Source of the DNA: Halobacteroides halobius DSM 5150
Lineage (GTDB): Bacteria > Bacillota > Halanaerobiia > Halobacteroidales > Halobacteroidaceae
Reading direction: 5' to 3'
NCBI RefSeq assembly: GCF_000328625.1
Contig: NC_019978.1
Span: forward strand, 1,674,001-1,738,000
Length of the DNA: 64,000 nucleotides
Below the pieces are notes generated by a model. It was given only the letters and a program-made list of their open reading frames with translations. It was not told where the DNA came from and did not search any database. The translations under genes and the position numbers were made by a program. Within the stretch, counting starts at the first letter, position 1. The number at the start of each line of letters is the position of its first letter. This document shows positions 1 to 64,000 of the stretch, one piece after another.

Positions 1-1550
1 GGGATTCTAGCCCACTCAATATCAATTTTATCATCTATAACTAAATTATCTCCATAATACTTCTCATTTAAATTATGATAACGCTTTGACAATAAATTAG
101 GAGTTAAAGCTTCACCTTCTTCAGCTAATTGGTGAATCAACTGTTCATAATCAGCAAACATAGTTTGTCGATATACTGTACCTCGAAATTGTTCTAAGTA
201 ATGATTCAAAAGATATTTCTTCTTAGTTTCATCATCTGTTTTCTTTAATAAATGCTGAATTAATAATGACTCATTAACTGTAGATGCTACCTCTGCTACA
301 AAAATACTATAATCAGAATAAAGATAAGGCTGTTCTTGGTTAGAGTAATAAGAATGCAAAGCATGCCCTAACTCATGAGTTAAAGTAAATAAATCATTCA
401 TTTCTCCAGTATAATTTAATAGAATATAAGGGTGGGCATCATAACACCCTGCAGAATAAGCCCCACTTCTCTTGCCTTTATTTTCATAAACATCGATCCA
501 ATTACTCTCAAATGCTTTATTAACAACCTCTAAGTATTTATCCCCTAATGGTTGTAAAGCTTCTAAAACAATTTCTTTTGCTTCTTTATAATCAATCTTC
601 ATTTCTACATCCTTAACCAAAGGAGTATATAAGTCATAAATATGTAACTCATCAACTCCTAAAGCTTCTCTTTTCAAATCAACATAATCATACATGGGGT
701 CTAAATTACCTTTTACTGTTTTTAGTAAATTATTATATACTTCAACCGGAATATTATTAGCATCTAAAGCTGCTTCTAAACAACTAGAATAATCTCTAGC
801 TCTCATTCTAAACAAATCTTTTTTAATATTAGTACTTAAAGTAGTAGCAATAGTATTTTTTTGTTTTTGGTATTGTTCATAATAAGCTTCAAAAACATCT
901 TTTCTCACCTGGCGACTATCACTCTTTAATAACTCAACATAACGACCATGAGTGACTTTAACTTCTTCTCCAGCTTCATTTTCGATAGTTGGAAATTCCA
1001 TATCAGCATTATTAATCATTCCAAATATATTTTCGGGTCCCTGGGCCAATTCTCCAGTTAAAGCCATAATCCGTTCCTCTTCTGGAGATAAAAAATGTTC
1101 CTTCCTACGTATAATATCATCTAAATACTGTTGATATAATTTCAAATCTTCATTATTAGCTAAAAACTCTTCTAACTTATCTACTGGAATTTGAATAATT
1201 TCAGGAACAATAAATGCAGTAGCACTAGAAACTTGATTACTTAAACCTTGTATTTTAGATACCAAAGCTTGATATTGGTTATTAGTTGTATCCTGGTCAT
1301 TTTTACGTTGCGCATAAGTAAATAATCTAGCTAAAACTCTACTTAATTGGGTACTTAAATTTAACAACTGTAATAAATCCTCTGCTGAATTACCCAATTG
1401 TCCTTGGTACTTCTTAATCTCTGCTACCTTGCCCTTGACTTGATTAAACTCTTCTTTCCATTCTTCTTCACTTTGATAAACGTCAGTTAAATCCCATTTA
1501 AATTGGTCATTGATTTCATCTCTTGTTGGTAATCCCTTACCTTGTGCCAT
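1..1550 (-). CDS. pepF: oligoendopeptidase F (M3 family), C-terminus cut by window edge
   Basis: Zinc metallopeptidase of family M3 that cleaves short peptides in the cytoplasm. Reading the minus strand from an ATG at 1550 gives an uninterrupted frame to the window edge (about 516 residues of a family of roughly 600). The start follows AGGAGG with good spacing. The HExxH zinc motif reads HELGHALHS near residue 390, followed by the usual SYYSNQ stretch and, further on, a conserved Glu region (FVAEVASTVNE) that supplies the third zinc ligand. No signal peptide. The missing part is the last C-terminal helices. It is transcribed as a separate unit from metA, which has its own terminator upstream. 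Family assignment is firm; substrate is unknown. Confidence 0.93.
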   Translation of the reverse strand, partial: MAQGKGLPTRDEINDQFKWDLTDVYQSEEEWKEEFNQVKGKVAEIKKYQGQLGNSAEDLLQLLNLSTQLSRVLARLFTYAQRKNDQDTTNNQYQALVSKIQGLSNQVSSATAFIVPEIIQIPVDKLEEFLANNEDLKLYQQYLDDIIRRKEHFLSPEEERIMALTGELAQGPENIFGMINNADMEFPTIENEAGEEVKVTHGRYVELLKSDSRQVRKDVFEAYYEQYQKQKNTIATTLSTNIKKDLFRMRARDYSSCLEAALDANNIPVEVYNNLLKTVKGNLDPMYDYVDLKREALGVDELHIYDLYTPLVKDVEMKIDYKEAKEIVLEALQPLGDKYLEVVNKAFESNWIDVYENKGKRSGAYSAGCYDAHPYILLNYTGEMNDLFTLTHELGHALHSYYSNQEQPYLYSDYSIFVAEVASTVNESLLIQHLLKKTDDETKKKYLLNHYLEQFRGTVYRQTMFADYEQLIHQLAEEGEALTPNLLSKRYHNLNEKYYGDNLVIDDKIDIEWARI

Positions 1551-1620
1551 CTTTAGCCTCCTAGTAATCTTTAAATATACTAATTCTACATATGGATAAA
1601 TATTCCTTTAAATTTAAATT

Positions 1621-1650
1621 AAAAAGGCACCTCTATATATAAGGTACCCT
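1621..1650 (-). terminator. rho-independent terminator of metA
   Basis: Seven-base-pair stem (arms 1626-1632 and 1642-1648, one G-U pair) with an AT-rich loop, followed on the minus strand by TTTTT at 1625-1621. It lies just past the metA stop. Confidence 0.85.
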
Positions 1651-1663
1651 CAAACTAAAAAAA

Positions 1664-2581
1664 TTATTTAATTTTATTAATATTATATGGAGTAACTTGA
1701 TAAACATAGTAATTAAGCCAATTAGAAAATAACAAATGTGCATGACTACGCCAAGTAACTACGGGCTCTTTAGTGGGGTCATCATTAAGAAAATAATTTT
1801 TAGGTTTTGCTATATCTAATCCTTTCTTTAAATCTCGTTCATATTCCCTCTTTAAGGTATTTCGATCATACTCCGGATGTCCTGTAACAAAAATTTGTCT
1901 CCCATCCTTAGTAGCTACCATACAAATTCCTGCTTCTTTCGATTCCGATAAAATCTTTAGCTTAGGAATCTCTTCAATATCTTCTCTTTTAATCTCTGTG
2001 TAACGTGAATGAGGACAAAAACATTGGTCATCAAACCCCTGCACTAACTTACATTTCTTATTTTTAATATTATGAGAAAATATCCCAAATACTTTCTCTT
2101 CTAACTTGTATTTAGGAATCCCAAAATGATGATATAAACCAGCTTGAGAGGCCCAACAAAGATGCATTGTAGAAGTTACATTATGCTTTGACCAATCCAT
2201 AATCTCTTGTAATTCTCTCCAATAATTTACTTCTTCAAAATCAAGTTGCTCTACAGGCGCACCTGTAATAATCATACCATCAAATTTTTCATTTTTAACA
2301 TCATCAAGTGTTTTATAAAAAGTACTTAAATGCTCTTGAGAAGTATTTTTAGACGTATGTGTTTCCGGTTGCAATAAAACCACATCTACTTGTAAAGGGG
2401 TATTACCTAATAAACGTAAAAGCTGTGTTTCAGTAATTTTTTTAAGAGGCATTAAATTTAAAATTAGAATCTTAAGGGCACGAATATCCTGACTATAAGC
2501 TCTACTTTCCTTCATCACAAATATATTCTCATTCTCTAGTATCTCTACTGCTGGTAGATTATCAGGAACTTTAATTGGCAT
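1664..2581 (-). CDS. metA: homoserine O-acyltransferase MetA, predicted acetyl-CoA-using
   Basis: Acylates L-homoserine in the first committed step of methionine synthesis. The 305-residue protein has the MetA glutamine-amidotransferase-like fold: catalytic Cys142 in HLCWASQ, and His235/Glu237 in TGHPEYD, all at the family's canonical numbers. Residue 111 is Glu ([10 protein letters not shown]). In the family Glu111 is associated with acetyl-CoA use and Gly111 with succinyl-CoA, so the product is probably O-acetylhomoserine (inference). The frame can be extended to a GTG at 2590, but the ATG at 2581 is better spaced from the GGAG and gives the family-typical [11 protein letters not shown] start. 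Single-gene unit; the 138 bases upstream show no S-box or T-box. Confidence 0.95.
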
Positions 2582-2719
2582 CCTACTCACTCCTCTATTT
2601 AACTATACGAAAAAGTTTTTTCTAATTATAACATCTTTTTATGTAATATTAAAGCTCCTATCTAATAAAGCTTATTATTTGCAACCTGGTATCATACAAT
2701 ACACATTCAATTGTTGTTG

Positions 2720-5656
2720 CTAGCTCTCCTCTTTATATATTACAACAGTAGATATAGCTGGTACTTTTAGTTGACTTCCTTTAATTTCTACCTTGCTTCT
2801 ATTAATTTCTCTAACTCCTGCTCGCTTATCATCTACGGCTACTTTCCAATGAGAATTAATTTCCTCTAAATTAATCTTTTTAACTTCTCGATTAGCATTA
2901 TAAACAACTATAATCTTTTCCCACTTGTCTTTAGGGTATTCTAACTTAAAACTAACTAAATAATCACTTGCAACCGGCAAAAAAGTTAAACACTCTTCAA
3001 TTTCTTCCATAGTATCTAACCGAAAAGCTTCATGTGACAAGCGCAATTTAATTAATCCCTGATAATAAGCAAATATATCTTGATGTTTTTCTTTCCTTGA
3101 CCAATCAATTTGATTAGTATAATCGCTAGAATTATAACTATTAGCAACAAATGCAGCATCATCTTCTGGATTAGGTTTAGTTCTTAACATTTCTGAGCCA
3201 CCATGTAAAAATGGTATACCTTGAGCGGTTAAAATAATAGCTGTAGCTAATTTTTGCATCTTCTTTCGTTCTTTATAAGTAGCAGCTGGAGTAGAACCTA
3301 CAATTTTATCCCACAGTGTGTAACCATCATGACATGTTACATAATTAATAACTTCTTGGGGGTCATCAGCAAAACGATGGTATGGATCAGTAGCAATTGG
3401 TAAATCTGTTTGATAATCGACCATCCCAGCAATAATTCCTGCTCTAATTAAATCTTGTTTATCAACTTCTTGTTGGATAAATCCTCCTTCTTTTAGAGGA
3501 GCTCCAAAATAAGTCTGTTTAATAGCATCCCTAATTGTATCATTAAATACGCCTGCTCCCTTTTCTACCTCTAATAAACTCCTCTTTTCACCATCAGCTT
3601 TTACATACTTTTGAGAAGTTGGTAGAGTCCCTAGATTCCATCCCTCTCCATAAATAAGAGCAGATGGATTAATCCCTTTTATATCATTTACTAACTTAGT
3701 CATTGTCTCTTCATCATGCAACCCCATTAAATCAAATCGAAAACCATCTACATGGTACTCTTTCGTCCAATAAGTAGTCGAATCTATCATTAATTTACGC
3801 ATCATTTTACGTTCCGAGGCTGTATCATTACCACACCCTGAACCATTAGTCAGACTTATTTTTTCATGACGGCGATAATAATAATAGGGCACTATATTCT
3901 CAAAAATCTCAACTTCAGCAGTATGATTATAAACTACGTCTAAAATAACCCCTATTCCTGCCTTGTGTAACTCTTTAATCAATCTTTTAACTTCTCTAAT
4001 TCTCTGATGGGGTTTATCAGGGTTTAATGAATACCAGCCTTCAGGAGTAAAATAATTATGTGGATCATAACCCCAATTATAATTATAATTGCCATCTACA
4101 TCATCACCACTAGCTTCATAGCCCCTATTATACTCATTACCATAATAAAAGTTTAAAATAGGCATTAACTGTACATGGGTGATTCCTAGTTCTTTTAGAT
4201 GAGGTATTTTTTCAATAAATCCTAAGTACGTCCCCTTTTTTTCTGCTACAACCTGTGAGTTATCTGCAATAGTAAAATCTCTAATTGATATTTCATAAAT
4301 TACTGCATCCTGTTGACGCTCTAATTTAATATAATCATCATTACTCCATCCTTGGGGATCAGTTTGACTCAAATCAACAATTGCTCCTTTTCCGGTACTA
4401 TCTTTACTCATATCAAAGCCCGCCATTGATTTAGCATAAGGATCAAGTATTCTCTTGGTTTGATTACCATTTGTAACCTTATAATTATAAAATTGGCCCA
4501 CTAGATCTTCTTTTACTTGCGTTTCCCAAACTCCATTCTCTACTTTAGCCAGTGGAATTGATCTAGTAGGGTAATCAGCAAAACCATCCTCAAACAATTC
4601 AAGTTCAACTCTATTTGCTGAAGGCGCCCATAATCTAAACTCAGTAATTTCTGGCTTATAAAATACTCCTAGTTGATCATTATAAACTAAATTTGACTCA
4701 ATAATTTCAGGACTTAAAATTGCCTGTGTTTCTAATTGGCCCGCTTGTATTGTATAAATTTTATTGTAATCTAATTCTTGTTGAGTAGTTAATCGATAAG
4801 TTGGTTTTTGCGAATCATCTAACTTAGCTAAAGGAAGAGTTTTAAAGTTTTCCTTAATCATTATGGGGTGGTCAACAGGATCCTTAAAATAAACTTCTAT
4901 TTCATTCTTTCCTATAATCATTGCTTCTTCAATCTTATTTTTACTACGCTCTAAAACTTCCAAACCACTGTAATATTCATTTTGGTCTCCTGCCATCATC
5001 CAAATTTCTTGTTGCTTATTTAAATCATCATATTCATGTTCTTGTTCAATCATTTTATTCTCCGCTTCACAAATCACAAACCTTAATTTATCATCACAAG
5101 GTCGATAAGGAATATCCCAATAAACACCGCATATGCCTTCTCCAATAGGTATCATTTTACCTTCTTCTCTAATTAAATCATCTTCTTTATCTTCTCTCCA
5201 ATATTTAAGCTGACATCCTTGATAATCATTATTGGGCCTATAATAATGCAGTCTTATATAATTAGTAGGAATTGGAGGAATCATTTTCAAGTTTGTACTC
5301 TCAATAGCCTCTTCTAAAGTAAAATAAATTTCTTTTCTTCCAGAAACTACCCATATTTCTTTTCCAGACATTGATTCTAGATATTCTCCACTAATATCTG
5401 ATACTCTAAACCGGTCATTATGAATTATAAACTTTATTGCACCTTTCTCTTGATAAGGAATATCCCAATAAGCTCCATAGCTATCAATTCCGTCGATAGA
5501 TAAAGGAGCTCCCCAATTCATTTGTTTATCATATCCCCCTCCCCATAAATATAATCCCCAATTATAGTACTTATGATCAGCTGGACGAAGATAATGTAAC
5601 CTTAGATAACCTTTAGGAACCTCCACATCTTGATTAGATTCATGTCCTTGTTCCAA
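2720..5656 (-). CDS. cytoplasmic type I pullulanase with two N-terminal starch-binding modules
   Basis: Debranching enzyme hydrolysing alpha-1,6 links in pullulan or glycogen-like glucans. No signal peptide or transmembrane segment is visible (starts MEQGHESNQD), so it should act inside the cell. Order: two PUD/CBM41-like modules (about 15-125 beginning LRLHYLRP, and 130-235 beginning IRLHYYRP), linker, CBM48-like module (about 330-420, EFRLWAPSANRVEL), then the GH13 barrel with the pullulanase motif YNWGYDP, nucleophile region DGFRFDLMG, acid/base region YGEGWN and VTCHDGYTLWDK. A TTG start is chosen because GGGAGGA lies correctly upstream. 978 residues. Close paralogue of the secreted enzyme immediately upstream; probably a duplication that separated intracellular from extracellular glucan use. 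Confidence 0.92.
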   Translation of the reverse strand: MEQGHESNQDVEVPKGYLRLHYLRPADHKYYNWGLYLWGGGYDKQMNWGAPLSIDGIDSYGAYWDIPYQEKGAIKFIIHNDRFRVSDISGEYLESMSGKEIWVVSGRKEIYFTLEEAIESTNLKMIPPIPTNYIRLHYYRPNNDYQGCQLKYWREDKEDDLIREEGKMIPIGEGICGVYWDIPYRPCDDKLRFVICEAENKMIEQEHEYDDLNKQQEIWMMAGDQNEYYSGLEVLERSKNKIEEAMIIGKNEIEVYFKDPVDHPIMIKENFKTLPLAKLDDSQKPTYRLTTQQELDYNKIYTIQAGQLETQAILSPEIIESNLVYNDQLGVFYKPEITEFRLWAPSANRVELELFEDGFADYPTRSIPLAKVENGVWETQVKEDLVGQFYNYKVTNGNQTKRILDPYAKSMAGFDMSKDSTGKGAIVDLSQTDPQGWSNDDYIKLERQQDAVIYEISIRDFTIADNSQVVAEKKGTYLGFIEKIPHLKELGITHVQLMPILNFYYGNEYNRGYEASGDDVDGNYNYNWGYDPHNYFTPEGWYSLNPDKPHQRIREVKRLIKELHKAGIGVILDVVYNHTAEVEIFENIVPYYYYRRHEKISLTNGSGCGNDTASERKMMRKLMIDSTTYWTKEYHVDGFRFDLMGLHDEETMTKLVNDIKGINPSALIYGEGWNLGTLPTSQKYVKADGEKRSLLEVEKGAGVFNDTIRDAIKQTYFGAPLKEGGFIQQEVDKQDLIRAGIIAGMVDYQTDLPIATDPYHRFADDPQEVINYVTCHDGYTLWDKIVGSTPAATYKERKKMQKLATAIILTAQGIPFLHGGSEMLRTKPNPEDDAAFVANSYNSSDYTNQIDWSRKEKHQDIFAYYQGLIKLRLSHEAFRLDTMEEIEECLTFLPVASDYLVSFKLEYPKDKWEKIIVVYNANREVKKINLEEINSHWKVAVDDKRAGVREINRSKVEIKGSQLKVPAISTVVIYKEES

Positions 5657-5749
5657 TTATATTCCTCCCTATTGAAACTTTATGGTCTTACTATTATTCT
5701 TACTATTAATTATATATAATATGATGAGTTAATTGATTATACTATATAC

Positions 5750-5779
5750 AAAAAAGGCTCTGGATATCCAGAGCCTTTT
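5750..5779 (-). terminator. rho-independent terminator of the secreted pullulanase gene
   Basis: Perfect palindrome 5756-5775 (8-bp arms, ATAT centre) followed on the minus strand by six T at 5755-5750. It isolates the secreted enzyme's transcript from the cytosolic paralogue downstream. Confidence 0.9.
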
Positions 5780-5788
5780 AAATAAAAC

Positions 5789-8473
5789 TTAATTATGCAG
5801 TACAACAGCTGCTATAGCTGGAACCTTAACTTTACCATCTTTAACTTCAACTGCTGTATCTGTCAATTCTTTAACTCCTGCCTGATTACCATCAACTACT
5901 ACCTTCCAGCTAGAGTCAACATCAGACAGACTTATTGTTTTAGCAGTACGATTACTGTTATAAATTACAATAATCTCATCCCACTTATCTGTTCCATTTT
6001 GTTCTGCTAACTTATAAGCTACAACATTATTCTTAGTCGAATTAAGAAATGTAATTCCTTTATTAATCTCTTTCATTGTCTCCATTCTAAATGCATCATG
6101 CTTCATTCTTAACTTAATTAATCCTTGGTAATAATCAACAACATCTGCATACTTTTCTGTTCGTGACCAATCAATCATGTTAACTGAATCGCCAGAATCA
6201 TAACTATTATGATCTACCCCATGTTTTCGATCAGTATTTGGCTTACTTCTTAACATCTCAGCTCCAGCATGTAAGAATGATCTACCTTGAGCAGTAAAAA
6301 TCATAGCTGCAGCTAATTTATCAATTCGTTTTCTTTCTTCTAAAGTTGCATTTGGAGTAGAACCTACAACTTTATCCCATAGAGTATAGCCATCATGACA
6401 TGTTACATAACTTGTCACCTCTGCTGGGTCATCAGCAAATCGATTATATTCTTCTTCATTAACAGGTATCTCTGAATTAAATTTATCCATCCCAGCGATT
6501 ACACCTGCACGCACAAGAGCCTCTTTACCAGCTACTCCTTGAATAAAACCACCTTCATTTAAAGGAGAAGCATAAGACTGATGTTTAATTGCATCTCGGT
6601 AGCTATCATTAAACATACCTGTTCCAAATTTAATCTCTAATAGGCTATGCTCTTTGCCCGATCCTTTAATATATTCTCTCTCTTCCGATAAAGTAGTTGG
6701 CATATTCCAACCTTCACCATGAATCACAGCATTAGGATTAATCTTTTTAATAGCTCGATCTACTAACCTCATTGTCTTTTCATCATGAATTCCCATTAAG
6801 TCAAAACGGAACCCATCAATATTATACTCTTCCACCCAATAAGTTGTTGAATCAATAATCAATTTTCTCATCATAGCTCTCTCAGAGGCAGTCTCATTAC
6901 CACAGAATGATGCATTACTTAATGTTCCATCAGCTTTATGACGATAATAATAATTTGGAACAATTGGTGCAAAGATATCAGTATTAGCAGTATGATTATA
7001 TACTACATCCAACATAACCCCAATACCAGCATCATGTAAGGCTTGCACTAACTTCTTAAGTTCTTTTACTCTTAAATGTGGCTTAGATGGATCTTGAGAG
7101 TACCACCCTTCTGGAGTAAAGTAATTATGTGGATCATAACCCCAGTTATAATTAGCTTCTCCCTTACTACCTTTTTTCTCAAATGACTTATTAAACTCAT
7201 TTCCATAATAGAAGTTAAGCACTGGTAATAACTGGACATGCGTTACTCCTAATTTTTTAAGATATGGAATCTTTTCGATGAAACCAGTATAAGTTCCTCG
7301 TTTTTCCTTTGCTACACCAGACTCAGGATCACTAGTAAAATCACGTACTGAAACCTCATAAATTACTACATCTTCTGGATCTTCAATATTGACATACTCT
7401 CTTTCTTCCCAACCTTTAGGATCAGTTTCTTCTAAATCAACAACTGCTGCTTTTCCAATCTTATCAGTGTTACTATTAAATCCTGCCATTGATTTAGCAT
7501 ACGGATCCAGAATTGTTTTTGTCTTACCATTATTAGTTACATCATACTGGTAAAATTCCTCTTTTAAATCACCAGCAATAGTTACAGACCAAACACCTTT
7601 ATTATTTTTATTTGCTTTTACTATCTTATACGGCTTTTGGTCAGCACCATCTTTAAATAACTTTAATTTAACTTGAGAAGCAAGTGGTGCCCATAACTTG
7701 AATGTTGTTTCTTGCGGACTGTACAAAGCACCTAACTTACCATCATAAGCATATGCTTTATCAATCACCTGTGCACTTAAAGTAGTTTTACTACTTATAT
7801 CACCAGATTTTACCTTATAATCTTTGTTATAATCTAACTTATTTTTAGTCCTAATTACATATTTAGGTGCTTTTGATCTATCAATTTTAGCAATATCAAC
7901 TAATTTACCATTATTTTTAACCTCGATCTTATCAACAGGCATTTTAAAACTAACCTCAATAGTTTGTTGACCTTTAATCATTGCCTGTTCAATCTTATTA
8001 GTTGCTCTTGCTTTAGCTTTTTCCTTACTTAAATACTCTTTAATATCACCTGAAACTGTCCAAATTTCCTTATTTTTATTTGGATTAGGATAAGTACGAT
8101 CTCCATTTGGATCCTTCTTATTACCCTTATGGATAATAAAATTCAACTTACCCTTGCCACTATAAGGAATATCCCAGTAAGCTCCATACTCATTAAAACC
8201 TGTGATTTTTAAAGGTTTCCCCCAGCTGACTTTAGGACCAGCATATCCTTTACCCCACACATGAAGTCCCCAACCATCATAGTTATCATCAAAACGCTTA
8301 TAATGAATTCTAACAGAACCTTTCGGAACTGCTTTAGACTTGACTTCTTGCTTCTGAACCTTTTTCTCTTTAATTGGCCCTGAAGACATTGCATCTACTT
8401 GTAAACCTGAACCTAAAACTATAAACATAAGCAATACAGTTGAAATGAAAAATCTACTTTTGGCATTAAACAA
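5789..8473 (-). CDS. pulA: secreted type I pullulanase
   Basis: Extracellular debranching enzyme for starch and pullulan. The N-terminus has basic residues, a hydrophobic run (FFISTVLLMFIVLGSGL) and a likely signal-peptidase site after VDA near residue 29. One PUD/CBM41 starch-binding module follows (about 52-145, VRIHYKRFDD), then a CBM48-like module (TFKLWAPLASQVKL) and a GH13 domain with YNWGYDP, DGFRFDLMG, HGEGWN and VTCHDGYTLWDK. 894 residues; shorter than the cytosolic paralogue because it has one binding module, not two. TTG start with GGAGG at good spacing. A LacI/CcpA-type operator sits between the promoter region and the ribosome site, which suggests sugar control. Confidence 0.93.
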   Translation of the reverse strand: MFNAKSRFFISTVLLMFIVLGSGLQVDAMSSGPIKEKKVQKQEVKSKAVPKGSVRIHYKRFDDNYDGWGLHVWGKGYAGPKVSWGKPLKITGFNEYGAYWDIPYSGKGKLNFIIHKGNKKDPNGDRTYPNPNKNKEIWTVSGDIKEYLSKEKAKARATNKIEQAMIKGQQTIEVSFKMPVDKIEVKNNGKLVDIAKIDRSKAPKYVIRTKNKLDYNKDYKVKSGDISSKTTLSAQVIDKAYAYDGKLGALYSPQETTFKLWAPLASQVKLKLFKDGADQKPYKIVKANKNNKGVWSVTIAGDLKEEFYQYDVTNNGKTKTILDPYAKSMAGFNSNTDKIGKAAVVDLEETDPKGWEEREYVNIEDPEDVVIYEVSVRDFTSDPESGVAKEKRGTYTGFIEKIPYLKKLGVTHVQLLPVLNFYYGNEFNKSFEKKGSKGEANYNWGYDPHNYFTPEGWYSQDPSKPHLRVKELKKLVQALHDAGIGVMLDVVYNHTANTDIFAPIVPNYYYRHKADGTLSNASFCGNETASERAMMRKLIIDSTTYWVEEYNIDGFRFDLMGIHDEKTMRLVDRAIKKINPNAVIHGEGWNMPTTLSEEREYIKGSGKEHSLLEIKFGTGMFNDSYRDAIKHQSYASPLNEGGFIQGVAGKEALVRAGVIAGMDKFNSEIPVNEEEYNRFADDPAEVTSYVTCHDGYTLWDKVVGSTPNATLEERKRIDKLAAAMIFTAQGRSFLHAGAEMLRSKPNTDRKHGVDHNSYDSGDSVNMIDWSRTEKYADVVDYYQGLIKLRMKHDAFRMETMKEINKGITFLNSTKNNVVAYKLAEQNGTDKWDEIIVIYNSNRTAKTISLSDVDSSWKVVVDGNQAGVKELTDTAVEVKDGKVKVPAIAAVVLHN

Positions 8474-8487
8474 AGTAACCCCTCCTG

Positions 8488-8501
8488 TGAAATCGTTTGC
8501 A
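8488..8501 (-). promoter_or_regulatory. cre-like / LacI-family operator in the pullulanase leader
   Basis: The minus strand reads TGCAAACGATTTCA, close to the catabolite-responsive-element and maltose-repressor consensus with its central CG. It lies just upstream of the GGAGG of the secreted pullulanase, where a bound repressor could block transcription. No regulator gene is adjacent; which LacI-family protein binds is unknown. Confidence 0.5.
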
Positions 8502-8584
8502 CTTTATATAGGGTTATATACTTATATGCTACTATTATATTTAGACACTCATCTCTTAATTCCTGCTTTATTTTTAAAAAATAT

Positions 8585-10345
8585 CTAATCAGTTCTCCTA
8601 TCCTTCATATAATTACTACCTGGTTTAGCTTTAACACATTTTTTAACTTCAGCTGCTATATCACTAACCTGTAAAGGACTAGAAATTTCTCTCTCTTTAT
8701 TAGTTACAATAGCTATAGATAGACTAGTTAATGGTACTTCCTTTCTTTTCCCTTGCCTATCTTTTCCTACAAAACAGCCTCGCTTCTTATCTTTAGCATT
8801 GAAAAACTGGTCAATATTTTCTTCAAATCTATTAATAATCTCTTGACTAATCTCTTTAGCTTGATCTGGAGTAGTAATAACCACAAAATCATCTCCACCT
8901 ATATGACCAACAAAATCATCTTTATAGCCTAGTTTAGATACTACATTAAATAATATTTTAGAAGTATATTTTATTATCTGGTCTCCACTTTGGTATCCGT
9001 AACAATCATTATAAATCTTAAAATTATCTAAATCGGCATATAAAACAGCAAATTCTCTTCCTGCTTCTATTCTACTTGAAATTTCTTGTTTAATAATTCG
9101 GTTACCTGGTAGCTTAGTTAATGGGTTTAAATTCTTAGCTTGTTCTAAATGTTTAGTTGTTAATTCCTTTAGTATTTCTTTTGTTGCAACGACCCCTAGA
9201 TATTGATCATCTTTAGTTACAATTATAGATTGATACAACCTATTTGATCCCTTCTCCGTAATTAATTGAGCAACTTCAACCGTTGAAGTATTAAGATTGA
9301 CCACTAAAAGATCTGTATTCATAATACTTTTAACAATTTTACTCTCTAGGATCGTATGATCATACTTTTCACCTGATTGAAAATAAAAATTATCCCTCCT
9401 AATTAATCCAACTGGTTTTTTATCTTCTATAACTACTATACTATTTAATCCTGGATTAGTCTCAAAAATATCTACTATAACGTGATTTTTAGTAGTAGGT
9501 TTAACTGTTGCTACATTTTCTGTTGTAGCTAAAGAATTAATAGTATCCCCCACTCCTAGAGAATTATATATATCTTTATTTTTAGTAGTAATTTTATTGC
9601 TAATCTCCAATTTATCCGTTACATCTGGATTTGGTCTAGCTATTAAGTAACCTTGACCATAATCAACCCCCATTTCTATTAAAGTATCTAGTTCTTCTTC
9701 TCTTTCTATTCCTTCTGCTATTACCTGTGAATTTATTTCATCAGCAAATTTAACAAAAGATTTCAATAAGGCTTTTTTAACTGGATCTCGATCTATATTA
9801 CTAACTAAAGAACGGTCTAGCTTAATATAATTATAAGGAATAGAAACAATTGATTGCAATCCAGAATACCCTGCTCCTGTATCATCAATAGCGACTTTAT
9901 AACCTTGTTCTTGATAATTATCTAGAGCTAATTTAAAGCCTTGTAAATCATCTATAGAAGTCTCTTCTGTTAATTCCATTACTACCTCTTTTTGTGAAAT
10001 AGAAAACTGATTAATAATTTCTTCTGTATTTTCAATTTCAGCTCCTTGCTCACAAATAACGCCTGGATCTACATTAATAAAAATTGTATAATCATCATCT
10101 AATTTCTGTGCACTTAATAGAGCCTGTTCTCTACATATTCTTCCTAAATCTGATAATTGATTAAACTCTTTAGCAGCTTTAAACAAATGGTAAGGACTCT
10201 CTAAAATACTTCCTTGGGGCCCTCGACTTAAAATTTCATATCCTAATATATCACCAGTTTTTAAACTAATAATTGGTTGAAATACCGACCTAATCTGTTT
10301 ATTATTTATTATTTTATTAAGTTGTTGTGCTATTTTTTCTGTCAC
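8585..10345 (-). CDS. EAL - CBS pair - GGDEF cyclic-di-GMP signalling protein
   Basis: 586 residues, no transmembrane segments. N-terminal EAL phosphodiesterase-type domain (about 10-245) with EILSR in place of EAL(L/V)R, the metal-site DDTGAGYSG and IAEGIE motifs. Two CBS motifs follow (about 260-395; VVIEDKKPVGLIRRD, TKDDQYLGVVATKE), a usual nucleotide-sensing module. The C-terminal GGDEF domain (about 410-580) carries GGDDF in HIGGDDFVV, compatible with a diguanylate cyclase. It could degrade or make c-di-GMP in response to adenine nucleotides bound by CBS; the net direction cannot be read from sequence. GTG start. Transcribed alone. Confidence 0.88.
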   Translation of the reverse strand: MTEKIAQQLNKIINNKQIRSVFQPIISLKTGDILGYEILSRGPQGSILESPYHLFKAAKEFNQLSDLGRICREQALLSAQKLDDDYTIFINVDPGVICEQGAEIENTEEIINQFSISQKEVVMELTEETSIDDLQGFKLALDNYQEQGYKVAIDDTGAGYSGLQSIVSIPYNYIKLDRSLVSNIDRDPVKKALLKSFVKFADEINSQVIAEGIEREEELDTLIEMGVDYGQGYLIARPNPDVTDKLEISNKITTKNKDIYNSLGVGDTINSLATTENVATVKPTTKNHVIVDIFETNPGLNSIVVIEDKKPVGLIRRDNFYFQSGEKYDHTILESKIVKSIMNTDLLVVNLNTSTVEVAQLITEKGSNRLYQSIIVTKDDQYLGVVATKEILKELTTKHLEQAKNLNPLTKLPGNRIIKQEISSRIEAGREFAVLYADLDNFKIYNDCYGYQSGDQIIKYTSKILFNVVSKLGYKDDFVGHIGGDDFVVITTPDQAKEISQEIINRFEENIDQFFNAKDKKRGCFVGKDRQGKRKEVPLTSLSIAIVTNKEREISSPLQVSDIAAEVKKCVKAKPGSNYMKDRRTD

Positions 10346-10476
10346 TTTATTATTTCACCACCTAGTAAAAAAGAATTATTGAAAGTAAATTTATATTTTC
10401 CCTTTACTAGTATGGTTATTTCTACAATTATAACTAAAATACCTTTCTTATGGTAAAGAATTATGGAATGATTAAG

Positions 10477-11451
10477 TTAGTAAATGAAATATATTAAGCT
10501 TATTATTAATATTAACTGACTTATAAAAACTAATCCTCCGGTTAATAAAGCTTTTGGCCCTTGGTTAATTAAACTAGTTAGTTTAATCTCTAAACCTATT
10601 GCTGTCATAGCAATAGTTAATAAAATTTTACTAAAGTTCTGTAAGTAACTACTAACTATTACTGGTAATAAATTAAAACTCCCTACTAAACTAAACACAA
10701 AAAAGCCAATAATAAAAAATGGAATAGTTACTTTACTCTCTTTTTTAGTCTCTTGATTAGTAAATAAACTTAATAATAGAACTATTGGCCCTAGCATTAA
10801 GATCCGGCCCATTTTAATTACTGTAGCTAAATTACCGATCCTTTCATTAATAGAAAATCCAGCTGCTACAACCTGGCCTACTGCTTGCAATGTCCCTCCA
10901 ATCATTATACTACTTTCTGCTTCTGCTAAATTTAATAAATAAGTTAATACAGGTAATAAAAAAATCCCTAATGTTCCTAATAAATTAACTACCCCAATTG
11001 ATAAACCAATCTCTTCTTCATCTTGGGCTATTAAAGGTGCTGTAGCACCAATAGCTGATGAACCACAAACCCCATTTCCTATTCCCAATAGTAGACTAAA
11101 GCTACGAGACAGTCCGAAATATTGCCCCCACAAATAGCCTAAAGATATTGTAGCAACCACCATTATAATAATTATTAACACAGCTGCTAAACCTAATTGA
11201 GCTAAAATAGCCAACTGTAATTTTAAACCCATAAGTATAATAGCTAAGGAAAGTATTTTCTTTTTAGCAAAATATACTCCGGAAGTATAAGTAGAATTTA
11301 CTCCCAAGGTATTCTTTATTAATGCCCCACATAAAATAGCTAATGTTACCCCTCCTAAATTAGGAATCCAATTAGCTAAATATCTAGCTGATAATCCAAT
11401 TATTATTGTTAATAGTACACCCGGTGTTTTTTTACTGATTTTCCCTTTCAT
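10477..11451 (-). CDS. YeiH-family (UPF0324) integral membrane transporter
   Basis: 324 residues with about ten hydrophobic segments. The family signature is present: GLSARYLANW near the N-terminus, GVYFAKKKILSLAIILMG and the glycine-rich LLGIGNGVCGSSAIGATAPL. Members are annotated as putative sulfate or sulfite exporters, but transport is demonstrated for few of them. A LysR-family gene is divergently transcribed 129 bases away, the arrangement seen for yeiE-yeiH in enterobacteria, so the regulator probably controls this gene. Probable role: export of a sulfur oxyanion. Confidence 0.85.
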   Translation of the reverse strand: MKGKISKKTPGVLLTIIIGLSARYLANWIPNLGGVTLAILCGALIKNTLGVNSTYTSGVYFAKKKILSLAIILMGLKLQLAILAQLGLAAVLIIIIMVVATISLGYLWGQYFGLSRSFSLLLGIGNGVCGSSAIGATAPLIAQDEEEIGLSIGVVNLLGTLGIFLLPVLTYLLNLAEAESSIMIGGTLQAVGQVVAAGFSINERIGNLATVIKMGRILMLGPIVLLLSLFTNQETKKESKVTIPFFIIGFFVFSLVGSFNLLPVIVSSYLQNFSKILLTIAMTAIGLEIKLTSLINQGPKALLTGGLVFISQLILIISLIYFIY

Positions 11452-11580
11452 TGTATCACTCCTGTAGTACTTTATAATTGAACTTACTTAAACTACTTCT
11501 ATTTTAATATCTAACTTGATATTAGTAAAATAATATAATATTATAAAACCTATAACCTTTTACTTATAAGGAGCGATAAA

Positions 11581-12474
11581 ATGAATCTTAGACAACTAAA
11601 AATATTTAAAAAAGTCTGCCAAACAGGTACTATGTCACAAGCAGCTGATCAAATGTATATTACTCAGCCTGCTATTAGTCAAACTATCTCTGATTTAGAA
11701 AGTAAACTAGAAGTGAAATTATTTGAAAGATTAAATCAAAAATTAGTTCTAACTTATGCCGGAAAAATATTATTAGAATATAGCAATAAAATATTACTCT
11801 TAGTTGATGAAGTAGAAAATAGTATCGAGGGTATTTCTAATCTAAAGCAAGGAAAATTAAGGATCGGAGCTAGCATGACAATTGGTACCTACTTATTACC
11901 AAACATAATTAATCAATTTAATAACGAATATAAAAGTATTGAAATCAATCTTACCATTGATAATAGTAGCATTATTGAGGAGTTAATTCTAGATAATCAA
12001 ATTGATATTGGGTTGGTAGAAGGGCCAACCCAAAGCAAAGATATTACTACAGATTCTTTTTTTGTTGACCACTTAAACCTAGTCTGTTCTCCTCAACATA
12101 GATGGGCCAACCAAAAACTAATCACACCAACTCAATTTCATAATGAGTCCTTTATTATGAGAGAAGAGGGAAGTGGTACTCGAGAAGTTATAGAGGATAT
12201 TTTAGCTAAACATAAACTCTCCTACAAAATTAAACATGTTCTTAATAACATAGAAGCCATTAAAAAAGCAGTTTCAGCTAATATTGGGATTTCTGTACTA
12301 CCTAAAATAGCAATTCAAGAAGAAATTGACGCAGGAGAACTGGTCACAGCCAAGATAAAAGATATTAACTTCATTCGCAAATTTAGTTTAATTCACCATC
12401 AAGACAAATATAAATCTAAGTTATTTAAAAAATTCATTAGTTATCTAAAAGAAAAAGCAAGCACAAAAAAATAG
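11581..12474 (+). CDS. LysR-family transcriptional regulator, divergent from the YeiH gene
   Basis: 297 residues. N-terminal winged helix-turn-helix (about 1-60, MNLRQLKIFKKVCQTGTMSQAADQ region with AISQTISDLE recognition helix), then a two-lobed effector domain (about 90-295). TAAGGAG ribosome site seven bases before the ATG. LysR regulators usually bind the shared intergenic region and act on the divergent gene, so YeiH is the expected target. One of the few plus-strand genes; its stop lies in the left arm of a terminator shared with the convergent 5'-nucleotidase gene. The effector is unknown. Confidence 0.9.
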   Translation: MNLRQLKIFKKVCQTGTMSQAADQMYITQPAISQTISDLESKLEVKLFERLNQKLVLTYAGKILLEYSNKILLLVDEVENSIEGISNLKQGKLRIGASMTIGTYLLPNIINQFNNEYKSIEINLTIDNSSIIEELILDNQIDIGLVEGPTQSKDITTDSFFVDHLNLVCSPQHRWANQKLITPTQFHNESFIMREEGSGTREVIEDILAKHKLSYKIKHVLNNIEAIKKAVSANIGISVLPKIAIQEEIDAGELVTAKIKDINFIRKFSLIHHQDKYKSKLFKKFISYLKEKASTKK

Positions 12475-12492
12475 AGGGGTCTCCCCCTCTAT
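12465..12492 (-). terminator. terminator between LysR gene and 5'-nucleotidase operon
   Basis: Nine-bp arms 12471-12479 and 12484-12492 with a four-base loop. The minus strand continues into TTTTTTG, so it mainly terminates the 5'-nucleotidase operon. The LysR stop codon lies in the left arm. Confidence 0.85.
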
Positions 12493-12496
12493 AGTC

Positions 12497-14497
12497 TTAA
12501 TTTGATGGTATTTTAACTTTTTGTCCTGGGATTATTAAACTAGGATTTTCAATTTGGTTAAGATCAATAATAGTCTCTACTGTTATCTTATAATCTTGAG
12601 CAATTTCACTTAGTGTATCACCAGATTTGATAGTATAAGTTTTATAATATATAGCATCAACTAACTCTACTAGTTGGCCTAATGTTAGTTTTTGACTAAC
12701 CTTTTTCTTAAACAATCTCTTTACTATATTAATAAATTGCTTTTGCTTTACTTGTTGAGCCAAATTAATACTAGCTGCATTCCAAGATCTATTCTTAGCT
12801 GGTATCTTAAGAATATCATGCTTTAATAATCTAAGAGCTTCTTCTCTAGCTGGCTCTTCTAAGCTGGCCCCAGTAATCTTCCAATTATTATCTACTAGTG
12901 GCTTAATTGTTTCCTTGGCTTTGATATACTTAATAATAAAGTCCCGAATTGCAGTTTTAGATTTAAAGTAAGGTTCTTGATCAATGATACCTAAACTTTT
13001 AAGACCATTATAACGATAATTATTAACAGCTAATTTAAATGTTTGATCATCTCGTACTGGCTTCCCATTATAAGTAAGATCAACTATTCTTTCTCCTGCT
13101 GGTTTAGAAATATCAATCTTATATTCAACTCCTGCAAACATATCATAATTATATCCTGGAATCTCTGGAGCAAAGCTAATTGTAATATCACCAGGCTGAT
13201 AAGTGTTATAATAACGAGCTGACCATTCCATATATTCTTTTAACTCTTTTCCAGTAACTTTAACTCCATATAAAGTATTGGAGTATTTATAAATTAAAGC
13301 AGCATCTTTAATACTTACTGGTCCCTTTTTAATATTAGATTTAGTATCAAATAAAGCTGCAGAAGAAATATCTGCATCAGCATACTTTAATTGAACTCTA
13401 TTAATTAAATCAAGCAAAGCAGTATCTTGAATTTGAGCCACTGGAATACCCTCAATTTCATTTTCAGGAACAAAATCTCCTGTAGCAAATCCAATTGGTG
13501 TATTTACATAATCTATTGTCTCTTGATGATAGTAATTTGCTATTTCTGCAATCTCAGGATCTACTTTTACCTTCTTAGTTTCTAAATGAGTAGCCTTTTT
13601 ACTAACAACAGTCCAGTCTCCTTGCTTCTTAACCAGATTTAGATCTACCTTACTTACTTGTTCCCCTGAGTCTTTAGGTGCTACAACTAAAACATCATTA
13701 ATTCTTTCTTTGACTGTAACGTGATCATGACCAATAAATATAGCAGCTAACTCTGGATTCTCTTTAGCAACTTTACTTACTTTATCACCACCAGTTTTAT
13801 GTCCTCTCCCTTCTAATCCAGCATGGGCCAAGGCAATAATAATATCTGCACCTTGTTGCTTAATTTCTGGTATAAACTCTTGAGCAACCTTGCTCATGCC
13901 TTTAAACTTCAAACTAGCTACTTTAGATCCATCCCACCGTGGAATATTGGGTGTAGTTAAACCTAAAATCCCTACTTTTATTCCACCAACTTCTTTAATA
14001 GTATAAGGCTTAACAAACAATTCGTTATTCTTTTTGTATCTAATATTAGCAGACAAAACAGGGAATTCAGCTTGTGACTTAATCCTATTTAAAGTTTTTA
14101 ATCCATAATTAAACTCATGGTTTCCTAAAACCCAAGCGTCATAGCCCATATGGTTCATAACCTTCATCATAGGATGTTTTACATCTTTACGATCTTTAAA
14201 AATACTAGCTAAAGTATTTCCTTGAATCATGTCTCCTGAATCAACTAATAGAGTATTAGGATTCTTAGCTCTAATATCTTCAACAATACTGGCAACTTTA
14301 ACTAATCCTTTATCTTCTTCTTTCTCTCCTGTCTTATAGGCCCAAGGGTAAAGGCTACCATGAATATCACCAGTCTGTAAAATAGTAATTGTCTTTTTTG
14401 GAGCTGCTTGAATTCTAACATTTAAAATACCAACTAAAATAAAAGCTAAAGTTAAAGCAATAACTAAAAATTTAGACTTAAATCTACTCTTTAACAT
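12497..14497 (-). CDS. exported 5'-nucleotidase / 2',3'-cyclic phosphodiesterase with C-terminal LysM
   Basis: 666 residues. Signal peptide (FLVIALTLAFILVGILNVRIQA). Metallophosphatase domain about 33-290 with DIHGSLYP, DSGDMIQGN, LGNHEFNYG and IGHDH metal-site motifs; 5'-nucleotidase C-terminal domain about 325-510; and a single LysM peptidoglycan-binding module at about 620-665 (YTIKSGDTLSEIAQ). It should release nucleoside and phosphate from extracellular nucleotides while held to the cell wall. Second gene of an operon with a related lipoprotein 30 bases upstream. The nucleotide-binding part looks complete; exact substrate (5'-nucleotide, cyclic nucleotide or UDP-sugar) is open. Confidence 0.9.
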   Translation of the reverse strand: MLKSRFKSKFLVIALTLAFILVGILNVRIQAAPKKTITILQTGDIHGSLYPWAYKTGEKEEDKGLVKVASIVEDIRAKNPNTLLVDSGDMIQGNTLASIFKDRKDVKHPMMKVMNHMGYDAWVLGNHEFNYGLKTLNRIKSQAEFPVLSANIRYKKNNELFVKPYTIKEVGGIKVGILGLTTPNIPRWDGSKVASLKFKGMSKVAQEFIPEIKQQGADIIIALAHAGLEGRGHKTGGDKVSKVAKENPELAAIFIGHDHVTVKERINDVLVVAPKDSGEQVSKVDLNLVKKQGDWTVVSKKATHLETKKVKVDPEIAEIANYYHQETIDYVNTPIGFATGDFVPENEIEGIPVAQIQDTALLDLINRVQLKYADADISSAALFDTKSNIKKGPVSIKDAALIYKYSNTLYGVKVTGKELKEYMEWSARYYNTYQPGDITISFAPEIPGYNYDMFAGVEYKIDISKPAGERIVDLTYNGKPVRDDQTFKLAVNNYRYNGLKSLGIIDQEPYFKSKTAIRDFIIKYIKAKETIKPLVDNNWKITGASLEEPAREEALRLLKHDILKIPAKNRSWNAASINLAQQVKQKQFINIVKRLFKKKVSQKLTLGQLVELVDAIYYKTYTIKSGDTLSEIAQDYKITVETIIDLNQIENPSLIIPGQKVKIPSN

Positions 14498-14527
14498 AAA
14501 ATCTCCCCTTTCTCTAACTTGATAAAT

Positions 14528-16867
14528 TTATCTAATCTCTACTCTTACTTCAGCTATCTTACTACCAACTTCCTTTATGGCTGTTAGGTAATCTATAAGA
14601 ATCTCCTCTTCTGTTTGCTCAGTGGTTTTAATTACTGTTACATTTTCTGCTCCTACTGCTTTTTGATAATAACCAAATTTATAATTATTTAATCCCATTG
14701 TATACTCTTTATCTACTTTAATAGGCTCTCCATTAACATACGCCTTAATATCAGTGATTGTCCCTTTACTATTTTCAATTAAATCATAAGTCAGTCCAGA
14801 TACTTGAGTTGCTACTCCTGTTACATATTGTGCTTGGGCTAATAACATCTTCTCTAAATTTGCTCCTGTAACCTTAGCTATAGTTACTTTATTATTGTAT
14901 TTAAAACTTCCATATAACGAAGATAATGTTTCCTTATAGATTGGCCCAGCTTTAATCTCTTTATGGGCTACTAATTGATCACTAGGATACATCCCTATAT
15001 CTACTCCTGTAACTTCTTTAATAGCATCAGCCATTAGATTACCTGCTGTATTAGAGCTAACTATAGGATCTCCGGTAGTAATAGCTACATCTGTACTAGC
15101 TATTGTAGTACCCTCTACCTTTTTAGTAACTTTAGTAGCAGTTCGAATAACTCCATTATAATTAATTTGATCTGTTTGTCGTTTTAAATATTCAATCAAG
15201 GTATTAGCAGTAGTAACCCCTAATGATTTTCCTATGGTATCATGCTTAAACTTATAACTATTAGCAATATATCCATTTAAACCTACAGTATATGTCTTAG
15301 ACTCATTAAGTAAATTACCACTATAATCTCTTAAAGTAACACCTACAAACTCACCTAAGTTATTTGTATTAACTGTATACTTTAACCCTGATACTCTCAA
15401 ATCAATTGAACCACTATGACTCTCAAAAGAGTATCTAATTAATGATTTTATTTCCTGGGGAGTCATTTCTAATTTGATCACTTTATTTCCAAAAGGATCT
15501 AATTCATATACATCTCCTACAGTTATATCTCCAGTTAAACTATCAACTCTAATTCCTCCATCATTCTGAAAAGCAAAATCTACCCCGTGCATCTTAGTTA
15601 TAGCATCTGTCATTAGACTTCCTAATTCATTTTTGCCATCAATAGAACTTTCTGCTGTAGCCAATTTCTTACTAAAAAGCTCTTTCTTTTCTTTATTATA
15701 GTGATTAATCTTTGCTTGCACAGCAGAATCAGTCTCTGACACTTGACTTAAAGTGATTAATTCTGCTTCTTTATTAATCACTTTACCATCCTTTAAAGTA
15801 ATTAAAACTTTACCTAGATATTGACCATCATCTCCAGCTTGAACAATCAAAGCACCATTAGTCTCTTGGGGCTTACTAGTTTTAGTATGAGTATGGCCTC
15901 CAACAATTAAATCAAATCCAGCTACTTCTTGGGCCAATCTTTTATCTTTACCATAACCTAAATGAGATAACACAATAGCTAAGTTAGTGTTTTGAGCTAA
16001 AAATTGATAGTCTTTAGCCTTAGTAACGCCACTAATAAAATCAATCCCTGCTACTTTTTTAGGATGAGTTGCTGGAATACCTGTCTCATCAACTTGAATC
16101 AATCCTAAAACACCAATAGTTAAACCGTTATCTGTCTTTAAAATTTTATAGGGGTTCGGCTGCTTAAGTATTGTGTTTGATGCATCTATATTAGCAGAAA
16201 TTATAGGAAAGTTAGCTTGTTTCATTCTCCGATTTAACGTAGCCTGACCATAATCAAATTCGTGATTTCCAATAGACATCAAATCTACCCCTGCTTGATT
16301 CATTAAACTGATCATAGGATAGCCTTTTCTCCCTTTTTCTCCAGAAATCATATCGTACTGGTCAACAAGCGGATTCCCACTGAACATATCCCCCGCACTC
16401 ATTAAAAATACATTATCATACTTTTTTTCTAGTTTATCTACTTCAGCTGCCAACTTACCAAAGTTAGCTATTTTCCCATGAGCATCGTTAAAGTGAAGAA
16501 TAACCACTTTAGTTTTACCAGAATCATCTTTGGGCTTAGGTGTTCCTATAAAATCTAAATCCTGTCCTAATTTCGTTACTTCTATACTTTCAGGTGCAAA
16601 GGTCCATCCCTTTTTAATCGGGGTTATAATAGTTCCACTTGTTAAATTGGATTTAACCCATTTACCACTATCATTTGTTGTAGCAGTTCCATTAGCATTA
16701 GTAAAGTTTAATTTTACTCCAGTAATTCCATTTCCTCTAACATCTGTAATTTGGCCCGATAAAGTAGCCTGCTGCGCATCATTACAGCCAACTAAACTTA
16801 GAATACCAACCATTAAAATAGATAAAATAATCAGCCGCTTATTCTTAATTTTCAGAATTTTATTCAT
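14528..16867 (-). CDS. lipoprotein 5'-nucleotidase with duplicated C-terminal domain
   Basis: 779 residues. Type II signal peptide with lipobox LVGC (Cys near 28), so it is membrane-anchored outside the cell. About 33-110 is a carboxypeptidase-regulatory-like beta-sandwich (LSGQITDVRGNGITGVKL). Metallophosphatase domain about 120-390 with HFNDAHGK, SAGDMFSGNP, IGNHEFDYG and GGHTHT. A first 5'-nucleotidase C-terminal domain spans about 400-570 (QNDGGIR substrate motif) and a second copy about 590-765, in which the equivalent of NDGGIR is lost (YPSDQLV). The second copy may be structural or have another ligand. Paralogous to the next gene; probably the same nucleotide-scavenging role. Confidence 0.88.
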   Translation of the reverse strand: MNKILKIKNKRLIILSILMVGILSLVGCNDAQQATLSGQITDVRGNGITGVKLNFTNANGTATTNDSGKWVKSNLTSGTIITPIKKGWTFAPESIEVTKLGQDLDFIGTPKPKDDSGKTKVVILHFNDAHGKIANFGKLAAEVDKLEKKYDNVFLMSAGDMFSGNPLVDQYDMISGEKGRKGYPMISLMNQAGVDLMSIGNHEFDYGQATLNRRMKQANFPIISANIDASNTILKQPNPYKILKTDNGLTIGVLGLIQVDETGIPATHPKKVAGIDFISGVTKAKDYQFLAQNTNLAIVLSHLGYGKDKRLAQEVAGFDLIVGGHTHTKTSKPQETNGALIVQAGDDGQYLGKVLITLKDGKVINKEAELITLSQVSETDSAVQAKINHYNKEKKELFSKKLATAESSIDGKNELGSLMTDAITKMHGVDFAFQNDGGIRVDSLTGDITVGDVYELDPFGNKVIKLEMTPQEIKSLIRYSFESHSGSIDLRVSGLKYTVNTNNLGEFVGVTLRDYSGNLLNESKTYTVGLNGYIANSYKFKHDTIGKSLGVTTANTLIEYLKRQTDQINYNGVIRTATKVTKKVEGTTIASTDVAITTGDPIVSSNTAGNLMADAIKEVTGVDIGMYPSDQLVAHKEIKAGPIYKETLSSLYGSFKYNNKVTIAKVTGANLEKMLLAQAQYVTGVATQVSGLTYDLIENSKGTITDIKAYVNGEPIKVDKEYTMGLNNYKFGYYQKAVGAENVTVIKTTEQTEEEILIDYLTAIKEVGSKIAEVRVEIR

Positions 16868-16885
16868 AAATAATTAGTGCCCCCT

Positions 16886-17086
16886 TTAAGCTCTAGACTT
16901 AATCTCTATCCTCTCTAAGCTAGATAACTCACCAGTTAACGATAATTGATTATTATCTTGATCAAAGACTACCTTCTCCCCCTTTACAACATCTTTGTAA
17001 TCTGTTGGTGAATATTTCTTTATTACATCCTTTACTTGAGCACCACTAAAAATCTCAATTCTTTCAGTATTAACCTTTATCCTCAT
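16886..17086 (-). CDS. 66-residue protein of unknown function heading the 5'-nucleotidase operon
   Basis: I do not recognise this protein. Length, the MRIKVN start strand, a helix about 18-26 and an alternating C-terminal strand pattern resemble small beta-grasp (MoaD/ThiS-like) proteins. It ends in EIKSRA and lacks the Gly-Gly tail, so a sulfur-carrier role is not supported. No signal peptide. It starts the operon: the lipoprotein nucleotidase begins 19 bases downstream. The spacing to a usable ribosome site is weak. Confidence 0.6.
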   Translation of the reverse strand: MRIKVNTERIEIFSGAQVKDVIKKYSPTDYKDVVKGEKVVFDQDNNQLSLTGELSSLERIEIKSRA

Positions 17087-17228
17087 ATAAGATTATCCCA
17101 CCCCCTTTTGCTAGTTGCTTAAAAGATAAGTCAGAGGTCTAACAATAAACAGTAAAAAAACATCCAGTTCATCTTCATTATAATAATTTATAACATAAAT
17201 GTCAATAGTTTCATTACAATTAAAGTGT

Positions 17229-17588
17229 TTAAATAATGAAGGTCTTTAATTTATTTATAAATTCTAATTCCTTTGCTTCCTCTAGACAAATTACAACCAA
17301 TCCAGAATTATCTTTTACCTCTACCTCTTTAACCCACTCCCTTATTTTATCTCCTTGCGAAGTATAATAAGCCACTATTCTAATCTCTGTAGCTAAACAA
17401 TGTTCTTTAAATTGAGCTTGAAACCCTTCTTTACTCTGCTTTTGATTTAATTTATTGATTATCATACTACTTCCATTTTTTAAGATACACTTAACTTCTT
17501 TCCATAGTCCTTCTTCTTTCCTTTTAACTTCATATCCTTCTATTAATTCTTCAGTAACTAAATTAGCTAATAAATCTTTAACTGCCAT
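17229..17588 (-). CDS. 119-residue soluble protein, unknown
   Basis: No recognised family. No signal peptide or membrane segment; a mixed helix/strand pattern with an acidic C-terminal half. GGGGAGGAG lies seven bases before the ATG, so translation is likely. It stands alone: 142 bases to the 66-residue gene downstream, 70 to the membrane protein upstream. Confidence 0.65.
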   Translation of the reverse strand: MAVKDLLANLVTEELIEGYEVKRKEEGLWKEVKCILKNGSSMIINKLNQKQSKEGFQAQFKEHCLATEIRIVAYYTSQGDKIREWVKEVEVKDNSGLVVICLEEAKELEFINKLKTFII

Positions 17589-17658
17589 TAAAACTCCTCC
17601 CCTTTTAGATTAAATTTACATTATCATAACTATGCAAGTACAAATATGAATATTAGCT

Positions 17659-18216
17659 TTATATCTTATTTGATTTATCATTAATCTGTATTATAGATTC
17701 TAAATAATGGCTTGTGAATATATATTTGCTGGTAAAATATATAAAGCTAATCATTTCAAATATGGTAATTCCAACTGCACCATAAAAATATTGAGGAGTA
17801 TAGTTTAGTACTTCGATATAAATTAAGGTATAATGAATCATTATAAAATAAGACAATGCCCTAGAAAAATAGTATTTCTCTTTCTTTTCTAAGGGGTCCA
17901 AATGTAAAGGAATAAAAAGATTATAAACCAATAAAGAGATATTAACTATAGGTAATAAATCTCTAAGAATAGTAGCTCCCCACCAACTATGTAAAGAGAA
18001 AAAGTTGCTCTGCCACATAAAAAAAGTTACTATTAAAAAAGTCATTGCTAGTATATTTTCTGTATTAATCATCCTAGTTGCTACAACTTTAGACAATAAT
18101 ACAAGTATAATCAAAAGTACTGTGAATATAAATAATGACTCTTTTACTATTAACAAGAACATTACCATTAAATAAACCAGGCCCATGATGCCAAAAATTA
18201 GTTCTAATTTATTCAT
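17659..18216 (-). CDS. 185-residue integral membrane protein, unknown
   Basis: About six hydrophobic segments fill the protein (for example GIMGLVYLMVMFLLIV, FTVLLIILVLLSKVV and YFYGAVGITIFEMISFIYF). No motif of a known transporter or enzyme is visible. TAGGAGG ribosome site. Flanked by the YccF gene and the 119-residue gene on the same strand but with gaps of 62 and 70 bases; no functional link can be inferred. Confidence 0.65.
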   Translation of the reverse strand: MNKLELIFGIMGLVYLMVMFLLIVKESLFIFTVLLIILVLLSKVVATRMINTENILAMTFLIVTFFMWQSNFFSLHSWWGATILRDLLPIVNISLLVYNLFIPLHLDPLEKKEKYYFSRALSYFIMIHYTLIYIEVLNYTPQYFYGAVGITIFEMISFIYFTSKYIFTSHYLESIIQINDKSNKI

Positions 18217-18278
18217 AATTACCTCCTAACTAAAAATTTACTATTGATTTTTTGACATTTTGAATTTATCATGTACCT

Positions 18279-18647
18279 TTAGTTTTCAACTATGTCTTTG
18301 CCAAAAGGCATTAAAGATAGATAAGCAAGCTTTAAACTCTGTTTAGCAAAAGGAATACCGATTATTGTAATACCAAATATTAAAGCAGATATTAAATTGG
18401 TTACAGCTAATTCCCAACCAAAAAGAATAATCCAAATAATATTTGCTACTAAACCCAAAGAAGAGCGATTTTTATCTACTACTTTTTTACCAAAAGGAGC
18501 CAACTGCATTCTAGCAATTTTGAAACACTGTTTTCCAACCGGGATACCAATTACTGTAATTGAACAAAGTAATCCAAAAAAGAACCAGAGAATTGCCTCA
18601 ATTAGCCCACCAAAAATAAACCAAATTATATTACCTAATAATCTCAT
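18279..18647 (-). CDS. yccF: YccF-family small membrane protein
   Basis: 122 residues with two copies of the DUF307 motif: LLGNIIWFIFGGLIEAILWF / VIGIPVGKQCFKIA and LVANIIWIILFGWELAVT / IIGIPFAKQSLKLA. Each copy forms a hydrophobic hairpin followed by an amphipathic stretch ending in PFGK. The internal duplication is characteristic of YccF. Function is not established for the family. Ribosome site GGGGGTG before the ATG. Confidence 0.88.
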   Translation of the reverse strand: MRLLGNIIWFIFGGLIEAILWFFFGLLCSITVIGIPVGKQCFKIARMQLAPFGKKVVDKNRSSLGLVANIIWIILFGWELAVTNLISALIFGITIIGIPFAKQSLKLAYLSLMPFGKDIVEN

Positions 18648-18803
18648 TTAACGCACCCCCATACTTTTAATTAAACTTCTAATATTATTGATAAAAATTT
18701 TGATATTCATAGTCAATATTCTCTGCTCACAAATTAAAAAATACCTACTTCTTTTAATATTAAGTAGGCTAATACTAAGTTACAGATATTTAATTTTAAA
18801 AAT

Positions 18804-18881
18804 TGGTGGGACTAGCAGGATTTGAACCTGCGACCTACAGATTAGGAGTCTGTCGCTCTATCCAGCCTGAGCTATAGCCCC
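18804..18881 (-). tRNA. tRNA-Arg (anticodon CCT)
   Basis: Minus-strand cloverleaf of 78 nt including encoded CCA. Acceptor GGGGCTA pairs with TAGTCCC (one G-U), D-stem GCTC/GAGC, anticodon stem ACAGA/TCTGT with loop CTCCTAA, TTC arm GCAGG-TTCAAAT-CCTGC. Anticodon CCT reads AGG (Arg). Confidence 0.96.
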
Positions 18882-18918
18882 CTGATATTTTACTATACTT
18901 TTTAAATATTTTTATGTA

Positions 18919-18944
18919 TGATAGAGGGATTAATCCCTCTATCA
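18919..18944. repeat. perfect 26-bp palindrome downstream of the 40-codon gene
   Basis: Inverted repeat with 13-bp arms centred on ATTAAT-like sequence. No strong T-run on either side (minus side continues TACATAAAAAT), so it may be a weak terminator for the 40-codon gene or a processing element before the tRNA. Confidence 0.5.
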
Positions 18945-19001
18945 TGTTAATATATCAGTTCATGATTAATTTCTGTCTTGATTTATAATCTTATAAAATC
19001 A

Positions 19002-19124
19002 TTAATTACCAAAGAACATATGATTTTTCTCTTCATATGATTCTTTAGCTTCTTTTACATTACTATCAATTCTTGAACCTTCTTTAACAACATTATCCAA
19101 AAAATTAAATAAACGATTCAACAT
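19002..19124 (-). CDS. 40-residue helical protein, unknown
   Basis: ATG at 19124 after AGGGTGA; the frame reads MLNRLFNFLDNVVKEG and ends HMFFGN before TAA at 19002. It is predicted to be one amphipathic helix rich in Lys and Glu. Size and start are plausible for a small expressed protein, but no family is recognised. It follows the broken Hsp20-type gene on the same strand. Confidence 0.55.
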   Translation of the reverse strand: MLNRLFNFLDNVVKEGSRIDSNVKEAKESYEEKNHMFFGN

Positions 19125-19221
19125 AATTCAAATCACCCTTTCTTATAATCTTATAGTCTTATAATTGGTTGTACTTATATTATATGAATAAAAAGGATAA
19201 AAGTTCAAGTTCTTTTTTAAA

Positions 19222-19767
19222 TTATTCCTGCACAGGTGCACTAATAGCAAATCTTAACTCTAAGATACCATCCTTTATAATATTTCTCTAGGTTTTATAT
19301 TATCTGGTGGGTCTAGAACCTGTTCCTTATAATCAGCCCCCCCAATCAATAATTAGTTTACCATCTCAAAAAGCCACTCCTATATTATCTCCATTAACAG
19401 ATTCAGGTAACTCCATTATCATAATAATAGAATTATTAAGTTCTAAATACTTAGGTTTAGGTTCTTTCACTCCTAAATCATTTAATAATTTAGGCTTATC
19501 TCCTAACTTTGCTGGAGCATTATTAGAATCATTACTTAAGTGGTCTAAAGAGCGATTAAACATGTCTCGAATATGTTCTTTTATATCCGCTTTATCAATG
19601 GCATTCGTTAACTCCTTACTTTGTTTAAAAGATTGATTCATCATATCATTAACATATTCTTTTATTTCTGTTGCATCTAATCCCTTTACTTGACCTAATG
19701 ATTGATCTAAAATATCATTAATCTGACTCTGCAATTGAGATAGATCAATATCATTTTTATTTGCCAA
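19222..19767 (-). pseudogene. disrupted Hsp20 / alpha-crystallin-type gene
   Basis: Starts at TTG 19767 with AAGGAGG upstream. The first 133 codons give a helical N-terminal region with two related segments (EYVNDMMNQSF, EHIRDMFNRSL) and the first strands of an alpha-crystallin domain (LELNNSIIMIMELPE). An in-frame TGA at 19366-19368 interrupts VAF*DGKLIIDW, which continues in the same frame. A run of seven G (19335-19341) then shifts frame into DYKEQVLDPPDNINLEK, and a further shift near 19285 leads to KDGILELRFAISAPVQE and a stop at 19222. The pieces align in order with an Hsp20 domain. Three lesions argue for decay; sequencing errors could explain the homopolymer shift. Confidence 0.7.
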
Positions 19768-19958
19768 GTCTTTAACCTCCTTGTTAACCAGATTAATCTT
19801 TAGTATACCGAATATTAACTTTAGGACTCTTGTCTTCAGTAGAGTTATTTAGGGCTTCCTTCTTTTTTTTCTTGACTACATCAATACCAAAATTATTTCC
19901 AATACTTAAAGCTCCACTTAATTCTTTAATATCAATATCATCTAAAGGAGGGATTAAA

Positions 19959-20108
19959 GTGGCACTTGCTGAAAATGAACCTATCATTAATTTAATAGGT
20001 GGCTTTGATATTAATAACCAACAGCCAATTGCATCATCAATTTATGACCCTGATGGACTAGATACAACCATGCCTATGGTTATGTCCCCACTCGGGCTAG
20101 AAGATTAG
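19959..20108 (+). CDS. 49-residue protein of unknown function (GTG start)
   Basis: Begins at GTG 19959 eight bases after AAAGGAGGG, and ends GLED before a TAG at 20106-20108, followed at once by a strong terminator. Contains INLIGGFDINN and SIYDPDGLD. No family recognised and no membrane segment. A longer minus-strand frame overlaps its first 29 bases, but that one lacks a ribosome site. Supported by ribosome site plus terminator only. Confidence 0.5.
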   Translation: MALAENEPIINLIGGFDINNQQPIASSIYDPDGLDTTMPMVMSPLGLED

Positions 20109-20119
20109 ACTCTTTAATA

Positions 20120-20147
20120 AAGCCCGACTAAAGTCGGGCTTAGTTTT
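20120..20147. terminator. terminator shared by the 49-codon (+) and 131-codon (-) genes
   Basis: Ten-bp arms 20120-20129 and 20132-20141 with a two-base gap (AAGCCCGACT / AGTCGGGCTT). TAGTTTT follows on the plus strand; a weaker TTTATT follows on the minus strand. Confidence 0.8.
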
Positions 20148-20541
20148 AATCAAGATCAACAATATTAGCGATTTCATCTGCTAGCTCATAGACATCTTGG
20201 CCCATTTGCTCTGCTATTTTATCATGGTCTCGAGTATAATCCCCTATATTAGCTACAATTTCTTCTGCTATTTCTTCGTTATAATCTACAGCATTGATTG
20301 TTCTAGCTACTATATCATCAGCCGGACTGTAATCTGCTATCCCTATATCATCAGCAATCTCATCTACTATTTCTTCATCACCAAAAACATAACTTCTTCT
20401 ATCTAGAATGTCATTTACCCCTGCAGCTATTTCATCATTATTAGGCATATACCTATCTTGAGCAATAATATCCTCAACTTCTTCTTCACTAATTTCTTCT
20501 AATATTGGCATATATTCATCACTTACTTCATCTATTTCCAT
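20146..20541 (-). CDS. acidic protein built of about seven Tyr-led repeats, unknown
   Basis: 131 residues, strongly acidic with almost no Lys. It divides into degenerate units of 15-22 residues, each opening with Tyr and containing an Asp/Glu-Ile helix core: YMPILEEISEEE, YMPNNDEIAAGVNDI, YVFGDEEIVDEIADDI, YSPADDIVARTI, YNEEIAEEIVANIGD, YTRDHDKIAEQM, YELADEIANIVD. No signal peptide. AAGGAGGAG precedes the ATG. The neighbour upstream (20699-21085) has the same repeat logic, so the two are probably relatives. Function unknown; the acidity fits life at high internal salt, and a spore or surface structural role is possible but unsupported. Confidence 0.75.
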   Translation of the reverse strand: MEIDEVSDEYMPILEEISEEEVEDIIAQDRYMPNNDEIAAGVNDILDRRSYVFGDEEIVDEIADDIGIADYSPADDIVARTINAVDYNEEIAEEIVANIGDYTRDHDKIAEQMGQDVYELADEIANIVDLD

Positions 20542-20643
20542 ATTTATTCTCCTCCTTATACTTATTCTTTCCTTACAAATTAAAAAAATGCTAGAGTTTA
20601 TTACTAGATAAACTAATATTTTTCTACTAACTTAAAAGAAGAA

Positions 20644-20689
20644 AAGCCACTTACTTTCTGGAAAATAATATTTCAGAAAGTAGTGGCTT
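20644..20689 (-). terminator. terminator of the 128-codon acidic-protein gene
   Basis: Long stem pairing AAGCCACTTACTTTCTG with CAGAAAGTAGTGGCTT (one bulge), loop of about 13 bases, followed on the minus strand by TTTTCTTC. Confidence 0.85.
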
Positions 20690-20698
20690 AATTATTAA

Positions 20699-21085
20699 TT
20701 ACTCATTTTTTTGTTTACTATTATAATCTGTATTAATATCATCATCCATCTCATCTGTTATATCTTGATCAACAGAATCATAACCTGCTACATCAATATC
20801 AACATCCATTTTTTCAGCTATATTTATCTCTTCTTTAGCTTTAGCCTCTTTAGTATCATCTTCAGTTACTACATCATCTAATGGCATATTATAATCACCC
20901 ATATCAACACCAGGGATAACATCCTCTGCTTGTTCATCATTTTGTGGAGTGTAATCTACCCCATTACTAAAGCCAGGAACAACATCTTCTGCTACTTCTG
21001 CACCTGCTTTATAATTATTTTCATCAGTATGAGTAAGATCTTCAATTACCTGCGTAGGACTTTGCTTAGTAATTTTATTTTTCAT
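20699..21085 (-). CDS. acidic repeat protein, unknown (relative of the 131-residue neighbour)
   Basis: 128 residues. After a basic start (MKNKITKQSP) it becomes very acidic. Three units of about 20 residues open with Tyr: YKAGAEVAEDVVPGFSNG, YTPQNDEQAEDVIPGVDMG and YNMPLDDVVTEDD. The C-terminal third is Asp-rich (DVDIDVAGYDSVDQDITDEM). AAGGAGGG precedes the ATG. The AEVAE(D/E) segment also occurs in the C-terminal tail of the YkvI-type membrane protein encoded 65 bases upstream, hinting that these genes form one functional group. No family recognised; no signal peptide. Confidence 0.75.
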   Translation of the reverse strand: MKNKITKQSPTQVIEDLTHTDENNYKAGAEVAEDVVPGFSNGVDYTPQNDEQAEDVIPGVDMGDYNMPLDDVVTEDDTKEAKAKEEINIAEKMDVDIDVAGYDSVDQDITDEMDDDINTDYNSKQKNE

Positions 21086-21149
21086 TTAAATATCCCTCCT
21101 TAGTTTTAATTTGTGCTTTAAACTAAGGAAAATATGCATCCAAAATTAA

Positions 21150-22307
21150 TTATTCCTGATCTTCATCTTCATTAAGCTCAGGATCAATTTCTTCTGCTAC
21201 CTCTGCATCTTGAATAGCATATTTCATGTCTGTTCCACCTTCATTACCTTGAAAATAACCTCTAAACATACCTATAGTCAACCCAGCTAACATTAATAAT
21301 CCCGCATAACCAACAGCAGGATATAAATAATGAACTAAGGTGGAAAATCCAAATTGACTAGCAACCAAAGCAAGAAGACTTGTTCCAACCACATACCATT
21401 TATAAGCTGGACCATCTTGGCCAGTTAATCTAATTACAAATCCGTATAAATTACCTACCGCAGTAGTATAGATCTCTGCTATTAAAATCCCACTATAAAT
21501 TATTTGTATTATCGGGCCAAATCTACTAGCTATATAAACCATTGGAATTTCATAGTTCATAACTGCTGGCATATTTAATACAATAGCTAATAAAATAGTC
21601 ATTGCCCCAAGGCCTAAGCCTAAACCACCAAAGATAGCCCCTCTTTTTAAATCTTCTTTATCTTTAACTTGCTTACCTAATGGGGCCAAAATTGCTACAG
21701 CAAGCACCAAGTTATAAGATGCATAATTAACTGCAGATAAAGCCCAATTATCTATTGGCGCTTTATCTAACATCATAAAATTTAAGGCCTGTAAATTAAA
21801 GGGCCACTCTCTAATTGCAGTAAAAATAGTTACAGAAAAAACTCCAGTTAATAATATAGGAACTACAAAGCTAATCGAAGAAATAACTCCTGTAATTCCT
21901 ATTAAAACTGTTAGTAACGGTAAAACAGCCATCAAAATATTACCCCAGAGTGGAGATAAACCAAACTGCTGATTAAAAATAGCCCCAGCTCCTGCAATCA
22001 TAGCAGTCAAAGCTCCAAATAAAAAGAAAGTGATTACAATATCAATTATCCAACCTAACCACTTTCCTCCTGCTTCTCTAATAACTTTAACATGTGAATC
22101 TGCTTGATACTTATGTCCTAGTTTTAAAATAATATAACCATATAAAGCAAACGCAAATGTAGCTGCTAATAAACCAATAAACCCTATAAACCCATAGTAC
22201 CCAAAAAACTGTAAAACTTCTTGTCCGGATGCAAAACCGGCTCCAACTACTGTTCCAATATAGGTAGCAGCTATTTTAAAAGTAGACAGACCTTTTTCTT
22301 CTGACAT
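21150..22307 (-). CDS. ykvI: YkvI-family integral membrane protein with acidic tail
   Basis: 385 residues with about ten transmembrane segments; KIAATYIGTVVGAGFASGQEVLQFF at the start of the first helix is the family signature, placing it in the YkvI group of LeuT-fold-like proteins. Substrate unknown. The frame opens at 22322, but the second Met at 22307 has GGAGGTGATT directly upstream and is taken as the start. The cytosolic C-terminus (DAEVAEEIDPELNEDEDQE) is unusually acidic and resembles the neighbouring small acidic proteins. The short gap to the amidohydrolase gene upstream (56 bases) suggests possible co-transcription. Confidence 0.85.
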   Translation of the reverse strand: MSEEKGLSTFKIAATYIGTVVGAGFASGQEVLQFFGYYGFIGFIGLLAATFAFALYGYIILKLGHKYQADSHVKVIREAGGKWLGWIIDIVITFFLFGALTAMIAGAGAIFNQQFGLSPLWGNILMAVLPLLTVLIGITGVISSISFVVPILLTGVFSVTIFTAIREWPFNLQALNFMMLDKAPIDNWALSAVNYASYNLVLAVAILAPLGKQVKDKEDLKRGAIFGGLGLGLGAMTILLAIVLNMPAVMNYEIPMVYIASRFGPIIQIIYSGILIAEIYTTAVGNLYGFVIRLTGQDGPAYKWYVVGTSLLALVASQFGFSTLVHYLYPAVGYAGLLMLAGLTIGMFRGYFQGNEGGTDMKYAIQDAEVAEEIDPELNEDEDQE

Positions 22308-22363
22308 ATAAATCACCTCCATTAACCATAGTTTGGGTTAAATAGAAGTGATTTATACTCTAC

Positions 22364-23512
22364 TTAATTAACTTTGTCTCCATCAATTAAAACCAGATTA
22401 ACCTTAGATCCAATTGCTAATGGATCTCCATTAAAGACTACTAAATCAGCATCTTTACCTTTTTCTATACTCCCAACTCTATCAGCAACTCCTAAGATTT
22501 GAGCTGGGTTAATAGTAATAGCTTTTAAAGCTTCTAATCTATCCATACCCGATTTAACAGCTAATGCAGTATAAACTAATAAACCATCAATTGGGCTAGC
22601 TGGATGATCACTCATAATAGCTACTTTAAGTCCCGCTCGTGATAGTATTCCTGGAGTTTTAAAAGTTCTATCCTTTAACTCCACTTTAATTCTACCAGTT
22701 AAAGTAGGGCCAACAACTGCTGGAAACTTAGCCTTAGCCAACTGATCAGCTATCTTATGACCAGCAGTACAGTGCTCAAGAGTCAAATCAATATCAAATT
22801 CTTCTGCAATCCTAATAATAGTCATAATATCATCAGCTTGATGAGCATGAGCTTTAAGAGGTATTTCTTTATTTAATATCTTAGTCATATTTTCTAACTT
22901 TAAGTCACGTTCAAAAGCTTTACCCTTTTTTCTAGCTACCTCCTTGCGAGCTATATAATCCTCTGTTTTCAATAAAGTTTGGCGCAATAAAGCTGCTACT
23001 GCCATTCTAGTGCTTGGTGCCTTGTTTTGTTCATTATAAACTCGTTTAGGATTTTCTCCAAGAGCTGCTTTGATTCCAACATCTTTTTTTAGGATCATAT
23101 CTTCTACAGTTTGGCCCTTAGTCTTAACAACAGTACATTCCCCACCTAATACATTCGCACTACCTGGACTAACCATCGCTGTAGTAATTCCACTTTGATA
23201 AGCATCAACAAAACCTTCATCTTCAGGATTAATCCCATCAATTGCTCTTAGGTGAGGAGTAATTGGATCAGTCATTTCATTATAGTCTTGGCCCTCCCAA
23301 CCAATACCTTCTTCTCCGACTCCTAGATGAGTATGAGCATCAATTATACCAGGCATAACTACTTGCCCTGCTAAATCAATTTTTTCTGCCTGCGTAGGAA
23401 TATCTATGTTATCTCCTATATCTTTAATCTTACCATTTTCGATTAGAATAGACCCTGTAGCAAATATTTCTTCATTCATAGTTAAAATTTTACCATCAAC
23501 TAATGCTAACAT
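22364..23512 (-). CDS. amidohydrolase, imidazolonepropionase/dihydroorotase-like superfamily
   Basis: 382 residues, cytosolic. A small N-terminal beta-sandwich (VDGKILTMNEEIFATGSILIENGKI) is followed by a metal-dependent TIM barrel. Metal-site residues visible: DAHTHLG, HAHQADD, LEHCTAGHK and SDHPASP. The substrate is not identifiable; the subfamily is usually annotated only as amidohydrolase. It sits 13 bases after an MBL-fold hydrolase gene, indicating an operon with that gene and the P-loop gene further upstream. GGGGGCAG-type ribosome site. Confidence 0.87.
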   Translation of the reverse strand: MLALVDGKILTMNEEIFATGSILIENGKIKDIGDNIDIPTQAEKIDLAGQVVMPGIIDAHTHLGVGEEGIGWEGQDYNEMTDPITPHLRAIDGINPEDEGFVDAYQSGITTAMVSPGSANVLGGECTVVKTKGQTVEDMILKKDVGIKAALGENPKRVYNEQNKAPSTRMAVAALLRQTLLKTEDYIARKEVARKKGKAFERDLKLENMTKILNKEIPLKAHAHQADDIMTIIRIAEEFDIDLTLEHCTAGHKIADQLAKAKFPAVVGPTLTGRIKVELKDRTFKTPGILSRAGLKVAIMSDHPASPIDGLLVYTALAVKSGMDRLEALKAITINPAQILGVADRVGSIEKGKDADLVVFNGDPLAIGSKVNLVLIDGDKVN

Positions 23513-23525
23513 CTGCTGCCCCCTA

Positions 23526-24269
23526 TTAATCTATTATATAAGTTTTATTTACTTGACTAACTTCTACATTAATATTTGTTTCAGGAATTTCTGCAACTAT
23601 CTCCTCCTCTTGACGAGTTGATCTAAGATGGGTTAATAACATTCTTTTACTATTGGCTTCAATGCCAAAATTTACAGCTTGTTTAACTGTCATATGACCT
23701 GCTTGTTCTGCCTTTATATTCTCTTCTAACAACGTAGCTTCTATTAATAATAAGTCTGTTTTAGAGAAGAACGGAATTAAATCTTCACTCCATGCTGTAT
23801 CTGCAGTATAACCTAGTACCTGTTCTCCATTACTAATCATCATCCCATAACATTCTTTAAAATGAATTGTCTTTTGAAAATTAATCTCTAATGCCCCTAA
23901 TTCTAATTTTTTATTTTCATTAATTTCTTCTAAGTTATACTCTGTTCCCAATTTAGCTTGGATATAACTTAATTCAGCACCAGTCTCAAAGGGTAAATAT
24001 ACATCTAAAGGTTTCTCTCTTAGACCAGACTTTTGTGCAACCATTATAGCATACTGCAATGGAATTAATCCTAAAAAATGATCTGCATGTAAATGAGAAA
24101 TAATAATTGCATCTAACTTATGATAATCAATTATTCCATTTAATCTTTCTAAAACTCCTTCCCCAACATCAATCAAGATATTTTGCTGCTTGGTTTGTAA
24201 TAAATAACCTGAACATCCTGAACCTTCTATTGGATAAGGAGATCTATTACCTAATACAGTTAATTTCAT
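23526..24269 (-). CDS. metallo-beta-lactamase-fold hydrolase, RNase Z-like
   Basis: 247 residues. The MBL motif HLHADH (HADHFLGL) with the upstream Asp in LIDVGEGVLERL, then GYTADTAWSE and LTHLRSTRQ supply the metal ligands in the order of the RNase Z/ElaC-related group. It is shorter than true RNase Z and lacks the long exosite arm, so a small-molecule or generic phosphodiesterase role is more likely. TAGGAGG ribosome site. Thirteen bases separate it from the amidohydrolase and 31 from the P-loop gene, so the three are probably co-transcribed. Confidence 0.85.
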   Translation of the reverse strand: MKLTVLGNRSPYPIEGSGCSGYLLQTKQQNILIDVGEGVLERLNGIIDYHKLDAIIISHLHADHFLGLIPLQYAIMVAQKSGLREKPLDVYLPFETGAELSYIQAKLGTEYNLEEINENKKLELGALEINFQKTIHFKECYGMMISNGEQVLGYTADTAWSEDLIPFFSKTDLLLIEATLLEENIKAEQAGHMTVKQAVNFGIEANSKRMLLTHLRSTRQEEEIVAEIPETNINVEVSQVNKTYIID

Positions 24270-24300
24270 CCTATAACCTCCTAGTTATAACCAGTATAAC

Positions 24301-25200
24301 TTAAATATGGCTTAATTCAAATTGACTTTTCTCTTCTCCTACTAAACCGGCTAATAAATAAAGTCCAGATTTAGAATCAAATTTCAAATCTTTAAGATGA
24401 AAACCTTCTATTTTATCTGTGCTTTTAACGTGAATTCTTGGCCCAGTACAGGAATAAATATCATCTCCTATTTTAATATGTTCTTCATCATAAGCTTTAA
24501 CATTAACTCCTTGTTTAATATAATTTTTAACCCTTGTTTCTGCTTTATTAATATCTATATCTAACTTCTCTGTAAACTGTAAAACAAAACCACTTTTAAT
24601 ATCACTATGATAATATGGATTCGGCCTATCAATCCCCATTTCCTGTAAGGCATGAATTGTTAAATCCTCAGCAGTATGAGCCATTCGTCGATTAACAATT
24701 GAGTTAAAAACAATCTTAGCTATCTCTTCTGGATATGGGCCAAAAACTCCTGGTCTAGTAATTAATACTTCTTCTCCCACCCCAATTAACATATCAGCCT
24801 TTAAATCTAATTGGGAAGCTAATAAATCGAAATGTTCAACTATTACTCTTTTTTCTTGCTGAATAGACTTTTTAATCGCTTTTGCTAATTTCCATGGTTG
24901 AGTAAAAGCAGCTTCAAAACGAGCATCAATATGATAAGTATGAGTAGTAAATTGACCTTCCTCTGCTTCAGATAATAAAGGTAACGGGCGAATATTAACC
25001 CCATGATCATCATTGGTTAATGTCAATCCTGGAAACATCCCCCGAATCAACAATGATTTCCCTGCTCCTGCATCACCTATTAAACCAATTAATTTATCCT
25101 CAGGGTCTAAATATCCTAAGGATATTTGTTTACCCAAATTCATTAATCTCTTTTTACCACGTGGAGCAAAATATACAGATTGAGCAAAGCTTGGATTCAA
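24301..25200 (-). CDS. P-loop protein of the 'alanyl-tRNA synthetase second additional domain' type
   Basis: 299 residues. It contains a Walker A motif (GLIGDAGAGKSLLIRG, about 40-55) and a conserved TNDDHGVNIRPLPLL stretch. The C-terminal half (about 160-250) has RRMAHTAEDLTIHALQEM and GDDIYSCTGPRIHVKST, resembling the second additional (editing-like) domain of alanyl-tRNA synthetase, the name this family carries in current annotation. ATP use and an RNA or amino-acid partner are inferences; no function is established to my knowledge. TTG start with AAGGAG upstream. First gene of the presumed operon with the MBL-fold and amidohydrolase genes. Confidence 0.7.
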   Translation of the reverse strand: MNPSFAQSVYFAPRGKKRLMNLGKQISLGYLDPEDKLIGLIGDAGAGKSLLIRGMFPGLTLTNDDHGVNIRPLPLLSEAEEGQFTTHTYHIDARFEAAFTQPWKLAKAIKKSIQQEKRVIVEHFDLLASQLDLKADMLIGVGEEVLITRPGVFGPYPEEIAKIVFNSIVNRRMAHTAEDLTIHALQEMGIDRPNPYYHSDIKSGFVLQFTEKLDIDINKAETRVKNYIKQGVNVKAYDEEHIKIGDDIYSCTGPRIHVKSTDKIEGFHLKDLKFDSKSGLYLLAGLVGEEKSQFELSHI

Positions 25201-25328
25201 ATAAATTACTCCTTCCTCTATAAATTTAAATTTTCTTTTATAATTATATCAAATAACTATAATTCTCAAAACAATTATAAATTATCTTACATAAAATAAT
25301 AGCAAATAATAAAAGGAGGACAAAAAAG

Positions 25329-25544
25329 ATGCTTAATATTACAATTCTAAGTCATATATTACTTTACCTGCTAATTCTGTGGGGGATAACAACTTGGGCT
25401 GGAACCATCTGGATTATATCTAAAACAAATATAGAAAAAATTAAACATACTGGAATCTATCTAGGATTTTTATTATATGAAAGCTTATTTATATTCTTCC
25501 TAATTTGGGGCAGTCTTATTTATACTCTTCTTAATAAAATATAA
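25329..25544 (+). CDS. 71-residue membrane protein, unknown
   Basis: AAAAGGAGGAC eight bases before the ATG. Two hydrophobic segments (about 5-30, LSHILLYLLILWGITTWAGTIW, and 45-68, FLLYESLFIFFLIWGSLIY) separated by a short basic loop. No family recognised. Convergent with the L,D-transpeptidase gene; the two stop codons abut exactly at 25544/25545. Confidence 0.65.
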   Translation: MLNITILSHILLYLLILWGITTWAGTIWIISKTNIEKIKHTGIYLGFLLYESLFIFFLIWGSLIYTLLNKI

Positions 25545-26048
25545 TTATTGGGGAATCTTAAGTTTTTGACCTGGATAAATTAAATTTTTATTCTCAATTT
25601 TATTTAAATCAACAATAACATTTACTGTAGTATTAAATGAATTTGCGATTTTATATAATGTATCACCAGGTTCAACTGTATAATAAAAGAAATCTCTTGT
25701 AGTATTACTTTGACTTTTTATAATCTCTACTGGTGTTCCCACTTCTACTCTATCATAAATATACTCAGCATCCTGATTATACATTCTTACACAACCATGA
25801 GATACTGCTTGCCCGATTAACCAAGGTTGATTAGTACCATGAATACCATGCATTCTACGAGTAAATTGCATCCAACGACTTCCTAAAGCCGGATTATAAG
25901 GGTTTTTAATCTTATTTAAAATAGAAAAATTGCCAGTTGGAGTAGGCGTACTATCTTTGCCAATAGCTACAGGAAATGATCTATCTACTTGCCTACCTTG
26001 ATATAAATATAATCTACGTTGATTTAAAATAATTAAAATCTTACTCAT
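25545..26048 (-). CDS. L,D-transpeptidase (YkuD) with C-terminal LysM
   Basis: 167 residues. YkuD catalytic domain about 1-110 with the HGIHGTN and SHGCVRM motifs (catalytic Cys in the latter), then a LysM module about 120-166 (YTVEPGDTLYKIA). It forms 3-3 cross-links in peptidoglycan or attaches proteins to it. No signal peptide is visible, as in B. subtilis YkuD, which is spore-associated; that makes a spore-cortex or mother-cell role possible in this sporulating genome. The LysM is close in sequence to those of the 5'-nucleotidase (12497-14497) and the LysM protein (34443-34970). Ribosome site GAGAGGGG. Confidence 0.9.
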   Translation of the reverse strand: MSKILIILNQRRLYLYQGRQVDRSFPVAIGKDSTPTPTGNFSILNKIKNPYNPALGSRWMQFTRRMHGIHGTNQPWLIGQAVSHGCVRMYNQDAEYIYDRVEVGTPVEIIKSQSNTTRDFFYYTVEPGDTLYKIANSFNTTVNVIVDLNKIENKNLIYPGQKLKIPQ

Positions 26049-26136
26049 CTATCCCCTCTCCTTTCTTTTTTACTAGTATATTGCTTAAGCTATGACTTGT
26101 TAAATAATAACATAAAAATTATACTATAAATAAATT

Positions 26137-26168
26137 AATAGCCCCCGGGCCAAATTCCGGGGGCTATT
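26137..26168 (-). terminator. terminator downstream of the chemoreceptor gene
   Basis: Twelve-bp GC-rich stem (26137-26148 with 26157-26168) and eight-base loop, followed by a short T-rich stretch on the minus strand. The left arm and loop contain the over-represented word GGGCCAA (26147-26153), its only clear non-coding copy in the window. Confidence 0.75.
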
Positions 26169-26183
26169 CTTAAATATATTTAT

Positions 26184-28121
26184 TTAAACATCAAATTTTT
26201 CAACTAAGTTTTGTAGCTCTTCAGTCATTCTAGCTAATTCTTGAGCCGAATGAGATATTTCCTGTGACATATTATCAATATCAGATACCGAATCCATTAT
26301 TTGATCACTATTTTGTGCTAGATCCTGTGTTGAAGCAGATGTTTGTTGAGTGTAAGCTGAAGTATCTTGAATAGAAGAATTAATACGATTAAATACTACT
26401 CCAGTTTCTTCAGCTATTTCCTCTCCTTCTTTAGCCTTTATTTCTGCTTGTTCAACTGACTCTAAACCTTCTTTTGACTTCTTTTGAATTTGACCAATTA
26501 AATTAGCAATATTTTCAGTAGCATTTGTTGTTTCTTCCGCTAAATCTCTAATCTCATCTGCTACAACAGCAAAACCTTGTCCAGAACTACTTCCCGACCC
26601 TGACCCTGCTCTTGCAGCTTCAATTGCAGCATTTAATGCTAATAAATTAGTCTGTTCAGCTATATCACTAATCAATTCAATAATTTGATCAATCTCAGCA
26701 GAATAATCATCTAACTCTTCAATTACATCAACTGTCTCTTCTACAACTTGATTAATCTCTCCTATACTAGAAACTGTTTTTTCTATATTTTGATTTCCTG
26801 TTTCAACTTGAGAACTAGCTTCTTCTACTAAACCAGTAATTTCTTGACTACTAGCCGAAATTTGCTGTACTCCTGACATCATTTCTTCTATATTTTGTTT
26901 AGTAGTACTTATAGTAGCATTCCCTTGCTCGGCTGAAGCCGATAATTCTTCACTGTAGGAAGTTAACTCTTCAACTAAATCTAATATACTAATTACTATT
27001 TCTTTTAAATTAGTTTTCATTTGATTAAGAGTCTGAGCTAACTTTCCTATTTCATCATTTCTATTAACCTGTAAAGATGTTATATTTAAATTACCTTGCG
27101 CTACTTGTTGAGCAAATTGACTAGCAGAAACTAATGGTTTAGAAAGTCTAGTTGAAATTATTACTGCCCCAATGATAGTTATAATTGCAGTTAATAACAC
27201 TACTATTAATGCTATTTTTCCTAATTTACTAAACTTTTCATTAATATCTGACTGTCTAATTACAGAAATAAATTTCCAACCTGTTTGGGGCGAAGTATAC
27301 ACATTAATAATTGATGGTTTTTTATCTATAATAGTTTCAAAAGATCCAGTTTTTAGATTGGAGATATTATTTAATTTTTTTACTCCCAGTTTACTTAGAT
27401 TATCAAAATTCAAATTTGGTTTTTTAGGGTGAGCAAGAATCTTTCCTTGCTTAGTCGTCATAATAACATATCCTAAATCTCCTATTTTTATATCTTTAAT
27501 CATGTTAGTTAGCGCCTTTAAGCTAACATCAAGCGCTTGAACTCCTATAACTTCTCCATTCTTATTTTTAACTGTTGTAGTTGTACTTAAAATAGCTGTA
27601 TCATCTAAAGAAAAATAATAAGGACTAGTTCTAACAACTTCCCCTTTATTATTCATAGCTTTCTTATAATATAGCCTTTTTCTAGGGTCATAATGCTTCA
27701 TTACAGAACCTTCTGGCCACTGAATATAGCCTCCATCTGTAGTTCCCATATATATATATGCTACATCAGAATGCGTCTTTGCATATCTTTTATATACATT
27801 ATAAATCTTTTCTTCAATTCCCCCATTTTGAGAAGGCGTCATCTCCACGCTTTTTTCTTTATTTATATACGAACTAATAGTTTCATTTGCACTTCTTATT
27901 TTAGGATTTTGAGCTAATAAATTAACATTATTCTTTACTGTCTTAAAATAAAGGTTTATAGCATTATTTACCTGTTTAACCTTTCCTCTTGCTGATGTAA
28001 TAAAAGTATCTTTTATCATTTCTTTCCCCTGCATAAAACCTAAAGTACTTAGAAAAATAATAGGTACTAAAGAAATTAACATAAATATTATAATTAATTT
28101 AGTCTTAATCCCATAATTCAT
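26184..28121 (-). CDS. methyl-accepting chemotaxis protein (dCache-type sensor)
   Basis: 645 residues. First transmembrane helix about 8-28 ([21 protein letters not shown]), extracellular sensor about 35-290 of the Cache type ([30 protein letters not shown]), second helix about 300-325, HAMP about 327-380, then a cytoplasmic signalling domain with the hairpin [18 protein letters not shown]. The hairpin tip is unusual: nine residues (SGSGSSSGQ) separate ARAG from [15 protein letters not shown], where most receptors have four. A glutamine/glutamate-rich methylation region flanks it. Ligand unknown; Cache domains often bind amino acids or carboxylates. Transcribed alone. Confidence 0.92.
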
Positions 28122-28247
28122 ATTTAATCCCCCTTTTTTTAAAAAACAATTATCGACTTATTTCCTGATAATAAATTATTAATCGCCATTTTTAGTTATT
28201 AACCATATAATTAATTATTCCTTCTTAAATAGTTTATTTTCTATTAA

Positions 28248-28273
28248 AAAGAAAAACCACCAAAATGGTGGTT
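28248..28273 (-). terminator. terminator of the larA-family gene
   Basis: Eight-bp arms (28255-28262 and 28266-28273), three-base loop, then TTTTTCTTTTT on the minus strand. Confidence 0.85.
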
Positions 28274-28315
28274 AAATGGTAAACTAATCTTAATTTTTTA
28301 AAATAGGTATTCCCC

Positions 28316-29569
28316 TTAGTCACAAAGTACTGGTACAGTCAATCCACCTTGGGGCATAACAATAGTTTTATAATCTTTATTATATTGCTTGTTTGCTTGT
28401 TCTAAGGCTTGATCAAGAGATTCAGCTTTAGTAGCAAATAAAGCATCTGTAACTTCTTGGTTAAACTCAGAAATTAAAATAAATTCTTTATCCAGTACTA
28501 CCTTACTAATAGCAAAGGCTTTATGTCCTCCTAAAACAAATTTTTGTTTAATTCTTTCTATATTATCTTCTGGCTTTGTGGCATCATTTAACCACTCCTC
28601 AAAGACATCCTCTCCTAATCCAGCCCTACATTCTGCTAACAAAATAATTGTCCCACCTTTTTTAACCCCAGCATTAGCATTATCAAGTGCCTTTTGAGCT
28701 TGATAGATATTAATATCTTTAGGATAACCTCCTGCACTTACAACTGCTAAATCTGCCTTTTCCTCTAGTGATACATGGTACATCTGCGCTGAAGTTTTAG
28801 TTCCTTTACGCCAAGCTTCCTCTAAATCACCAGCTACTACTTCTACTATTTCTTGTTTACTATTAGTAACTACATTCAAAATAAAATCTACCCCAACTTT
28901 ATTAGCACCTTCAATCATCTCTTGACTAATTGGATTCTTCTCTATTTTAGGTAAATCCCCGATCAAATTAACCATCCGAGAGTGGTTATACTCAATTGTA
29001 TCTCGACCAGCTACTCCAGGCAGTATCGACTTTCGACCACCAGAAAAACCAGCAAAATAATGAGGAGCTATCACTCCTATAGTAATCAATAAATCCGCCT
29101 CAACTACCTTTTGATTAACATATAATCTATTTCCTGAACTTAGTTTTCCTAAATCGACTAATCCATGGTCTGGATTATGAGAAACAACCTGATAATTATC
29201 AACAATCTTAGTTCCATAAATATCTCGATTCTGTTTATCAGTATGTGGCTCATGGATTCCAGTTGCAACAACAAAAGTAATCTCTTCTTTTTCTAATCCT
29301 GCCTGATGCAACTTCTCTAGCAAAGGAGGCAATAAAGTATCATAAGGTGTAGGTCGACTTACATCATTTACAACGATTACAACCTCTTTTGCTTCTTTTC
29401 TTACTGCTAATTCTTCAATAGGAAGAGAATTAATTGGATCTTCTAAACTTGCTTTAACAGCCCTTTGGGGATTGCTTAAACCATCTTCTTCATTAGGTAA
29501 TAAAACTTTAGGCTGTGATAATCGATCTAAGTCCAACTCTACTTTCTCTGCTCCATACTTTAACTTCAT
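28316..29569 (-). CDS. larA: LarA-family nickel-pincer racemase (lactate racemase-like)
   Basis: 417 residues, full length. Interconverts L- and D-lactate or a related 2-hydroxyacid using the NPN nickel-pincer cofactor. NDVSRPTPYD (about 69-78), ATGIHEPHT (His106/His109), HYFAGFSGGRKS with His170 and Lys180, and His196 match the spacing of His174, Lys184 and His200 in characterised LarA; the Lys anchors the cofactor. The larB, larC and larE cofactor genes are not next to it. The family includes many non-lactate racemases, so the substrate is uncertain. AGGAGGAG ribosome site; 21 bases after aroF, so co-transcription under the T-box is possible. Confidence 0.87.
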   Translation of the reverse strand: MKLKYGAEKVELDLDRLSQPKVLLPNEEDGLSNPQRAVKASLEDPINSLPIEELAVRKEAKEVVIVVNDVSRPTPYDTLLPPLLEKLHQAGLEKEEITFVVATGIHEPHTDKQNRDIYGTKIVDNYQVVSHNPDHGLVDLGKLSSGNRLYVNQKVVEADLLITIGVIAPHYFAGFSGGRKSILPGVAGRDTIEYNHSRMVNLIGDLPKIEKNPISQEMIEGANKVGVDFILNVVTNSKQEIVEVVAGDLEEAWRKGTKTSAQMYHVSLEEKADLAVVSAGGYPKDINIYQAQKALDNANAGVKKGGTIILLAECRAGLGEDVFEEWLNDATKPEDNIERIKQKFVLGGHKAFAISKVVLDKEFILISEFNQEVTDALFATKAESLDQALEQANKQYNKDYKTIVMPQGGLTVPVLCD

Positions 29570-29590
29570 ATTTGCTCCTCCTTCTAAAAC

Positions 29591-30400
29591 TTAAGCCAAC
29601 TTTTTATTAACAACATCAGCAACCCCAGTTAAATCATGCATTAACTTAGAAAAACCTTTCATAGTTAATGATTGACCACCATCACACAACGCTTCTTCAG
29701 GATTAGGATGTATCTCTACCATAACACCATCTGCTCCAGCACTAACTCCAGCTTTAGCCAAAGGATTGACTAAATTTCTTTTACCAGTTCCATGGCTAGG
29801 GTCAATAATAATCGGTAATTTAAATTCTGCCTTAATTAAAGCAATTGCATTTAAATCTAAAGTATATCTAGTGGCTGTTTCAAAAGTTCTAATTCCTCTT
29901 TCACATAAAATAACATTAGGATTACCGTGACTGACAACATACTCCGCTGCTAATAACCACTCTTTAATTGTAGCAGCATATCCTCTCTTTAACATGACTG
30001 GAGTATCTAACTGACCTAATTTTTTTAGTAGAGCATAATTTTGCATATTTCTTGATCCAATCTGTAGTATATCAGCATATTGATTTACTAATTCTATATC
30101 TGTTGCATCTAATAATTCAGTAACTATTTTTAAACCTGTTTCTTCTCTAGCTTCTGCTAATAACTTCAACCCTTCTTCTCCTAGACCTTGGAAACTATGA
30201 GGAGATGTTCTAGGTTTAAAGGCTCCACCACGTAAAATTTGTCCTCCGCACTTTTTAACTTCTCTAGCTGCTGTTAATAATTGCTCTCTACTCTCTACAG
30301 CACATGGACCAGCCATAACGACCAAATCATTATCTCCAATTACAACATCTCCTACTTTCACTACCTCTTTATGATCCGTTAGTTCTAAATCATTTAACAT
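29591..30400 (-). CDS. aroF: 3-deoxy-7-phosphoheptulonate (DAHP) synthase, type I-beta
   Basis: 269 residues. First enzyme of the shikimate pathway: condenses phosphoenolpyruvate and erythrose 4-phosphate. Family motifs visible: [54 protein letters not shown] and DPSHGTGKR. There is no fused chorismate mutase or ACT domain, so feedback control is probably exerted at transcription; a T-box leader lies directly upstream. GGAGGGATT ribosome site. The racemase gene follows closely. Confidence 0.95.
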
Positions 30401-30452
30401 ATTAATCCCTCCATAAAATTAATTTTAAGCTCACTACTCACTACTCATAAAT

Positions 30453-30738
30453 AAAAAAGACCTACCTTGCCGTCCAAATAGGACGAAACAAGATAGGTCC
30501 AGTTCCGTGATACCACCCTAAATTAATTATAAATATATAATAAATTTATAATTCACTAGTTTTGGTTAACGACATTTTGATGCCGATATAACTTACTTAA
30601 TTTCAGTCATATAGCTCCAGAGTGAAATTTCAATCAAAGATTTTTAGAGATGTTTTCAGCCGGTGACATCTCCTCTCTTAAAAGTGATCTTTAACCTACT
30701 TAACTCTTTCTTAGCTGTTAGTCATCATTAAATTGTTG
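30453..30738 (-). promoter_or_regulatory. T-box riboswitch leader of aroF, probably Phe-specific
   Basis: The T-box core AGGGTGGTATCACGGAAC lies at 30519-30502 (minus), followed by a terminator pairing 30481-30499 with 30459-30475 and six T (30458-30453). Stem I shows an AGTA loop-E strand (TTAAGTAGG) facing GAAATTTCACTCT; pairing AGAG with CTCT and GGTTAAAGAT with ATCTTTGATT leaves GAAATTTCA in the specifier loop, so I read the codon TTC (Phe) followed by the conserved A. The UGGU bulge expects discriminator A, which fits tRNA-Phe. Uncharged tRNA would switch on aroF, and perhaps larA. Confidence 0.9.
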
Positions 30739-30744
30739 TTACAC

Positions 30745-30773
30745 ATTTTAACAGAAGAATCTATTTGAGTCAA
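30745..30773 (-). promoter_or_regulatory. sigma-A promoter of the T-box-aroF transcript
   Basis: Minus strand TTGACT (30773-30768), 17-base spacer, TAAAAT (30750-30745). It places the start near 30738, just before stem I. Confidence 0.75.
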
Positions 30774-30826
30774 GAAAAAATTAATATTTTTCATTAAATT
30801 TAACAAAATATTAACGAGGTGATTAA

Positions 30827-31114
30827 ATGTCTTATTTAGAAGAAATTAATGAAGAAGAAACTGATGGATTCTGTTTTCAAATAAAGCATAAGTCTTTAAA
30901 ACTCCCACGTGAAACCTATTTAAATAGCCTTTCCCAATACTCTAATCCATTCTCAGAAAAAGCAGTCCAACACTTGGTTGAAGATTATTTAGATTGGAAG
31001 AATGAACAAGGAGTATTAGGAATGGTTCGCATTGATGATAACTCAGATACAGTTAAAATTGATGCAGCAGTTAGATATCTAACAGACTGTAGATATAATA
31101 AGAAGCAACCATAA
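30827..31114 (+). CDS. 95-residue soluble protein, unknown
   Basis: Begins at ATG after ACGAGGTGATT. Acidic and soluble (EEINEEETDGFCFQ, then VEDYLDWKNEQGVLGMV), no membrane segment and no recognised family. Divergent from the T-box-aroF unit and convergent with the UDG-like gene; the stop codon lies inside a perfect palindrome that ends both transcripts. Confidence 0.7.
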   Translation: MSYLEEINEEETDGFCFQIKHKSLKLPRETYLNSLSQYSNPFSEKAVQHLVEDYLDWKNEQGVLGMVRIDDNSDTVKIDAAVRYLTDCRYNKKQP

Positions 31115-31140
31115 TATTATGGTTGCTTCTTATTATATCT
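31091..31140. terminator. 50-bp perfect palindrome, bidirectional terminator
   Basis: Twenty-five-bp arms meet without a spacer between 31115 and 31116 (core AGAAGCAACCATAAT and its complement). It contains the stop codons of both convergent genes (TAA 31112-31114 plus; TAA 31135-31133 minus). Short T-rich runs (TTATTATAT) follow on each side. Confidence 0.8.
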
Positions 31141-31777
31141 TATTTAAAACATGCTCTAACTTATCCATTAATTCATACCTCTGCCATTGGTTAAAAGAAG
31201 GATGAGGAATATCAGCAATAACTTCTTTGGAATCTACTACTGGATCATCAATTAAATCTAAATAACTAGTAGCAAATCTACCACAAGGAACTAAATAATT
31301 TATCTGAGGATGATCTTTTAAAGCTGTTACCAAACGTTGCTTAAAATTATTTAATACAATCTCTTTAACTAAGTTCCACTCCTGTTTTTGATGGCGTTTA
31401 GCTTTATAATTAACCCTTAACTTCTCTAAAATTTCTAAAACATCAAATTCAGATTTAGTTAAATCTTTCTTCTTTAAAGCTTGCTCTTGCATAGGAGCTG
31501 GAGATACATTCAATAACCCAAATTTCTCTAAATTATTATAATTAGCCTTATATTCTTCTTTATTAGCCACAAGTTTTCCTAAAGGTTTTTGATGCTTTGG
31601 CTCGTAGATGAATTTTGTCATTTCTAATCCTGAGTTCCCTGCTACAGGATAACCATACTTTATCTCTTGCGTATGTGGTGACTCTAAAATAAACAAAAGT
31701 TTAGTCTCTTCATCATAAATATCTTCTACAGTATACTCCTTAAAATAATCTTTCACTGCTACTGTTAAATTAGTCAT
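31133..31777 (-). CDS. uracil-DNA-glycosylase-like superfamily protein
   Basis: 214 residues. Two segments match the UDG fold: LLFILESPHTQEIKYGYPVAGNSG (motif-1 region, LESPH in place of GxDPY/G-E-P types) and IPHPSFNQWQR (motif-2 HPS region). Glycosylase activity is not assured because motif 1 lacks the classical catalytic Asp/Asn arrangement. The frame also allows GTG 31786, but ATG 31777 has AGGA at proper distance. Starts 12 bases after nrdR and may be co-transcribed with it. Confidence 0.65.
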   Translation of the reverse strand: MTNLTVAVKDYFKEYTVEDIYDEETKLLFILESPHTQEIKYGYPVAGNSGLEMTKFIYEPKHQKPLGKLVANKEEYKANYNNLEKFGLLNVSPAPMQEQALKKKDLTKSEFDVLEILEKLRVNYKAKRHQKQEWNLVKEIVLNNFKQRLVTALKDHPQINYLVPCGRFATSYLDLIDDPVVDSKEVIADIPHPSFNQWQRYELMDKLEHVLNKI

Positions 31778-31788
31778 CTCCCACACTC

Positions 31789-32241
31789 CTAATTGTTCAA
31801 TAATTTATCTAGTTCTTTTCTAAAGGTTTGTATATCTTTAAATTCCCTATAAACTGAAGCAAATCTAACATAAGCTATTTCATCTAAATTACGTAAAAAA
31901 TCCATTACTAGTTCTCCAATCACCGTACTATGAACTTCATTTTCCATTCTATTTTTCACTTTTTGCTCTACCGAATTAACTATTCCTTCTAACTGTTCTC
32001 TAGAAATAGGCCTTTTTTCACATGACTTCAATAAACCATTTAAAAGCTTGTTTCTATCAAATCGCTCTCTACTCCCATCTCGTTTAATAACCATAATAGG
32101 CAAGTTATCTATTCTTTCATATGTTGTATAACGCTTACCACAATCCAAACACTCTCTTCTCCTTCTAATAGTTGTATTATCTTCTGTTGCACGTGAGTCA
32201 ACTACTTTACTTGCTGAGTTAGTACAGTATGGACATCTCAT
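31789..32241 (-). CDS. nrdR: NrdR transcriptional repressor
   Basis: 150 residues. N-terminal zinc ribbon ([17 protein letters not shown], then [13 protein letters not shown]) and an ATP-cone domain (about 46-136, [20 protein letters not shown]). It senses the ATP/dATP level and represses ribonucleotide reductase genes by binding NrdR boxes. Length is exactly that of the family. Upstream ribosome site is weak. The genes it controls are outside the window. Confidence 0.96.
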
Positions 32242-32381
32242 AATAATTCAAATTACCTGTAAAGATAATTTAATTCCCTCCTTTAACTTCTAATATTATT
32301 TTATACAAAATATTATCTGTTATTACTAGTGTATTATTTAATTATAATATATCATTCAAATTTATTCAATCATCAAACAAA

Positions 32382-32648
32382 TTATTCAGTTAATTCTGGA
32401 GTTACTTCTTCTGCTTCTAACTTAACTAAAATAACATCCTCACCTATTTTATATATATCAGACCAGGGTATATACGTCTCTTCAGCCTTACCAAAGAAAC
32501 TAAAAACCTTTTGGTGGTCTTTTGGAACTACTAAACCTTTAATTTGCCCATTATTTAAATTTATATCAACATCAAGAATCATCCCTAGCTGTTGGCCCGT
32601 ATCAATATTAATTACTTCTTTAGTCTCTAACTCTGAAGTGCGCATCAT
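32382..32648 (-). CDS. YlmC/YmxH-family PRC-barrel sporulation protein
   Basis: 88 residues forming one PRC-barrel: SELETKEVINIDTGQQLGMILDVDIN, then VLVKLEAEEV at the end. The YlmC/YmxH family is widespread in spore formers and is expressed in sporulation, function undefined. GGAGGATAAAAAT ribosome site. Located between spoIIR-sigG and nrdR, in keeping with a sporulation cluster. Confidence 0.85.
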   Translation of the reverse strand: MMRTSELETKEVINIDTGQQLGMILDVDINLNNGQIKGLVVPKDHQKVFSFFGKAEETYIPWSDIYKIGEDVILVKLEAEEVTPELTE

Positions 32649-32724
32649 ATTTTTATCCTCCTTCCAATATAATAGTATCTATAGTATTTATATGTATAAA
32701 ACATAAGTTTGTTACAAAAAATTA

Positions 32725-32754
32725 TAAAAGAGCCCTCATTAGCATGAAGGCTCT
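32725..32754 (-). terminator. terminator of sigG-spoIIR
   Basis: Eleven-bp arms (32729-32739, 32744-32754; one C-A mismatch), four-base loop, then TTTTATAATT on the minus strand, directly after the spoIIR stop. Confidence 0.8.
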
Positions 32755-32756
32755 GC

Positions 32757-33485
32757 TTATTCATCCTGCTCTTTACCAGAAAATATTAGTTTGCTTAATC
32801 CCGGAAAAGAAGTTTCTAAAATATGGGCCAACCTCAATTTCGATTTAACATACTGAGGATTTTCTCTAAGCACTTCTATTAATTTAAATTTAAATTCTAC
32901 TGGTATTTCTTCTTTATTTTCCTTTTTAAATGACATTCTTTTTAATTCACGCTTAGATATTTCATTAACTGAATCAATAAAACAAAGCGGAGGGAATAAT
33001 ACACACCACCAATTTGCTCCATTACCTGCTCCTAAAACTACCCTTAAAGCCTGATACTTTCCCGCTACTAAAGTCATTCCACCATAGCTTCGCGTTGGAA
33101 ACTGAAATTCACCTAATTTTAAACTAACACCATAGCTTTTATTTTCTTGGCCTAATTTAGCTTCAATAATTTCTTCTAGATTATTTAAATTCTTTCTAAC
33201 TATAGCTTTAGGATCAAAAATCTTTTTTCCTTTTGCAGCTGTTATATATAATTTAGATGCTTGCTTAAGAAGTATATCTCTAACTTGTCTCTTTATTCTT
33301 TGGTCTTCTAAAGAATTACTGTTAGCTATTACATGTAATCTCACTAAACTATCAGAACTGCTTGCTCTTTTTGATGACTCATTTTTAAAGGTTATGCTAC
33401 CTCGTATTCCTATTATAAATAATAAACTTATTAAAATAGAGGTTAAAATTACTACCTTAATCCTTTTGCTAATCCTCATTTTCAT
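32757..33485 (-). CDS. spoIIR: stage II sporulation protein R
   Basis: 242 residues. The exported signalling protein made in the forespore that triggers SpoIIGA to process pro-sigma-E in the mother cell. One N-terminal membrane/signal segment (VVILTSILISLLFIIGIRG), then RLHVIANSNSLEDQRIKRQVRD, YGGMTLVAGKYQALRVVLG and the signature NWWCVLFPPLCFID. Its ATG overlaps the sigG stop by four bases (ATGA), so the two are translationally coupled. Confidence 0.95.
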   Translation of the reverse strand: MKMRISKRIKVVILTSILISLLFIIGIRGSITFKNESSKRASSSDSLVRLHVIANSNSLEDQRIKRQVRDILLKQASKLYITAAKGKKIFDPKAIVRKNLNNLEEIIEAKLGQENKSYGVSLKLGEFQFPTRSYGGMTLVAGKYQALRVVLGAGNGANWWCVLFPPLCFIDSVNEISKRELKRMSFKKENKEEIPVEFKFKLIEVLRENPQYVKSKLRLAHILETSFPGLSKLIFSGKEQDE

Positions 33486-34267
33486 TCCTTCTCCCTAACA
33501 TGCTTCTTTAAATCCTGTAGTGCAGCTTTTTCTAATCTTGAAACTTGAGCTTGGGATATTCCTATTGTTCCTGCTACTTCCATCTGTGTCTTCCCTTCAT
33601 AGAATCTTAAAGTTAAAATTAACTTCTCTCTATCATCTAACTTGCGTAAAGCTTCTCTAACTGCAATTGCTTCTAACCAATCATGGTCATCATCTTCATC
33701 ATCACGAACTTGATCCATAACATAAATTGGATCTCCACCATCATGATAAACCGGTTCAAATAAAGATATTGGATCTTGTATAGCATCTAATGCTCGTACA
33801 ATATCAGATCGGGGAATTCCTAACTCTTTAGCTATTTCAGTTAAATTGGGATCTTTAGTCTTATTATTCTCTAATGTTTCCTTCATCTGTAAAGCTTTAT
33901 AAGCTGTATCACGGAGAGAACGGCTAACTCTAATCGGATTATTATCTCTTAGATGACGCTTAATCTCCCCAATAATCATTGGTACAGCATAAGTAGAAAA
34001 TTTAACGTTTTTACTTAAATCAAAGTTATCTATGGCTTTAATTAAACCTACGCAGCCTACTTGGAATAAATCATCAATGGGTTCCCCACGGTTATTAAAT
34101 CTTTGCAAAACACTTAATACTAAACGTAAGTTCCCACCAATAATTTTACTCCTTGCAAAATCACTTCCACGAGTCTGCATCTTTTTAAATAACTTTCTCA
34201 TCTCTTTATTTGATAAAACAGGTAGTTCAGAAGTATTAACACCTGAAATTTCTACTTTTTTTCCCAT
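33482..34267 (-). CDS. sigG: forespore sigma factor SigG
   Basis: 261 residues. Late forespore-specific RNA polymerase sigma factor. The N-terminus KVEISGVNTSELPVLSN is the SigG signature that binds anti-sigma factors; sigma-70 region 2 (about 45-115, DDLFQVGCVGLIKAIDNFD) and region 4 (about 200-255, REKLILTLRFYEGKTQMEVA) follow. In B. subtilis sigG lies downstream of spoIIGA-sigE; here those genes are absent and spoIIR follows instead. GGAGGG ribosome site. Confidence 0.96.
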   Translation of the reverse strand: MGKKVEISGVNTSELPVLSNKEMRKLFKKMQTRGSDFARSKIIGGNLRLVLSVLQRFNNRGEPIDDLFQVGCVGLIKAIDNFDLSKNVKFSTYAVPMIIGEIKRHLRDNNPIRVSRSLRDTAYKALQMKETLENNKTKDPNLTEIAKELGIPRSDIVRALDAIQDPISLFEPVYHDGGDPIYVMDQVRDDEDDDHDWLEAIAVREALRKLDDREKLILTLRFYEGKTQMEVAGTIGISQAQVSRLEKAALQDLKKHVREKE

Positions 34268-34442
34268 AAACTCCCTCCTAATTCCCCAAAATTGAATCTA
34301 ATTAGCTTTTCAATCAACATCATTAACAGTATTAGTTTGAATTGAGTTAGATATACATTTAATTTTATGATTTTATACTAACGAAGTACTAGCTTACTGC
34401 ATAGTTTATATTAAAGTATGGAAAGGAGGTCTAGTAAACTCA

Positions 34443-34970
34443 ATGAATAGTTTAGAAATTATTGATAAACTATTAAAAAGTGAAAAAGAAGATCAACCTC
34501 TTTATAAACAACTTCGTATAGAATTAGAAAATACTCGCTATCAAAGAGCTGCTAATTTTTTATGTAATCTACAAAGAAAACAAATTGATATCTTAGAAAC
34601 TTTAATGGATGAACTAGAAGAAGAATTACCTAGTCCACCAGCTGATGAAATCTATTATGCCCAACATATATTGCAACCTGGAGAAAACCTTCGTATTTTG
34701 GCCCGAGAATATAATACTACTGTAGCTAAAATCAAAGAATTAAATCCTAAACTAACTGATACTCCAGAAGCCGGTCAATTAATCTATCTTCCAATTAAAA
34801 TTCCTAAACCACCAGCCCAGCATATTAAGTATTATGTACAACCTGGAGATACCTTATACGAAATTGCCCAAGAGTATGATACTACTGTAGATGCATTAGT
34901 CCGAATAAATAATATTGCTGATCCTGATATAATATTTCCTGGGCGAATCTTAATTATTCCATGTGCATAG
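34443..34970 (+). CDS. protein with two LysM modules, probable spore or wall protein
   Basis: 175 residues. Helical N-terminal region (about 1-60) including LRIELENTRYQRAANFLCNL, then two LysM modules: about 77-120 (HILQPGENLRILAREYN) and 128-173 (YYVQPGDTLYEIAQEYD), joined by a Pro-rich linker (KIPKPPAQ). There is no signal peptide, so if it binds peptidoglycan it may act in the mother cell on the spore coat or cortex; this fits the sigG/spoIIR neighbour but is inference. GGAAAGGAGG ribosome site about ten bases upstream. Confidence 0.85.
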   Translation: MNSLEIIDKLLKSEKEDQPLYKQLRIELENTRYQRAANFLCNLQRKQIDILETLMDELEEELPSPPADEIYYAQHILQPGENLRILAREYNTTVAKIKELNPKLTDTPEAGQLIYLPIKIPKPPAQHIKYYVQPGDTLYEIAQEYDTTVDALVRINNIADPDIIFPGRILIIPCA

Positions 34971-34971
34971 A

Positions 34972-35003
34972 AAAAGGGTCTGGGGATATCCCCAGACCCT
35001 TTT
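34972..35003. terminator. bidirectional terminator between LysM gene and phosphatase gene
   Basis: Fourteen-bp arms with an ATAT loop (AAAAGGGTCTGGGG and its complement). A four-T run flanks each side. Confidence 0.9.
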
Positions 35004-35004
35004 C

Positions 35005-35613
35005 TTATTCCAAATGAACTGTAGAATTAAATAACTCTAAAATCACTTCATCATCATAGAAATTAAGTTGGCTAACTGCTGTATTAGACTGTGATAAACG
35101 CCAACACTTAGCAAGAGGCATACCTAAAAAAGTAGCTACTAAAACTCTAACTACACCACCATGAGTGACTACTAACACCCTTTTTGAGGTATCATCAATT
35201 AAAATTTTCTTTAAACTAGCAACTACTCTAGTTTGAAACTTTGCTAAGTTTTCTCCACTAGGAGCACCATTAGTTACTGGGTCCTGTTCCCAAGCTTCAA
35301 ATTCACTCTGATATTCTGCTTGTAAATCAGCAAAAGTCAAGCCTTCCCACTCCCCAAAGTTTATCTCCTGTAAAGCCTTTCTTTCTTTTATAACTAAATT
35401 ATGATTATCAGCTATAATTTCAGCTGTCTTAAAAGCACGACTTAAATCACTAGCATAAATAGCATCAAATTGTTTATTCTTTAGTCGTTGGGCCAACTTC
35501 TTAGCCTGGGACTTACCTTTATCATTTAAAGGAATATCTTCACTGCCCTGAAATCTACCAGCCTGATTCCAATCTGTCTCACCATGTCTTACTAATACTA
35601 TTTCAGTTCCCAT
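35005..35613 (-). CDS. histidine-phosphatase family protein (phosphoglycerate-mutase-like)
   Basis: 202 residues. Catalytic RHGE in VRHGETDWN, second His in VVTHGGVVR, and EINFGEWEGLTFAD supplying the acid. Length and the FxGSEDIPLNDKGKSQA segment fit the group that contains alpha-ribazole phosphatase (CobC) and broad-spectrum phosphatase PhoE. A CobC role would complement the cobalamin locus, but it lies several kilobases away with unrelated genes between. Substrate undetermined. GGGAGGATT ribosome site. Confidence 0.85.
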   Translation of the reverse strand: MGTEIVLVRHGETDWNQAGRFQGSEDIPLNDKGKSQAKKLAQRLKNKQFDAIYASDLSRAFKTAEIIADNHNLVIKERKALQEINFGEWEGLTFADLQAEYQSEFEAWEQDPVTNGAPSGENLAKFQTRVVASLKKILIDDTSKRVLVVTHGGVVRVLVATFLGMPLAKCWRLSQSNTAVSQLNFYDDEVILELFNSTVHLE

Positions 35614-35646
35614 TTAAATCCTCCCGTTTACCATTTCTAATTTTAC

Positions 35647-36201
35647 CTATTCAAACAATGAATTTCCTAACTTATATGCTTTATTTAATACTTTCTTATT
35701 TTTCTTTACTGCATCACTTTCAAAACACCTAGTTGCCACAATATCTTTATGATGTATAAGCCCCATTGCTTTTAATGATTTTTTAATATACTTTCTATAC
35801 TTCTTAAAAAAACATTTAAAAGGAGCAGCTTGAGTATACGCCATTACTAACTTTTTCTTACCAAACCTAGGTTTATGCTTTTCATTTGTTAACGGATAAA
35901 ATCTATCTAACATTAATTTAGTTTGACCTGAAACTTGATGAATGTATATTGGACTACCTATTATAACTGCTTCAGCATCCTTAATATCTTGATAGACTTC
36001 TTGCATATCATCTTTAATACAACAATTATTATGCTTCCTACAATACATACAACCTTGACAACCTTTTATATTCAACTCATTTAAATAATAATTTTTAGTC
36101 TCAACCCCTTCATCTTTAGCCCCTTGTAAAATTTGCTTTACGAGACTACTAGTATTTCCAGTCTTTCTTGCACTTCCTATAAAGCCAACTACTTTCTTCA
36201 T
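35647..36201 (-). CDS. NADPH-dependent FMN reductase / flavodoxin-fold oxidoreductase
   Basis: 184 residues. FMN-phosphate loop GSARKTGNTSSLV at the N-terminus, CQGCMYCRKHNNCC (Cys-rich redox segment, about 47-60) and GSPIYIHQVSGQTKLMLDR typical of the iron-sulfur flavoprotein/NADPH-FMN-reductase group. The C-terminal third is Lys-rich. Presumably reduces a flavin or quinone-like substrate. It lies 26 bases downstream of the marR gene and is probably co-regulated with it. Confidence 0.85.
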   Translation of the reverse strand: MKKVVGFIGSARKTGNTSSLVKQILQGAKDEGVETKNYYLNELNIKGCQGCMYCRKHNNCCIKDDMQEVYQDIKDAEAVIIGSPIYIHQVSGQTKLMLDRFYPLTNEKHKPRFGKKKLVMAYTQAAPFKCFFKKYRKYIKKSLKAMGLIHHKDIVATRCFESDAVKKNKKVLNKAYKLGNSLFE

Positions 36202-36227
36202 AAACTCCTCCTTTCACTTTTTAATGA

Positions 36228-36677
36228 CTAATCTAATTTTGAAATAATTCGCTTAACATTATTTAAAGAAACAGATAGTTGCTCTAAGTCTTCTTGGCTA
36301 AGAACAGTAAGTCTTTTTTTTAGATCATTTGCTATTATTTTTTTATGCTCTTCTATGAATTCTTGGCCCGCTTTTGTTAAAGCAATATTAATATACCTTC
36401 TATCATTCTTATCTCTTATCCGTTCTATATAACCTTTATCAATTAATTTCTGAATTAAAGGGGTCATATTAGATTTTGCAATGTGGAGATTTTTTGCAAT
36501 TTCAGAAATCGGTATCTTACCCAAATCATTAATTAAAAATAATATCTTAAAATGGGATGGTGAGAGATCAATATCTTGTTTTGCTTTGGGTTTAATAAGC
36601 TTCTTTTTAAATAAAGGAAAGAGAGCAAATAAACTCTCTACAATGGATGTGAAGTTTTGATTATTGATTGTAATCAC
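36228..36677 (-). CDS. MarR-family regulator, divergent from the MATE gene
   Basis: 149 residues with a winged helix-turn-helix about 45-110 (SPSHFKILFLINDLGKIPISEIAKNLHIAKSNMTPLIQKLIDKGYIER pattern; wing RDKNDRRY). Such proteins usually repress their own operon and a neighbouring efflux gene until a toxic ligand binds. It is divergently oriented to the MATE transporter across 165 bases that contain a candidate operator. Annotated from GTG 36677, whose ribosome site is unclear. Confidence 0.9.
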   Translation of the reverse strand: MITINNQNFTSIVESLFALFPLFKKKLIKPKAKQDIDLSPSHFKILFLINDLGKIPISEIAKNLHIAKSNMTPLIQKLIDKGYIERIRDKNDRRYINIALTKAGQEFIEEHKKIIANDLKKRLTVLSQEDLEQLSVSLNNVKRIISKLD

Positions 36678-36723
36678 CTCATAAAAATTATAATTGCTTT
36701 TTCTTACTTTGGATTATATAATA

Positions 36724-36766
36724 GTTATATAAGTATAATGGTTATTATTTTATAACTGTTATATAA
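36724..36766. promoter_or_regulatory. candidate MarR operators between marR and MATE genes
   Basis: Direct repeats GTTATATAA at 36724-36732 and 36758-36766, with an inverted pair GTTAT-TATTTT-ATAAC (36741-36756) between them. The position fits repression of both divergent genes. The sequence is AT-rich, so chance matches are possible. Confidence 0.4.
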
Positions 36767-36842
36767 ATGATAATAATTTTTCTATAAAAAGTCAATATTA
36801 TTTATTAAAAAGTACGCTAATAACTTGAAAGGAGAAAAATAT

Positions 36843-38264
36843 ATGCAAGTAAGTAGTAAAAAATTAGGTACAGAAAAAATAGGCAAACTTTTACTAAGAC
36901 TTTCTTTACCAGCAGCTATTGCTATGATGGTTAACGGACTATACAATGTGATAGATACTATCTTTATTGGCCAAGGTGTTGGAGCTTTAGCTATTGGGGG
37001 GTTAGCTATAGCTTTCCCTATCCAAATGTTAATTATGGGGTTTGCTCAAATGGTAGGTATTGGAGCCTCCTCAGCAATTTCTAGATTCTTAGGTTCTAAT
37101 CAAGTTGAAAAGGCTGATCGAGTAGCTGGTAATGCTTATATGTCAATCTTTATCATAAGTCTTATTTTTACAATCTTGGGGTCACTCTTTGTTGATCAAT
37201 TGTTAACACTCTTTGGTGCTACTGAGAAACTTCTCCCCTATGCTAAAGATTATATTGAAGTTATCTTTTTAGGAACTGTCTTTTTCTCCTTTGCAGTAAC
37301 TTCAAATAATATTATTCGAGCTGAAGGGAATGCTAAAATAGCAATGTTCTCTATGATTATTGGTACAGGGCTAAATATTTTACTAGATCCATTCTTTATC
37401 TTTGGTCAACTTAATCTGATTTGGTTTACCCTCCCAGGATTAGATATGGGAATTCAAGGAGCAGCTACTGCAACAATAATCTCTCAGTTTGCTTCTTTTG
37501 TTTATATTATGAGTTATATGTATAGCGGCAAAAGCTCTATCAAAGTTGAATTAGACCACCTAAAATTAAAGTGGGAAATTATTAAAGAAATATTCAGTGT
37601 AGGCTTCTCTGCTTTTTCTAGGTCAGCTACTAGTACAATCTTTGCTATAGTTGTTAATAACTCTTTACGAATCTATGGCGGAAATATAGCTATTACTATC
37701 TTTGGTATTGTTAATAGAATTATTGCCTTCCTATTTATGCCTATTATAGGGGTTGTCCAAGGTATGCAACCAATTGTAGGCTATAACTATGGAGCTAAAA
37801 AAATAGCAAGAGTTAAAACAGGAGTTAAATTATCAATAATTGTTTCTACAATTCTAGCTACATTAGGCTGGATAGTTGGAGAAGCATTTCCGGTAACAAT
37901 CATCAAAGTATTTACTCAAAATCAAACTATAATTAAAGAAGGAGCTACTGTCTTTAGAATTATGATTGCTATGGTACCTTTTATAGGAATTCAGTTTGTA
38001 GGTGGAACCTTATTCCAATCACTTGGTAAAGCAGTGCCAGCAATTATACTATCGCTCTTACGACAATTTATAATATTAACTCCATTAATTTTAATCACCC
38101 CAAGATTATTTAACTTGGGATTAATGGGAGTTTGGATATCCTTTCCTATAGCAGATATTCTTGCTGTTATCATTACATTTCTTCTAATAAAAAGTGAGAT
38201 GAAAAAGATTACGGCAGAAAAAGATACTAAAACAAAAGAAGATTATGAATATGAACCTGCTTAA
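36843..38264 (+). CDS. MATE-family multidrug efflux transporter
   Basis: 473 residues with twelve hydrophobic segments in two homologous halves (LLRLSLPAAIAMMVNGLYNVIDTIFIG opens the first; IKEIFSVGFSAFSRSATSTIFA opens the second). Family signatures include GxGASSAISRFLG and GVVQGMQPIVGYNYGAK. Exports cationic or other toxic compounds using a Na+ or H+ gradient. The frame opens upstream at a TTG, but ATG 36843 with GGAG is the likely start. Divergent from a MarR regulator. Confidence 0.93.
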   Translation: MQVSSKKLGTEKIGKLLLRLSLPAAIAMMVNGLYNVIDTIFIGQGVGALAIGGLAIAFPIQMLIMGFAQMVGIGASSAISRFLGSNQVEKADRVAGNAYMSIFIISLIFTILGSLFVDQLLTLFGATEKLLPYAKDYIEVIFLGTVFFSFAVTSNNIIRAEGNAKIAMFSMIIGTGLNILLDPFFIFGQLNLIWFTLPGLDMGIQGAATATIISQFASFVYIMSYMYSGKSSIKVELDHLKLKWEIIKEIFSVGFSAFSRSATSTIFAIVVNNSLRIYGGNIAITIFGIVNRIIAFLFMPIIGVVQGMQPIVGYNYGAKKIARVKTGVKLSIIVSTILATLGWIVGEAFPVTIIKVFTQNQTIIKEGATVFRIMIAMVPFIGIQFVGGTLFQSLGKAVPAIILSLLRQFIILTPLILITPRLFNLGLMGVWISFPIADILAVIITFLLIKSEMKKITAEKDTKTKEDYEYEPA

Positions 38265-38297
38265 TAAAAAAGCTGCCACAAATGGCAGCTTTTTTAT
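38265..38297. terminator. bidirectional terminator between MATE gene and htpG
   Basis: Stem AAAAAAGCTGCCA / TGGCAGCTTTTTT with a CAAA loop; six T follow on either strand. Confidence 0.92.
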
Positions 38298-38303
38298 TAA
38301 TAA

Positions 38304-40211
38304 TTAATTTGCTTTAACCATCAACTCTGTAATTTGATCACTAAGTGCGACTGGATCATCTGGTGTGAATCCTTCCATTAAAGAAGCTAAAGAATATAAT
38401 AATTCACTATATTGGGCCAACTGTTCTGAATTACCTTCAGTATTATAAATCTGCTCTAACTTATTAAATAGCTCATGATTTGGATTAATCTCTAAAATCC
38501 GCTGGGCTTGGCCCATATTTTGATTCATCTTTTCTAGCACTTTCTCCATTGACATGCTTAATCCAGCATCTCCACTAACTAAACAGACTGCACTTGACTT
38601 TAATCGCCTACTTAACCGAACATCACTAACTTTACCCTCTAGATTATCTTCTATTGCAGTTAATAATTCCTCAACTTCATCTTGATCAGCTGCAACATCA
38701 TCCTCAGCATCATCTAAATCTAAATCACCACGCAGAACTGATTTAAACTCTATATCATCATACTCTCTTAAATTATTAATTACAAACTCATCAATTTCAT
38801 CAAAGAAATAAAGCACTTCTAAACCTTTTTCTTGGAGTAATTCCATCTGAGGCATATTTTCTACTGCCATTTTATCTTCCCCAGTGACATAATAAATTAC
38901 ATCCTGATCTTCTTTCATACGGTTAACGTACTCATTTAAGGTAGTCATCTCACTATCACAATCAGAAGAAGGGAAGATCATTAACTCAACTAATTTATCC
39001 TGCTTTTGACCAAAAGTCATATTAGCCCCACTCTTAATTAACTGACCAAACTCACTCCAAAATTTCCTATACTTATCCCGATCGTTAGTAAGTATCTTCT
39101 TTAATCGTTTTAGAACCCTCTTTTCTAAAGTCTTACTAATTACTTTTAACTGCTTATCATCCTGCAAAACCTGTCGAGATAGATTTAAATTAAAATCAGG
39201 AGAATCTACTAATCCACGTACAAATCTTAAATAATCCGGCAATAATTTAGAACAATTATCCATCACAAAATTATTTTTAGAATATAACCTTAATCCTTGA
39301 TCAAAGTCCTCAGAAAAAATATTAGATGGAGCTTGCTGGGGAATAAATAATAAAGCAGCATACTTAACTAATCCTTCTACCTTATTATGAATTACTTCTA
39401 AGGGTTCAGTCCAGTCATTAAAAGCTTCTTGATAAAATTCATTATATTCTTCCTCTTTAATGTCTCCTTTATTTTTAACCCACAGTGGTTTCATACTATT
39501 TAAAGTTTTTATTTCTTCTGTTACATTACCATCTTCATCATCTTCGTAAAACTTCATTTTAATTGGATACTCTACATAATTAGAATGTTTTTTCACCAAT
39601 TGTTCTATAGTCTGGCGCTTAGTTAAATCTATTTCAGCTTCATCACCAACAAATTCATCTCTTAGATGCAATTTTATTGTAGTTCCTCGCTTATCTTTAG
39701 CAACTTCTTCTATTGTGTATGTACCATCGCCTGTTGATTCCCATTTAATTGCTGTATCTTCTCTAGGAGCTTTAGTACTTAAAGTTACCTTATCTGCTAC
39801 CATAAATGCAGAATAAAATCCAACTCCAAACTGACCAATTAAATCTAGAGCATCATCTTCTTGAGCTTGTTTTTGTTGTAGTTGGTGTAAAAACTTTTGC
39901 GAACCTGACTGAGCAATAGTCCCAATACTCTCTATAACTTCATCATACGTCATTCCAATTCCATTATCTTTAATTGTAAATACATTATTTTCTTCATCTA
40001 TGTCAAGCCAGATTTCAAAATCAGAGTCTCCTTCTAATAGGTCTACATCAGTTAGTGACTGAAATTTAACCTTATCAATTGCATCAGATGCATTAGCAAT
40101 TAGTTCTCTTAAGAAAATTTCTTGATTTGTATAAATCGAATTAATCATTAAGTCAAGTACTTTTTGAGTTTCAGTCTGAAATTCTTTTTTTTCTACTTCT
40201 TTAGCTGTCAT
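38304..40211 (-). CDS. htpG: molecular chaperone HtpG (Hsp90)
   Basis: 635 residues. N-terminal GHKL ATPase (about 1-230) with ELIANASDAIDK, DNGIGM and GQFGVGFYSAFM; middle domain with RGLVDSPDFNLNLSRQ and QDDKQLKVI; C-terminal dimerisation domain. Compared with many HtpGs it carries an acidic insertion in the C-terminal part (DLDLDDAEDDVAADQDEVEE). ATP-dependent folding of client proteins. AAGGAGG ribosome site. It has its own sigma-A promoter; no CIRCE element was found upstream. Confidence 0.96.
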   Translation of the reverse strand: MTAKEVEKKEFQTETQKVLDLMINSIYTNQEIFLRELIANASDAIDKVKFQSLTDVDLLEGDSDFEIWLDIDEENNVFTIKDNGIGMTYDEVIESIGTIAQSGSQKFLHQLQQKQAQEDDALDLIGQFGVGFYSAFMVADKVTLSTKAPREDTAIKWESTGDGTYTIEEVAKDKRGTTIKLHLRDEFVGDEAEIDLTKRQTIEQLVKKHSNYVEYPIKMKFYEDDEDGNVTEEIKTLNSMKPLWVKNKGDIKEEEYNEFYQEAFNDWTEPLEVIHNKVEGLVKYAALLFIPQQAPSNIFSEDFDQGLRLYSKNNFVMDNCSKLLPDYLRFVRGLVDSPDFNLNLSRQVLQDDKQLKVISKTLEKRVLKRLKKILTNDRDKYRKFWSEFGQLIKSGANMTFGQKQDKLVELMIFPSSDCDSEMTTLNEYVNRMKEDQDVIYYVTGEDKMAVENMPQMELLQEKGLEVLYFFDEIDEFVINNLREYDDIEFKSVLRGDLDLDDAEDDVAADQDEVEELLTAIEDNLEGKVSDVRLSRRLKSSAVCLVSGDAGLSMSMEKVLEKMNQNMGQAQRILEINPNHELFNKLEQIYNTEGNSEQLAQYSELLYSLASLMEGFTPDDPVALSDQITELMVKAN

Positions 40212-40248
40212 AATATTTCCTCCTTTAAGTAATCATTATCCAGCATAT

Positions 40249-40278
40249 ATTGTAGCATCATATGGGATTTATTGTCAA
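40249..40278 (-). promoter_or_regulatory. sigma-A promoter of htpG
   Basis: Minus strand TTGACA (40278-40273), 18-base spacer, TACAAT (40254-40249). The start of transcription should fall near 40242. Confidence 0.75.
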
Positions 40279-40392
40279 GTGTATATCCCAAAATTATGAA
40301 GGATAGAATTACCTTAACTACACTTAGATAAATATAATTAAACTGTGTTATACTAATCTTAAGAAGCCTAATAAGAAAAGGAGTTGTTAAGT

Positions 40393-40629
40393 ATGGAAAA
40401 TACAAAAGAAGCAATCGAAAGATTAAAAGAAAATCCTTTTCGTTCACTTGATGATCTAGCAGCTGAAGCTAATTTAGATAAAGAAGAATTACTTTCAGCT
40501 TTAGAAGAGCAAGATCTAGAACTAGCAACATTAAGAAGAGTATCTACTGAACACATGTTTGATGAACTATCTGAAAGTGTAGGCTTTAATTATAATAATC
40601 TAATTGATGTTGACTGTGATGATAAGTAA
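40393..40629 (+). CDS. 78-residue acidic helical protein, unknown
   Basis: ATG 40393 follows AAAAGGAG. Starts with a helical segment (TKEAIERLKENPFRSLDDLAAEANLDKEELLSALEE) that resembles a small helix-turn-helix-like bundle, then an acidic tail (LIDVDCDDK). No family recognised. Divergent from htpG and followed by its own terminator. Confidence 0.6.
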   Translation: MENTKEAIERLKENPFRSLDDLAAEANLDKEELLSALEEQDLELATLRRVSTEHMFDELSESVGFNYNNLIDVDCDDK

Positions 40630-40636
40630 TAGTAAT

Positions 40637-40676
40637 AAGCCACCTCTAAACTATCTAGTTCTAGTGGTGGCTTTTT
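40637..40676 (+). terminator. terminator of the 78-codon gene
   Basis: Arms AAGCCACCTCTA and TAGTGGTGGCTT (one T-T mismatch) followed by CTTTTT on the plus strand. Confidence 0.8.
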
Positions 40677-40727
40677 AAAGTTATTCTTCTTATAAAATCC
40701 CATACAGATATTTATCATAAATTTAGC

Positions 40728-41786
40728 CTATAATCTATTAATCAATTCTAGATTATTTTCTCTACTCTTAACTGCTACTCGAATGAAGTCTTCTCCTAAA
40801 CCAGAGTAAGTATTACAATTTCGAACTAAAATACCTTGTTGGGCCAACTTTTCCTCTAATCTAGTAGAAGTTAAGTTACTATTTTCTAGATCAACCAAGA
40901 TATAATTAGCATGAGGATAATACACTTTAAATTTGGAAAATTGATTCAATTTTTGATATAAAAATTCTTTTTCTCGTAAGATAGCTTCCTCAGTCTGTTT
41001 GATATATTCCTTATCATTTAAAGCTTTTTCCCCAGCTAACTGGGCCAAGCAATTAACATTCCAGGGATCTTTGCTAGCATTTAACTTCTTAATTAATTCC
41101 TTATTAGTTGCTCCATAACCTAATCGTAGACCAGGAATGGCAAAGAACTTAGTCAACGAACGCAATACAAATAGATTATCATACTGCTTAACTAAATCAA
41201 TTACTGTTATATCTTCCTCTAAAAAATCAACAAAAGCTTCATCTACTACCAGAAAAGTATCTTGACTCGCAGCATAATTGATTATCTCAATTATATCTTC
41301 TCTCGTTATAAATTTTCCGGTAGGATTATTGGGGTTACATAAAAAGAAGATATCAATATTATCTAATCTAGGTAATAAATCATCTAGATTAAATCTAAAT
41401 CCTTCTTCTTTCTGTAGTTGAAACTCCTCTATACTTCCTCCCACACTCTCTATCGCCAATCTATACTCTGAAAAGGTAGGAGCTAAGACCAAAGCCTCTC
41501 TAGGTGATAATACTGTAGCCAACAAATAAATCAACTCTACTGCTCCATTACCAATTACTAAATTATCCTCTTCTAAATTTTCTTGCTTAGCTATTATAGT
41601 CTTTAGCTGATTACACTCCGGATCAGGATAATCCTTTATCCCCTTTAAGTTATTCTTAAGTGCCTTAGTTACTGATTCAGGTGGTCCTAAAAAATTTATA
41701 TTAGCACTAAAATCAATTATTTCAGCTGGATCTAAATTATACTCTTTAGCTGCTGCTCTAATATTTCCTCCATGATTCTGTTGCAC
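40728..41786 (-). CDS. cobD: threonine-phosphate decarboxylase / histidinol-phosphate-aminotransferase-like
   Basis: 352 residues. Fold-type I PLP enzyme. HGGNIRAAAKEYNLDPAEIIDFSANIN is typical of CobD, which decarboxylates threonine phosphate to the (R)-1-amino-2-propanol phosphate arm of cobalamin. The PLP lysine is in RSLTKFFAIPGLRLGYG. It pairs functionally with PduX, the threonine kinase immediately upstream, as expected for one pathway. Start chosen at GTG 41786; the frame runs farther into an IS end. Its GAGGAGGG ribosome site is inside the IS right end, a consequence of the insertion. Last gene of the cobalamin locus. Confidence 0.9.
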   Translation of the reverse strand: MQQNHGGNIRAAAKEYNLDPAEIIDFSANINFLGPPESVTKALKNNLKGIKDYPDPECNQLKTIIAKQENLEEDNLVIGNGAVELIYLLATVLSPREALVLAPTFSEYRLAIESVGGSIEEFQLQKEEGFRFNLDDLLPRLDNIDIFFLCNPNNPTGKFITREDIIEIINYAASQDTFLVVDEAFVDFLEEDITVIDLVKQYDNLFVLRSLTKFFAIPGLRLGYGATNKELIKKLNASKDPWNVNCLAQLAGEKALNDKEYIKQTEEAILREKEFLYQKLNQFSKFKVYYPHANYILVDLENSNLTSTRLEEKLAQQGILVRNCNTYSGLGEDFIRVAVKSRENNLELINRL

Positions 41787-41789
41787 AAT

Positions 41790-41892
41790 TTGACCCTCCT
41801 CGGGGCAAGCCACCGAGGATTCTTAGGCTGAGAGTGTAACCACTACTCATATCTCCTAAGCGTAACTTCCTGTCAGCCCGACAGTACATATC
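41790..41892 (-). ncRNA. predicted omega (reRNA) scaffold at the right end of the TnpB element
   Basis: The 3' end of tnpB and the right end normally encode the guide RNA. The non-coding part here folds into several hairpins on the minus strand: GTAC...GTAC, CTGTC-GGGCT-GACAG, CTTAGG...CCTAAG enclosing GAGT...ACTC, and the terminal CCTCGG/CCGAGG. The guide would be the flank starting ATTGTGCAACAG, i.e. the start of cobD. Predicted from position and structure only. Confidence 0.55.
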
Positions 41893-43005
41893 CTAAGTGG
41901 TACTTACCTTCATTTTTAATCCTTCGTTTAAAATATTTTTACTGGCATTAATATCTCGGTCGTGTATTTCTCCACATTCAGGACATTTCCACTTTCTAAC
42001 TTTTAAATCTTTAACTTCTTTATTTTTGTAGCCACAGTTGCTACATTTTTGACTACTAGCAAAAAAGGTATCTATCTTAACTAAATTTCTACCATACCAT
42101 TTTGCTTTGTATTCTAACAATTCAACAAATTTACTCCAGCTAGCGTCAGAAATACTTTTAGCTAAGTTAGAGTTTTTAAGCATGTTCTTCACTTTAAGTG
42201 TTTCTAAGCAAATTGTTTGATTTTCACGAATTAGCTTAGTTGACAATTTATGAAGAAAATCTAATCTGATATTTCTAACTTTTTCATATACCTTAGCTAA
42301 TTTCTTTTTAACTTTATGCCAATTATTAGAACCTTTTTCTTTTCTAGCTAAACTCCTATTTAATCTAGCTATCTTTCTCTCGTATTTCTTTAATACTCTA
42401 GAATTAGCTATTTTTTCACCATCAGAAATTATAGCAAAATCTTTTAACCCTAAATCTATTCCAATAGCATTATCTTTTTTAGGCAGTTCTTTAATATCTT
42501 CTTTAACTGCTATTGAAATATAATATTTATCTGTATTATTTCTAGTAACTGTAACATTTAATATTTCGCCTTTGATTTCTTTAGATTTTCTAAACTTAAT
42601 CCAACCTAGTTTAGGTAATTTAATTTTATTGTCTTTAATCTCAATATTAGTAGTTCCACTTTTTCTAGTAAATTTGTTAGTACGATAAGAGTTCTTTTTA
42701 TTTTTCTTAGACTTAAATTTAGGGAAACTATATTTTTTGTTAAAGAAATTCTTAAAAGCTCTGTCTAAGTCTTTAAGTGCATTCTGTAAAGCGAATTTAT
42801 CTGGCTCTTTTAACCATTCTAGTTCTTTCTTTAATTGAGTTAGTTGTTTAGAATATTTAGTATAAGTCTTATACTCATCTTCTTTTGCTTTATCTAAGAA
42901 ATGATTATAAACATATCTAGCGCAACCTACTGATTTATTGATTAATATTCTCTGTTCTTTATTAGGACATAATCTAAACCTATACGCTTTTTCTCTAACT
43001 ACCAT
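41893..43005 (-). CDS. tnpB: TnpB (OrfB) RNA-guided nuclease, intact
   Basis: 370 residues, full length. N-terminal helical and OrfB domain (about 1-170), RuvC I Asp184 (IGIDLGLKD), RuvC II Glu268 (TICLETLKV), zinc ribbon Cys321/324 and Cys341/344 (CSNC, CPEC), RuvC III Asp351 (DRDINASK). All three catalytic residues and all four zinc ligands are present, so the nuclease should be active. TnpB uses an RNA from its own right end to cut DNA next to a short TAM, favouring retention of the element. AGGAGGTG ribosome site. No TnpA accompanies it. Confidence 0.95.
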
Positions 43006-43099
43006 TTTTTCACCTCCTCTACTTAATATTATAGCATAAACTTAAATAAGTTGCAACATTAATATTTAAGTGTTATAATTAGTTTAGGAGGTGTTAATT

Positions 43100-43252
43100 A
43101 TGTCAGATTTAACTACTAGAAAAAGAATTACTACTACTTTAGATAAAGATTTAATTGATAAATTAGATAATCTTTCTAAAGAAACTAGAATACCTAAATC
43201 TAAATTATTTGATGAAGCTATTAAGGATTTACTTAAAAAGCATAAAGAATAA
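43100..43252 (+). CDS. ribbon-helix-helix (CopG-like) protein carried by the TnpB element
   Basis: 50 residues, ATG 43100 after TAGGAGGTG, TAA at 43250-43252. The pattern RKRITTTLDKDLIDKLDNLSKE then KSKLFDEAIKDLLKKH is a ribbon-helix-helix: one basic strand and two helices with the Leu and Ile positions of CopG/Arc. Divergent from tnpB across 94 bases, so it could repress tnpB or bind the left end. RHH genes accompanying TnpB are known in Bacillota elements; the role is not settled. Confidence 0.85.
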   Translation: MSDLTTRKRITTTLDKDLIDKLDNLSKETRIPKSKLFDEAIKDLLKKHKE

Positions 43253-43261
43253 AGTCAAGAC

Positions 43262-43338
43262 CGTCCACTCTTACCACAGGATATTACCAAGGGAAACCCT
43301 TGTTACGATAAATCCGCCACAGTGGTTTGCGAGTGGAC
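43262..43338. repeat. long hairpin at the left end of the TnpB element
   Basis: Closing arms GTCCACTC and GAGTGGAC, inner ACCAC/GTGGT pair, and a hairpin AGGG-AAA-CCCT in the centre. Such imperfect hairpins are the recognition structures of IS200/IS605 ends. Confidence 0.75.
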
Positions 43339-43349
43339 TTTAACTTTTA

Positions 43350-44231
43350 TCACCTCATTATTTGATGACCACCATTAATTATTCTAGTCCTAGTAATATA
43401 CTTTAAACTAGGTGTTTGACTTCTAATTCTAGCTAAAATAGAATTAACTCTTTCTTCTGAAGCTAAAATAACCCCTATTAAAGTACCACTATGGGCTATA
43501 TTAATTCCTAAAATTTCTTCTTCTTGCCTAGCTAACTTAATTAATCTTTTCAACTGAGGTTTGTATAAAATAGATTGATTGGCCAAGCTACTTATAGTAG
43601 TTCCTTTTCCAATTAACCTCATATCTTCTCTATTAATTCCCTGCGCAATCAATTGATAAGCTTTTCTTACTTTCTTTTCTTTCTCTAATTTTAATTTAGT
43701 TAGATTTTCTCTAGCATTGAACTTAATTGTATCTACCCCTCCTCCAACATCAAAAATTAAAATAGGAACAGACTTTATCTGACCTAAGTTTGTTAGAGGT
43801 TGACCCTGCAAATGATTAAAAGCTACTATCCCAGATAAAAAACAAGCATCAGTTGGTTCAATAGATATAGCTATCTTCCTAACTAATTGAATATTCACTT
43901 CTGCTCCTAAAATTATCATGGTAGCAATGATCCCAGCTACAATATCTGCTGTACTACTGGCCATCCCTTTACCTGCTAATAATTCAGATTTTAAACTAAC
44001 TTGCAGACCAATATCTGAGATATTAAAATACTCTAAAGTCTTCTCAATAGCAAGTACTGTCTTAGCTGCTGCTTGATTAATCTTAATATTAGATAAAGAA
44101 CTATCTCTTTTAACTGTTACATAACTATATCGATCAATTGGACAGCTAATCTGAAGGTCAACTCCATCAATTATCCCTTGCATTAATTCTCCACAAGTGC
44201 CAGGCACCTTAACTGTTACTTCTTGTGTCAT
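43350..44231 (-). CDS. pduX: L-threonine kinase PduX (GHMP family)
   Basis: 293 residues. Phosphorylates L-threonine, the substrate that CobD decarboxylates for the aminopropanol arm of cobalamin. GHMP motifs: VKVPGTCGELMQG at the N-terminus, LLAGKGMASSTADIVAG (ATP loop) and the C-terminal ILGINIAHSGTLIGVIL. AGAGGAGTAAG ribosome site. The stop at 43350 is 10-14 bases from the left end of the TnpB element, which separates pduX from cobD; before the insertion the two genes were almost abutting. Confidence 0.9.
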   Translation of the reverse strand: MTQEVTVKVPGTCGELMQGIIDGVDLQISCPIDRYSYVTVKRDSSLSNIKINQAAAKTVLAIEKTLEYFNISDIGLQVSLKSELLAGKGMASSTADIVAGIIATMIILGAEVNIQLVRKIAISIEPTDACFLSGIVAFNHLQGQPLTNLGQIKSVPILIFDVGGGVDTIKFNARENLTKLKLEKEKKVRKAYQLIAQGINREDMRLIGKGTTISSLANQSILYKPQLKRLIKLARQEEEILGINIAHSGTLIGVILASEERVNSILARIRSQTPSLKYITRTRIINGGHQIMR

Positions 44232-44277
44232 CTTCTTACTCCTCTAGATTAATTTTGAGTAAAGTATAGCTTTTTTG

Positions 44278-45012
44278 CTACAAAGTAACTACCATCACTA
44301 ACAATGAAACTACCTCTATTACTTCATTAATAGCACCATAATTATCTCCTGTCAGGCCATCTATTTTATCCATAATTACTTTAACTAATACTATTGTAAC
44401 TAACCAACTAGCTAATAAAATATATATCCCATGTATTTCAAATAAAAAAACTCCTACCAATAACGTCCAACTAGTAGCCAATAAAAAATGTCTCAATTTC
44501 AAATGTTTCTGATAGACTTTTCCTAATCCTTCTTGGCGTGGATACGGATAGACAAAGGCTACATAAACCATAGTCCAACGACTAATTGTAGGGGCATATA
44601 ATAAAATTAATCTCTTATATTCAATTGGACTTTCTACTAATAAACTAAACTTCAACAACAATAATAGTACTACACCAATGACACCAAAGGCACCTACTCT
44701 ACTATCTCTCATTATATCTAAAATTCTTTCTTTATCTCTTCCACTAAAGATACCATCACAAGTATCCATTAAACCATCTAGATGAAGTCCACCAGTTAAA
44801 ACTACCATTCCAATTATCAACAAAGCATTTGTCACTAAGGGAGGAAAATATAATTCTCCTAATTGATTAACTGCCACTAAAATTGCCCCTATCAAATTTC
44901 CAATTACAGGGTAGTAGACCATTGAGGCCCCGATTGCTTGTTCATCATAATTTAACTCTTGTTTAACAGGAATACGAGTAATAAACTGTAGGGCCAACAA
45001 AAACTTATTCAT
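44278..45012 (-). CDS. cobS: adenosylcobinamide-GDP ribazoletransferase
   Basis: 244 residues, about six transmembrane segments. Joins alpha-ribazole (phosphate) to adenosylcobinamide-GDP, the last step of nucleotide-loop assembly. Family motifs: LALQFITRIPV, GLHLDGLMDTCDGIFSGRDKERILDIMRDSRVGAFG and the C-terminal DGLTGDNYGA. Start ATG overlaps the cobO stop by one base (TAATG), indicating translational coupling in the cobalamin operon. Confidence 0.94.
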   Translation of the reverse strand: MNKFLLALQFITRIPVKQELNYDEQAIGASMVYYPVIGNLIGAILVAVNQLGELYFPPLVTNALLIIGMVVLTGGLHLDGLMDTCDGIFSGRDKERILDIMRDSRVGAFGVIGVVLLLLLKFSLLVESPIEYKRLILLYAPTISRWTMVYVAFVYPYPRQEGLGKVYQKHLKLRHFLLATSWTLLVGVFLFEIHGIYILLASWLVTIVLVKVIMDKIDGLTGDNYGAINEVIEVVSLLVMVVTL

Positions 45013-45605
45013 TAGTACTCTATTCCCCGTCTGCTTTTAATACCTTGTTCTTGATAAGGGTGTTTAATAGCTTTCATCTCTGTTACTAAATCGGCTTTAT
45101 CTAAAATCTTTTCTGGTATCCCTCGACCAGTTAAAATTAGCTCTGTCTCTTCTGCTTTTAAATTGATTAAATCTAATACCTGATCAACTGTTAGTAAATC
45201 ATATCGTAAAGCATTATTAATTTCATCTAAAATAACAATATCTCTAGCTTCCTCTTGTAATACTTTAGTTGTGTACTTATAAGCCCAATCAACAAATTGC
45301 TGGTGCATCTCTTTATCTTCAGTTTGACTAACAAAACAATCTCCACAACCTTGACAATCCATTAGTCCCTCTTTAATTCCTGCTGCATAAGAACAACTTT
45401 TGCCAAATTGTTTAATATTAAAGTTAGGTAACCTTTCTGTAGAAAATAATTCTCCTGTATAACTACTTCCTTTTAGATACTGAATCATCTCTACTTTAAA
45501 TCCATGACCTGCTGCTCTTAATCCTAATCCTAAAGCAGCAGTAGTCTTTCCCTTACCCTTACCTGTATATACTTGTACTAAACCTTGCTTTAATTTCGCA
45601 TTCAT
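45012..45605 (-). CDS. cobO: corrinoid adenosyltransferase CobO/BtuR (CobA type)
   Basis: 197 residues. Transfers the adenosyl group of ATP to cob(I)yrinic acid a,c-diamide or cobinamide. P-loop VYTGKGKGKTTAALGLGLRA; ILDEINNALRYDLL; ELILTGRGIPEKIL. An extra Cys-rich segment lies about 70-95 (CSYAAGIKEGLMDCQGCGDC), with four closely spaced Cys that may bind metal; many homologues lack it. Ends one base into cobS and starts two bases before the cbiA stop. Confidence 0.94.
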   Translation of the reverse strand: MNAKLKQGLVQVYTGKGKGKTTAALGLGLRAAGHGFKVEMIQYLKGSSYTGELFSTERLPNFNIKQFGKSCSYAAGIKEGLMDCQGCGDCFVSQTEDKEMHQQFVDWAYKYTTKVLQEEARDIVILDEINNALRYDLLTVDQVLDLINLKAEETELILTGRGIPEKILDKADLVTEMKAIKHPYQEQGIKSRRGIEY

Positions 45606-45606
45606 T

Positions 45607-46986
45607 TTAGCTCCCCCTTTTATACTTCTGGCAATATCCTAAGAATCTATTTATTACTTTAGGTTGGCTACCAAAGTGTAAGTGAACATAACTAACCAAT
45701 AAATTATCTCTAACTATCCCTTCCAATCTTCCTTCTTCACCTCGTCCGCCATAGAGTTGATAAACTTGTTTACTCTCATCTGCTAAATTGATTAATTTAG
45801 AATAATGAAACTCATGACCTTTGGCTTTCTCTCCTTGTTTCAATAGGATGTTATCTCTAACTGCTTTAACATCTACATAGCCCATAGCTTGCAAACTATC
45901 TGTCATCTTAACTTGACCAGAAACTGCTCCTACCATAGGAAATCTTTTACCTTCATTATCTATTATCTCTTCAGTTAAATACATCAAACCTCCACATTCA
46001 GCATAAGTAGGTAAGTCTTCTCGAATATGCCGATATATATCTTGCTTTATACTCTTATTATTAACTAATTGCTGTAAAAAACTCTCTGGAAAGCCCCCTC
46101 CAATATATAAACCATCAACTTTAGGTAGTTTATTATCTTCTATAGGACTAAAAAACTTTAAGTCAACTCCTCTACTAGCTAATAAATCAAAATTATCTTG
46201 ATAATAAAAATTAAATGCTTCATCATAAGCTACCCCTAAAGTTAGATTATAATCCTTAGCAGATGTAAATATCTTCTTCTCTGTAACCTCAACTCCAGTT
46301 CCTTCTTGGGATAAAGAAACTAACTGCTCTAAATCAATATATTTCTCTATTAATTCTACTAGTTGGCTCCTAAAGTTCGCTAGCTCTTTGCTTTCAAAAG
46401 TTGGTACCAAACCTAAATGTCGCTCAGGTAATTCTAAATCTTTCTGATAAGGTAAATAGCCTAATACCTTAACTCCAACTTCCTCTTCTAAGGGTTTCTT
46501 TATCATCTCAAAATGTCCTTTACTTCCCACATTATTAAGAATTATTCCGGCTATATTTAAATCTGCATCAAAATTTTGATAACCATAGGCGAGAGCAACA
46601 GCACTTCTAGCCATCTTTTTAACATCCATAACTAAAACTACTGGTGTTTCTAAAATCTTAGCTATATGAGCTGTACTTCCTGCTCCATCTGTACCCTTTT
46701 TACCATCAAATAAGCCCATAACTCCTTCAATAATTGAAATATCACTCTCTCCTCCGGCATTCAAAAATGATTCTTTAACCCCTTCTTCTCCTAAGAAGAA
46801 ACTATCTAAATTTCGTGATTGATTACCTGTTACTAGAGTATGAAAACCAGGGTCTATATAATCCGGGCCAACTTTATAAGGCTGCACATTATATCCTTGT
46901 TTATCTAAAGCAGCCATCAAACCAATTGTTACTGTAGTCTTTCCTACTCCACTTTCTGTGCCAGCAATTACTACGCGAGGATTCAT
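45607..46986 (-). CDS. cbiA: cobyrinate a,c-diamide synthase
   Basis: 459 residues. ATP-dependent amidation of the a and c carboxylates of cobyrinate with glutamine. N-terminal P-loop (VIAGTESGVGKTTVTIGL), then a class I glutamine amidotransferase-like domain with the Cys in AECGGLMYLTEEI and the His of SYVHLHFGSQP. A YIGGGFPE motif is typical of the family. Full length. In the same operon as cobO, with a 176-base gap upstream holding a repeat element. Confidence 0.94.
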   Translation of the reverse strand: MNPRVVIAGTESGVGKTTVTIGLMAALDKQGYNVQPYKVGPDYIDPGFHTLVTGNQSRNLDSFFLGEEGVKESFLNAGGESDISIIEGVMGLFDGKKGTDGAGSTAHIAKILETPVVLVMDVKKMARSAVALAYGYQNFDADLNIAGIILNNVGSKGHFEMIKKPLEEEVGVKVLGYLPYQKDLELPERHLGLVPTFESKELANFRSQLVELIEKYIDLEQLVSLSQEGTGVEVTEKKIFTSAKDYNLTLGVAYDEAFNFYYQDNFDLLASRGVDLKFFSPIEDNKLPKVDGLYIGGGFPESFLQQLVNNKSIKQDIYRHIREDLPTYAECGGLMYLTEEIIDNEGKRFPMVGAVSGQVKMTDSLQAMGYVDVKAVRDNILLKQGEKAKGHEFHYSKLINLADESKQVYQLYGGRGEEGRLEGIVRDNLLVSYVHLHFGSQPKVINRFLGYCQKYKRGS

Positions 46987-47030
46987 TTTATTCCCTCCCA
47001 GTATTTTGTATGAATAGTTTCACTTTTAAT

Positions 47031-47150
47031 TTACAATTAACAATTAACAATTGACAATTAGAACCCCTTAAAACCTTTCTAAATCAAGAGTTTATACGAT
47101 TTTGAAGTTTAATTGTAAATTGTTCATTGTCCATTGTCAATTGCACTTAA
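47031..47150. repeat. short AT-rich inverted-repeat element built from ACAATT(A/G) heptamers
   Basis: In the cbiA-cbiB gap: four tandem heptamers of the type ACAATTA/ACAATTG on the left (47032-47059) and, in inverted orientation, TTGTAAA-TTGTTCA-TTGTCCA-TTGTCAA on the right (47113-47141), with about 50 bases between them. MITE-like shape, no coding capacity. Related copies lie at 48168-48300 and 51361-51456. Confidence 0.6.
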
Positions 47151-47162
47151 TATCAATTAAAC

Positions 47163-48107
47163 TTAAACTATCATTAGTACAAAAGAGTAACATACGATAA
47201 AAGCCCCAACATCCCAGTACATTAGCTGTATCGTCTGTCTAATCTGCTGCGGCTGAAATTCAACCTTTGCATCACCTAAATAAGCCCGAAAACTCTCTCT
47301 TCCTTGATAATAATTGACTCCTCCTAATTGAATACCTAAAGCTCCAGCAACTGCTGCTTCAGGAAAACCAGCATTAGGGCTAGGATGCTTATTAGCATCT
47401 CTAATCATAATATCTATAGCACCTTTCCAACTATCACCTGTAAATAAAGCAGCTATCACAAATAATAATCCTGTTATTCGAGCCGGAATCCAGTTAGCTA
47501 AATCATCAATGCTAGCTGCAGCCCAGCCAAAATATTGATACTCTTCATTTTTATAGCCTAGCATAGAATCAAGAGTGTTAATTGCTTTATAAGCCATTGC
47601 TAAAGGTGCTCCCCCAACTACCCCATAAAAGAGAGGAGCAATTATTCCATCACTGGTGTTTTCAGCTACCGTTTCTATAGTTCCTCTAGTAACTTCTGCT
47701 ACAGTTAATTTATCTGTATCTCGACCTACAATCCAATCTAATCTTTTTCTAGCTAACTCTAAATTATCATTAATTAATGGTTGATAGATTGATTTTCCAG
47801 CCTGGGCCAACCCCTTAATTGCTATTGTAGTAGTCAATATCCAAACTTCACTTACCAATCCTAAGTAATAATTAATATAGTAAGCTAAATCAATCAACTT
47901 TTGAGTAATTAAATAAGTACTGATAATCATAATTAAAGATAATATAATTCCTGCTACTCTTTCTGATTGCTTACTAAATAGTTTTCTTAAAAACTTTTCT
48001 AACCTTTCAATTCCTCTACCAATGATTACTACTGGATGAGGATACCACCTCGGGTCCCCAATTATTAAATCAACTATTATTGCTAGTAGTAATAGATATC
48101 TATTCAT
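47163..48107 (-). CDS. cbiB: adenosylcobinamide-phosphate synthase
   Basis: 314 residues, several membrane segments. Attaches aminopropanol (phosphate) to adenosylcobyric acid. Family motifs: IIVDLIIGDPRWYPHPVVIIGR, TVAENTSDGIIAPLFYG, AYKAINTLDSMLGY and RDANKHPSPNAGFPEAAVAGALG. The frame extends to 48131, but ATG 48107 has GAGGTGAG directly upstream. Repeat elements lie on both sides. Confidence 0.94.
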   Translation of the reverse strand: MNRYLLLLAIIVDLIIGDPRWYPHPVVIIGRGIERLEKFLRKLFSKQSERVAGIILSLIMIISTYLITQKLIDLAYYINYYLGLVSEVWILTTTIAIKGLAQAGKSIYQPLINDNLELARKRLDWIVGRDTDKLTVAEVTRGTIETVAENTSDGIIAPLFYGVVGGAPLAMAYKAINTLDSMLGYKNEEYQYFGWAAASIDDLANWIPARITGLLFVIAALFTGDSWKGAIDIMIRDANKHPSPNAGFPEAAVAGALGIQLGGVNYYQGRESFRAYLGDAKVEFQPQQIRQTIQLMYWDVGAFIVCYSFVLMIV

Positions 48108-48167
48108 CTTCTCACCTCTTATAAAGTTCAATCCTCATTTTAATAGGACAAATGTCCTAACAGTAAA

Positions 48168-48300
48168 TTGAAAATTAAAATCAAACCCTTTTAACCCAAT
48201 AGTATATAAAGAACTATATAGATTTTGTCTTGAGGTTTGAATTTCCTACCAGTCCTCTGGACTGTTCGTGTAAATCACTGTAAATTGTACATTGTCAATT
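48168..48300. repeat. related AT-rich repeat between cobQ copy 1 and cbiB
   Basis: Left end TAAATTGAAAATTAAAATCAA, right end TAAATTGTACATTGTCAATTAAT. The interior AAACCC(C)TTTTAA and GATTTTG...AGGTTTGAA recall the copy at 47031-47150 in the same order. Its right end reaches into the last codons of cobQ copy 1 (stop at 48295). Confidence 0.5.
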
Positions 48301-49806
48301 AATATCTATAACCTGATACAACAACTCCATATCCAGATGTTCTCTTACCACATCTGCTAATTGATTATAAGCTTTTTCTCTCTCCTGCTTGACTGAAAGA
48401 GTATTCTTAGCTATTGAAGATAATCCCTTCTTTACTCTTAACTGATTAATAAAATCTCTTCTAAATTGATCATTATCAAATAAACCATGAATATATGTCC
48501 CCCAGACTAGACCTGATCGACTATATGTCCCATCTAGAATTTGAACTTCTCTTCTAGAACGCTCTGTAATCTCAAAGAGATGGTTAGCAGTTGGCCCTAG
48601 TTTAGTCTCTCCGACATGTATTTCATAACCTGTTAGTACTTCCTGCTGAGAATTAAATAAACTATCCTCTTTAACTCTAGCTGCTATCTGATTAGTAACC
48701 TTATCTGTTAATAAAGTAGTCTTTATATCTAATAGACCTAACCCTTTAATCTCTCCTTGGTCTGTTTCTATTCCAGATGGATCATAAATAACGTTACCTA
48801 ACATTTGATAGCCACCACAAATGCCTACAACTGGTACTCCAGCTTCTACTTGTTCAATAATTCTTTTTGCACCACCAGTCTGATATAAGTATTCTAAATC
48901 CTCAATTGTATTCTTACTCCCTGGTAGAATGATTAAATCTGGACTTCCTAATTCCTTTTTAAGATCCACATACCTTACTCTAGTCTCAAACTCCTGTGCT
49001 AAAGCATCAAAGTCAGTAAAGTTAGAAATGTGAGGTAACTTAACTACTACAATATCTAACTGATAATCTTTACTTCCCTGCTTATAACTTGGTATTGAAT
49101 CCTCTTCTGGAAGATTATAATCACTTATATAAGGAATTATCCCTAAGATAGGAATCCCAGTCTCTTCTTCAATATAATCTATACCAGATTGTAGCCGTTT
49201 TACAGCACCACGAAATTTATTAATAATAATCCCTTTAATTCGTTCTTGCTCTGCTTCATTAAGCAGTTCTAAAGTCCCAATAATACTAGCAAAAACTCCT
49301 CCGCGATCAATATCAGCTACCAGAATAACAGGTGCTTGGGCCAACTTAGCTATCTTCATATTAACCATATCATAATCCCTTAGATTCACTTCAGCTGGAC
49401 TACCCGCCCCTTCTAAAACAACTACCTGGTACTCATTCTTTAATCTAGCTAAAGAATCTTTAACTGCTTGTAAACCAACTTGTTGCTTACTAAAATACTC
49501 TTTAGCAGTCATATTTTTCTTAACCTGACCATGAATAATTACTTGGGAAGTAGTATCTTCTTTAGGCTTGAGTAAAATTGGGTTCATATCTATTGTTGCT
49601 TCTACTTTTGCAGCTTCAGCTTGGACAGCTTGGGCTCGGCCAATTTCTCCTCCCTTTTTAGTCACATATGAATTCAAAGCCATATTTTGCGACTTAAAAG
49701 GGGCTACATGATAGCCTTCTTGAATTAAAATCCTACTTACAGCAGCTGTCAAGGTGCTTTTACCTACATCTGAAGCTGTTCCCTGAAACATTATTGTCTT
49801 TTTCAC
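48295..49806 (-). CDS. cobQ: cobyric acid synthase, copy 1
   Basis: 503 residues. Amidates the b, d, e and g carboxylates of adenosylcobyrinic a,c-diamide with glutamine and ATP. P-loop GTASDVGKSTLTAAVSR, VVLEGAGSPAEVNLRDYDMVN, and a glutaminase domain with Cys in GICGGYQMLGN and His in GTYIHGLFDN, both intact. GTG start overlaps the stop of copy 2 by four bases (GTGA), so the two are translationally coupled. It is clearly a paralogue of copy 2 but not a recent duplicate; the sequences have diverged over their whole length. Confidence 0.95.
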   Translation of the reverse strand: MKKTIMFQGTASDVGKSTLTAAVSRILIQEGYHVAPFKSQNMALNSYVTKKGGEIGRAQAVQAEAAKVEATIDMNPILLKPKEDTTSQVIIHGQVKKNMTAKEYFSKQQVGLQAVKDSLARLKNEYQVVVLEGAGSPAEVNLRDYDMVNMKIAKLAQAPVILVADIDRGGVFASIIGTLELLNEAEQERIKGIIINKFRGAVKRLQSGIDYIEEETGIPILGIIPYISDYNLPEEDSIPSYKQGSKDYQLDIVVVKLPHISNFTDFDALAQEFETRVRYVDLKKELGSPDLIILPGSKNTIEDLEYLYQTGGAKRIIEQVEAGVPVVGICGGYQMLGNVIYDPSGIETDQGEIKGLGLLDIKTTLLTDKVTNQIAARVKEDSLFNSQQEVLTGYEIHVGETKLGPTANHLFEITERSRREVQILDGTYSRSGLVWGTYIHGLFDNDQFRRDFINQLRVKKGLSSIAKNTLSVKQEREKAYNQLADVVREHLDMELLYQVIDIN

Positions 49807-51344
49807 TTTCTCACCATCCTAATCTCTCCACCCTCTAAGATCTCATAAAATAACTCTAGATCAAGATTTTCCCGCACTACTTCAGCTAATCGATTATAAT
49901 TCTTTTTTAATTCTTCGCTACTAGAAGAATAATCTTCATCTAATTTAGCTAATCCTTTTTGACTCCGTAAATTATTGATAAATTCTCTTCTAAATTGATC
50001 ATTAGCAAATAAACCATGTAAGTATGTACCCCAGATAGTTCCTTCTTTATTACAGGCTCCATCATTTATCTCTACCTGCTGATCAGACCGATAATTGATC
50101 CTAAAAATAGGTTCTACTTGATCTCCTAAACTAGTTTGGCCCATATGAATTTCATAGCCTGTTACTTGTTGGCCCACTAGATTAGAAAAGAAATTTTGCT
50201 TACTTTTTATCTCAGCACTGACTTGATAAGTTGACTTAGCTGGACTAAACTCCGTTTCTATATCTAATAACCCTAGTCCTCTACTGACTCTTTTATCTCC
50301 TTCAGTCAATTCAGAATCTAACAACTTATTACCCAACATCTGATAACCACCACAGATACCAATAATTGATACTCCTTTTTCTGCTAATTCAATTATTTTT
50401 TCAGCTAAACCTGTTTCTTTCAAATATTCTAAATCAGCAGTTGTATTCTTAGTTCCAGGAATAATTATTGTATCAAAACCAGATAATTGGTCATTTCTTT
50501 CTAGATACTTAAGTGCTACCTGTGGTTCTAAAGCTAAAGCATCAAAATCAGTAAAATTAGAAATATGAGGTAACTTAATAATTCCTATCTTAACTTCAGC
50601 CTCCTGCTTAGTAAAACTAGCTAAGGAAACATTATCTTCCTCAGGTAATCTAAAATCTCTTAAATAAGGTATGACTCCTACTACCGGTTTCCCTACCTTT
50701 TCCTCTAGTATCTCAATTCCTGGCTTTAATAAATCAAAATCACCTCTAAATTTATTTAATATAATCCCTTGTACTAATTCTCTTTCTTCCGGTTCTAATA
50801 ACTTTAAAGTTCCAACTACTGAAGCTAATGCTCCTCCTCGGTCAATATCCGCTACTAACAATACAGGAGTCTGATTTAATTTAGCTACCTTCATATTAGC
50901 TAAATCTTGATCTTTAATATTTATTTCTGCTGGACTCCCTGCTCCTTCTAAAACAATCACTTCATATTCTCGGGCCAAATCCTGTAATGAATCAGATATT
51001 ATTTCTAACGCCCAGTTAATATACTTAGAACTCTTTCTCTCTAATCCAAAGTCACCATAAGGTTCTCCTCTAACTATTACTTGGGATTGGCCCTTTCCTT
51101 TAGGTTTAACTAATAGTGGTTGCATCTTAACAGTAGGATTTATTCCTGCTGCATCTGCTTGAATTGCTTGAGCACAACCAATTTCCCCTCCTTGAGGTGT
51201 AACATAAGAATTTAAAGCCATATTCCAAGACTTAAAGGGAGCTACTTGATAGCCATCCTGGGCCAACATGCGACATAAAGCAGTAGCTAATATACTCTTT
51301 CCTACATTAGAAGCTGTACCCTGAATCATAATTCCTTGCACCAT
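49803..51344 (-). CDS. cobQ: cobyric acid synthase, copy 2 (tandem paralogue)
   Basis: 513 residues. Same domain order as copy 1: P-loop GTASNVGKSILATALCR, VIVLEGAGSPAEINIKDQDLAN, glutaminase Cys in GICGGYQMLGN and His in GTYLHGLFAND. All catalytic residues seen in single-copy CobQ are present in both, so neither looks like a pseudogene. Two adjacent full-length CobQ genes are unusual: one enzyme normally performs all four amidations. GGAGGTGAG ribosome site. A repeat element lies between this gene and cobU. Confidence 0.94.
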   Translation of the reverse strand: MVQGIMIQGTASNVGKSILATALCRMLAQDGYQVAPFKSWNMALNSYVTPQGGEIGCAQAIQADAAGINPTVKMQPLLVKPKGKGQSQVIVRGEPYGDFGLERKSSKYINWALEIISDSLQDLAREYEVIVLEGAGSPAEINIKDQDLANMKVAKLNQTPVLLVADIDRGGALASVVGTLKLLEPEERELVQGIILNKFRGDFDLLKPGIEILEEKVGKPVVGVIPYLRDFRLPEEDNVSLASFTKQEAEVKIGIIKLPHISNFTDFDALALEPQVALKYLERNDQLSGFDTIIIPGTKNTTADLEYLKETGLAEKIIELAEKGVSIIGICGGYQMLGNKLLDSELTEGDKRVSRGLGLLDIETEFSPAKSTYQVSAEIKSKQNFFSNLVGQQVTGYEIHMGQTSLGDQVEPIFRINYRSDQQVEINDGACNKEGTIWGTYLHGLFANDQFRREFINNLRSQKGLAKLDEDYSSSSEELKKNYNRLAEVVRENLDLELFYEILEGGEIRMVRK

Positions 51345-51360
51345 CTACTCACCTCCAGTA

Positions 51361-51456
51361 ACTAATTGACAATTTAGAATGCACAATTGACAGTTAAAAT
51401 CAATTAAGCTACATTGCATATAAGACATATCTGAATTTTCCTTTTAATTGTTAATT
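51361..51456. repeat. AT-rich repeat between cobU and cobQ copy 2
   Basis: ACTAATTGACAATTTAGAAT and GCACAATTGACAGTTAAAAT on the left, TTTTAATTGTTAATTGAATT on the right: the same ACAATT-type words in inverted orientation as in the copies at 47031 and 48168. It runs into the last codons of cobU. Confidence 0.5.
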
Positions 51457-52035
51457 GAATTTCGTCCGCTCTGCCAACTCTTTAATCTCAACAGGTAAAC
51501 CAGCATAAGTTATATAAACCTCATCGGCCTCATTCGCTACTAACTGATTAACTCTTCCTGCAATATCTCGATAAACTCTACCCAATTTATAAGGAGGTAC
51601 TAAACCTTGGCCCACTTCATTAGAAACCAGCACTACAGTTAAATCTTTTTCTTTAATTTTAGTAATTATTTTTTCTATTTCACTTATTATTTCTTCTTCT
51701 TTCATTTGCTCATTAAAATCATATTCATCTTCATTTAACTCTTCATTCTGTAATAGCAGATTTGAAATTAATACTGTTAAACAATCTACCAAAACAACCG
51801 AACCTTTCTTTATTTCACTTAAAATCTGACTAACTTCTCTACTTTCCTCAATGGTAGTCCACTCTTGAGGACGAGATGCTTGGTGTTGTTTTATTCTTTC
51901 TTTCATCTCTTTATCTCTAGGCTGAGAAGTTGCAATATATGTAACTTCTAAACCTCCTAAATTTGTAACAATTTCTTCGGCAAAACTACTTTTACCACTT
52001 CTTGCACCGCCTAACACTAGAATTAACCTACTCAT
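51451..52035 (-). CDS. cobU: adenosylcobinamide kinase / adenosylcobinamide-phosphate guanylyltransferase
   Basis: 194 residues. Phosphorylates adenosylcobinamide and activates it with GTP for nucleotide-loop assembly. P-loop LVLGGARSGKSSFAEEI, THIATS-equivalent VTYIATSQPRDKEM, HQASRPQEW (the guanylated His region), and EVGQGLVPPYKLGRVYRDIAG. Somewhat longer middle loop than usual, acidic (LQNEELNEDEYDFNEQMKEEE). Separated from cobT by 276 bases that carry a small plus-strand gene. Confidence 0.94.
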   Translation of the reverse strand: MSRLILVLGGARSGKSSFAEEIVTNLGGLEVTYIATSQPRDKEMKERIKQHQASRPQEWTTIEESREVSQILSEIKKGSVVLVDCLTVLISNLLLQNEELNEDEYDFNEQMKEEEIISEIEKIITKIKEKDLTVVLVSNEVGQGLVPPYKLGRVYRDIAGRVNQLVANEADEVYITYAGLPVEIKELAERTKFN

Positions 52036-52127
52036 TTATACTCCTCCTAAATTAACTAACCCTCTATAAAAAAGCATAATTTCTACTTAAATCACAAATT
52101 ATAATAATAAAACTGGAGGTGGTTAAT

Positions 52128-52259
52128 ATGACTGTTGAAGAATATGATTTTGCTGACTTAACGGCTGAACAAGTTAAAATGATTAAAGAAACTGAAGCTA
52201 GAATAAATAAAAATAGAAAAAATGATGAAATTATGCTTTGGGCTCTTACAGGAGAATAA
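52128..52259 (+). CDS. 43-residue protein on the opposite strand inside the cobalamin locus, unknown
   Basis: ATG 52128 follows ACTGGAGGTGG; reads MTVEEYDFADLTAEQVKMI and ends LWALTGE before TAA. It is mostly helical and charged, with no family recognised. A hairpin just after the stop (TCTGGG...CCCAGA with an inner GGTC/GACC) looks like its terminator. The ribosome site, terminator and codon pattern support a real gene, although it lies antiparallel within the cob operon. Confidence 0.65.
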   Translation: MTVEEYDFADLTAEQVKMIKETEARINKNRKNDEIMLWALTGE

Positions 52260-52265
52260 TGATTA

Positions 52266-52303
52266 ATCTGGGTTAGGTCTTTGACCTCTCCCAGATATTT
52301 TAT
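52266..52303 (+). terminator. terminator of the 43-codon gene
   Basis: Arms TCTGGG and CCCAGA with inner GGTC-TTT-GACC, followed by TATTTTA on the plus strand. It may also affect the minus-strand cob transcript, which would have to read through it. Confidence 0.6.
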
Positions 52304-52311
52304 ATCATTTA

Positions 52312-53361
52312 CTATTCTATTATTATCTGCGCCTCTTCAAAGGTAGCCATATCACTAATAATCTTAGTTGCAGCTTCTACTAGATTCATACTTAAAACTG
52401 CTCCTGTTCCTTCACCTAACCTCATATCTAAATCCAATAATGGTTTTAAACCTAATAGATCATAGATTTTAATATGGCCTGGTTCTACTGATTTATGAGA
52501 TGAAATCAAGTAACCTGTAACCTGTGGCTTTAGTTTCTTAGCGATCAAAGCAGCAGCTCCTGAAATTAAACCATCTACTATAACTGGTACGCGATTAGCA
52601 GCTGCTACTAACATAACTCCAGCCATACCTGCTATCTCTAAGCCACCTACTTTAGCTAAGATATCAATGCCATCATCAACTTGGGGCTGATTTACTGCTA
52701 AAGATTGAGTAATTACTTGCTTCTTCTTTTTTAATCCTGCCTCATCAATTCCTGTTCCATAACCAACTATCTCATCTAATGATAAATCAGTAATAGTAGC
52801 CAAAATAGCACTACTAGCGGTAGTATTTCCAATTCCCATCTCACCTGTTCCAATTAAATTAGCTCCTTGAGAGATTAGGTCTTTACCGACTTCAATTCCT
52901 ACTTCTAAAGCAGCCCTAGCTTCCTGACGAGACATAGCAGAACCTTGAGCTAAATTATCAGTTCCTGCCTTTACTTTCTTAATAACCAGATTTTCAGCTT
53001 CTAATTCATTAACAACTCCTATATCTACTATTGTTACTTCAGCTGCCATCTGTTTAGCTAACACATTAACAGCAGCTCCTCCATTTAAAAAATTATAAAC
53101 CATCTGAGTAGTTACTTCTTGTGGAAAAGCACTTACCCCTTCAGCTACTACTCCATGGTCAGCAGCCATTACAATATGAGCTTTATGGTCAACCTTAGGA
53201 AATAATTCTCCAGTTATTCCAGCTAATTTAACTGCAATTTCTTCTAATTTCCCTAAACTTCCTGGTGGCTTAGTTAAACTATCTAACCTTTCTTGGGCCT
53301 GATTCATCTTTTCTTGATCTAACTTTTCAATCTTGGCAACTGTCTCTTCTAATAAACCCAT
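52312..53361 (-). CDS. cobT: nicotinate-nucleotide-dimethylbenzimidazole phosphoribosyltransferase
   Basis: 349 residues. Makes alpha-ribazole phosphate from nicotinate mononucleotide and the lower-ligand base. Family motifs: LDSLTKPPGSLGKLEE, VMAADHGVVAEGVSAFP, GEMGIGNTTASSAI and the catalytic Glu in GEGTGAVLSM near the end. The frame continues to 53430, but the Met at 53361 has GAGGAGG upstream and gives the usual length. Which benzimidazole or phenolic base is used cannot be read from sequence. Confidence 0.95.
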   Translation of the reverse strand: MGLLEETVAKIEKLDQEKMNQAQERLDSLTKPPGSLGKLEEIAVKLAGITGELFPKVDHKAHIVMAADHGVVAEGVSAFPQEVTTQMVYNFLNGGAAVNVLAKQMAAEVTIVDIGVVNELEAENLVIKKVKAGTDNLAQGSAMSRQEARAALEVGIEVGKDLISQGANLIGTGEMGIGNTTASSAILATITDLSLDEIVGYGTGIDEAGLKKKKQVITQSLAVNQPQVDDGIDILAKVGGLEIAGMAGVMLVAAANRVPVIVDGLISGAAALIAKKLKPQVTGYLISSHKSVEPGHIKIYDLLGLKPLLDLDMRLGEGTGAVLSMNLVEAATKIISDMATFEEAQIIIE

Positions 53362-53472
53362 TTTTATGCCTCCTCTATTCCTCAGATGATCATACTTCAC
53401 AAAACTAATACCGAAATTGCTAATAGCCAAAGATATATGTTAAAATAAAATCCCTTTATCCATTTTTTTGAA

Positions 53473-54249
53473 TTAAAGAATTATATATGGTTTGTTGGTG
53501 TCGTAATCTTTTTTGACTAGCACCTCTGCCCCATAAACTTCCTTTATATTTTGGGAAGTAATTACTTTTTCTGGTCTACCAAAATCATAAATTTGGCCTT
53601 GCTTAAGCAGTAGTAATTTATCACAATACTTAGCAGCTAAATTTAAATCATGTAGTACTATTAAAATAGTTAATTTATGATTACAATTAAGTCTTGTTAA
53701 TAAATTCATTATTTCTAACTGGTAATTAATATCTAAATTAGAGGTCGGTTCATCTAATAATAATATTTCTGGCTGTTGGGCCAAGCTTCTAGCTAAAATA
53801 ACCCTTTGTCTTTCTCCTCCACTAAGTTGGTTGATAGATCTATTAGCTAATTCTAAAGTATTAGTCAACTCTAGCGCTTGCTTAACAATCTTTACATCTT
53901 CTGCTGTTTCACTAATAAATCTACTAAGGTAAGGGTTTCTGCCCATCATCACTAACTCCCTAACCGTAAAATCAAAGTTAACACTAGTATTTTGAGGTAC
54001 AACAGCTAACTTTTTAGCTATTTCTTTCTTCTTAAATCTCTGCAGATCAAAATTATCTAAATAAATTGTTCCCGATTTAGGCTGAAAAATATTATTTATA
54101 TTCTTAAGTAAAGTAGATTTTCCAGAGCCATTTGGACCAATTAAACCTATAAACTCTCCTTCTTTAATAGCAAAACTAATATTTTGTAAAACTTCTAAGT
54201 TATCATAGCTATAACTTAATTGATCAACTTCAAGTTTGCTAACAATCAT
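53473..54249 (-). CDS. btuD: corrinoid ABC transporter ATP-binding protein
   Basis: 258 residues. Walker A GPNGSGKSTLLKNI, signature LSGGERQRVILARSLA, Walker B LLLDEPTSNLD, H-loop VLHDLN. Belongs to the FecE/BtuD group that energises iron-siderophore or vitamin B12 uptake; the riboswitch and cob genes point to corrinoids. Followed by cobT after about 110 bases, preceded by the permease gene after 51 bases. Confidence 0.9.
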   Translation of the reverse strand: MIVSKLEVDQLSYSYDNLEVLQNISFAIKEGEFIGLIGPNGSGKSTLLKNINNIFQPKSGTIYLDNFDLQRFKKKEIAKKLAVVPQNTSVNFDFTVRELVMMGRNPYLSRFISETAEDVKIVKQALELTNTLELANRSINQLSGGERQRVILARSLAQQPEILLLDEPTSNLDINYQLEIMNLLTRLNCNHKLTILIVLHDLNLAAKYCDKLLLLKQGQIYDFGRPEKVITSQNIKEVYGAEVLVKKDYDTNKPYIIL

Positions 54250-54300
54250 TACCTCCTCCTATAGTGAATTTGGTTTTAGATTTTAATTATCAATTTGTAG

Positions 54301-55317
54301 TTAAAATCCTGTAGTCTTTTTCTTACTTAACAAATAAAGAAAGAAAGGGCCTCCAAATAAAGAGGTTATAATCCCTACAGGAATTTCAGTTGGAGCAATT
54401 ACTGTCCGGGCCAATGTATCAGTTAAAATTAAAAAGATTGCACCTACCAAAGCTGAGCTAGGAATTAAAATTCTATGATCTGGGCCAACTAATAATCTCA
54501 CTAAATGGGGAATGATTAAGCCTACAAAACCAATTACTCCACTTCCTGCTACTGCTACCCCAGCCAATAAGGAACCAACTATTAATAAAATCTTCTTTAT
54601 TTGTTCTGCTTCAACCCCTAAGCCCTGGGCTGCTTCTGCCCCTAATAACATAATATTCAAATCTCTAGCAAAAACATGAATTGAAAAATAACCAATTATA
54701 ATATAAATCCAGATCATTTCTACCTTAGCCCAATCAGCTACAGCTAAACTACCCATCATCCAAAATACAATTCGTTGCATACTTTGATTGTTAAAGACCA
54801 TCAATAAAGAAACAATAGCCGACAGAAATGAACCAACTGCTACTCCTGCCAGCAATAAAGTGCTTACTGAAATCTTGTGCCCCACTTTAGCTAGATTATA
54901 AACAATAAAAGTAGTTACTAAGGCGCCACTAAAAGCAAATATAGGAATACTATTTAAGCCTAATAGACTAAATTGAAAATCCCACAACATCCCTAAAGTT
55001 GCTCCTAAAGATGCTCCCGAAGAAATCCCGATTACATAAGGGTCAGCCATCGGATTCTTTAGTAAAGCCTGAAAAACTGTGCCTGAAGTTGCTAAAGCTA
55101 ATCCTACTAAACCAGCTAATAATACCCTAGGTAATCTAATCTTCCAAATAATAGTCTGACTGACCCCCAGCTTTTCCCCTAATTTAAATAAAATCTGTAT
55201 TACTTTTAAAAAAGGGATCTTTACTGCTCCTAAGCTAGTCGCTACTATAACTGTTAAAATCAAGAATATAATTAATCCTACAATAATGCCTCGCCATTTT
55301 GTTTTTTTAGTCTTCAT
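54301..55317 (-). CDS. btuC: corrinoid ABC transporter permease
   Basis: 338 residues with about ten membrane segments. FecCD/BtuC signatures: IRLPRVLLAGLVGLALATSGTVFQALLKNPMADPYVIGISSGASLG and GVIGFVGLIIPHLVRLLVGPDHR. Forms the membrane channel with BtuD and receives substrate from BtuF. Lies between btuF and btuD in the riboswitch-led operon. Confidence 0.93.
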   Translation of the reverse strand: MKTKKTKWRGIIVGLIIFLILTVIVATSLGAVKIPFLKVIQILFKLGEKLGVSQTIIWKIRLPRVLLAGLVGLALATSGTVFQALLKNPMADPYVIGISSGASLGATLGMLWDFQFSLLGLNSIPIFAFSGALVTTFIVYNLAKVGHKISVSTLLLAGVAVGSFLSAIVSLLMVFNNQSMQRIVFWMMGSLAVADWAKVEMIWIYIIIGYFSIHVFARDLNIMLLGAEAAQGLGVEAEQIKKILLIVGSLLAGVAVAGSGVIGFVGLIIPHLVRLLVGPDHRILIPSSALVGAIFLILTDTLARTVIAPTEIPVGIITSLFGGPFFLYLLSKKKTTGF

Positions 55318-55370
55318 ATAGTATCAACTCTTCTTTTTAATTCTTTAATTTATTAACAAAAGTTCAATCG

Positions 55371-56294
55371 TTACTCATCACTTGTCACTGAAAATAACTT
55401 AGGATGAAGAACTTTAGCTATTTTTTCTAAAGCAATAACAATTCTTGGCCCAGGCCGATTAACAATATCAGGATTCAAAATATGAACCCTACCTTCTCTG
55501 ATGGCCTTAATTGAAGCAAATTCATCTCTATTCATAATAGTTCTTTTAGTTACTGTACCCTTCCAACTATGTTTAGAAGCTAAGTAAACATCAGGATTTT
55601 TAGCTAATAAAACTTCAAAACTATACTGGGGCCAAGCACTTTGAGCATCATGGGCAATATTTACTCCACCAGCTAAAGAAATTAGATTATCAATAAACGT
55701 ATTAGGGCCTGCTGTATATAATGGTTGCTTCCAGACCTCATAAAAAACTTCTGGGCGCTGCTTTTGACTGACATGCTCCTTGATAGTTTCAGTAATCTTA
55801 TTTATTTTATCTTGCATTCTAGTTGTTAACTTACGAGCTTTTTTTTGTTGGCCCGTTATTTTACCCACTAAAGAAATACTAGCTATAATTTCTTTTATAG
55901 TTTTAGGGTTTAGACCAATAACTTTAATCCCTAATTGTCTTAATCTCTTCACCATTTCTTTAGATGTAATTCCTGCTGCCAAAACTAAATCAGGTTTTAA
56001 TTGAATTATCGTTTCTAGATTCTTACTACTAACCTGTTTCTTCTTAGTTGCTGCTTGAGGATAGTCAGCATGTTTTGTTACCCCTACTACTTTATCCTCT
56101 AACCCTAAAGCAAATAAAATCTCAGTATTACTAGGAGCTAAAGAAATAATCCGCTTAGGTTGTTCATCAATAGTGACCTTTTCTTTTAAATCATCCGTAA
56201 CTGTTATAGGATAATCTGTTGCTTGAACAATACTTCCTCCAACTAATAAGCTAATTAATACTAATAAATAAACTAGATTCTTCTTTAATTTCAT
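55371..56294 (-). CDS. btuF: corrinoid-binding protein of the ABC transporter
   Basis: 307 residues. Signal peptide (NLVYLLVLISLLVGGSIVQA); no lipobox Cys is evident, so attachment to the cell surface is unclear. Two lobes of the BtuF/FhuD fold: RIISLAPSNTEILFALGLEDKVVGVTKHADYP, KPDLVLAAGI, WPQYSFEVLLAKNPDVYLAS and GPRIVIALEKIAKVLHP. First gene after the cobalamin riboswitch, so uptake is expected to be the most tightly vitamin-controlled step. GGGGGATATTT precedes the ATG. Confidence 0.9.
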   Translation of the reverse strand: MKLKKNLVYLLVLISLLVGGSIVQATDYPITVTDDLKEKVTIDEQPKRIISLAPSNTEILFALGLEDKVVGVTKHADYPQAATKKKQVSSKNLETIIQLKPDLVLAAGITSKEMVKRLRQLGIKVIGLNPKTIKEIIASISLVGKITGQQKKARKLTTRMQDKINKITETIKEHVSQKQRPEVFYEVWKQPLYTAGPNTFIDNLISLAGGVNIAHDAQSAWPQYSFEVLLAKNPDVYLASKHSWKGTVTKRTIMNRDEFASIKAIREGRVHILNPDIVNRPGPRIVIALEKIAKVLHPKLFSVTSDE

Positions 56295-56311
56295 AAATAT
56301 CCCCCTAAATT

Positions 56312-56344
56312 AAAAATTCCTCAACCTTGATAACAAGATTGAGG
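56312..56344 (-). terminator. riboswitch expression-platform terminator
   Basis: Eleven-bp arms (56319-56329, 56334-56344; one mismatch), loop ATAA, then AATTTTTAATTT on the minus strand, directly before btuF. Probably formed when the aptamer binds cobalamin. Confidence 0.8.
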
Positions 56345-56384
56345 TAAATATAAGTAGACATAGACCGCCTTAAGATCTAGACTA

Positions 56385-56580
56385 CCTCCTTGCTACCGAA
56401 GTAATAGTAGTTGCTAGCTAACTAGGCAGGTCTCCTGACTTCTAGCTTACATTAAGCTTTACCTTCCCCAAAAGCTGAGTGGTATCTTAAGCTCAATCTG
56501 CTAGTTACAGTGGCGGGCCCGTTCAGGATTTACACCTGATTCCCTATTCTCCCTTAACCGTAGTTAAAGGCACCTAATTA
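56385..56580 (-). promoter_or_regulatory. cobalamin riboswitch (AdoCbl-type aptamer)
   Basis: Minus-strand landmarks in order: GGTGCC (56574-56569), GGGAATCAGGTGTAAATCCTGAACGGGCCCGCCACTGT in the plus-strand complement 56515-56548, and the B12 box AAGTCAGGAGACCTGCC (56441-56425). These are the conserved core elements of cobalamin riboswitches. It precedes btuFCD and the cob genes, and a terminator follows, so binding should stop transcription. The aptamer ends are approximate. Confidence 0.95.
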
Positions 56581-56665
56581 TTTAATATTTAATTATTATC
56601 CGCTATACAATATTCTTATGCATAGTTTACTAAATTCCTGCTTAATAATCTAAATATTTTTTTAC

Positions 56666-58420
56666 TTAAATTGCCAAAAGATCAGCTGTTGTCTGCGTTT
56701 TACATAATTTAGAGTATACTCCCCCAGCATCAATCAATTCTTCATGAGTCCCTCTTTCTACAATAGAACCTCTTTCTAAAACTAAAATCTTGTCTGAATC
56801 TTGAATAGTAGAAAGACGATGAGCAACTACTATGGTAGTACGATCTTCCATCAACTTATCTAAAGCATCCTGAATTAAATTTTCTGTTTCAACATCAACT
56901 GCTGAAGTAGCTTCATCTAATATAAGAATAGGAGCATCCTTAAGTACAGCTCGCGCTATAGAAATACGCTGTTTTTGTCCTCCGGATAATTTAACTCCTC
57001 TTTCTCCAACTTTAGTTTCATAGTCATTCGAAAGTTCTTGTATAAATTCGTGAGCATTAGCTGTTTTAGCGGCTTCTATTACCTCTTTATCAGAAGCATA
57101 AGGGCTACCATATATAATATTCTCTTTGATAGTCCCATTAAATAAAAATACATCCTGCAAAACCATACTAATATTTTCTCTTAAATTATGAAGTGTTATA
57201 TCTTGAATATCCTTGTCATCAATTAATATTTTCCCTGATTGAGGTTCATAAAAACGAGGGATCAAACGAATAATTGTAGTCTTACCAACTCCAGTCGGGC
57301 CAACTAAGGCTACCTTTTTCCCAGATTCAACCTCAAAAGAAATATCTTCTAAGACAGGCTCGTCTTCTTCATAGCGAAAGTTAACCTTGTCAAAAACAAT
57401 CTCTCCGTTAATATTATTCACAGCAGTTGCATCTGGATGATTAGTAATCTGAGGTTCAACATTTAGAACTTCAATCACTCTTTCTGCGCTAGCAAGAGCT
57501 TGCTGTAATCCTTCATTTATTCTTCCTAACTGAGTAATAGGCTGATAAAACATCCGTAAATAAAGTAAGAAAGCAACTAGGTCAGCCATAGAAAGTTCTC
57601 CAGCTAGGGCTAACCTCCCCCCAAAGAAGATAACAATTACAGTTCCCATCCCAGATATAAACTGAATACCTGGTTGATAGATAGCACTTACCTTAAGTGC
57701 TTTTAAAATAGCTTTAGTATAAGCAGTAATTCGCTTCCCTGCCTGTTTACTTTCGTAATCCTCTTGAGTAAAAGCTTTTATTTCTTTGATTCCTGAAATA
57801 TTATCTTGCAGGATAGCATTTACATCAGCTACCTCCTCTTGTGCCTTCTTAAATAAAGGGCGAGAAACCATACTAAACTTTAAGACAGCCCAGATTAAAA
57901 AAGGTATTGGAATTAAAGTTAACAGAGTCAATTTTACATTCATAGAGAATAATATAGCTGAAATTCCCACCAAAATACCTACATTACTAATGATAGTTGG
58001 TATCGCATGCGCAATCAATCTTTCAAAATTACGAGTATCATTTACTACCCGAGACATTAACTCTCCTGTCTGTTTATCTTGAAAGAATTTAAGAGATAAT
58101 TCTTGTAAATGATCATAAAGATACTGACGAATATCTTCTAATATCTCCCAAGCAGCATAATGAGCTACATAATTACGACCAAACTGGGCCAACGCCCGAA
58201 ACAAATATATGACTACTATAGAGATAGCCAAAGTATTTATCTTTCCAAAATCAATTCCTGCCCCAGCTCCTTTAATTATGGTATTTATCAGGTTTCTAAT
58301 CAACCACGGAGCAGCTAAATTCATAGCTGTAAACAAAATCAAACAAAAGATAGCTAATAACAAAACTACCCAATATGGTTTGATAAAGCGAAATAACGGT
58401 TTGAATTTCTTCCACTCCAT
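56666..58420 (-). CDS. ABC exporter half-transporter (MsbA-like)
   Basis: 584 residues: six-helix membrane domain about 1-320 and a nucleotide-binding domain about 335-580. Walker A GPTGVGKTTIIR, Q-loop MVLQDVFLFNGT, signature LSGGQKQRISIARA, Walker B ILILDEATSAVD and H-loop VAHRLST are all canonical, so it can function as a homodimer. It ends the operon with GH127 and the heterodimeric exporters; the gene follows GH127 after 23 bases. Substrate unknown; an exported oligosaccharide or lipid is one possibility. Confidence 0.9.
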   Translation of the reverse strand: MEWKKFKPLFRFIKPYWVVLLLAIFCLILFTAMNLAAPWLIRNLINTIIKGAGAGIDFGKINTLAISIVVIYLFRALAQFGRNYVAHYAAWEILEDIRQYLYDHLQELSLKFFQDKQTGELMSRVVNDTRNFERLIAHAIPTIISNVGILVGISAILFSMNVKLTLLTLIPIPFLIWAVLKFSMVSRPLFKKAQEEVADVNAILQDNISGIKEIKAFTQEDYESKQAGKRITAYTKAILKALKVSAIYQPGIQFISGMGTVIVIFFGGRLALAGELSMADLVAFLLYLRMFYQPITQLGRINEGLQQALASAERVIEVLNVEPQITNHPDATAVNNINGEIVFDKVNFRYEEDEPVLEDISFEVESGKKVALVGPTGVGKTTIIRLIPRFYEPQSGKILIDDKDIQDITLHNLRENISMVLQDVFLFNGTIKENIIYGSPYASDKEVIEAAKTANAHEFIQELSNDYETKVGERGVKLSGGQKQRISIARAVLKDAPILILDEATSAVDVETENLIQDALDKLMEDRTTIVVAHRLSTIQDSDKILVLERGSIVERGTHEELIDAGGVYSKLCKTQTTADLLAI

Positions 58421-58443
58421 TTTTTTCCTCCTTAATTACCAAC

Positions 58444-60387
58444 TTAGTTTCCTTCTCGAAGCCACACTAACATCTCTCCTAACTCTCTATTATCCCAAGC
58501 AAAATAAGGCACTGCTTTAATTTTAATTGGTTCTTTCTGATAGTCAGTTGTACTATAAAGTTTATCTTCACTATTAGCAATCTTATAACCTTGTCCTTTA
58601 ATAACTGTTACTCCATCTAATAGATCGTCTTTATATTCTACTGTTAACTCTTTATCCTGAGGCAAAGAAATAGCAGGTAGATTATTACCATTATCCGCTT
58701 CTTCAAGACAGTAGATTATTGGCCCTCGTTGTAGAGCTACTTTACCAACATTCTCACGAAGCTTAGGATTAGAATAAACTCTTTTTACAGGCATTGCCAG
58801 GACTAATTCAATTTGGTCTCCTTTACTCCACGATCTATTAACTTCTACATAACCATTATCTATAATTGAATCAAGTTCTAAAGTCCTTCCATTAACTTTA
58901 AGTTCTGCACTTTCACACCAGTCAGGAATTCTAAGGGCCAATGTAAACTCAACCTCTTCTCTCGGATTAACTGTAATAGTTATATTTTCATCCCATGGAT
59001 AATCAGTCTCTTGATCTAGTTCTACACTAGTACCATCAATTTCAAATTCTGTTACACTAGCAGTATATAAATGAATATAGGCAGCTTGCTCATCTGTAGA
59101 GTAGATGTACTCTCCAATTGAAGCCAGTAACCGGGCTATATTAGGTGGACAACAAGCACAGCCAAACCACTTTTGTCGAGTAGGCTTAACATGTTCTTTA
59201 TCCTTTCGCTCCTCACAAGCTTCGGGCCAAACTTCTAGTGGATTAACATAGAAAAACTTTTCTCCATCCTGAGACATGCCACTTAAAACTCCATTATACA
59301 AAGCTCTTTCCATTACATCTGCATATTGACTATCTAAATCAAGATGTAACATTCTATGGGCCCAAAACATAAGACCAATAGCTGCACAAGTCTCGGCATA
59401 AGCTGTATCATTAGGTAAGTCATAATCAAAGCTAAAAGCTTCACCATAACCACTTGAACCTATTCCGCCAGTAATATACATCTGTTTTTGAGTAGTGTTG
59501 GCCCATAACCTTTCACAAGCCTCAACTAGTGATTGGTCGCCAGTTTCAGCTGCTATATCAGCCATCCCACTATACATATAAACTGCCCGTACGGCATGAC
59601 CTTTAGCTACTTCCTGTTCTCTGACTGGCCGATCTGACTGATGATAAGTTTTATCTTCTGTCAAACTTCTAAAATCAGGCCAATAAGTAGTTTTTCCTCT
59701 TTCTTCCCATTCAAGATCAAAGTAATGAGGTTCTTTTCCCCGTTCATCTATAAAGAACTTAGCTAGGTTAAGATATCTTTCCTCATCAGTAACTCGATAA
59801 AGCTTAACTAAAGCCAACTCAATCTCTTGATGACCCGGATAACCTTGTAATTTATCCTCTTGAGGGCCAAATGTCTGATCTATATGATCGGCAAAACGAC
59901 AAACTACATCTAATAGTTTTTTCTTTCCTGTCGCCTGATAGTAAGCTACTGCAGCCTCTATCATATGACCAGCACAATATAACTCATGACATTCTTCTAA
60001 ATCCTGCCATCTCTTGTCTGGTGCTTCAATAATGTAATAAGTATTTAAATAACCATCTGGTTGCTGAGCTTTAGCAATTAAATCAATTACCTCATCAGCA
60101 GTTTTCTCTAGTTCAGAGTCAGGATTAGTAGCTAGCTGATAAGCAACAGCCTCTAACCACTTAGCTACATCACTATCCTGAAAGACCATACCTTTAAATT
60201 CTCCTTCTGCCTCACCTGCCGCAATCTTAAAATTTTCAATTGCATGACTTGGTTCTGTATTAGGTAGTTCATCATTTAAAGCCTGCCATTGATAAGGAAT
60301 TACTTTTTCTCGCACTAATTCATTCTTTTCTCCTAATAATCCACCATTGATATCAACATCTTTAACTGAAATAGATTTAAGTGTCAT
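58444..60387 (-). CDS. GH127 beta-L-arabinofuranosidase-type glycoside hydrolase
   Basis: 647 residues, cytosolic (no signal peptide). DUF1680/GH127 fold: alpha/alpha barrel then beta-sandwiches. The catalytic region FGCACCPPNIARLL holds the nucleophile Cys and the Zn-binding Cys pair; Glu in DTAYAETCAAIG supplies a ligand/general acid as in the Bifidobacterium HypBA1 enzyme. It removes non-reducing beta-L-arabinofuranose from plant oligosaccharides, but family members vary. The operon contains ABC exporters rather than a sugar importer, so how substrate enters is unclear. Confidence 0.9.
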   Translation of the reverse strand: MTLKSISVKDVDINGGLLGEKNELVREKVIPYQWQALNDELPNTEPSHAIENFKIAAGEAEGEFKGMVFQDSDVAKWLEAVAYQLATNPDSELEKTADEVIDLIAKAQQPDGYLNTYYIIEAPDKRWQDLEECHELYCAGHMIEAAVAYYQATGKKKLLDVVCRFADHIDQTFGPQEDKLQGYPGHQEIELALVKLYRVTDEERYLNLAKFFIDERGKEPHYFDLEWEERGKTTYWPDFRSLTEDKTYHQSDRPVREQEVAKGHAVRAVYMYSGMADIAAETGDQSLVEACERLWANTTQKQMYITGGIGSSGYGEAFSFDYDLPNDTAYAETCAAIGLMFWAHRMLHLDLDSQYADVMERALYNGVLSGMSQDGEKFFYVNPLEVWPEACEERKDKEHVKPTRQKWFGCACCPPNIARLLASIGEYIYSTDEQAAYIHLYTASVTEFEIDGTSVELDQETDYPWDENITITVNPREEVEFTLALRIPDWCESAELKVNGRTLELDSIIDNGYVEVNRSWSKGDQIELVLAMPVKRVYSNPKLRENVGKVALQRGPIIYCLEEADNGNNLPAISLPQDKELTVEYKDDLLDGVTVIKGQGYKIANSEDKLYSTTDYQKEPIKIKAVPYFAWDNRELGEMLVWLREGN

Positions 60388-60433
60388 ATTAAAAACTCCT
60401 TCCTTTCTGTTTATATAACATAATCATAACCTT

Positions 60434-62209
60434 TTAAATAACTCGACTATACTGAGCCTTATATAACTCATAATATGCCCCTTGACTATCCATTAGTTGA
60501 TCATGACTTCCAGTTTCAATAATCTCACCATTATCAATAACCATAATCCTATCTGCATTTCTAATTGTTGATAACCTATGAGCAATAACAAAAGAGGTTC
60601 TACCTTCTAAAACAGCTTCAGTAGCCTTTTGGACAAGTATCTCTGTCTGAGTATCAATACTTGATGTTGCTTCATCTAGAATTAAAATACCTGGGTTTGA
60701 CAAAATAGTTCGTGCAAAAGAAATTAACTGTCGTTGCCCCACTGATAATCTTGAACCTCGTTCATTAACTTCAGTCTGATAACCATCTTCTAATTCAGTT
60801 ATAAAGTCATGAGCATAAACCGTTTTCGCTGCCTCAATTGCTTCTTCATCTGAAGCATCAAGATTACCATATTTAATATTATCCATAATTGGCCCTGAGA
60901 AAATAAAAGTATCTTGCATCATAATACCAATCTGTTCCCTTAGCGATTTAATGGTTACACTCTGGATATCAATACCATCTATTAAAATACTTCCTGTATC
61001 TATATCATAAAAACGAGTTAACAAATTAATAATAGTACTTTTACCAGCACCTGTTGCACCAACAAAGGCTATTGTTTCCCCTGGTTGAACCTTAAAGTTC
61101 AAATCTTTTAGTATTCTTATATCTTCTTCATAACTGAAGTTAACATCTTTAAATTCTACTTCTCCTTTTACTGGCGGAAGAGGAATAGCTTGTGGTGCAT
61201 CTACTATATCTGCATCTGTATCCAATACATCAAATATTCTCTCAGCTGCAGATCCAGCAATTAAAAGCTGATTATAAAAATTACTTAAATTAATGATTGG
61301 TTGCCATAATCTCCAAACATACTGCAATAAAGCAATTAAGGTACCAATTGTAATTATACCTTGGGTTAGATAGTTCATTCCTACTAGATACATCAGGATT
61401 ACACTAATCGTATTAATCACAATAACCATTGGAAATACACTATGGGATAACATAACTGCATGCATCCATGATTCACGACTATCCTCAAGCAAATCTTCTG
61501 CGATATTACTATTTCTATCTTCTCTAACAAAAGCTTGTGTAATTTCCATTCCAGTAATACTTTCATGGATATAAGCATTTAAGTTAGAATTCTTCTTTTG
61601 TACCTTTCGCCAACCAATTCTAATCCTTTTCTTCATTAAAAATACAACTAATACTAATAATGGCATTACAGTTAAAGCTATCATTGTAAGCCTAAAGTGA
61701 AGACTAAACATTATAATTAGAATAGCTACAAATTTAAACAAATCAGTTATTATATTGATTAACCCATTCTCCAGTATCCCCTGCAATGAATTTACGTTAT
61801 TCATAACTCGAACAATGATTTTACCTGCTGGTTTAGAATCAAAATAATTGAAAGATAGATTTTGAATATGCTCAAATATCTCTTTTCTAATATTTTTAAT
61901 AACTTTATGTCCAGTCTTACTCATCAGTATTACTCTATACCTGACACAAACAGCATTAATTACCAATAAAGTAATATAAACTAAACTGATCCAAAGCAAT
62001 CCTTGTAAATCACCGGTACCTATATACTTATCTATTGCTACCTTAGTAAGATAGGGCCCCATTAGATTAGAAAAAGCTGCTACTGCCATTAACACAACCG
62101 CGATCAAGACTTTAAACTTATAAGGCTTTAAATATTTCAGAAGTCGTCTAATATGATGAGGATTAAATGACTCTAATTTCTCATCTTCAAAATATCTATT
62201 TCTAGCCAT
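60434..62209 (-). CDS. heterodimeric ABC exporter, subunit with deviant signature motif
   Basis: 591 residues: six transmembrane helices then an ATPase domain. Walker A GATGAGKSTIINLL, signature LSVGQRQLISFAR (Val replaces the second Gly of LSGGQ), Walker B ILILDEATSSID with catalytic Glu, H-loop FVIAHRLST. With the next gene it should form a BmrCD/TM287-288-type heterodimer. Its ATG overlaps the partner's stop by one base (TAATGG). Substrate unknown; drug or lipid export is typical of the group. Confidence 0.92.
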   Translation of the reverse strand: MARNRYFEDEKLESFNPHHIRRLLKYLKPYKFKVLIAVVLMAVAAFSNLMGPYLTKVAIDKYIGTGDLQGLLWISLVYITLLVINAVCVRYRVILMSKTGHKVIKNIRKEIFEHIQNLSFNYFDSKPAGKIIVRVMNNVNSLQGILENGLINIITDLFKFVAILIIMFSLHFRLTMIALTVMPLLVLVVFLMKKRIRIGWRKVQKKNSNLNAYIHESITGMEITQAFVREDRNSNIAEDLLEDSRESWMHAVMLSHSVFPMVIVINTISVILMYLVGMNYLTQGIITIGTLIALLQYVWRLWQPIINLSNFYNQLLIAGSAAERIFDVLDTDADIVDAPQAIPLPPVKGEVEFKDVNFSYEEDIRILKDLNFKVQPGETIAFVGATGAGKSTIINLLTRFYDIDTGSILIDGIDIQSVTIKSLREQIGIMMQDTFIFSGPIMDNIKYGNLDASDEEAIEAAKTVYAHDFITELEDGYQTEVNERGSRLSVGQRQLISFARTILSNPGILILDEATSSIDTQTEILVQKATEAVLEGRTSFVIAHRLSTIRNADRIMVIDNGEIIETGSHDQLMDSQGAYYELYKAQYSRVI

Positions 62210-63972
62210 TATGAAACCTCCAATTTCTCTTCAAAGTATCCACCATCAGCAATTAATTCCTTGTATTGTTTCTCAAAAATATTATAATACTCACCTTTTA
62301 ATTTTAAGAGTTCTTCATGAGTTCCTCTCTCAGCAATCTTACCATCTTTAAGGATAATAATTTGATCAGCATTTCTAACTGATGAAATTCTGTGAGCAAT
62401 AATAAATAATGTACTTTTATCATCCATTTCTTCTAGTGCTTCCTGAATTTTATGTTCTGTCTCCATGTCCACTGCCGAAGTAGCATCATCCAGTATTAAA
62501 ATAGGGGATTCTTCTAAAACAGCTCGTGCTAATGATACACGCTGTTTTTGTCCACCAGAAAGACCCATCCCTCTTTCTCCTACAACTTCTTGATAACCTT
62601 CATCTATCTCTTCAATAAACTCTTTAGCTCCTGCAATCTTTGCTGCTTCCTTGATTTCATCTAATGAAGCATCAGGGCTACCATAAGCAATATTATTCTT
62701 TATAGTCTCAGAAAATAAAAAGACATCCTGCATAACTATACTAACTTGTTCTCTTAAATTTTTTAAATCAAAATCCTTAACATTTATATCATCTATACAA
62801 ACTTCACCCTCAGTTACATCATAATAGCGAGCAATTAAATTAATTAAAGAAGATTTACCACTTCCTGTTGCTCCCATAATTGCTACTGTATCATCAGGTT
62901 TAGCATGAAAATTAATATCCTTTAAAATATATTGATCATCATATCTTAAAGAAACATCTTTAAATTCTATCTCACCTTTAACTTGATCAACAGTAACTGG
63001 ATTTTCTCCATTTTCAATTTCAGATTCTGTTTCTAAAATATTAAATATTCTTTCTCCAGAAGCTATTGCTCTACTTATCATATTTACTAAACGTCCTAGT
63101 AATCTCATAGGCATGATTAACATCCATAAATAACTGTTAAATTGCATCCAAACTCCTATTGTTATCTCACCTTGAATTACTAATCTACCACCAAAATACA
63201 ATAAAAAGACTGTACTGGCCCCACCTAAAAATTCAATTATAGGGAAATACTTGGCCCAAATTTTAGCTGCTCCATAATTTTTCTTAAAATAATCATGATT
63301 CTCTTCATCAAATTTTTCCATCTCATGATACTGCTGGTGAAAGGCCTTAACTATTCTAATTCCTGATATATTTTCTTGCACAGTAGAGTTTAATTCAGAA
63401 AACTGCTCTCTAACCTCACTAAAAGCCGGTTTGATTCTTCTTGAAAGACGATAAGCAAAGAAGGCAATAAAAGGACTTGTTGCTAAGGAAATTAAAGTTA
63501 ATTGTACATTCTCTCTAATTAGAACAATCCCTACTAATAAGACATAAAAAACACATCTGATTAACTGAATCATACCCTCAGCAATAACAAGTCTAATTGC
63601 ATTCATATCACCTGTCATTCTAGACATTAACTCCCCAGTTCTATTTTCATTAAAGAAACTAAAAGATAACTTTTGTAAGTGATCATAAACTGACTGTTTT
63701 AAATCTCTAAGTGTCTTTTGCGAAAGCGCTTCAATACAGTACCTTTGAATAATAATACATAAAGATCTTAATAAAGTAACTCCTATATAAGCTACTAGTA
63801 ACCCTGTTAATAGTTGAGTTTTACCATTAGTAATAACATCATCAATGATTCTTCTGTTTAAATAACCTGGTACCATTGATGCTCCAACATTTAAAATAAT
63901 AAATATTATACCACTATAAAACAAATAGCTATACCCTCTAACATAATTCCATAATTTTTTAAATACTTCCAC
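62209..63972 (-). CDS. heterodimeric ABC exporter, subunit with degenerate Walker B
   Basis: 587 residues. Walker A GATGSGKSSLINLI, signature LSGGQKQRVSLARA (canonical), Walker B ILILDDATSAVD where the catalytic Glu is Asp, H-loop FIIAHRISS. Asp in this position marks the catalytically weak subunit of heterodimeric exporters. GTG start with GAAGGTG upstream. First gene of the four-gene operon; only 28 bases lie before the window edge, so upstream regulation cannot be seen. Confidence 0.92.
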   Translation of the reverse strand: MEVFKKLWNYVRGYSYLFYSGIIFIILNVGASMVPGYLNRRIIDDVITNGKTQLLTGLLVAYIGVTLLRSLCIIIQRYCIEALSQKTLRDLKQSVYDHLQKLSFSFFNENRTGELMSRMTGDMNAIRLVIAEGMIQLIRCVFYVLLVGIVLIRENVQLTLISLATSPFIAFFAYRLSRRIKPAFSEVREQFSELNSTVQENISGIRIVKAFHQQYHEMEKFDEENHDYFKKNYGAAKIWAKYFPIIEFLGGASTVFLLYFGGRLVIQGEITIGVWMQFNSYLWMLIMPMRLLGRLVNMISRAIASGERIFNILETESEIENGENPVTVDQVKGEIEFKDVSLRYDDQYILKDINFHAKPDDTVAIMGATGSGKSSLINLIARYYDVTEGEVCIDDINVKDFDLKNLREQVSIVMQDVFLFSETIKNNIAYGSPDASLDEIKEAAKIAGAKEFIEEIDEGYQEVVGERGMGLSGGQKQRVSLARAVLEESPILILDDATSAVDMETEHKIQEALEEMDDKSTLFIIAHRISSVRNADQIIILKDGKIAERGTHEELLKLKGEYYNIFEKQYKELIADGGYFEEKLEVS

Positions 63973-64000
63973 TTTTTACACCTTCTTATCTGCTAATTAA

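What the first reader, a model, noticed from the sequence alone, without database searches (positions are those of the whole stretch)
41790..43339. TnpB-only element with divergent ribbon-helix-helix gene and predicted guide RNA
TnpB retains Asp184, Glu268, Asp351 and all four zinc Cys, yet no tnpA is present. A 50-residue RHH protein is encoded divergently across 94 bases, between tnpB and the left-end hairpin, where it could control tnpB or mark the element's end. The right end folds into several hairpins as expected for an omega RNA whose guide would be the start of cobD. A nuclease plus a dedicated small regulator, without a transposase, is a candidate domesticated or trans-mobilised system.
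Basis: partly seen in the sequence, partly recalled or inferred. Interest (0 to 1): 0.65.

Follow-up and report, generated by a model that had tools for sequence, protein, structure and literature searches.

The report
Self-regulated TnpB element, ribosome-site insertion
This is a small mobile DNA element that carries an RNA-guided DNA-cutting enzyme and its own on/off switch protein but no transposase, and it tends to land in the ribosome-binding site just upstream of a gene while bringing a replacement site, which probably makes its insertions nearly harmless.

Summary
The element spans 41790-43348 (1559 bp): an intact ISDra2-like tnpB, a conserved right-end guide RNA, and a divergent 50-aa ribbon-helix-helix (RHH) gene. 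It has no tnpA, and none was found in the whole genome. It is not domesticated. The same RHH-tnpB unit, with the same ends, sits at over a dozen other sites in Halobacteroidaceae and phage contigs; two copies in one genome differ at only 3 clear bases, so it has moved recently with no transposase of its own. Its ends obey the IS608 guide/cleavage pairing rule, and sister elements with TnpA have near-identical end hairpins, so mobilisation in trans is likely. The RHH gene is not incidental. RHH-tnpB pairs occur in at least four TnpB lineages, one with a Y1 tnpA in the RHH operon. All seven element types tested have divergent promoters sharing one -35 hexamer with 16-18-nt spacers (combined p = 7e-10 for six), which fits an autorepressor. 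Target/TAM is GTGAT, the end of a Shine-Dalgarno sequence. In 10 of 16 insertions a start codon lies 2-5 nt beyond the junction (intergenic GTGAT controls 10/79, p = 7e-5), and the right end supplies a new GGAGG at about 8-nt spacing, here for cobD. RHH function and Shine-Dalgarno replacement are inferred, not shown.

The parts
41790..43348 (-). whole element (1559 bp), tnpB sense; no tnpA, no target duplication
   Evidence: common boundaries in ten or more copies at different sites; empty site in 11 relatives
43349..43353 (-). target site / TAM GTGAT; contains the pduX stop codon TGA and is the 3' end of cobD's original Shine-Dalgarno (ATGAGGTGAT)
43263..43338 (.). left-end bipartite hairpin; outer stem 43263-43270 / 43331-43338
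   Evidence: DNA fold; same topology in sister elements with TnpA
43326..43329 (-). left guide G_L = CAAA, pairs with target TGAT by the IS608 rule
   Evidence: sister elements have AAAA with TTAT
43100..43252 (+). RHH (Arc/CopG-like) protein, 50 aa
   Evidence: Pfam RHH_3 5e-17; PHROG 'Arc-like repressor' 3.8e-17; dN/dS at most 0.15
43028..43079 (.). face-to-face promoters: tnpB -10 (43028-43033), one shared -35 TTGCAA (43051-43056), RHH -10 TATAAT (43074-43079), 17-nt spacers
   Evidence: p = 0.001 against dinucleotide shuffles
43038..43073 (.). inverted arms AAACTTAAATA / TATTTAAGTGT, one in each spacer: candidate RHH operator
   Evidence: an analogous inverted pair 24-25 bp apart in L032
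41893..43005 (-). TnpB, 370 aa, ISDra2-like RNA-guided nuclease
41790..41910 (-). omega/reRNA scaffold, overlapping the tnpB 3' end
   Evidence: hyperconserved, 4 compensated pairs; kept whole in 128-133-bp mini-elements L157 and L179
41797..41819 (-). right-end terminal hairpin TCCTCGG..CCGAGGA
41819..41822 (-). right guide G_R = GAAT, identical to IS608
41790..41793 (-). right cleavage site TCAA, identical to IS608; last base of the element is 41790
41795..41799 (-). GGAGG carried by the right end: replacement Shine-Dalgarno for cobD
   Evidence: anti-SD pairing -12.7 against -12.9 kcal/mol for the original site
41770..41789 (-). predicted 16-20-nt guide: cobD translation start region
   Evidence: position rule from PMC8612924; inferred
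40728..41786 (-). cobD, true start GTG 41786, 3 nt after the junction
   Evidence: TIGR01140 above cut-off; orthologues in relatives
43350..44231 (-). PduX-like GHMP kinase; its stop codon lies in the TAM

Best explanation
A non-autonomous IS200/IS605 element. A Y1 TnpA supplied by related elements moves its hairpin ends as single-stranded DNA into GTGAT (chosen by pairing with the CAAA guide). TnpB, using the right-end RNA whose guide is the downstream gene's start region, recuts the vacated site so the copy is restored. The RHH protein binds the short region between the two divergent promoters, which share one -35 box, and represses both itself and tnpB. Because GTGAT is the tail of a Shine-Dalgarno sequence and the right end ends in GGAGGGTCAA, insertion swaps the gene's ribosome-binding site for an equivalent one, so cobD and similar genes stay translated. 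Shown by sequence: the ends, target, lack of tnpA, conservation, promoter arrangement, and position of the new Shine-Dalgarno. Inferred: trans-mobilisation, nuclease activity, RHH repression, retained translation.
For: Identical ends at many sites in genomes and phage contigs. Two 1516-bp copies in one genome differ at 3 clear positions, with no tnpA inside. TCAA/GAAT equal IS608; CAAA-GTGAT here against AAAA-GTTAT in the TnpA-bearing sisters. tnpB and RHH dN/dS about 0.1 or lower in most pairs. RHH-tnpB pairs in at least four TnpB lineages, with RHH and Y1 tnpA overlapping by 4 nt in one. Shared -35 in 7 of 7 types, while 7 ordinary divergent pairs lack it. 10/16 insertions lie 2-5 nt before a start codon against 10/79 intergenic GTGAT sites. 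Empty site in relatives.
Against: No expression, binding or transposition data. The own genome has no TnpA, so the element cannot move there now. The right-end hairpin may hide part of GGAGG. Six of 16 insertions do not lie just upstream of a start codon, and survivor bias may inflate the rest. A non-orthologous RHH has replaced this one in some copies (L155, L181, L020), and L057 keeps tnpB with a deleted RHH gene.
Confidence: 0.72

Rival explanations
1. The RHH gene is an incidental passenger or decaying cargo with no link to tnpB.
For: RHH_3 proteins are common elsewhere on plasmids and phages; the nearest TnpBs on plasmids lack one.
Against: Conserved divergent pairing in at least four TnpB lineages, purifying selection, and the shared -35 promoter pair in all 7 types.
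Confidence: 0.07
2. The RHH protein mainly acts on transposition (binding left-end DNA or partnering TnpA) rather than on tnpB transcription.
For: In L031 RHH is in an operon with tnpA, and sister elements have another small RHH-like ORF just before tnpA. The RHH gene and left end form one hyperconserved block.
Against: The conserved feature between types is the promoter pair. In L155 and L181 this left end goes with a non-orthologous RHH, so RHH is not matched to the left end.
Confidence: 0.18
3. Domesticated RHH-TnpB module kept for a host function such as a TldR-like regulator of cobD.
For: No TnpA in this genome; tnpB, RHH and cobD all intact.
Against: Catalytic residues intact; perfect mobile ends; one insertion per site, not shared by relatives; recent copies elsewhere; presence in phage contigs.
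Confidence: 0.05
4. The Shine-Dalgarno association is a side effect of GTGAT targeting plus survival bias; the GGAGG in the right end is only hairpin sequence.
For: GTGAT is part of the Shine-Dalgarno consensus; insertions inside genes are lost.
Against: Excess over intergenic GTGAT sites (p = 7e-5); spacing falls at 7-10 nt; five of six TnpA-bearing-clade sister right ends pair more weakly with the anti-SD (-3.9 to -8.9; the sixth is -11.4).
Confidence: 0.25

Closest known systems
ISDra2 (Deinococcus radiodurans), IS200/IS605 family
   Same: TnpB by sequence (8h1j E = 2.7e-100), 3' right-end guide RNA, insertion 3' of a TGAT-type target with no duplication (PMC8612924)
   Different: no tnpA; RHH gene; GTGAT instead of TTGAT; Shine-Dalgarno in the right end
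IS608 (Helicobacter pylori)
   Same: right cleavage site TCAA and right guide GAAT identical; left guide and target obey the same pairing rule (PMC5934647)
   Different: left target GTGAT, not TTAC; no transposase
IS1341-type (tnpB-only) elements
   Same: tnpB without tnpA, with IS605-like ends
   Different: carries a conserved regulator and shows retargeting to Shine-Dalgarno sites
IStrons (IS plus group I intron, PMC4227781)
   Same: an IS that limits the harm of its insertion to the host gene
   Different: IStrons splice out of the RNA; this element appears to replace the ribosome-binding site
CopG/Arc-type repressors
   Same: RHH fold family; short self-regulated operators
   Different: encoded inside a tnpB element with a shared -35 divergent promoter

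Membership tests
IS200/IS605 element | subterminal hairpins with 5' guide tetranucleotides matching the cleavage sites | tested here: met
   GAAT/TCAA and CAAA/TGAT
IS200/IS605 element | no target duplication, insertion 3' of a fixed short target | tested here: met
IS200/IS605 element | own Y1 TnpA | tested here: not met
   none in the element or genome; hence filed as a non-autonomous, tnpB-only element
TnpB RNA-guided nuclease | RuvC DED and zinc finger | tested here: met
TnpB RNA-guided nuclease | right-end guide RNA expressed, TAM-dependent cleavage | not testable with these tools
   structure and conservation only
TldR (nuclease-dead TnpB repressor) | lost catalytic residues | tested here: not met
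   DED intact
CopG/Arc RHH repressor | RHH sequence family | tested here: met
CopG/Arc RHH repressor | binds its own promoter | not testable with these tools
   only inverted arms and promoter geometry
type II antitoxin | adjacent toxin gene | tested here: not met
   the neighbour is tnpB; no toxin ORF in the element

The most novel reading that the evidence does not exclude
Several TnpB lineages have independently acquired the same kind of dedicated RHH switch, wired through one shared -35 box that makes RHH and tnpB transcription mutually exclusive. One lineage has also retargeted itself, by a one-base change in its left DNA guide, into Shine-Dalgarno sites, and carries a Shine-Dalgarno in its right end so that insertions are translation-neutral.
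Probability: 0.5. Interest if true: 0.78.

Novelty: new variant of a known kind. Interest (0 to 1): 0.62.

Why it matters
How TnpB levels are held in check is an open question, and this gives a compact, directly testable regulator. It also suggests a new way for a transposon to spare its host: aim for the ribosome-binding site and bring a spare. The paired change of DNA guide and target in natural elements is independent evidence for the IS608 targeting rule. My searches of a full-text library found no description of an RHH-TnpB pair or of Shine-Dalgarno replacement by an IS, though subscription journals and bioRxiv are not covered.

Tried and rejected
Rfam search (nothing). RHH searches in plasmids and phages returned mainly unrelated RHH_3 genes. 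RHH_3 domains fused to a ParA-like ATPase (L040-L044) set aside as unrelated. L031 element ends could not be fixed, so its completeness rests on the gene layout. One small-sample control (2/11) gave only p = 0.047; the larger pool (10/79) gave 7e-5. The 5' flanks typed by hand for L020 and L021 were shortened, so their empty-site energies are not used. Copies in G140 are split by contig ends; only the RHH-tnpB 5' junction could be read.

Full report
WHAT IS THERE. The window lies in a 2.65-Mb Halanaerobiales genome (its size and relatives suggest Halobacteroides halobius; inference). Between a PduX-like kinase gene and cobD lies an insertion of 1559 bp, 41790-43348, reading on the minus strand: left-end hairpin, divergent RHH gene, 94-bp intergenic region, tnpB, right end. 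TnpB (370 aa) is intact, with D184, E268, D351 and two CxxC pairs, and is closest among solved structures, after an AI-designed nuclease, to ISDra2 TnpB. The RHH protein (50 aa, ATG 43100) belongs to RHH_3 and to the PHROG 'Arc-like repressor' family. No Y1 transposase was found in the genome. A second tnpB (66% identical, L007) keeps only the 3' remnant of tnpA (read), so both TnpB elements here are now without a transposase.

BOUNDARIES. Ten copies of the same unit at different places share the right end ...CCGAGGAGGGTCAA and the left start after (G/T)TGAT, and diverge outside. In 11 relatives pduX directly precedes cobD without the element; the closest (L189) reads AAGGAGATGAT-AGT-GTG, where the window reads ATGAGGTGAT [element] ATT-GTG. 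The pduX stop codon is part of the target, and the cobD start GTG at 41786 lies 3 nt beyond the junction. The ORF start at 41813 is an artefact.

MOBILITY WITHOUT TRANSPOSASE. IS608 cleaves at TCAA, set by the guide GAAT, and inserts after TTAC, set by AAAG (PMC5934647). This element has TCAA and GAAT at the right end, and CAAA with target TGAT at the left end. Sister elements (TnpB 56-67% identical) carry a small RHH-like ORF, tnpA and tnpB in one direction, have the same GGGCTTGCCC hairpin tips, and have AAAA with target TTAT. The left guide and target therefore differ together by one base in the way the IS608 rule predicts. In genome G010 two 1516-bp copies differ at 3 clear bases and sit at different GTGAT sites. 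Mini-elements exist with only the right end (L157, L179; 128-133 bp) or only a hairpin (L182, 52 bp). I infer mobilisation in trans by a related TnpA; which TnpA does it is not shown.

GUIDE RNA. The right end is about 90-95% identical between copies whose tnpB synonymous sites are near saturation (dS up to about 1), and four base pairs show two-sided compensating changes. The right-end-only mini-elements keep the whole scaffold although transposition needs only the terminal hairpin, which argues that the RNA itself is selected. Expression was not tested.

THE RHH GENE. Identity is 92-100% in the same element pairs whose TnpB is 85-93%; dN/dS is at most 0.15 for both. The low dS of RHH against tnpB means either exchange of the left-end/RHH block or constraint on its DNA. 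Exchange certainly happens: L155 and L181 combine this left end with a different RHH (MARPKNK...), and L020/L021 have that RHH with another left end. RHH_3-tnpB divergent pairs occur in at least four branches of the TnpB tree (window group; L017/L042; L109/L112; L031/L032) and in an unrelated multi-copy genome, G140. In L031 RHH is followed, overlapping by 4 nt, by a Y1 tnpA. A broad sample of 399 phylum genomes found the free-standing form in only a handful, and related plasmid TnpBs lack it, so it is rare and lineage-bound.

PROMOTERS. In the window, tnpB and RHH have -10 boxes TATAAT facing outward, each 17 nt from the same palindromic -35, TTGCAA (43028-43079). The same geometry (spacers 16-18 nt) is found in all seven element types tested, including those with TnpB only 24-39% identical. 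Individual shuffle p values are 0.001-0.014, and the combined p for six is 7e-10; the seventh (G140) gives 0.001, and seven ordinary divergent gene pairs give 0.1-0.98. The pattern was first noticed in the window and by eye in three others before the formal test; L109, L155 and G140 came later. Inverted arms lie in both spacers in the window and in L032 and are the best operator candidates. The short-spaced L020/L021 variant (39 bp) lacks the arrangement. The simplest reading is that RHH represses both promoters, and that the two promoters exclude each other.

SHINE-DALGARNO TARGETING. GTGAT is the end of the Shine-Dalgarno consensus AGGAGGTGAT. Of 16 insertions with readable right flanks, 10 have a start codon of an ORF of 50 aa or more 2-5 nt beyond the junction, against 16/419 GTGAT sites overall (p = 6e-10) and 10/79 intergenic ones (p = 7e-5) in 230 kb of related DNA. 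Genes include cobD, pth and mobA homologues (my reading of the translations; only cobD was checked against profiles) and phage genes. The right end carries GGAGG, 7-10 nt from those starts, with anti-SD pairing of -12.7 kcal/mol against -12.9 for the original cobD site; five of six sister right ends are weaker, -3.9 to -8.9, and one is -11.4. This suggests that insertion replaces the ribosome-binding site. Survivor bias remains possible, and no translation was measured.

VERDICT. A new variant of a known kind: a non-autonomous IS200/IS605 element with a dedicated regulator and apparently translation-neutral insertion.

Noticed in passing
L157 (2158-2178, - strand) and L179 (first junction): Guide-RNA-only mini-elements of 128-133 bp in phage contigs, each inserted 3-5 nt before an ATG; they could feed guide RNAs to TnpB in trans. 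L155, from the same metagenome as L157, carries a full element.
   Followed up: partly
L163, about position 1500 (G002:C6:79082-79104): A CRISPR-like spacer between repeats in a relative matches this element's terminal hairpin plus GGAGGGTCA, so CRISPR may target these elements or phages that carry them.
   Followed up: no
L063, L058, L064, L065, L071: TnpA-bearing sister elements have a 53-aa RHH-like ORF immediately upstream of tnpA; Pfam recognises it only weakly (RHH_1 E = 0.06).
   Followed up: partly
L007 (own genome C1:1575838-1576932): Second tnpB with tnpA reduced to its 3' remnant; its right end keeps TCAA.
   Followed up: yes
L057, 465-1498 (G007:C5): Tandem partial duplication: two right ends with the same flanking pilus-gene sequence, and an internally deleted RHH gene.
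   Followed up: no
L040, L041, L043, L044: RHH_3-like domain fused to the N-terminus of a ParA-like ATPase next to a ParB-like gene in other Bacillota.
   Followed up: no
window 43006-43348 compared with 41893-43005: The left-end/RHH/promoter block is 92-95% identical between copies while tnpB is 80-90%: modular exchange or DNA-level constraint, unresolved.
   Followed up: partly

Follow-up and report, generated by a model that had tools for sequence, protein, structure and literature searches.

Tandem QB and QA paralogues of cobyric acid synthase in Halobacteroides halobius: possible subunits of a heteromeric enzyme

Two cobyric acid synthase genes in a riboswitch-led operon

Within the window (the whole 64,000-nucleotide stretch of Halobacteroides halobius DNA analysed here), two cobyric acid synthase (CobQ) genes lie in tandem on the reverse strand. 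The first, QB (49803..51344), starts with ATG and encodes a W-type paralogue of 513 residues that belongs to the QB clade described below; the second, QA (48295..49806), starts with GTG and encodes a canonical, Q-type CobQ of 503 residues. By their ORF coordinates, the 3' end of QB and the start of QA share 4 nt. QA and QB score 570 and 571 bits with TIGR00313 (cut-off 309.9) and 651 and 622 bits with NF001989 (cut-off 273), which places both QA and QB above the curated cut-offs of the CobQ/CbiP equivalog profiles. Both proteins carry CbiA/AAA_26 and GATase_3 domains, that is, a P-loop ATPase domain (GTASDVGKS/GTASNVGKS in the pair) and a glutaminase domain with its Cys and His (C330/H440 in QA; C331/H443 in QB). 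Over 501 residues the two share 52% identity, and purifying selection acts on each. A profile search of the H. halobius genome found no third CobQ above cut-off. The initial annotation had described two apparently intact, full-length CobQ genes overlapping by 4 nt, and the ORFs, profiles and domains bear this out; a degenerate copy in the window is ruled out by the profile matches, the purifying selection and the catalytic residues.

The two copies differ close to the active-site lysine. Window QA shows no change at 62 listed positions that are invariant in canonical CobQ, whereas window QB departs from the canonical invariant residues at Q40W, A101L and Y104K (QA numbering). Position 40, two residues past Lys38, is Gln in all 90 canonical and QA rows and Trp in all 45 full-length QB rows, so that QB codon 40 (51225..51227, reverse strand) is diagnostic; Ala101 and Tyr104, both absent from QB, do not vary across 56 canonical and 34 QA rows. 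The claim that both copies retain the CobQ motifs thus holds for the P-loop and the glutaminase, and fails for the loop that follows the active-site lysine because QB deviates there at canonical-invariant residues. Judged by profile, QB is a paralogue inside the CobQ family with an altered site, and a putative CobQ by activity.

The pair sits in a corrinoid uptake and cobamide operon, all on the reverse strand. The operon is led by a cobalamin riboswitch (56408..56592; RF00174, 113.2 bits) that precedes the BtuF-like gene of a BtuD-BtuC-BtuF-like ABC transporter (53473..56294), whose genes occupy 53473-54249 (BtuD, matched by ABC_tran), 54301-55317 (BtuC) and 55371-56294 (BtuF), the last two assigned by reading of the translations. 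Between transporter and pair lie CobT, the NaMN:DMB phosphoribosyltransferase (52312..53430; TIGR03160 above cut-off), and CobU, the adenosylcobinamide kinase/guanylyltransferase (51451..52035; PRK05800 above cut-off). The next gene downstream of QA encodes CbiB, the adenosylcobinamide-phosphate synthase (47163..48131; TIGR00380 above cut-off), and is followed by CobB/CbiA, the cobyrinic acid a,c-diamide synthase (45607..46986; TIGR00379 and PRK01077 above cut-offs), and a CobO/CobA-type corrinoid adenosyltransferase (45012..45605), which scores 167.0 bits with TIGR00708, slightly below the cut-off of 167.75. Further downstream are a CobS-like ORF (44278..45012), assigned from its translation and from homologues at the same operon place in relatives, a PduX-like GHMP kinase (43350..44231), assigned by operon place with GHMP-kinase matches only below cut-offs, and CobD, the threonine-phosphate decarboxylase (40728..41813; TIGR01140 above cut-off). 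CbiC and CbiD were not found in the window genome, which nonetheless retains QA.

Distribution and age of the pair

The tandem QB-QA arrangement is present in 24 of the 59 genomes of the class Halanaerobiia and also turns up in Dethiobacter-type and other Bacillota. Elsewhere in Halanaerobiia, a single canonical CobQ stands in its place. A search of the genome collection with the W pattern gave 60 matches, of which 8 were not CobQ. After prior removal of 27 loci (26 that duplicated others exactly and L136, a fragment at a contig edge that is identical at 146 of 151 residues to the QB of G418), a partner gene was present in 44 of the 64 W-type loci, always downstream and on the same strand (44/44). 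When the window is included, QB is the upstream gene in 45 of 45 pairs. The spacing is -60 to +130 nt in 43 of the 44 loci, and in many it is -4. As a separate point, which counts against a heteromer, neighbouring operon genes of related function also stay linked without forming a complex.

The tree left out the same 27 loci, the incomplete proteins encoded at the second locus of G431 and in G433 and G434, and all rows below 430 aa. All full-length tandem W copies group in a single clade of 45 rows (SH-aLRT 96), and a second clade of 27 rows (SH-aLRT 98) contains Halanaerobiia-type QA. This phylogeny, which the initial annotation had proposed as a means of dating the duplication, indicates an old split; as judged from the tree, the pair is ancient and not a local duplication. 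Recent duplication is excluded by the 52% identity together with the separate clades. Moreover, QA and canonical CobQ are conserved to the same degree, with 7/1360 and 8/2240 invariant cells changed, respectively, over residues 6-142. Plain dosage redundancy after duplication would fit the P-loop, glutaminase Cys and His found on both window copies, but the degree of divergence, the separate clades, the fixed residue differences and the retention of the pair in 24 class genomes make it most improbable.

Decay of the copies and genomes with QB alone

In some relatives the second gene is degenerate (QA'). Across the QA' sample, five sequences from Dethiobacter-related MAGs with none from the window's own family, 86/200 invariant cells are lost in residues 6-142 against 4/80 in residues 159-222, block boundaries that were chosen after inspection and compared by Fisher tests that ignore kinship. 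Lys38, Asn41 and Ser12 are lost in all five copies, and the Walker Lys16 in two. The QB partners of these QA' copies keep Lys16, Lys38 and Asn41 and have lost 14/80 invariant cells in 159-222, where QB proteins from genomes without QA have lost 2/128. Ordinary paired QB proteins are not clearly more frayed in this block than those without QA (30/560 against 2/128, p 0.10). The catalytic loop of QB is retained in every lineage examined. The QA' of G096/G283 has a dN/dS of 0.175, indicative of purifying selection, against 0.194 for the adjoining QB. By these measures QA is, in some relatives, a conserved pseudo-enzyme that has lost its catalytic loop and kept one fold block.

The glutaminase domain, too, has been shed from QB about seven times. 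A separate glutaminase for such ATPase-only pairs was sought and rejected, CobB being the only strong GATase_3 match in G430 and the only match in G096. The latter genome has a corrin-ring operon and CobB, and the searches found no CobQ in it beyond a QB lacking the glutaminase and a QA' lacking the Walker Lys. CobB is likewise kept beside degenerate QA' in the genomes of L121 and L124.

A further suggestion was that the two copies, as independent enzymes, each amidate some of the four side chains (b, d, e and g). Both copies are long kept and constrained, and the QB changes near the active-site lysine are such as altered regiospecificity would need. However, this division is disfavoured because the ring-making G096 seems to hold only QB, with the sole working P-loop found, and a dead QA'; a single canonical CobQ also replaces the pair in other class members, and genomes with QB alone exist. 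We consider such a split improbable.

Seven class genomes carry QB without QA, so QB has no strict need of QA. In these genomes CobB and CbiD are found in 0/7 and PF01902 (DUF71) in 7/7, compared with 24/24 (above cut-off), 21/24 and 0/24, respectively, in the tandem class genomes, although three of the seven are merely 62-80% complete and the QB proteins of G439 and G440 are identical. The unpaired QB genes have dN/dS values of 0.10-0.11, which indicates purifying selection. The PF01902 proteins inspected, from six of the seven genomes, have ENGEF/YH in five cases and EEGEFH in one; ENGEF/YH is the motif of the DUF71-B12 salvage subgroup, whose reaction was left open in the 2012 paper (PMC3541065). 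In many loci transporter genes or CobU adjoin QB, and CbiC is present in 0/6 genomes with W-type CobQ outside Bacillota.

Together, these observations speak for the main rival to a heteromer, namely two separate homodimers in which QA would complete the CobB product de novo and QB would amidate imported, incomplete or damaged corrinoids in salvage. We regard this as a real but lesser possibility. Against it, the genomes of 11/50 sampled canonical Q-type singles likewise have no CbiC match, G096 makes the ring apparently with QB and a dead QA' only, the window genome has QA without CbiC or CbiD, CobB persists next to degenerate QA' at L121 and L124, and the set of seven genomes is reduced by incompleteness and the identical pair. 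We know of no salvage substrate that requires CobQ. The suggestion that the two copies act on different corrinoids is supported in part, because the seven CobB-less, PF01902-bearing class genomes keep QB. A rule that Trp40 means salvage is ruled out by the 11/50 Q-type singles, which also mean that Trp40 is dispensable where the ring is not made.

Since CbiZ is absent from all 24 tandem genomes, with G411 its sole carrier among the 59, QB was considered as a CbiZ replacement; this was set aside as less probable in view of PF01902 in the genomes with QB alone and the ligase motifs kept in QB. Long BtuD proteins were likewise rejected as BtuD-CbiZ fusions, as Pfam detected no CbiZ in any of those examined, three from Dethiobacter-type loci and four from other W-type loci. 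In G001 both CobQ copies are intact, and neither CbiC nor a GATase_3 protein of CobB size was found, an observation that weighs against a heteromer.

A proposed heteromer and its comparison with known systems

The QB model (pLDDT 89.1) aligns with dethiobiotin synthetase (1dbs) at Z 18.9 and 3.3 A over 216 residues, within model residues 2-499, a match to the BioD ATPase-domain fold, and Lys38 aligns to dethiobiotin synthetase Lys37. By comparison with dethiobiotin synthetase structures, the 159-222 block presumably faces the partner's site. The glutaminase half of the model matches GatD (Z 21.4). No full-length solved relative of CobQ was found by sequence, the matches being GatD and other glutaminases, or BioD and other P-loop proteins. 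Dethiobiotin synthase is described in the relevant passage of PMC8659263 as a homodimer with its substrate site between the subunits.

By analogy, QB and QA may be paralogues that assemble into a heteromeric cobyric acid synthase with composite, dethiobiotin-synthetase-like sites, a reading to which we give an even chance. Among the three options of the initial annotation, a hetero-oligomer is the best supported, at the same even balance, because of the fixed order, the coupling and, in relatives, the complementary decay of the copies. QB and QA would descend from a homodimeric CobQ that was duplicated long ago, each being a dethiobiotin-synthetase-like ATPase domain carrying an inserted glutaminase domain. 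Each composite site would bring together the P-loop and Lys38 loop of one subunit, plus Trp40 where that subunit is QB, and the 166-182/196-200 block of the other. For the window pair, both sites should work, because both subunits have complete catalytic equipment, and the heteromer would convert adenosylcobyrinic acid a,c-diamide, from CobB/CobO, to cobyric acid for CbiB. In cells of the class that dispensed with CobB, QA has been lost, and QB presumably acts as a homodimer on salvaged corrinoids.

Somewhat more tentatively, we propose that ancient duplication led to a heteromer in which QB provides the working site and QA a complementing face; that QA became a pseudo-enzyme in some lineages; that repeated loss of the glutaminase yielded ammonia-fed B12 amidotransferases; and that QA-free QB serves in salvage with DUF71-B12. 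In the part of PMC7242693 that treats it, CobQ is described as a single enzyme for the last four amidations. The literature searches, which covered sources in part, returned no account of paired CobQs or of CobQ use in corrinoid salvage, and a term search within PMC5481537 returned a citation of the DUF71 paper and nothing more. If correct, a widespread, ancient, two-paralogue CobQ whose copies decay reciprocally would open the question of which side chain each subunit reads, and pairs that have naturally been left with one site could serve to address it. The genomes with QB alone, together with the CbiC-less canonical CobQs, point to CobQ use in salvage, with QB as a possible partner for DUF71-B12 proteins; in annotation, 'CobQ present' should not equal de novo B12 synthesis.

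The window pair resembles known CobQ/CbiP (TIGR00313, NF001989) in domain order, P-loop and glutaminase Cys/His, and differs in being two paralogues in fixed tandem, in the Trp40 of QB and its lack of Ala101 and Tyr104, and in the missing glutaminase of some relatives. BioD shares the ATPase-domain fold and the lysine, and is the model for an inter-subunit site; unlike QB-QA, it is a homodimer without glutaminase, and it closes the ureido ring of dethiobiotin, whereas CobQ forms amides. MurT/GatD separates ligase from glutaminase. It resembles the pair in the GatD-like glutaminase half and in spreading ligase and glutaminase over two polypeptides, whereas QB-QA would pair two whole ligase-glutaminase proteins. 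DUF71-B12 (PF01902, PMC3541065) shares the salvage context with QB but belongs to a different protein family.

The CobQ pair and its operon in the window

The window carries two cobyric acid synthase (CobQ) genes on the minus strand, QB at 49803-51344 (513 aa) and QA at 48295-49806 (503 aa), which overlap by 4 nt. The initial annotation had described them as full-length, overlapping CobQ genes with the glutaminase Cys and His retained, and profile and alignment data confirmed this: both are complete open reading frames over the CobQ equivalog cut-offs, with ATPase and GATase_3 domains and both catalytic residues. The two proteins are 52% identical, and no third CobQ over the cut-off was found in the genome (one contig, 2,649,255 bases). 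The last four amidations are assigned to CobQ/CbiP in the accessible part of PMC7242693.

On the minus strand a cobalamin riboswitch is followed by BtuF-, BtuC- and BtuD-like genes, CobT, CobU, QB and QA, and then by CbiB, CobB, CobO, CobS-like, PduX-like and CobD genes. A TnpB-like gene, recognised by eye (41893-43005, minus strand), separates CobD from the PduX-like gene in this cobamide operon, and BLAST found no match to it in 40 related loci. Elsewhere, BtuD-like proteins of 419-452 aa (L193 6335-7693, L195 9618-10895, L198 12315-13574) carry a long C-terminal extension with no Pfam match of its own. Because the window genome gave no CbiC and no CbiD match, corrin-ring synthesis seems, on gene content, to have been lost there and the steps from CobB onward kept; the late pathway, CobB and both CobQs included, is intact despite these absences. 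G402, a genome of the same family, is also without CbiD; Halanaerobacter jeridensis belongs to this family too (Halobacteroidaceae).

QB is set apart from other CobQs by residue 40 (QA numbering), which is Q in 56/56 canonical and 34/34 QA rows and W in 45/45 QB rows. This position lies two residues beyond Lys38, the counterpart of dethiobiotin synthetase (BioD) Lys37 in the alignment. All canonical and QA rows have A101 and Y104; among full-length QB rows A101 is retained in 11% and Y104 in none. The window QA has no change at any of the 62 invariant positions checked. Trp40 alone was ruled out as a marker of salvage, since Q-type CobQs without a CbiC match are also common: 11 of 50 canonical singles, in G274, G191 and nine more Bacillota genomes (G284, G234, G309, G021, G268, G350, G105, G045 and G120).

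Distribution and phylogeny of the pair

A side-by-side pair with both members over the cut-off occurs in 12 of 13 genomes of the order Halobacteroidales. Across 59 genomes of the class Halanaerobiia, 24 have the tandem pair (including G430 and G431, with ATPase-only copies), seven QB alone, eight a single canonical CobQ and 20 none over the cut-off. In these three CobQ-bearing groups, respectively, CobB is over the cut-off in 24/24, 0/7 and 6/8 genomes, CbiD in 21/24, 0/7 and 3/8, and PF01902 (DUF71) in 0/24, 7/7 and 0/8, with three CobQ-less genomes in addition; CbiZ was found in one class genome, G411, of the canonical type. Completeness of the QB-only genomes is 100 (G177), 97 (G227), 95 (G412), 93 (G439), 80 (G438), 79 (G441) and 62 (G440); the G412 protein is ATPase-only and slightly below the cut-off, and the QBs of G439 and G440 are identical. 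Four genomes of family f6 (L234, L236, L237, L239) have a DUF71-B12 gene near a CobO-type adenosyltransferase gene. DUF71-B12 has been proposed as a B12-salvage family (PMC3541065); the accessible part of that paper names CbiP in a figure legend and holds no description of paired CobQs. A literature search for the QB-QA pair found no account of it.

Among 398 genomes drawn from the phylum Bacillota, 19 show QB's W pattern, with CbiC present in 14 and absent from the window genome (G000), G177, G227, G001 and G283. Scanning the contigs of GTDB species yielded 60 W-pattern matches, eight of them not CobQ; among the CobQ matches are MAGs of Dethiobacter and other Bacillota, together with six loci from Actinomycetota, Acetobacteraceae and FCPU426. 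After 27 were dropped, 64 W-type loci were counted, 44 with a CobQ partner, always downstream and on the same strand; the window is the 45th. The 20 partnerless loci comprise eight from QB-only genomes (two in G441), one fused gene (L122) and 11 that are cut or hold a lone W-type gene. The L122 fusion (2621-3802, minus strand) is a 393-aa ORF in which a QB ATPase domain runs into the latter half of an ATPase-only QA (QA'); it is either a true gene fusion or an artefact of assembly.

A tree of 138 full-length rows (IQ-TREE quick search, support by SH-aLRT only) unites the W copies of tandem and QB-only genomes in a single clade (45 rows, SH-aLRT 96). A second clade (27 rows, SH-aLRT 98) consists of QA copies from Halanaerobiia and from families f8 and f125, plus L147 and L158. 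Degeneracy of one copy, which the initial annotation had named as a refuting outcome, was not borne out: the window QA and QB are both complete. Dethiobacter-type QA (seven rows) is a long-branched group whose position elsewhere in the tree is not firmly supported. Of the class's single canonical CobQs, six cluster with other Bacillota singles (15 rows, SH-aLRT 99), which suggests that in those genomes the pair has been replaced. QB-only genomes occupy two clear positions within QB, f6 and G177; G412, long-branched and placed in the ATPase-domain tree only, is likely a third. Three non-Bacillota W-type CobQs fall outside the QB clade, yet have W at position 40.

Glutaminase loss and reciprocal decay

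CobQ proteins without a glutaminase domain occur in G430, G431, G412, G096, G283, L121, L128, L149, L150 and L157. Parsimony on the ATPase-domain tree (64 rows) gives seven changes to ATPase-only QB, with loss scored as a length below 400 aa and the fused L122 counted in. Sixteen of 18 ATPase-only proteins match the CobQ C-terminal tail over their last 50 residues above all 500 shuffles, the QBs of G430 and G431 being the exceptions; this retention fits an origin by excision of the glutaminase. The tail helix would itself be part of the ATPase domain, since the QB model aligns with dethiobiotin synthetase across residues 2 to 499. G431 also has a second, partial QA-type ATPase-only gene on another contig (L109, L111), accompanied by its own CobB-like, CbiB, PduX-like and CobD genes. 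Gly takes the place of the glutaminase Cys in four further genomes (L115, L124, L158 in both copies, L172), a change seen in 5/138 full-length rows, none canonical. We take AS-named MAGs to come from anaerobic digesters and CSSed-named MAGs from soda lakes; both habitats are rich in free ammonia.

Five Dethiobacter-related genomes (G096, G283 and those of L124, L157 and L169) have QA' as the second gene. Its catalytic loop is lost, with Ser12, Lys38, Asn41 and Met42 gone in all five (one Met42 is a gap) and Walker Lys16 gone in two. QA' has lost 86/200 invariant cells in residues 6-142 versus 4/80 in 159-222. The corresponding losses are 19/200 and 14/80 in its QB partners, 156/1400 and 30/560 in QBs of other pairs, and 35/320 and 2/128 in QB-only proteins. 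For 159-222, with kinship ignored, partners of QA' differ from QB-only proteins (Fisher p 4e-5); ordinary paired QBs, compared with QB-only proteins in the same way, are not clearly frayed (p 0.10). Judged by substitution rates, QA' is a kept protein and not a relic, because its dN/dS between G096 and G283 is 0.175 versus 0.194 for QB. More widely, dN/dS is 0.07-0.20 for QA and QB alike (Nei-Gojobori, pairs with unsaturated dS) and 0.10-0.11 for QB-only genes; several saturated comparisons of L124, L157 and L169 gave no ratio.

G096 encodes CbiD, E, T, L, F, G, H, precorrin-6A reductase, CbiC and CobB in a single run, and its sole GATase_3 match is CobB. Its three CobQ-profile matches (three of five candidates scored) are taken to be QB, QA' and CobB, and the CobQ step there would therefore fall to QB with QA'.

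A proposed heteromeric CobQ and its likeness to dethiobiotin synthetase

That QB and QA are subunits of one CobQ, with sites between them, is the reading we favour, at about even odds. Against it, seven genomes have QB without QA, ordinary paired QBs show no clear fraying in 159-222, and G001 has an intact pair, yet no CbiC and no CobB-sized protein was found there. The alternative that QA and QB act on separate substrates is possible but somewhat doubtful. CobB occurs together with a degenerate second gene in the genomes of L121 and L124, and loss of QA function is therefore not simply tied to loss of CobB.

CobQ from Pseudomonas is homodimeric. In structure comparison the QB model is matched by dethiobiotin synthetase, and that enzyme is described in the accessible text of PMC8659263 as homodimeric, the substrate site lying between its subunits. 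If CobQ is built in the same way, duplication would yield a heterodimer whose two sites differ. QA' has kept one block and lost the other, and its QB leans the opposite way, the pattern expected of the heteromer if only the site with QB's P-loop were still used. In dethiobiotin synthetase, the loop matching residues 166-182 presumably contributes residues for binding the neighbouring subunit's substrate.
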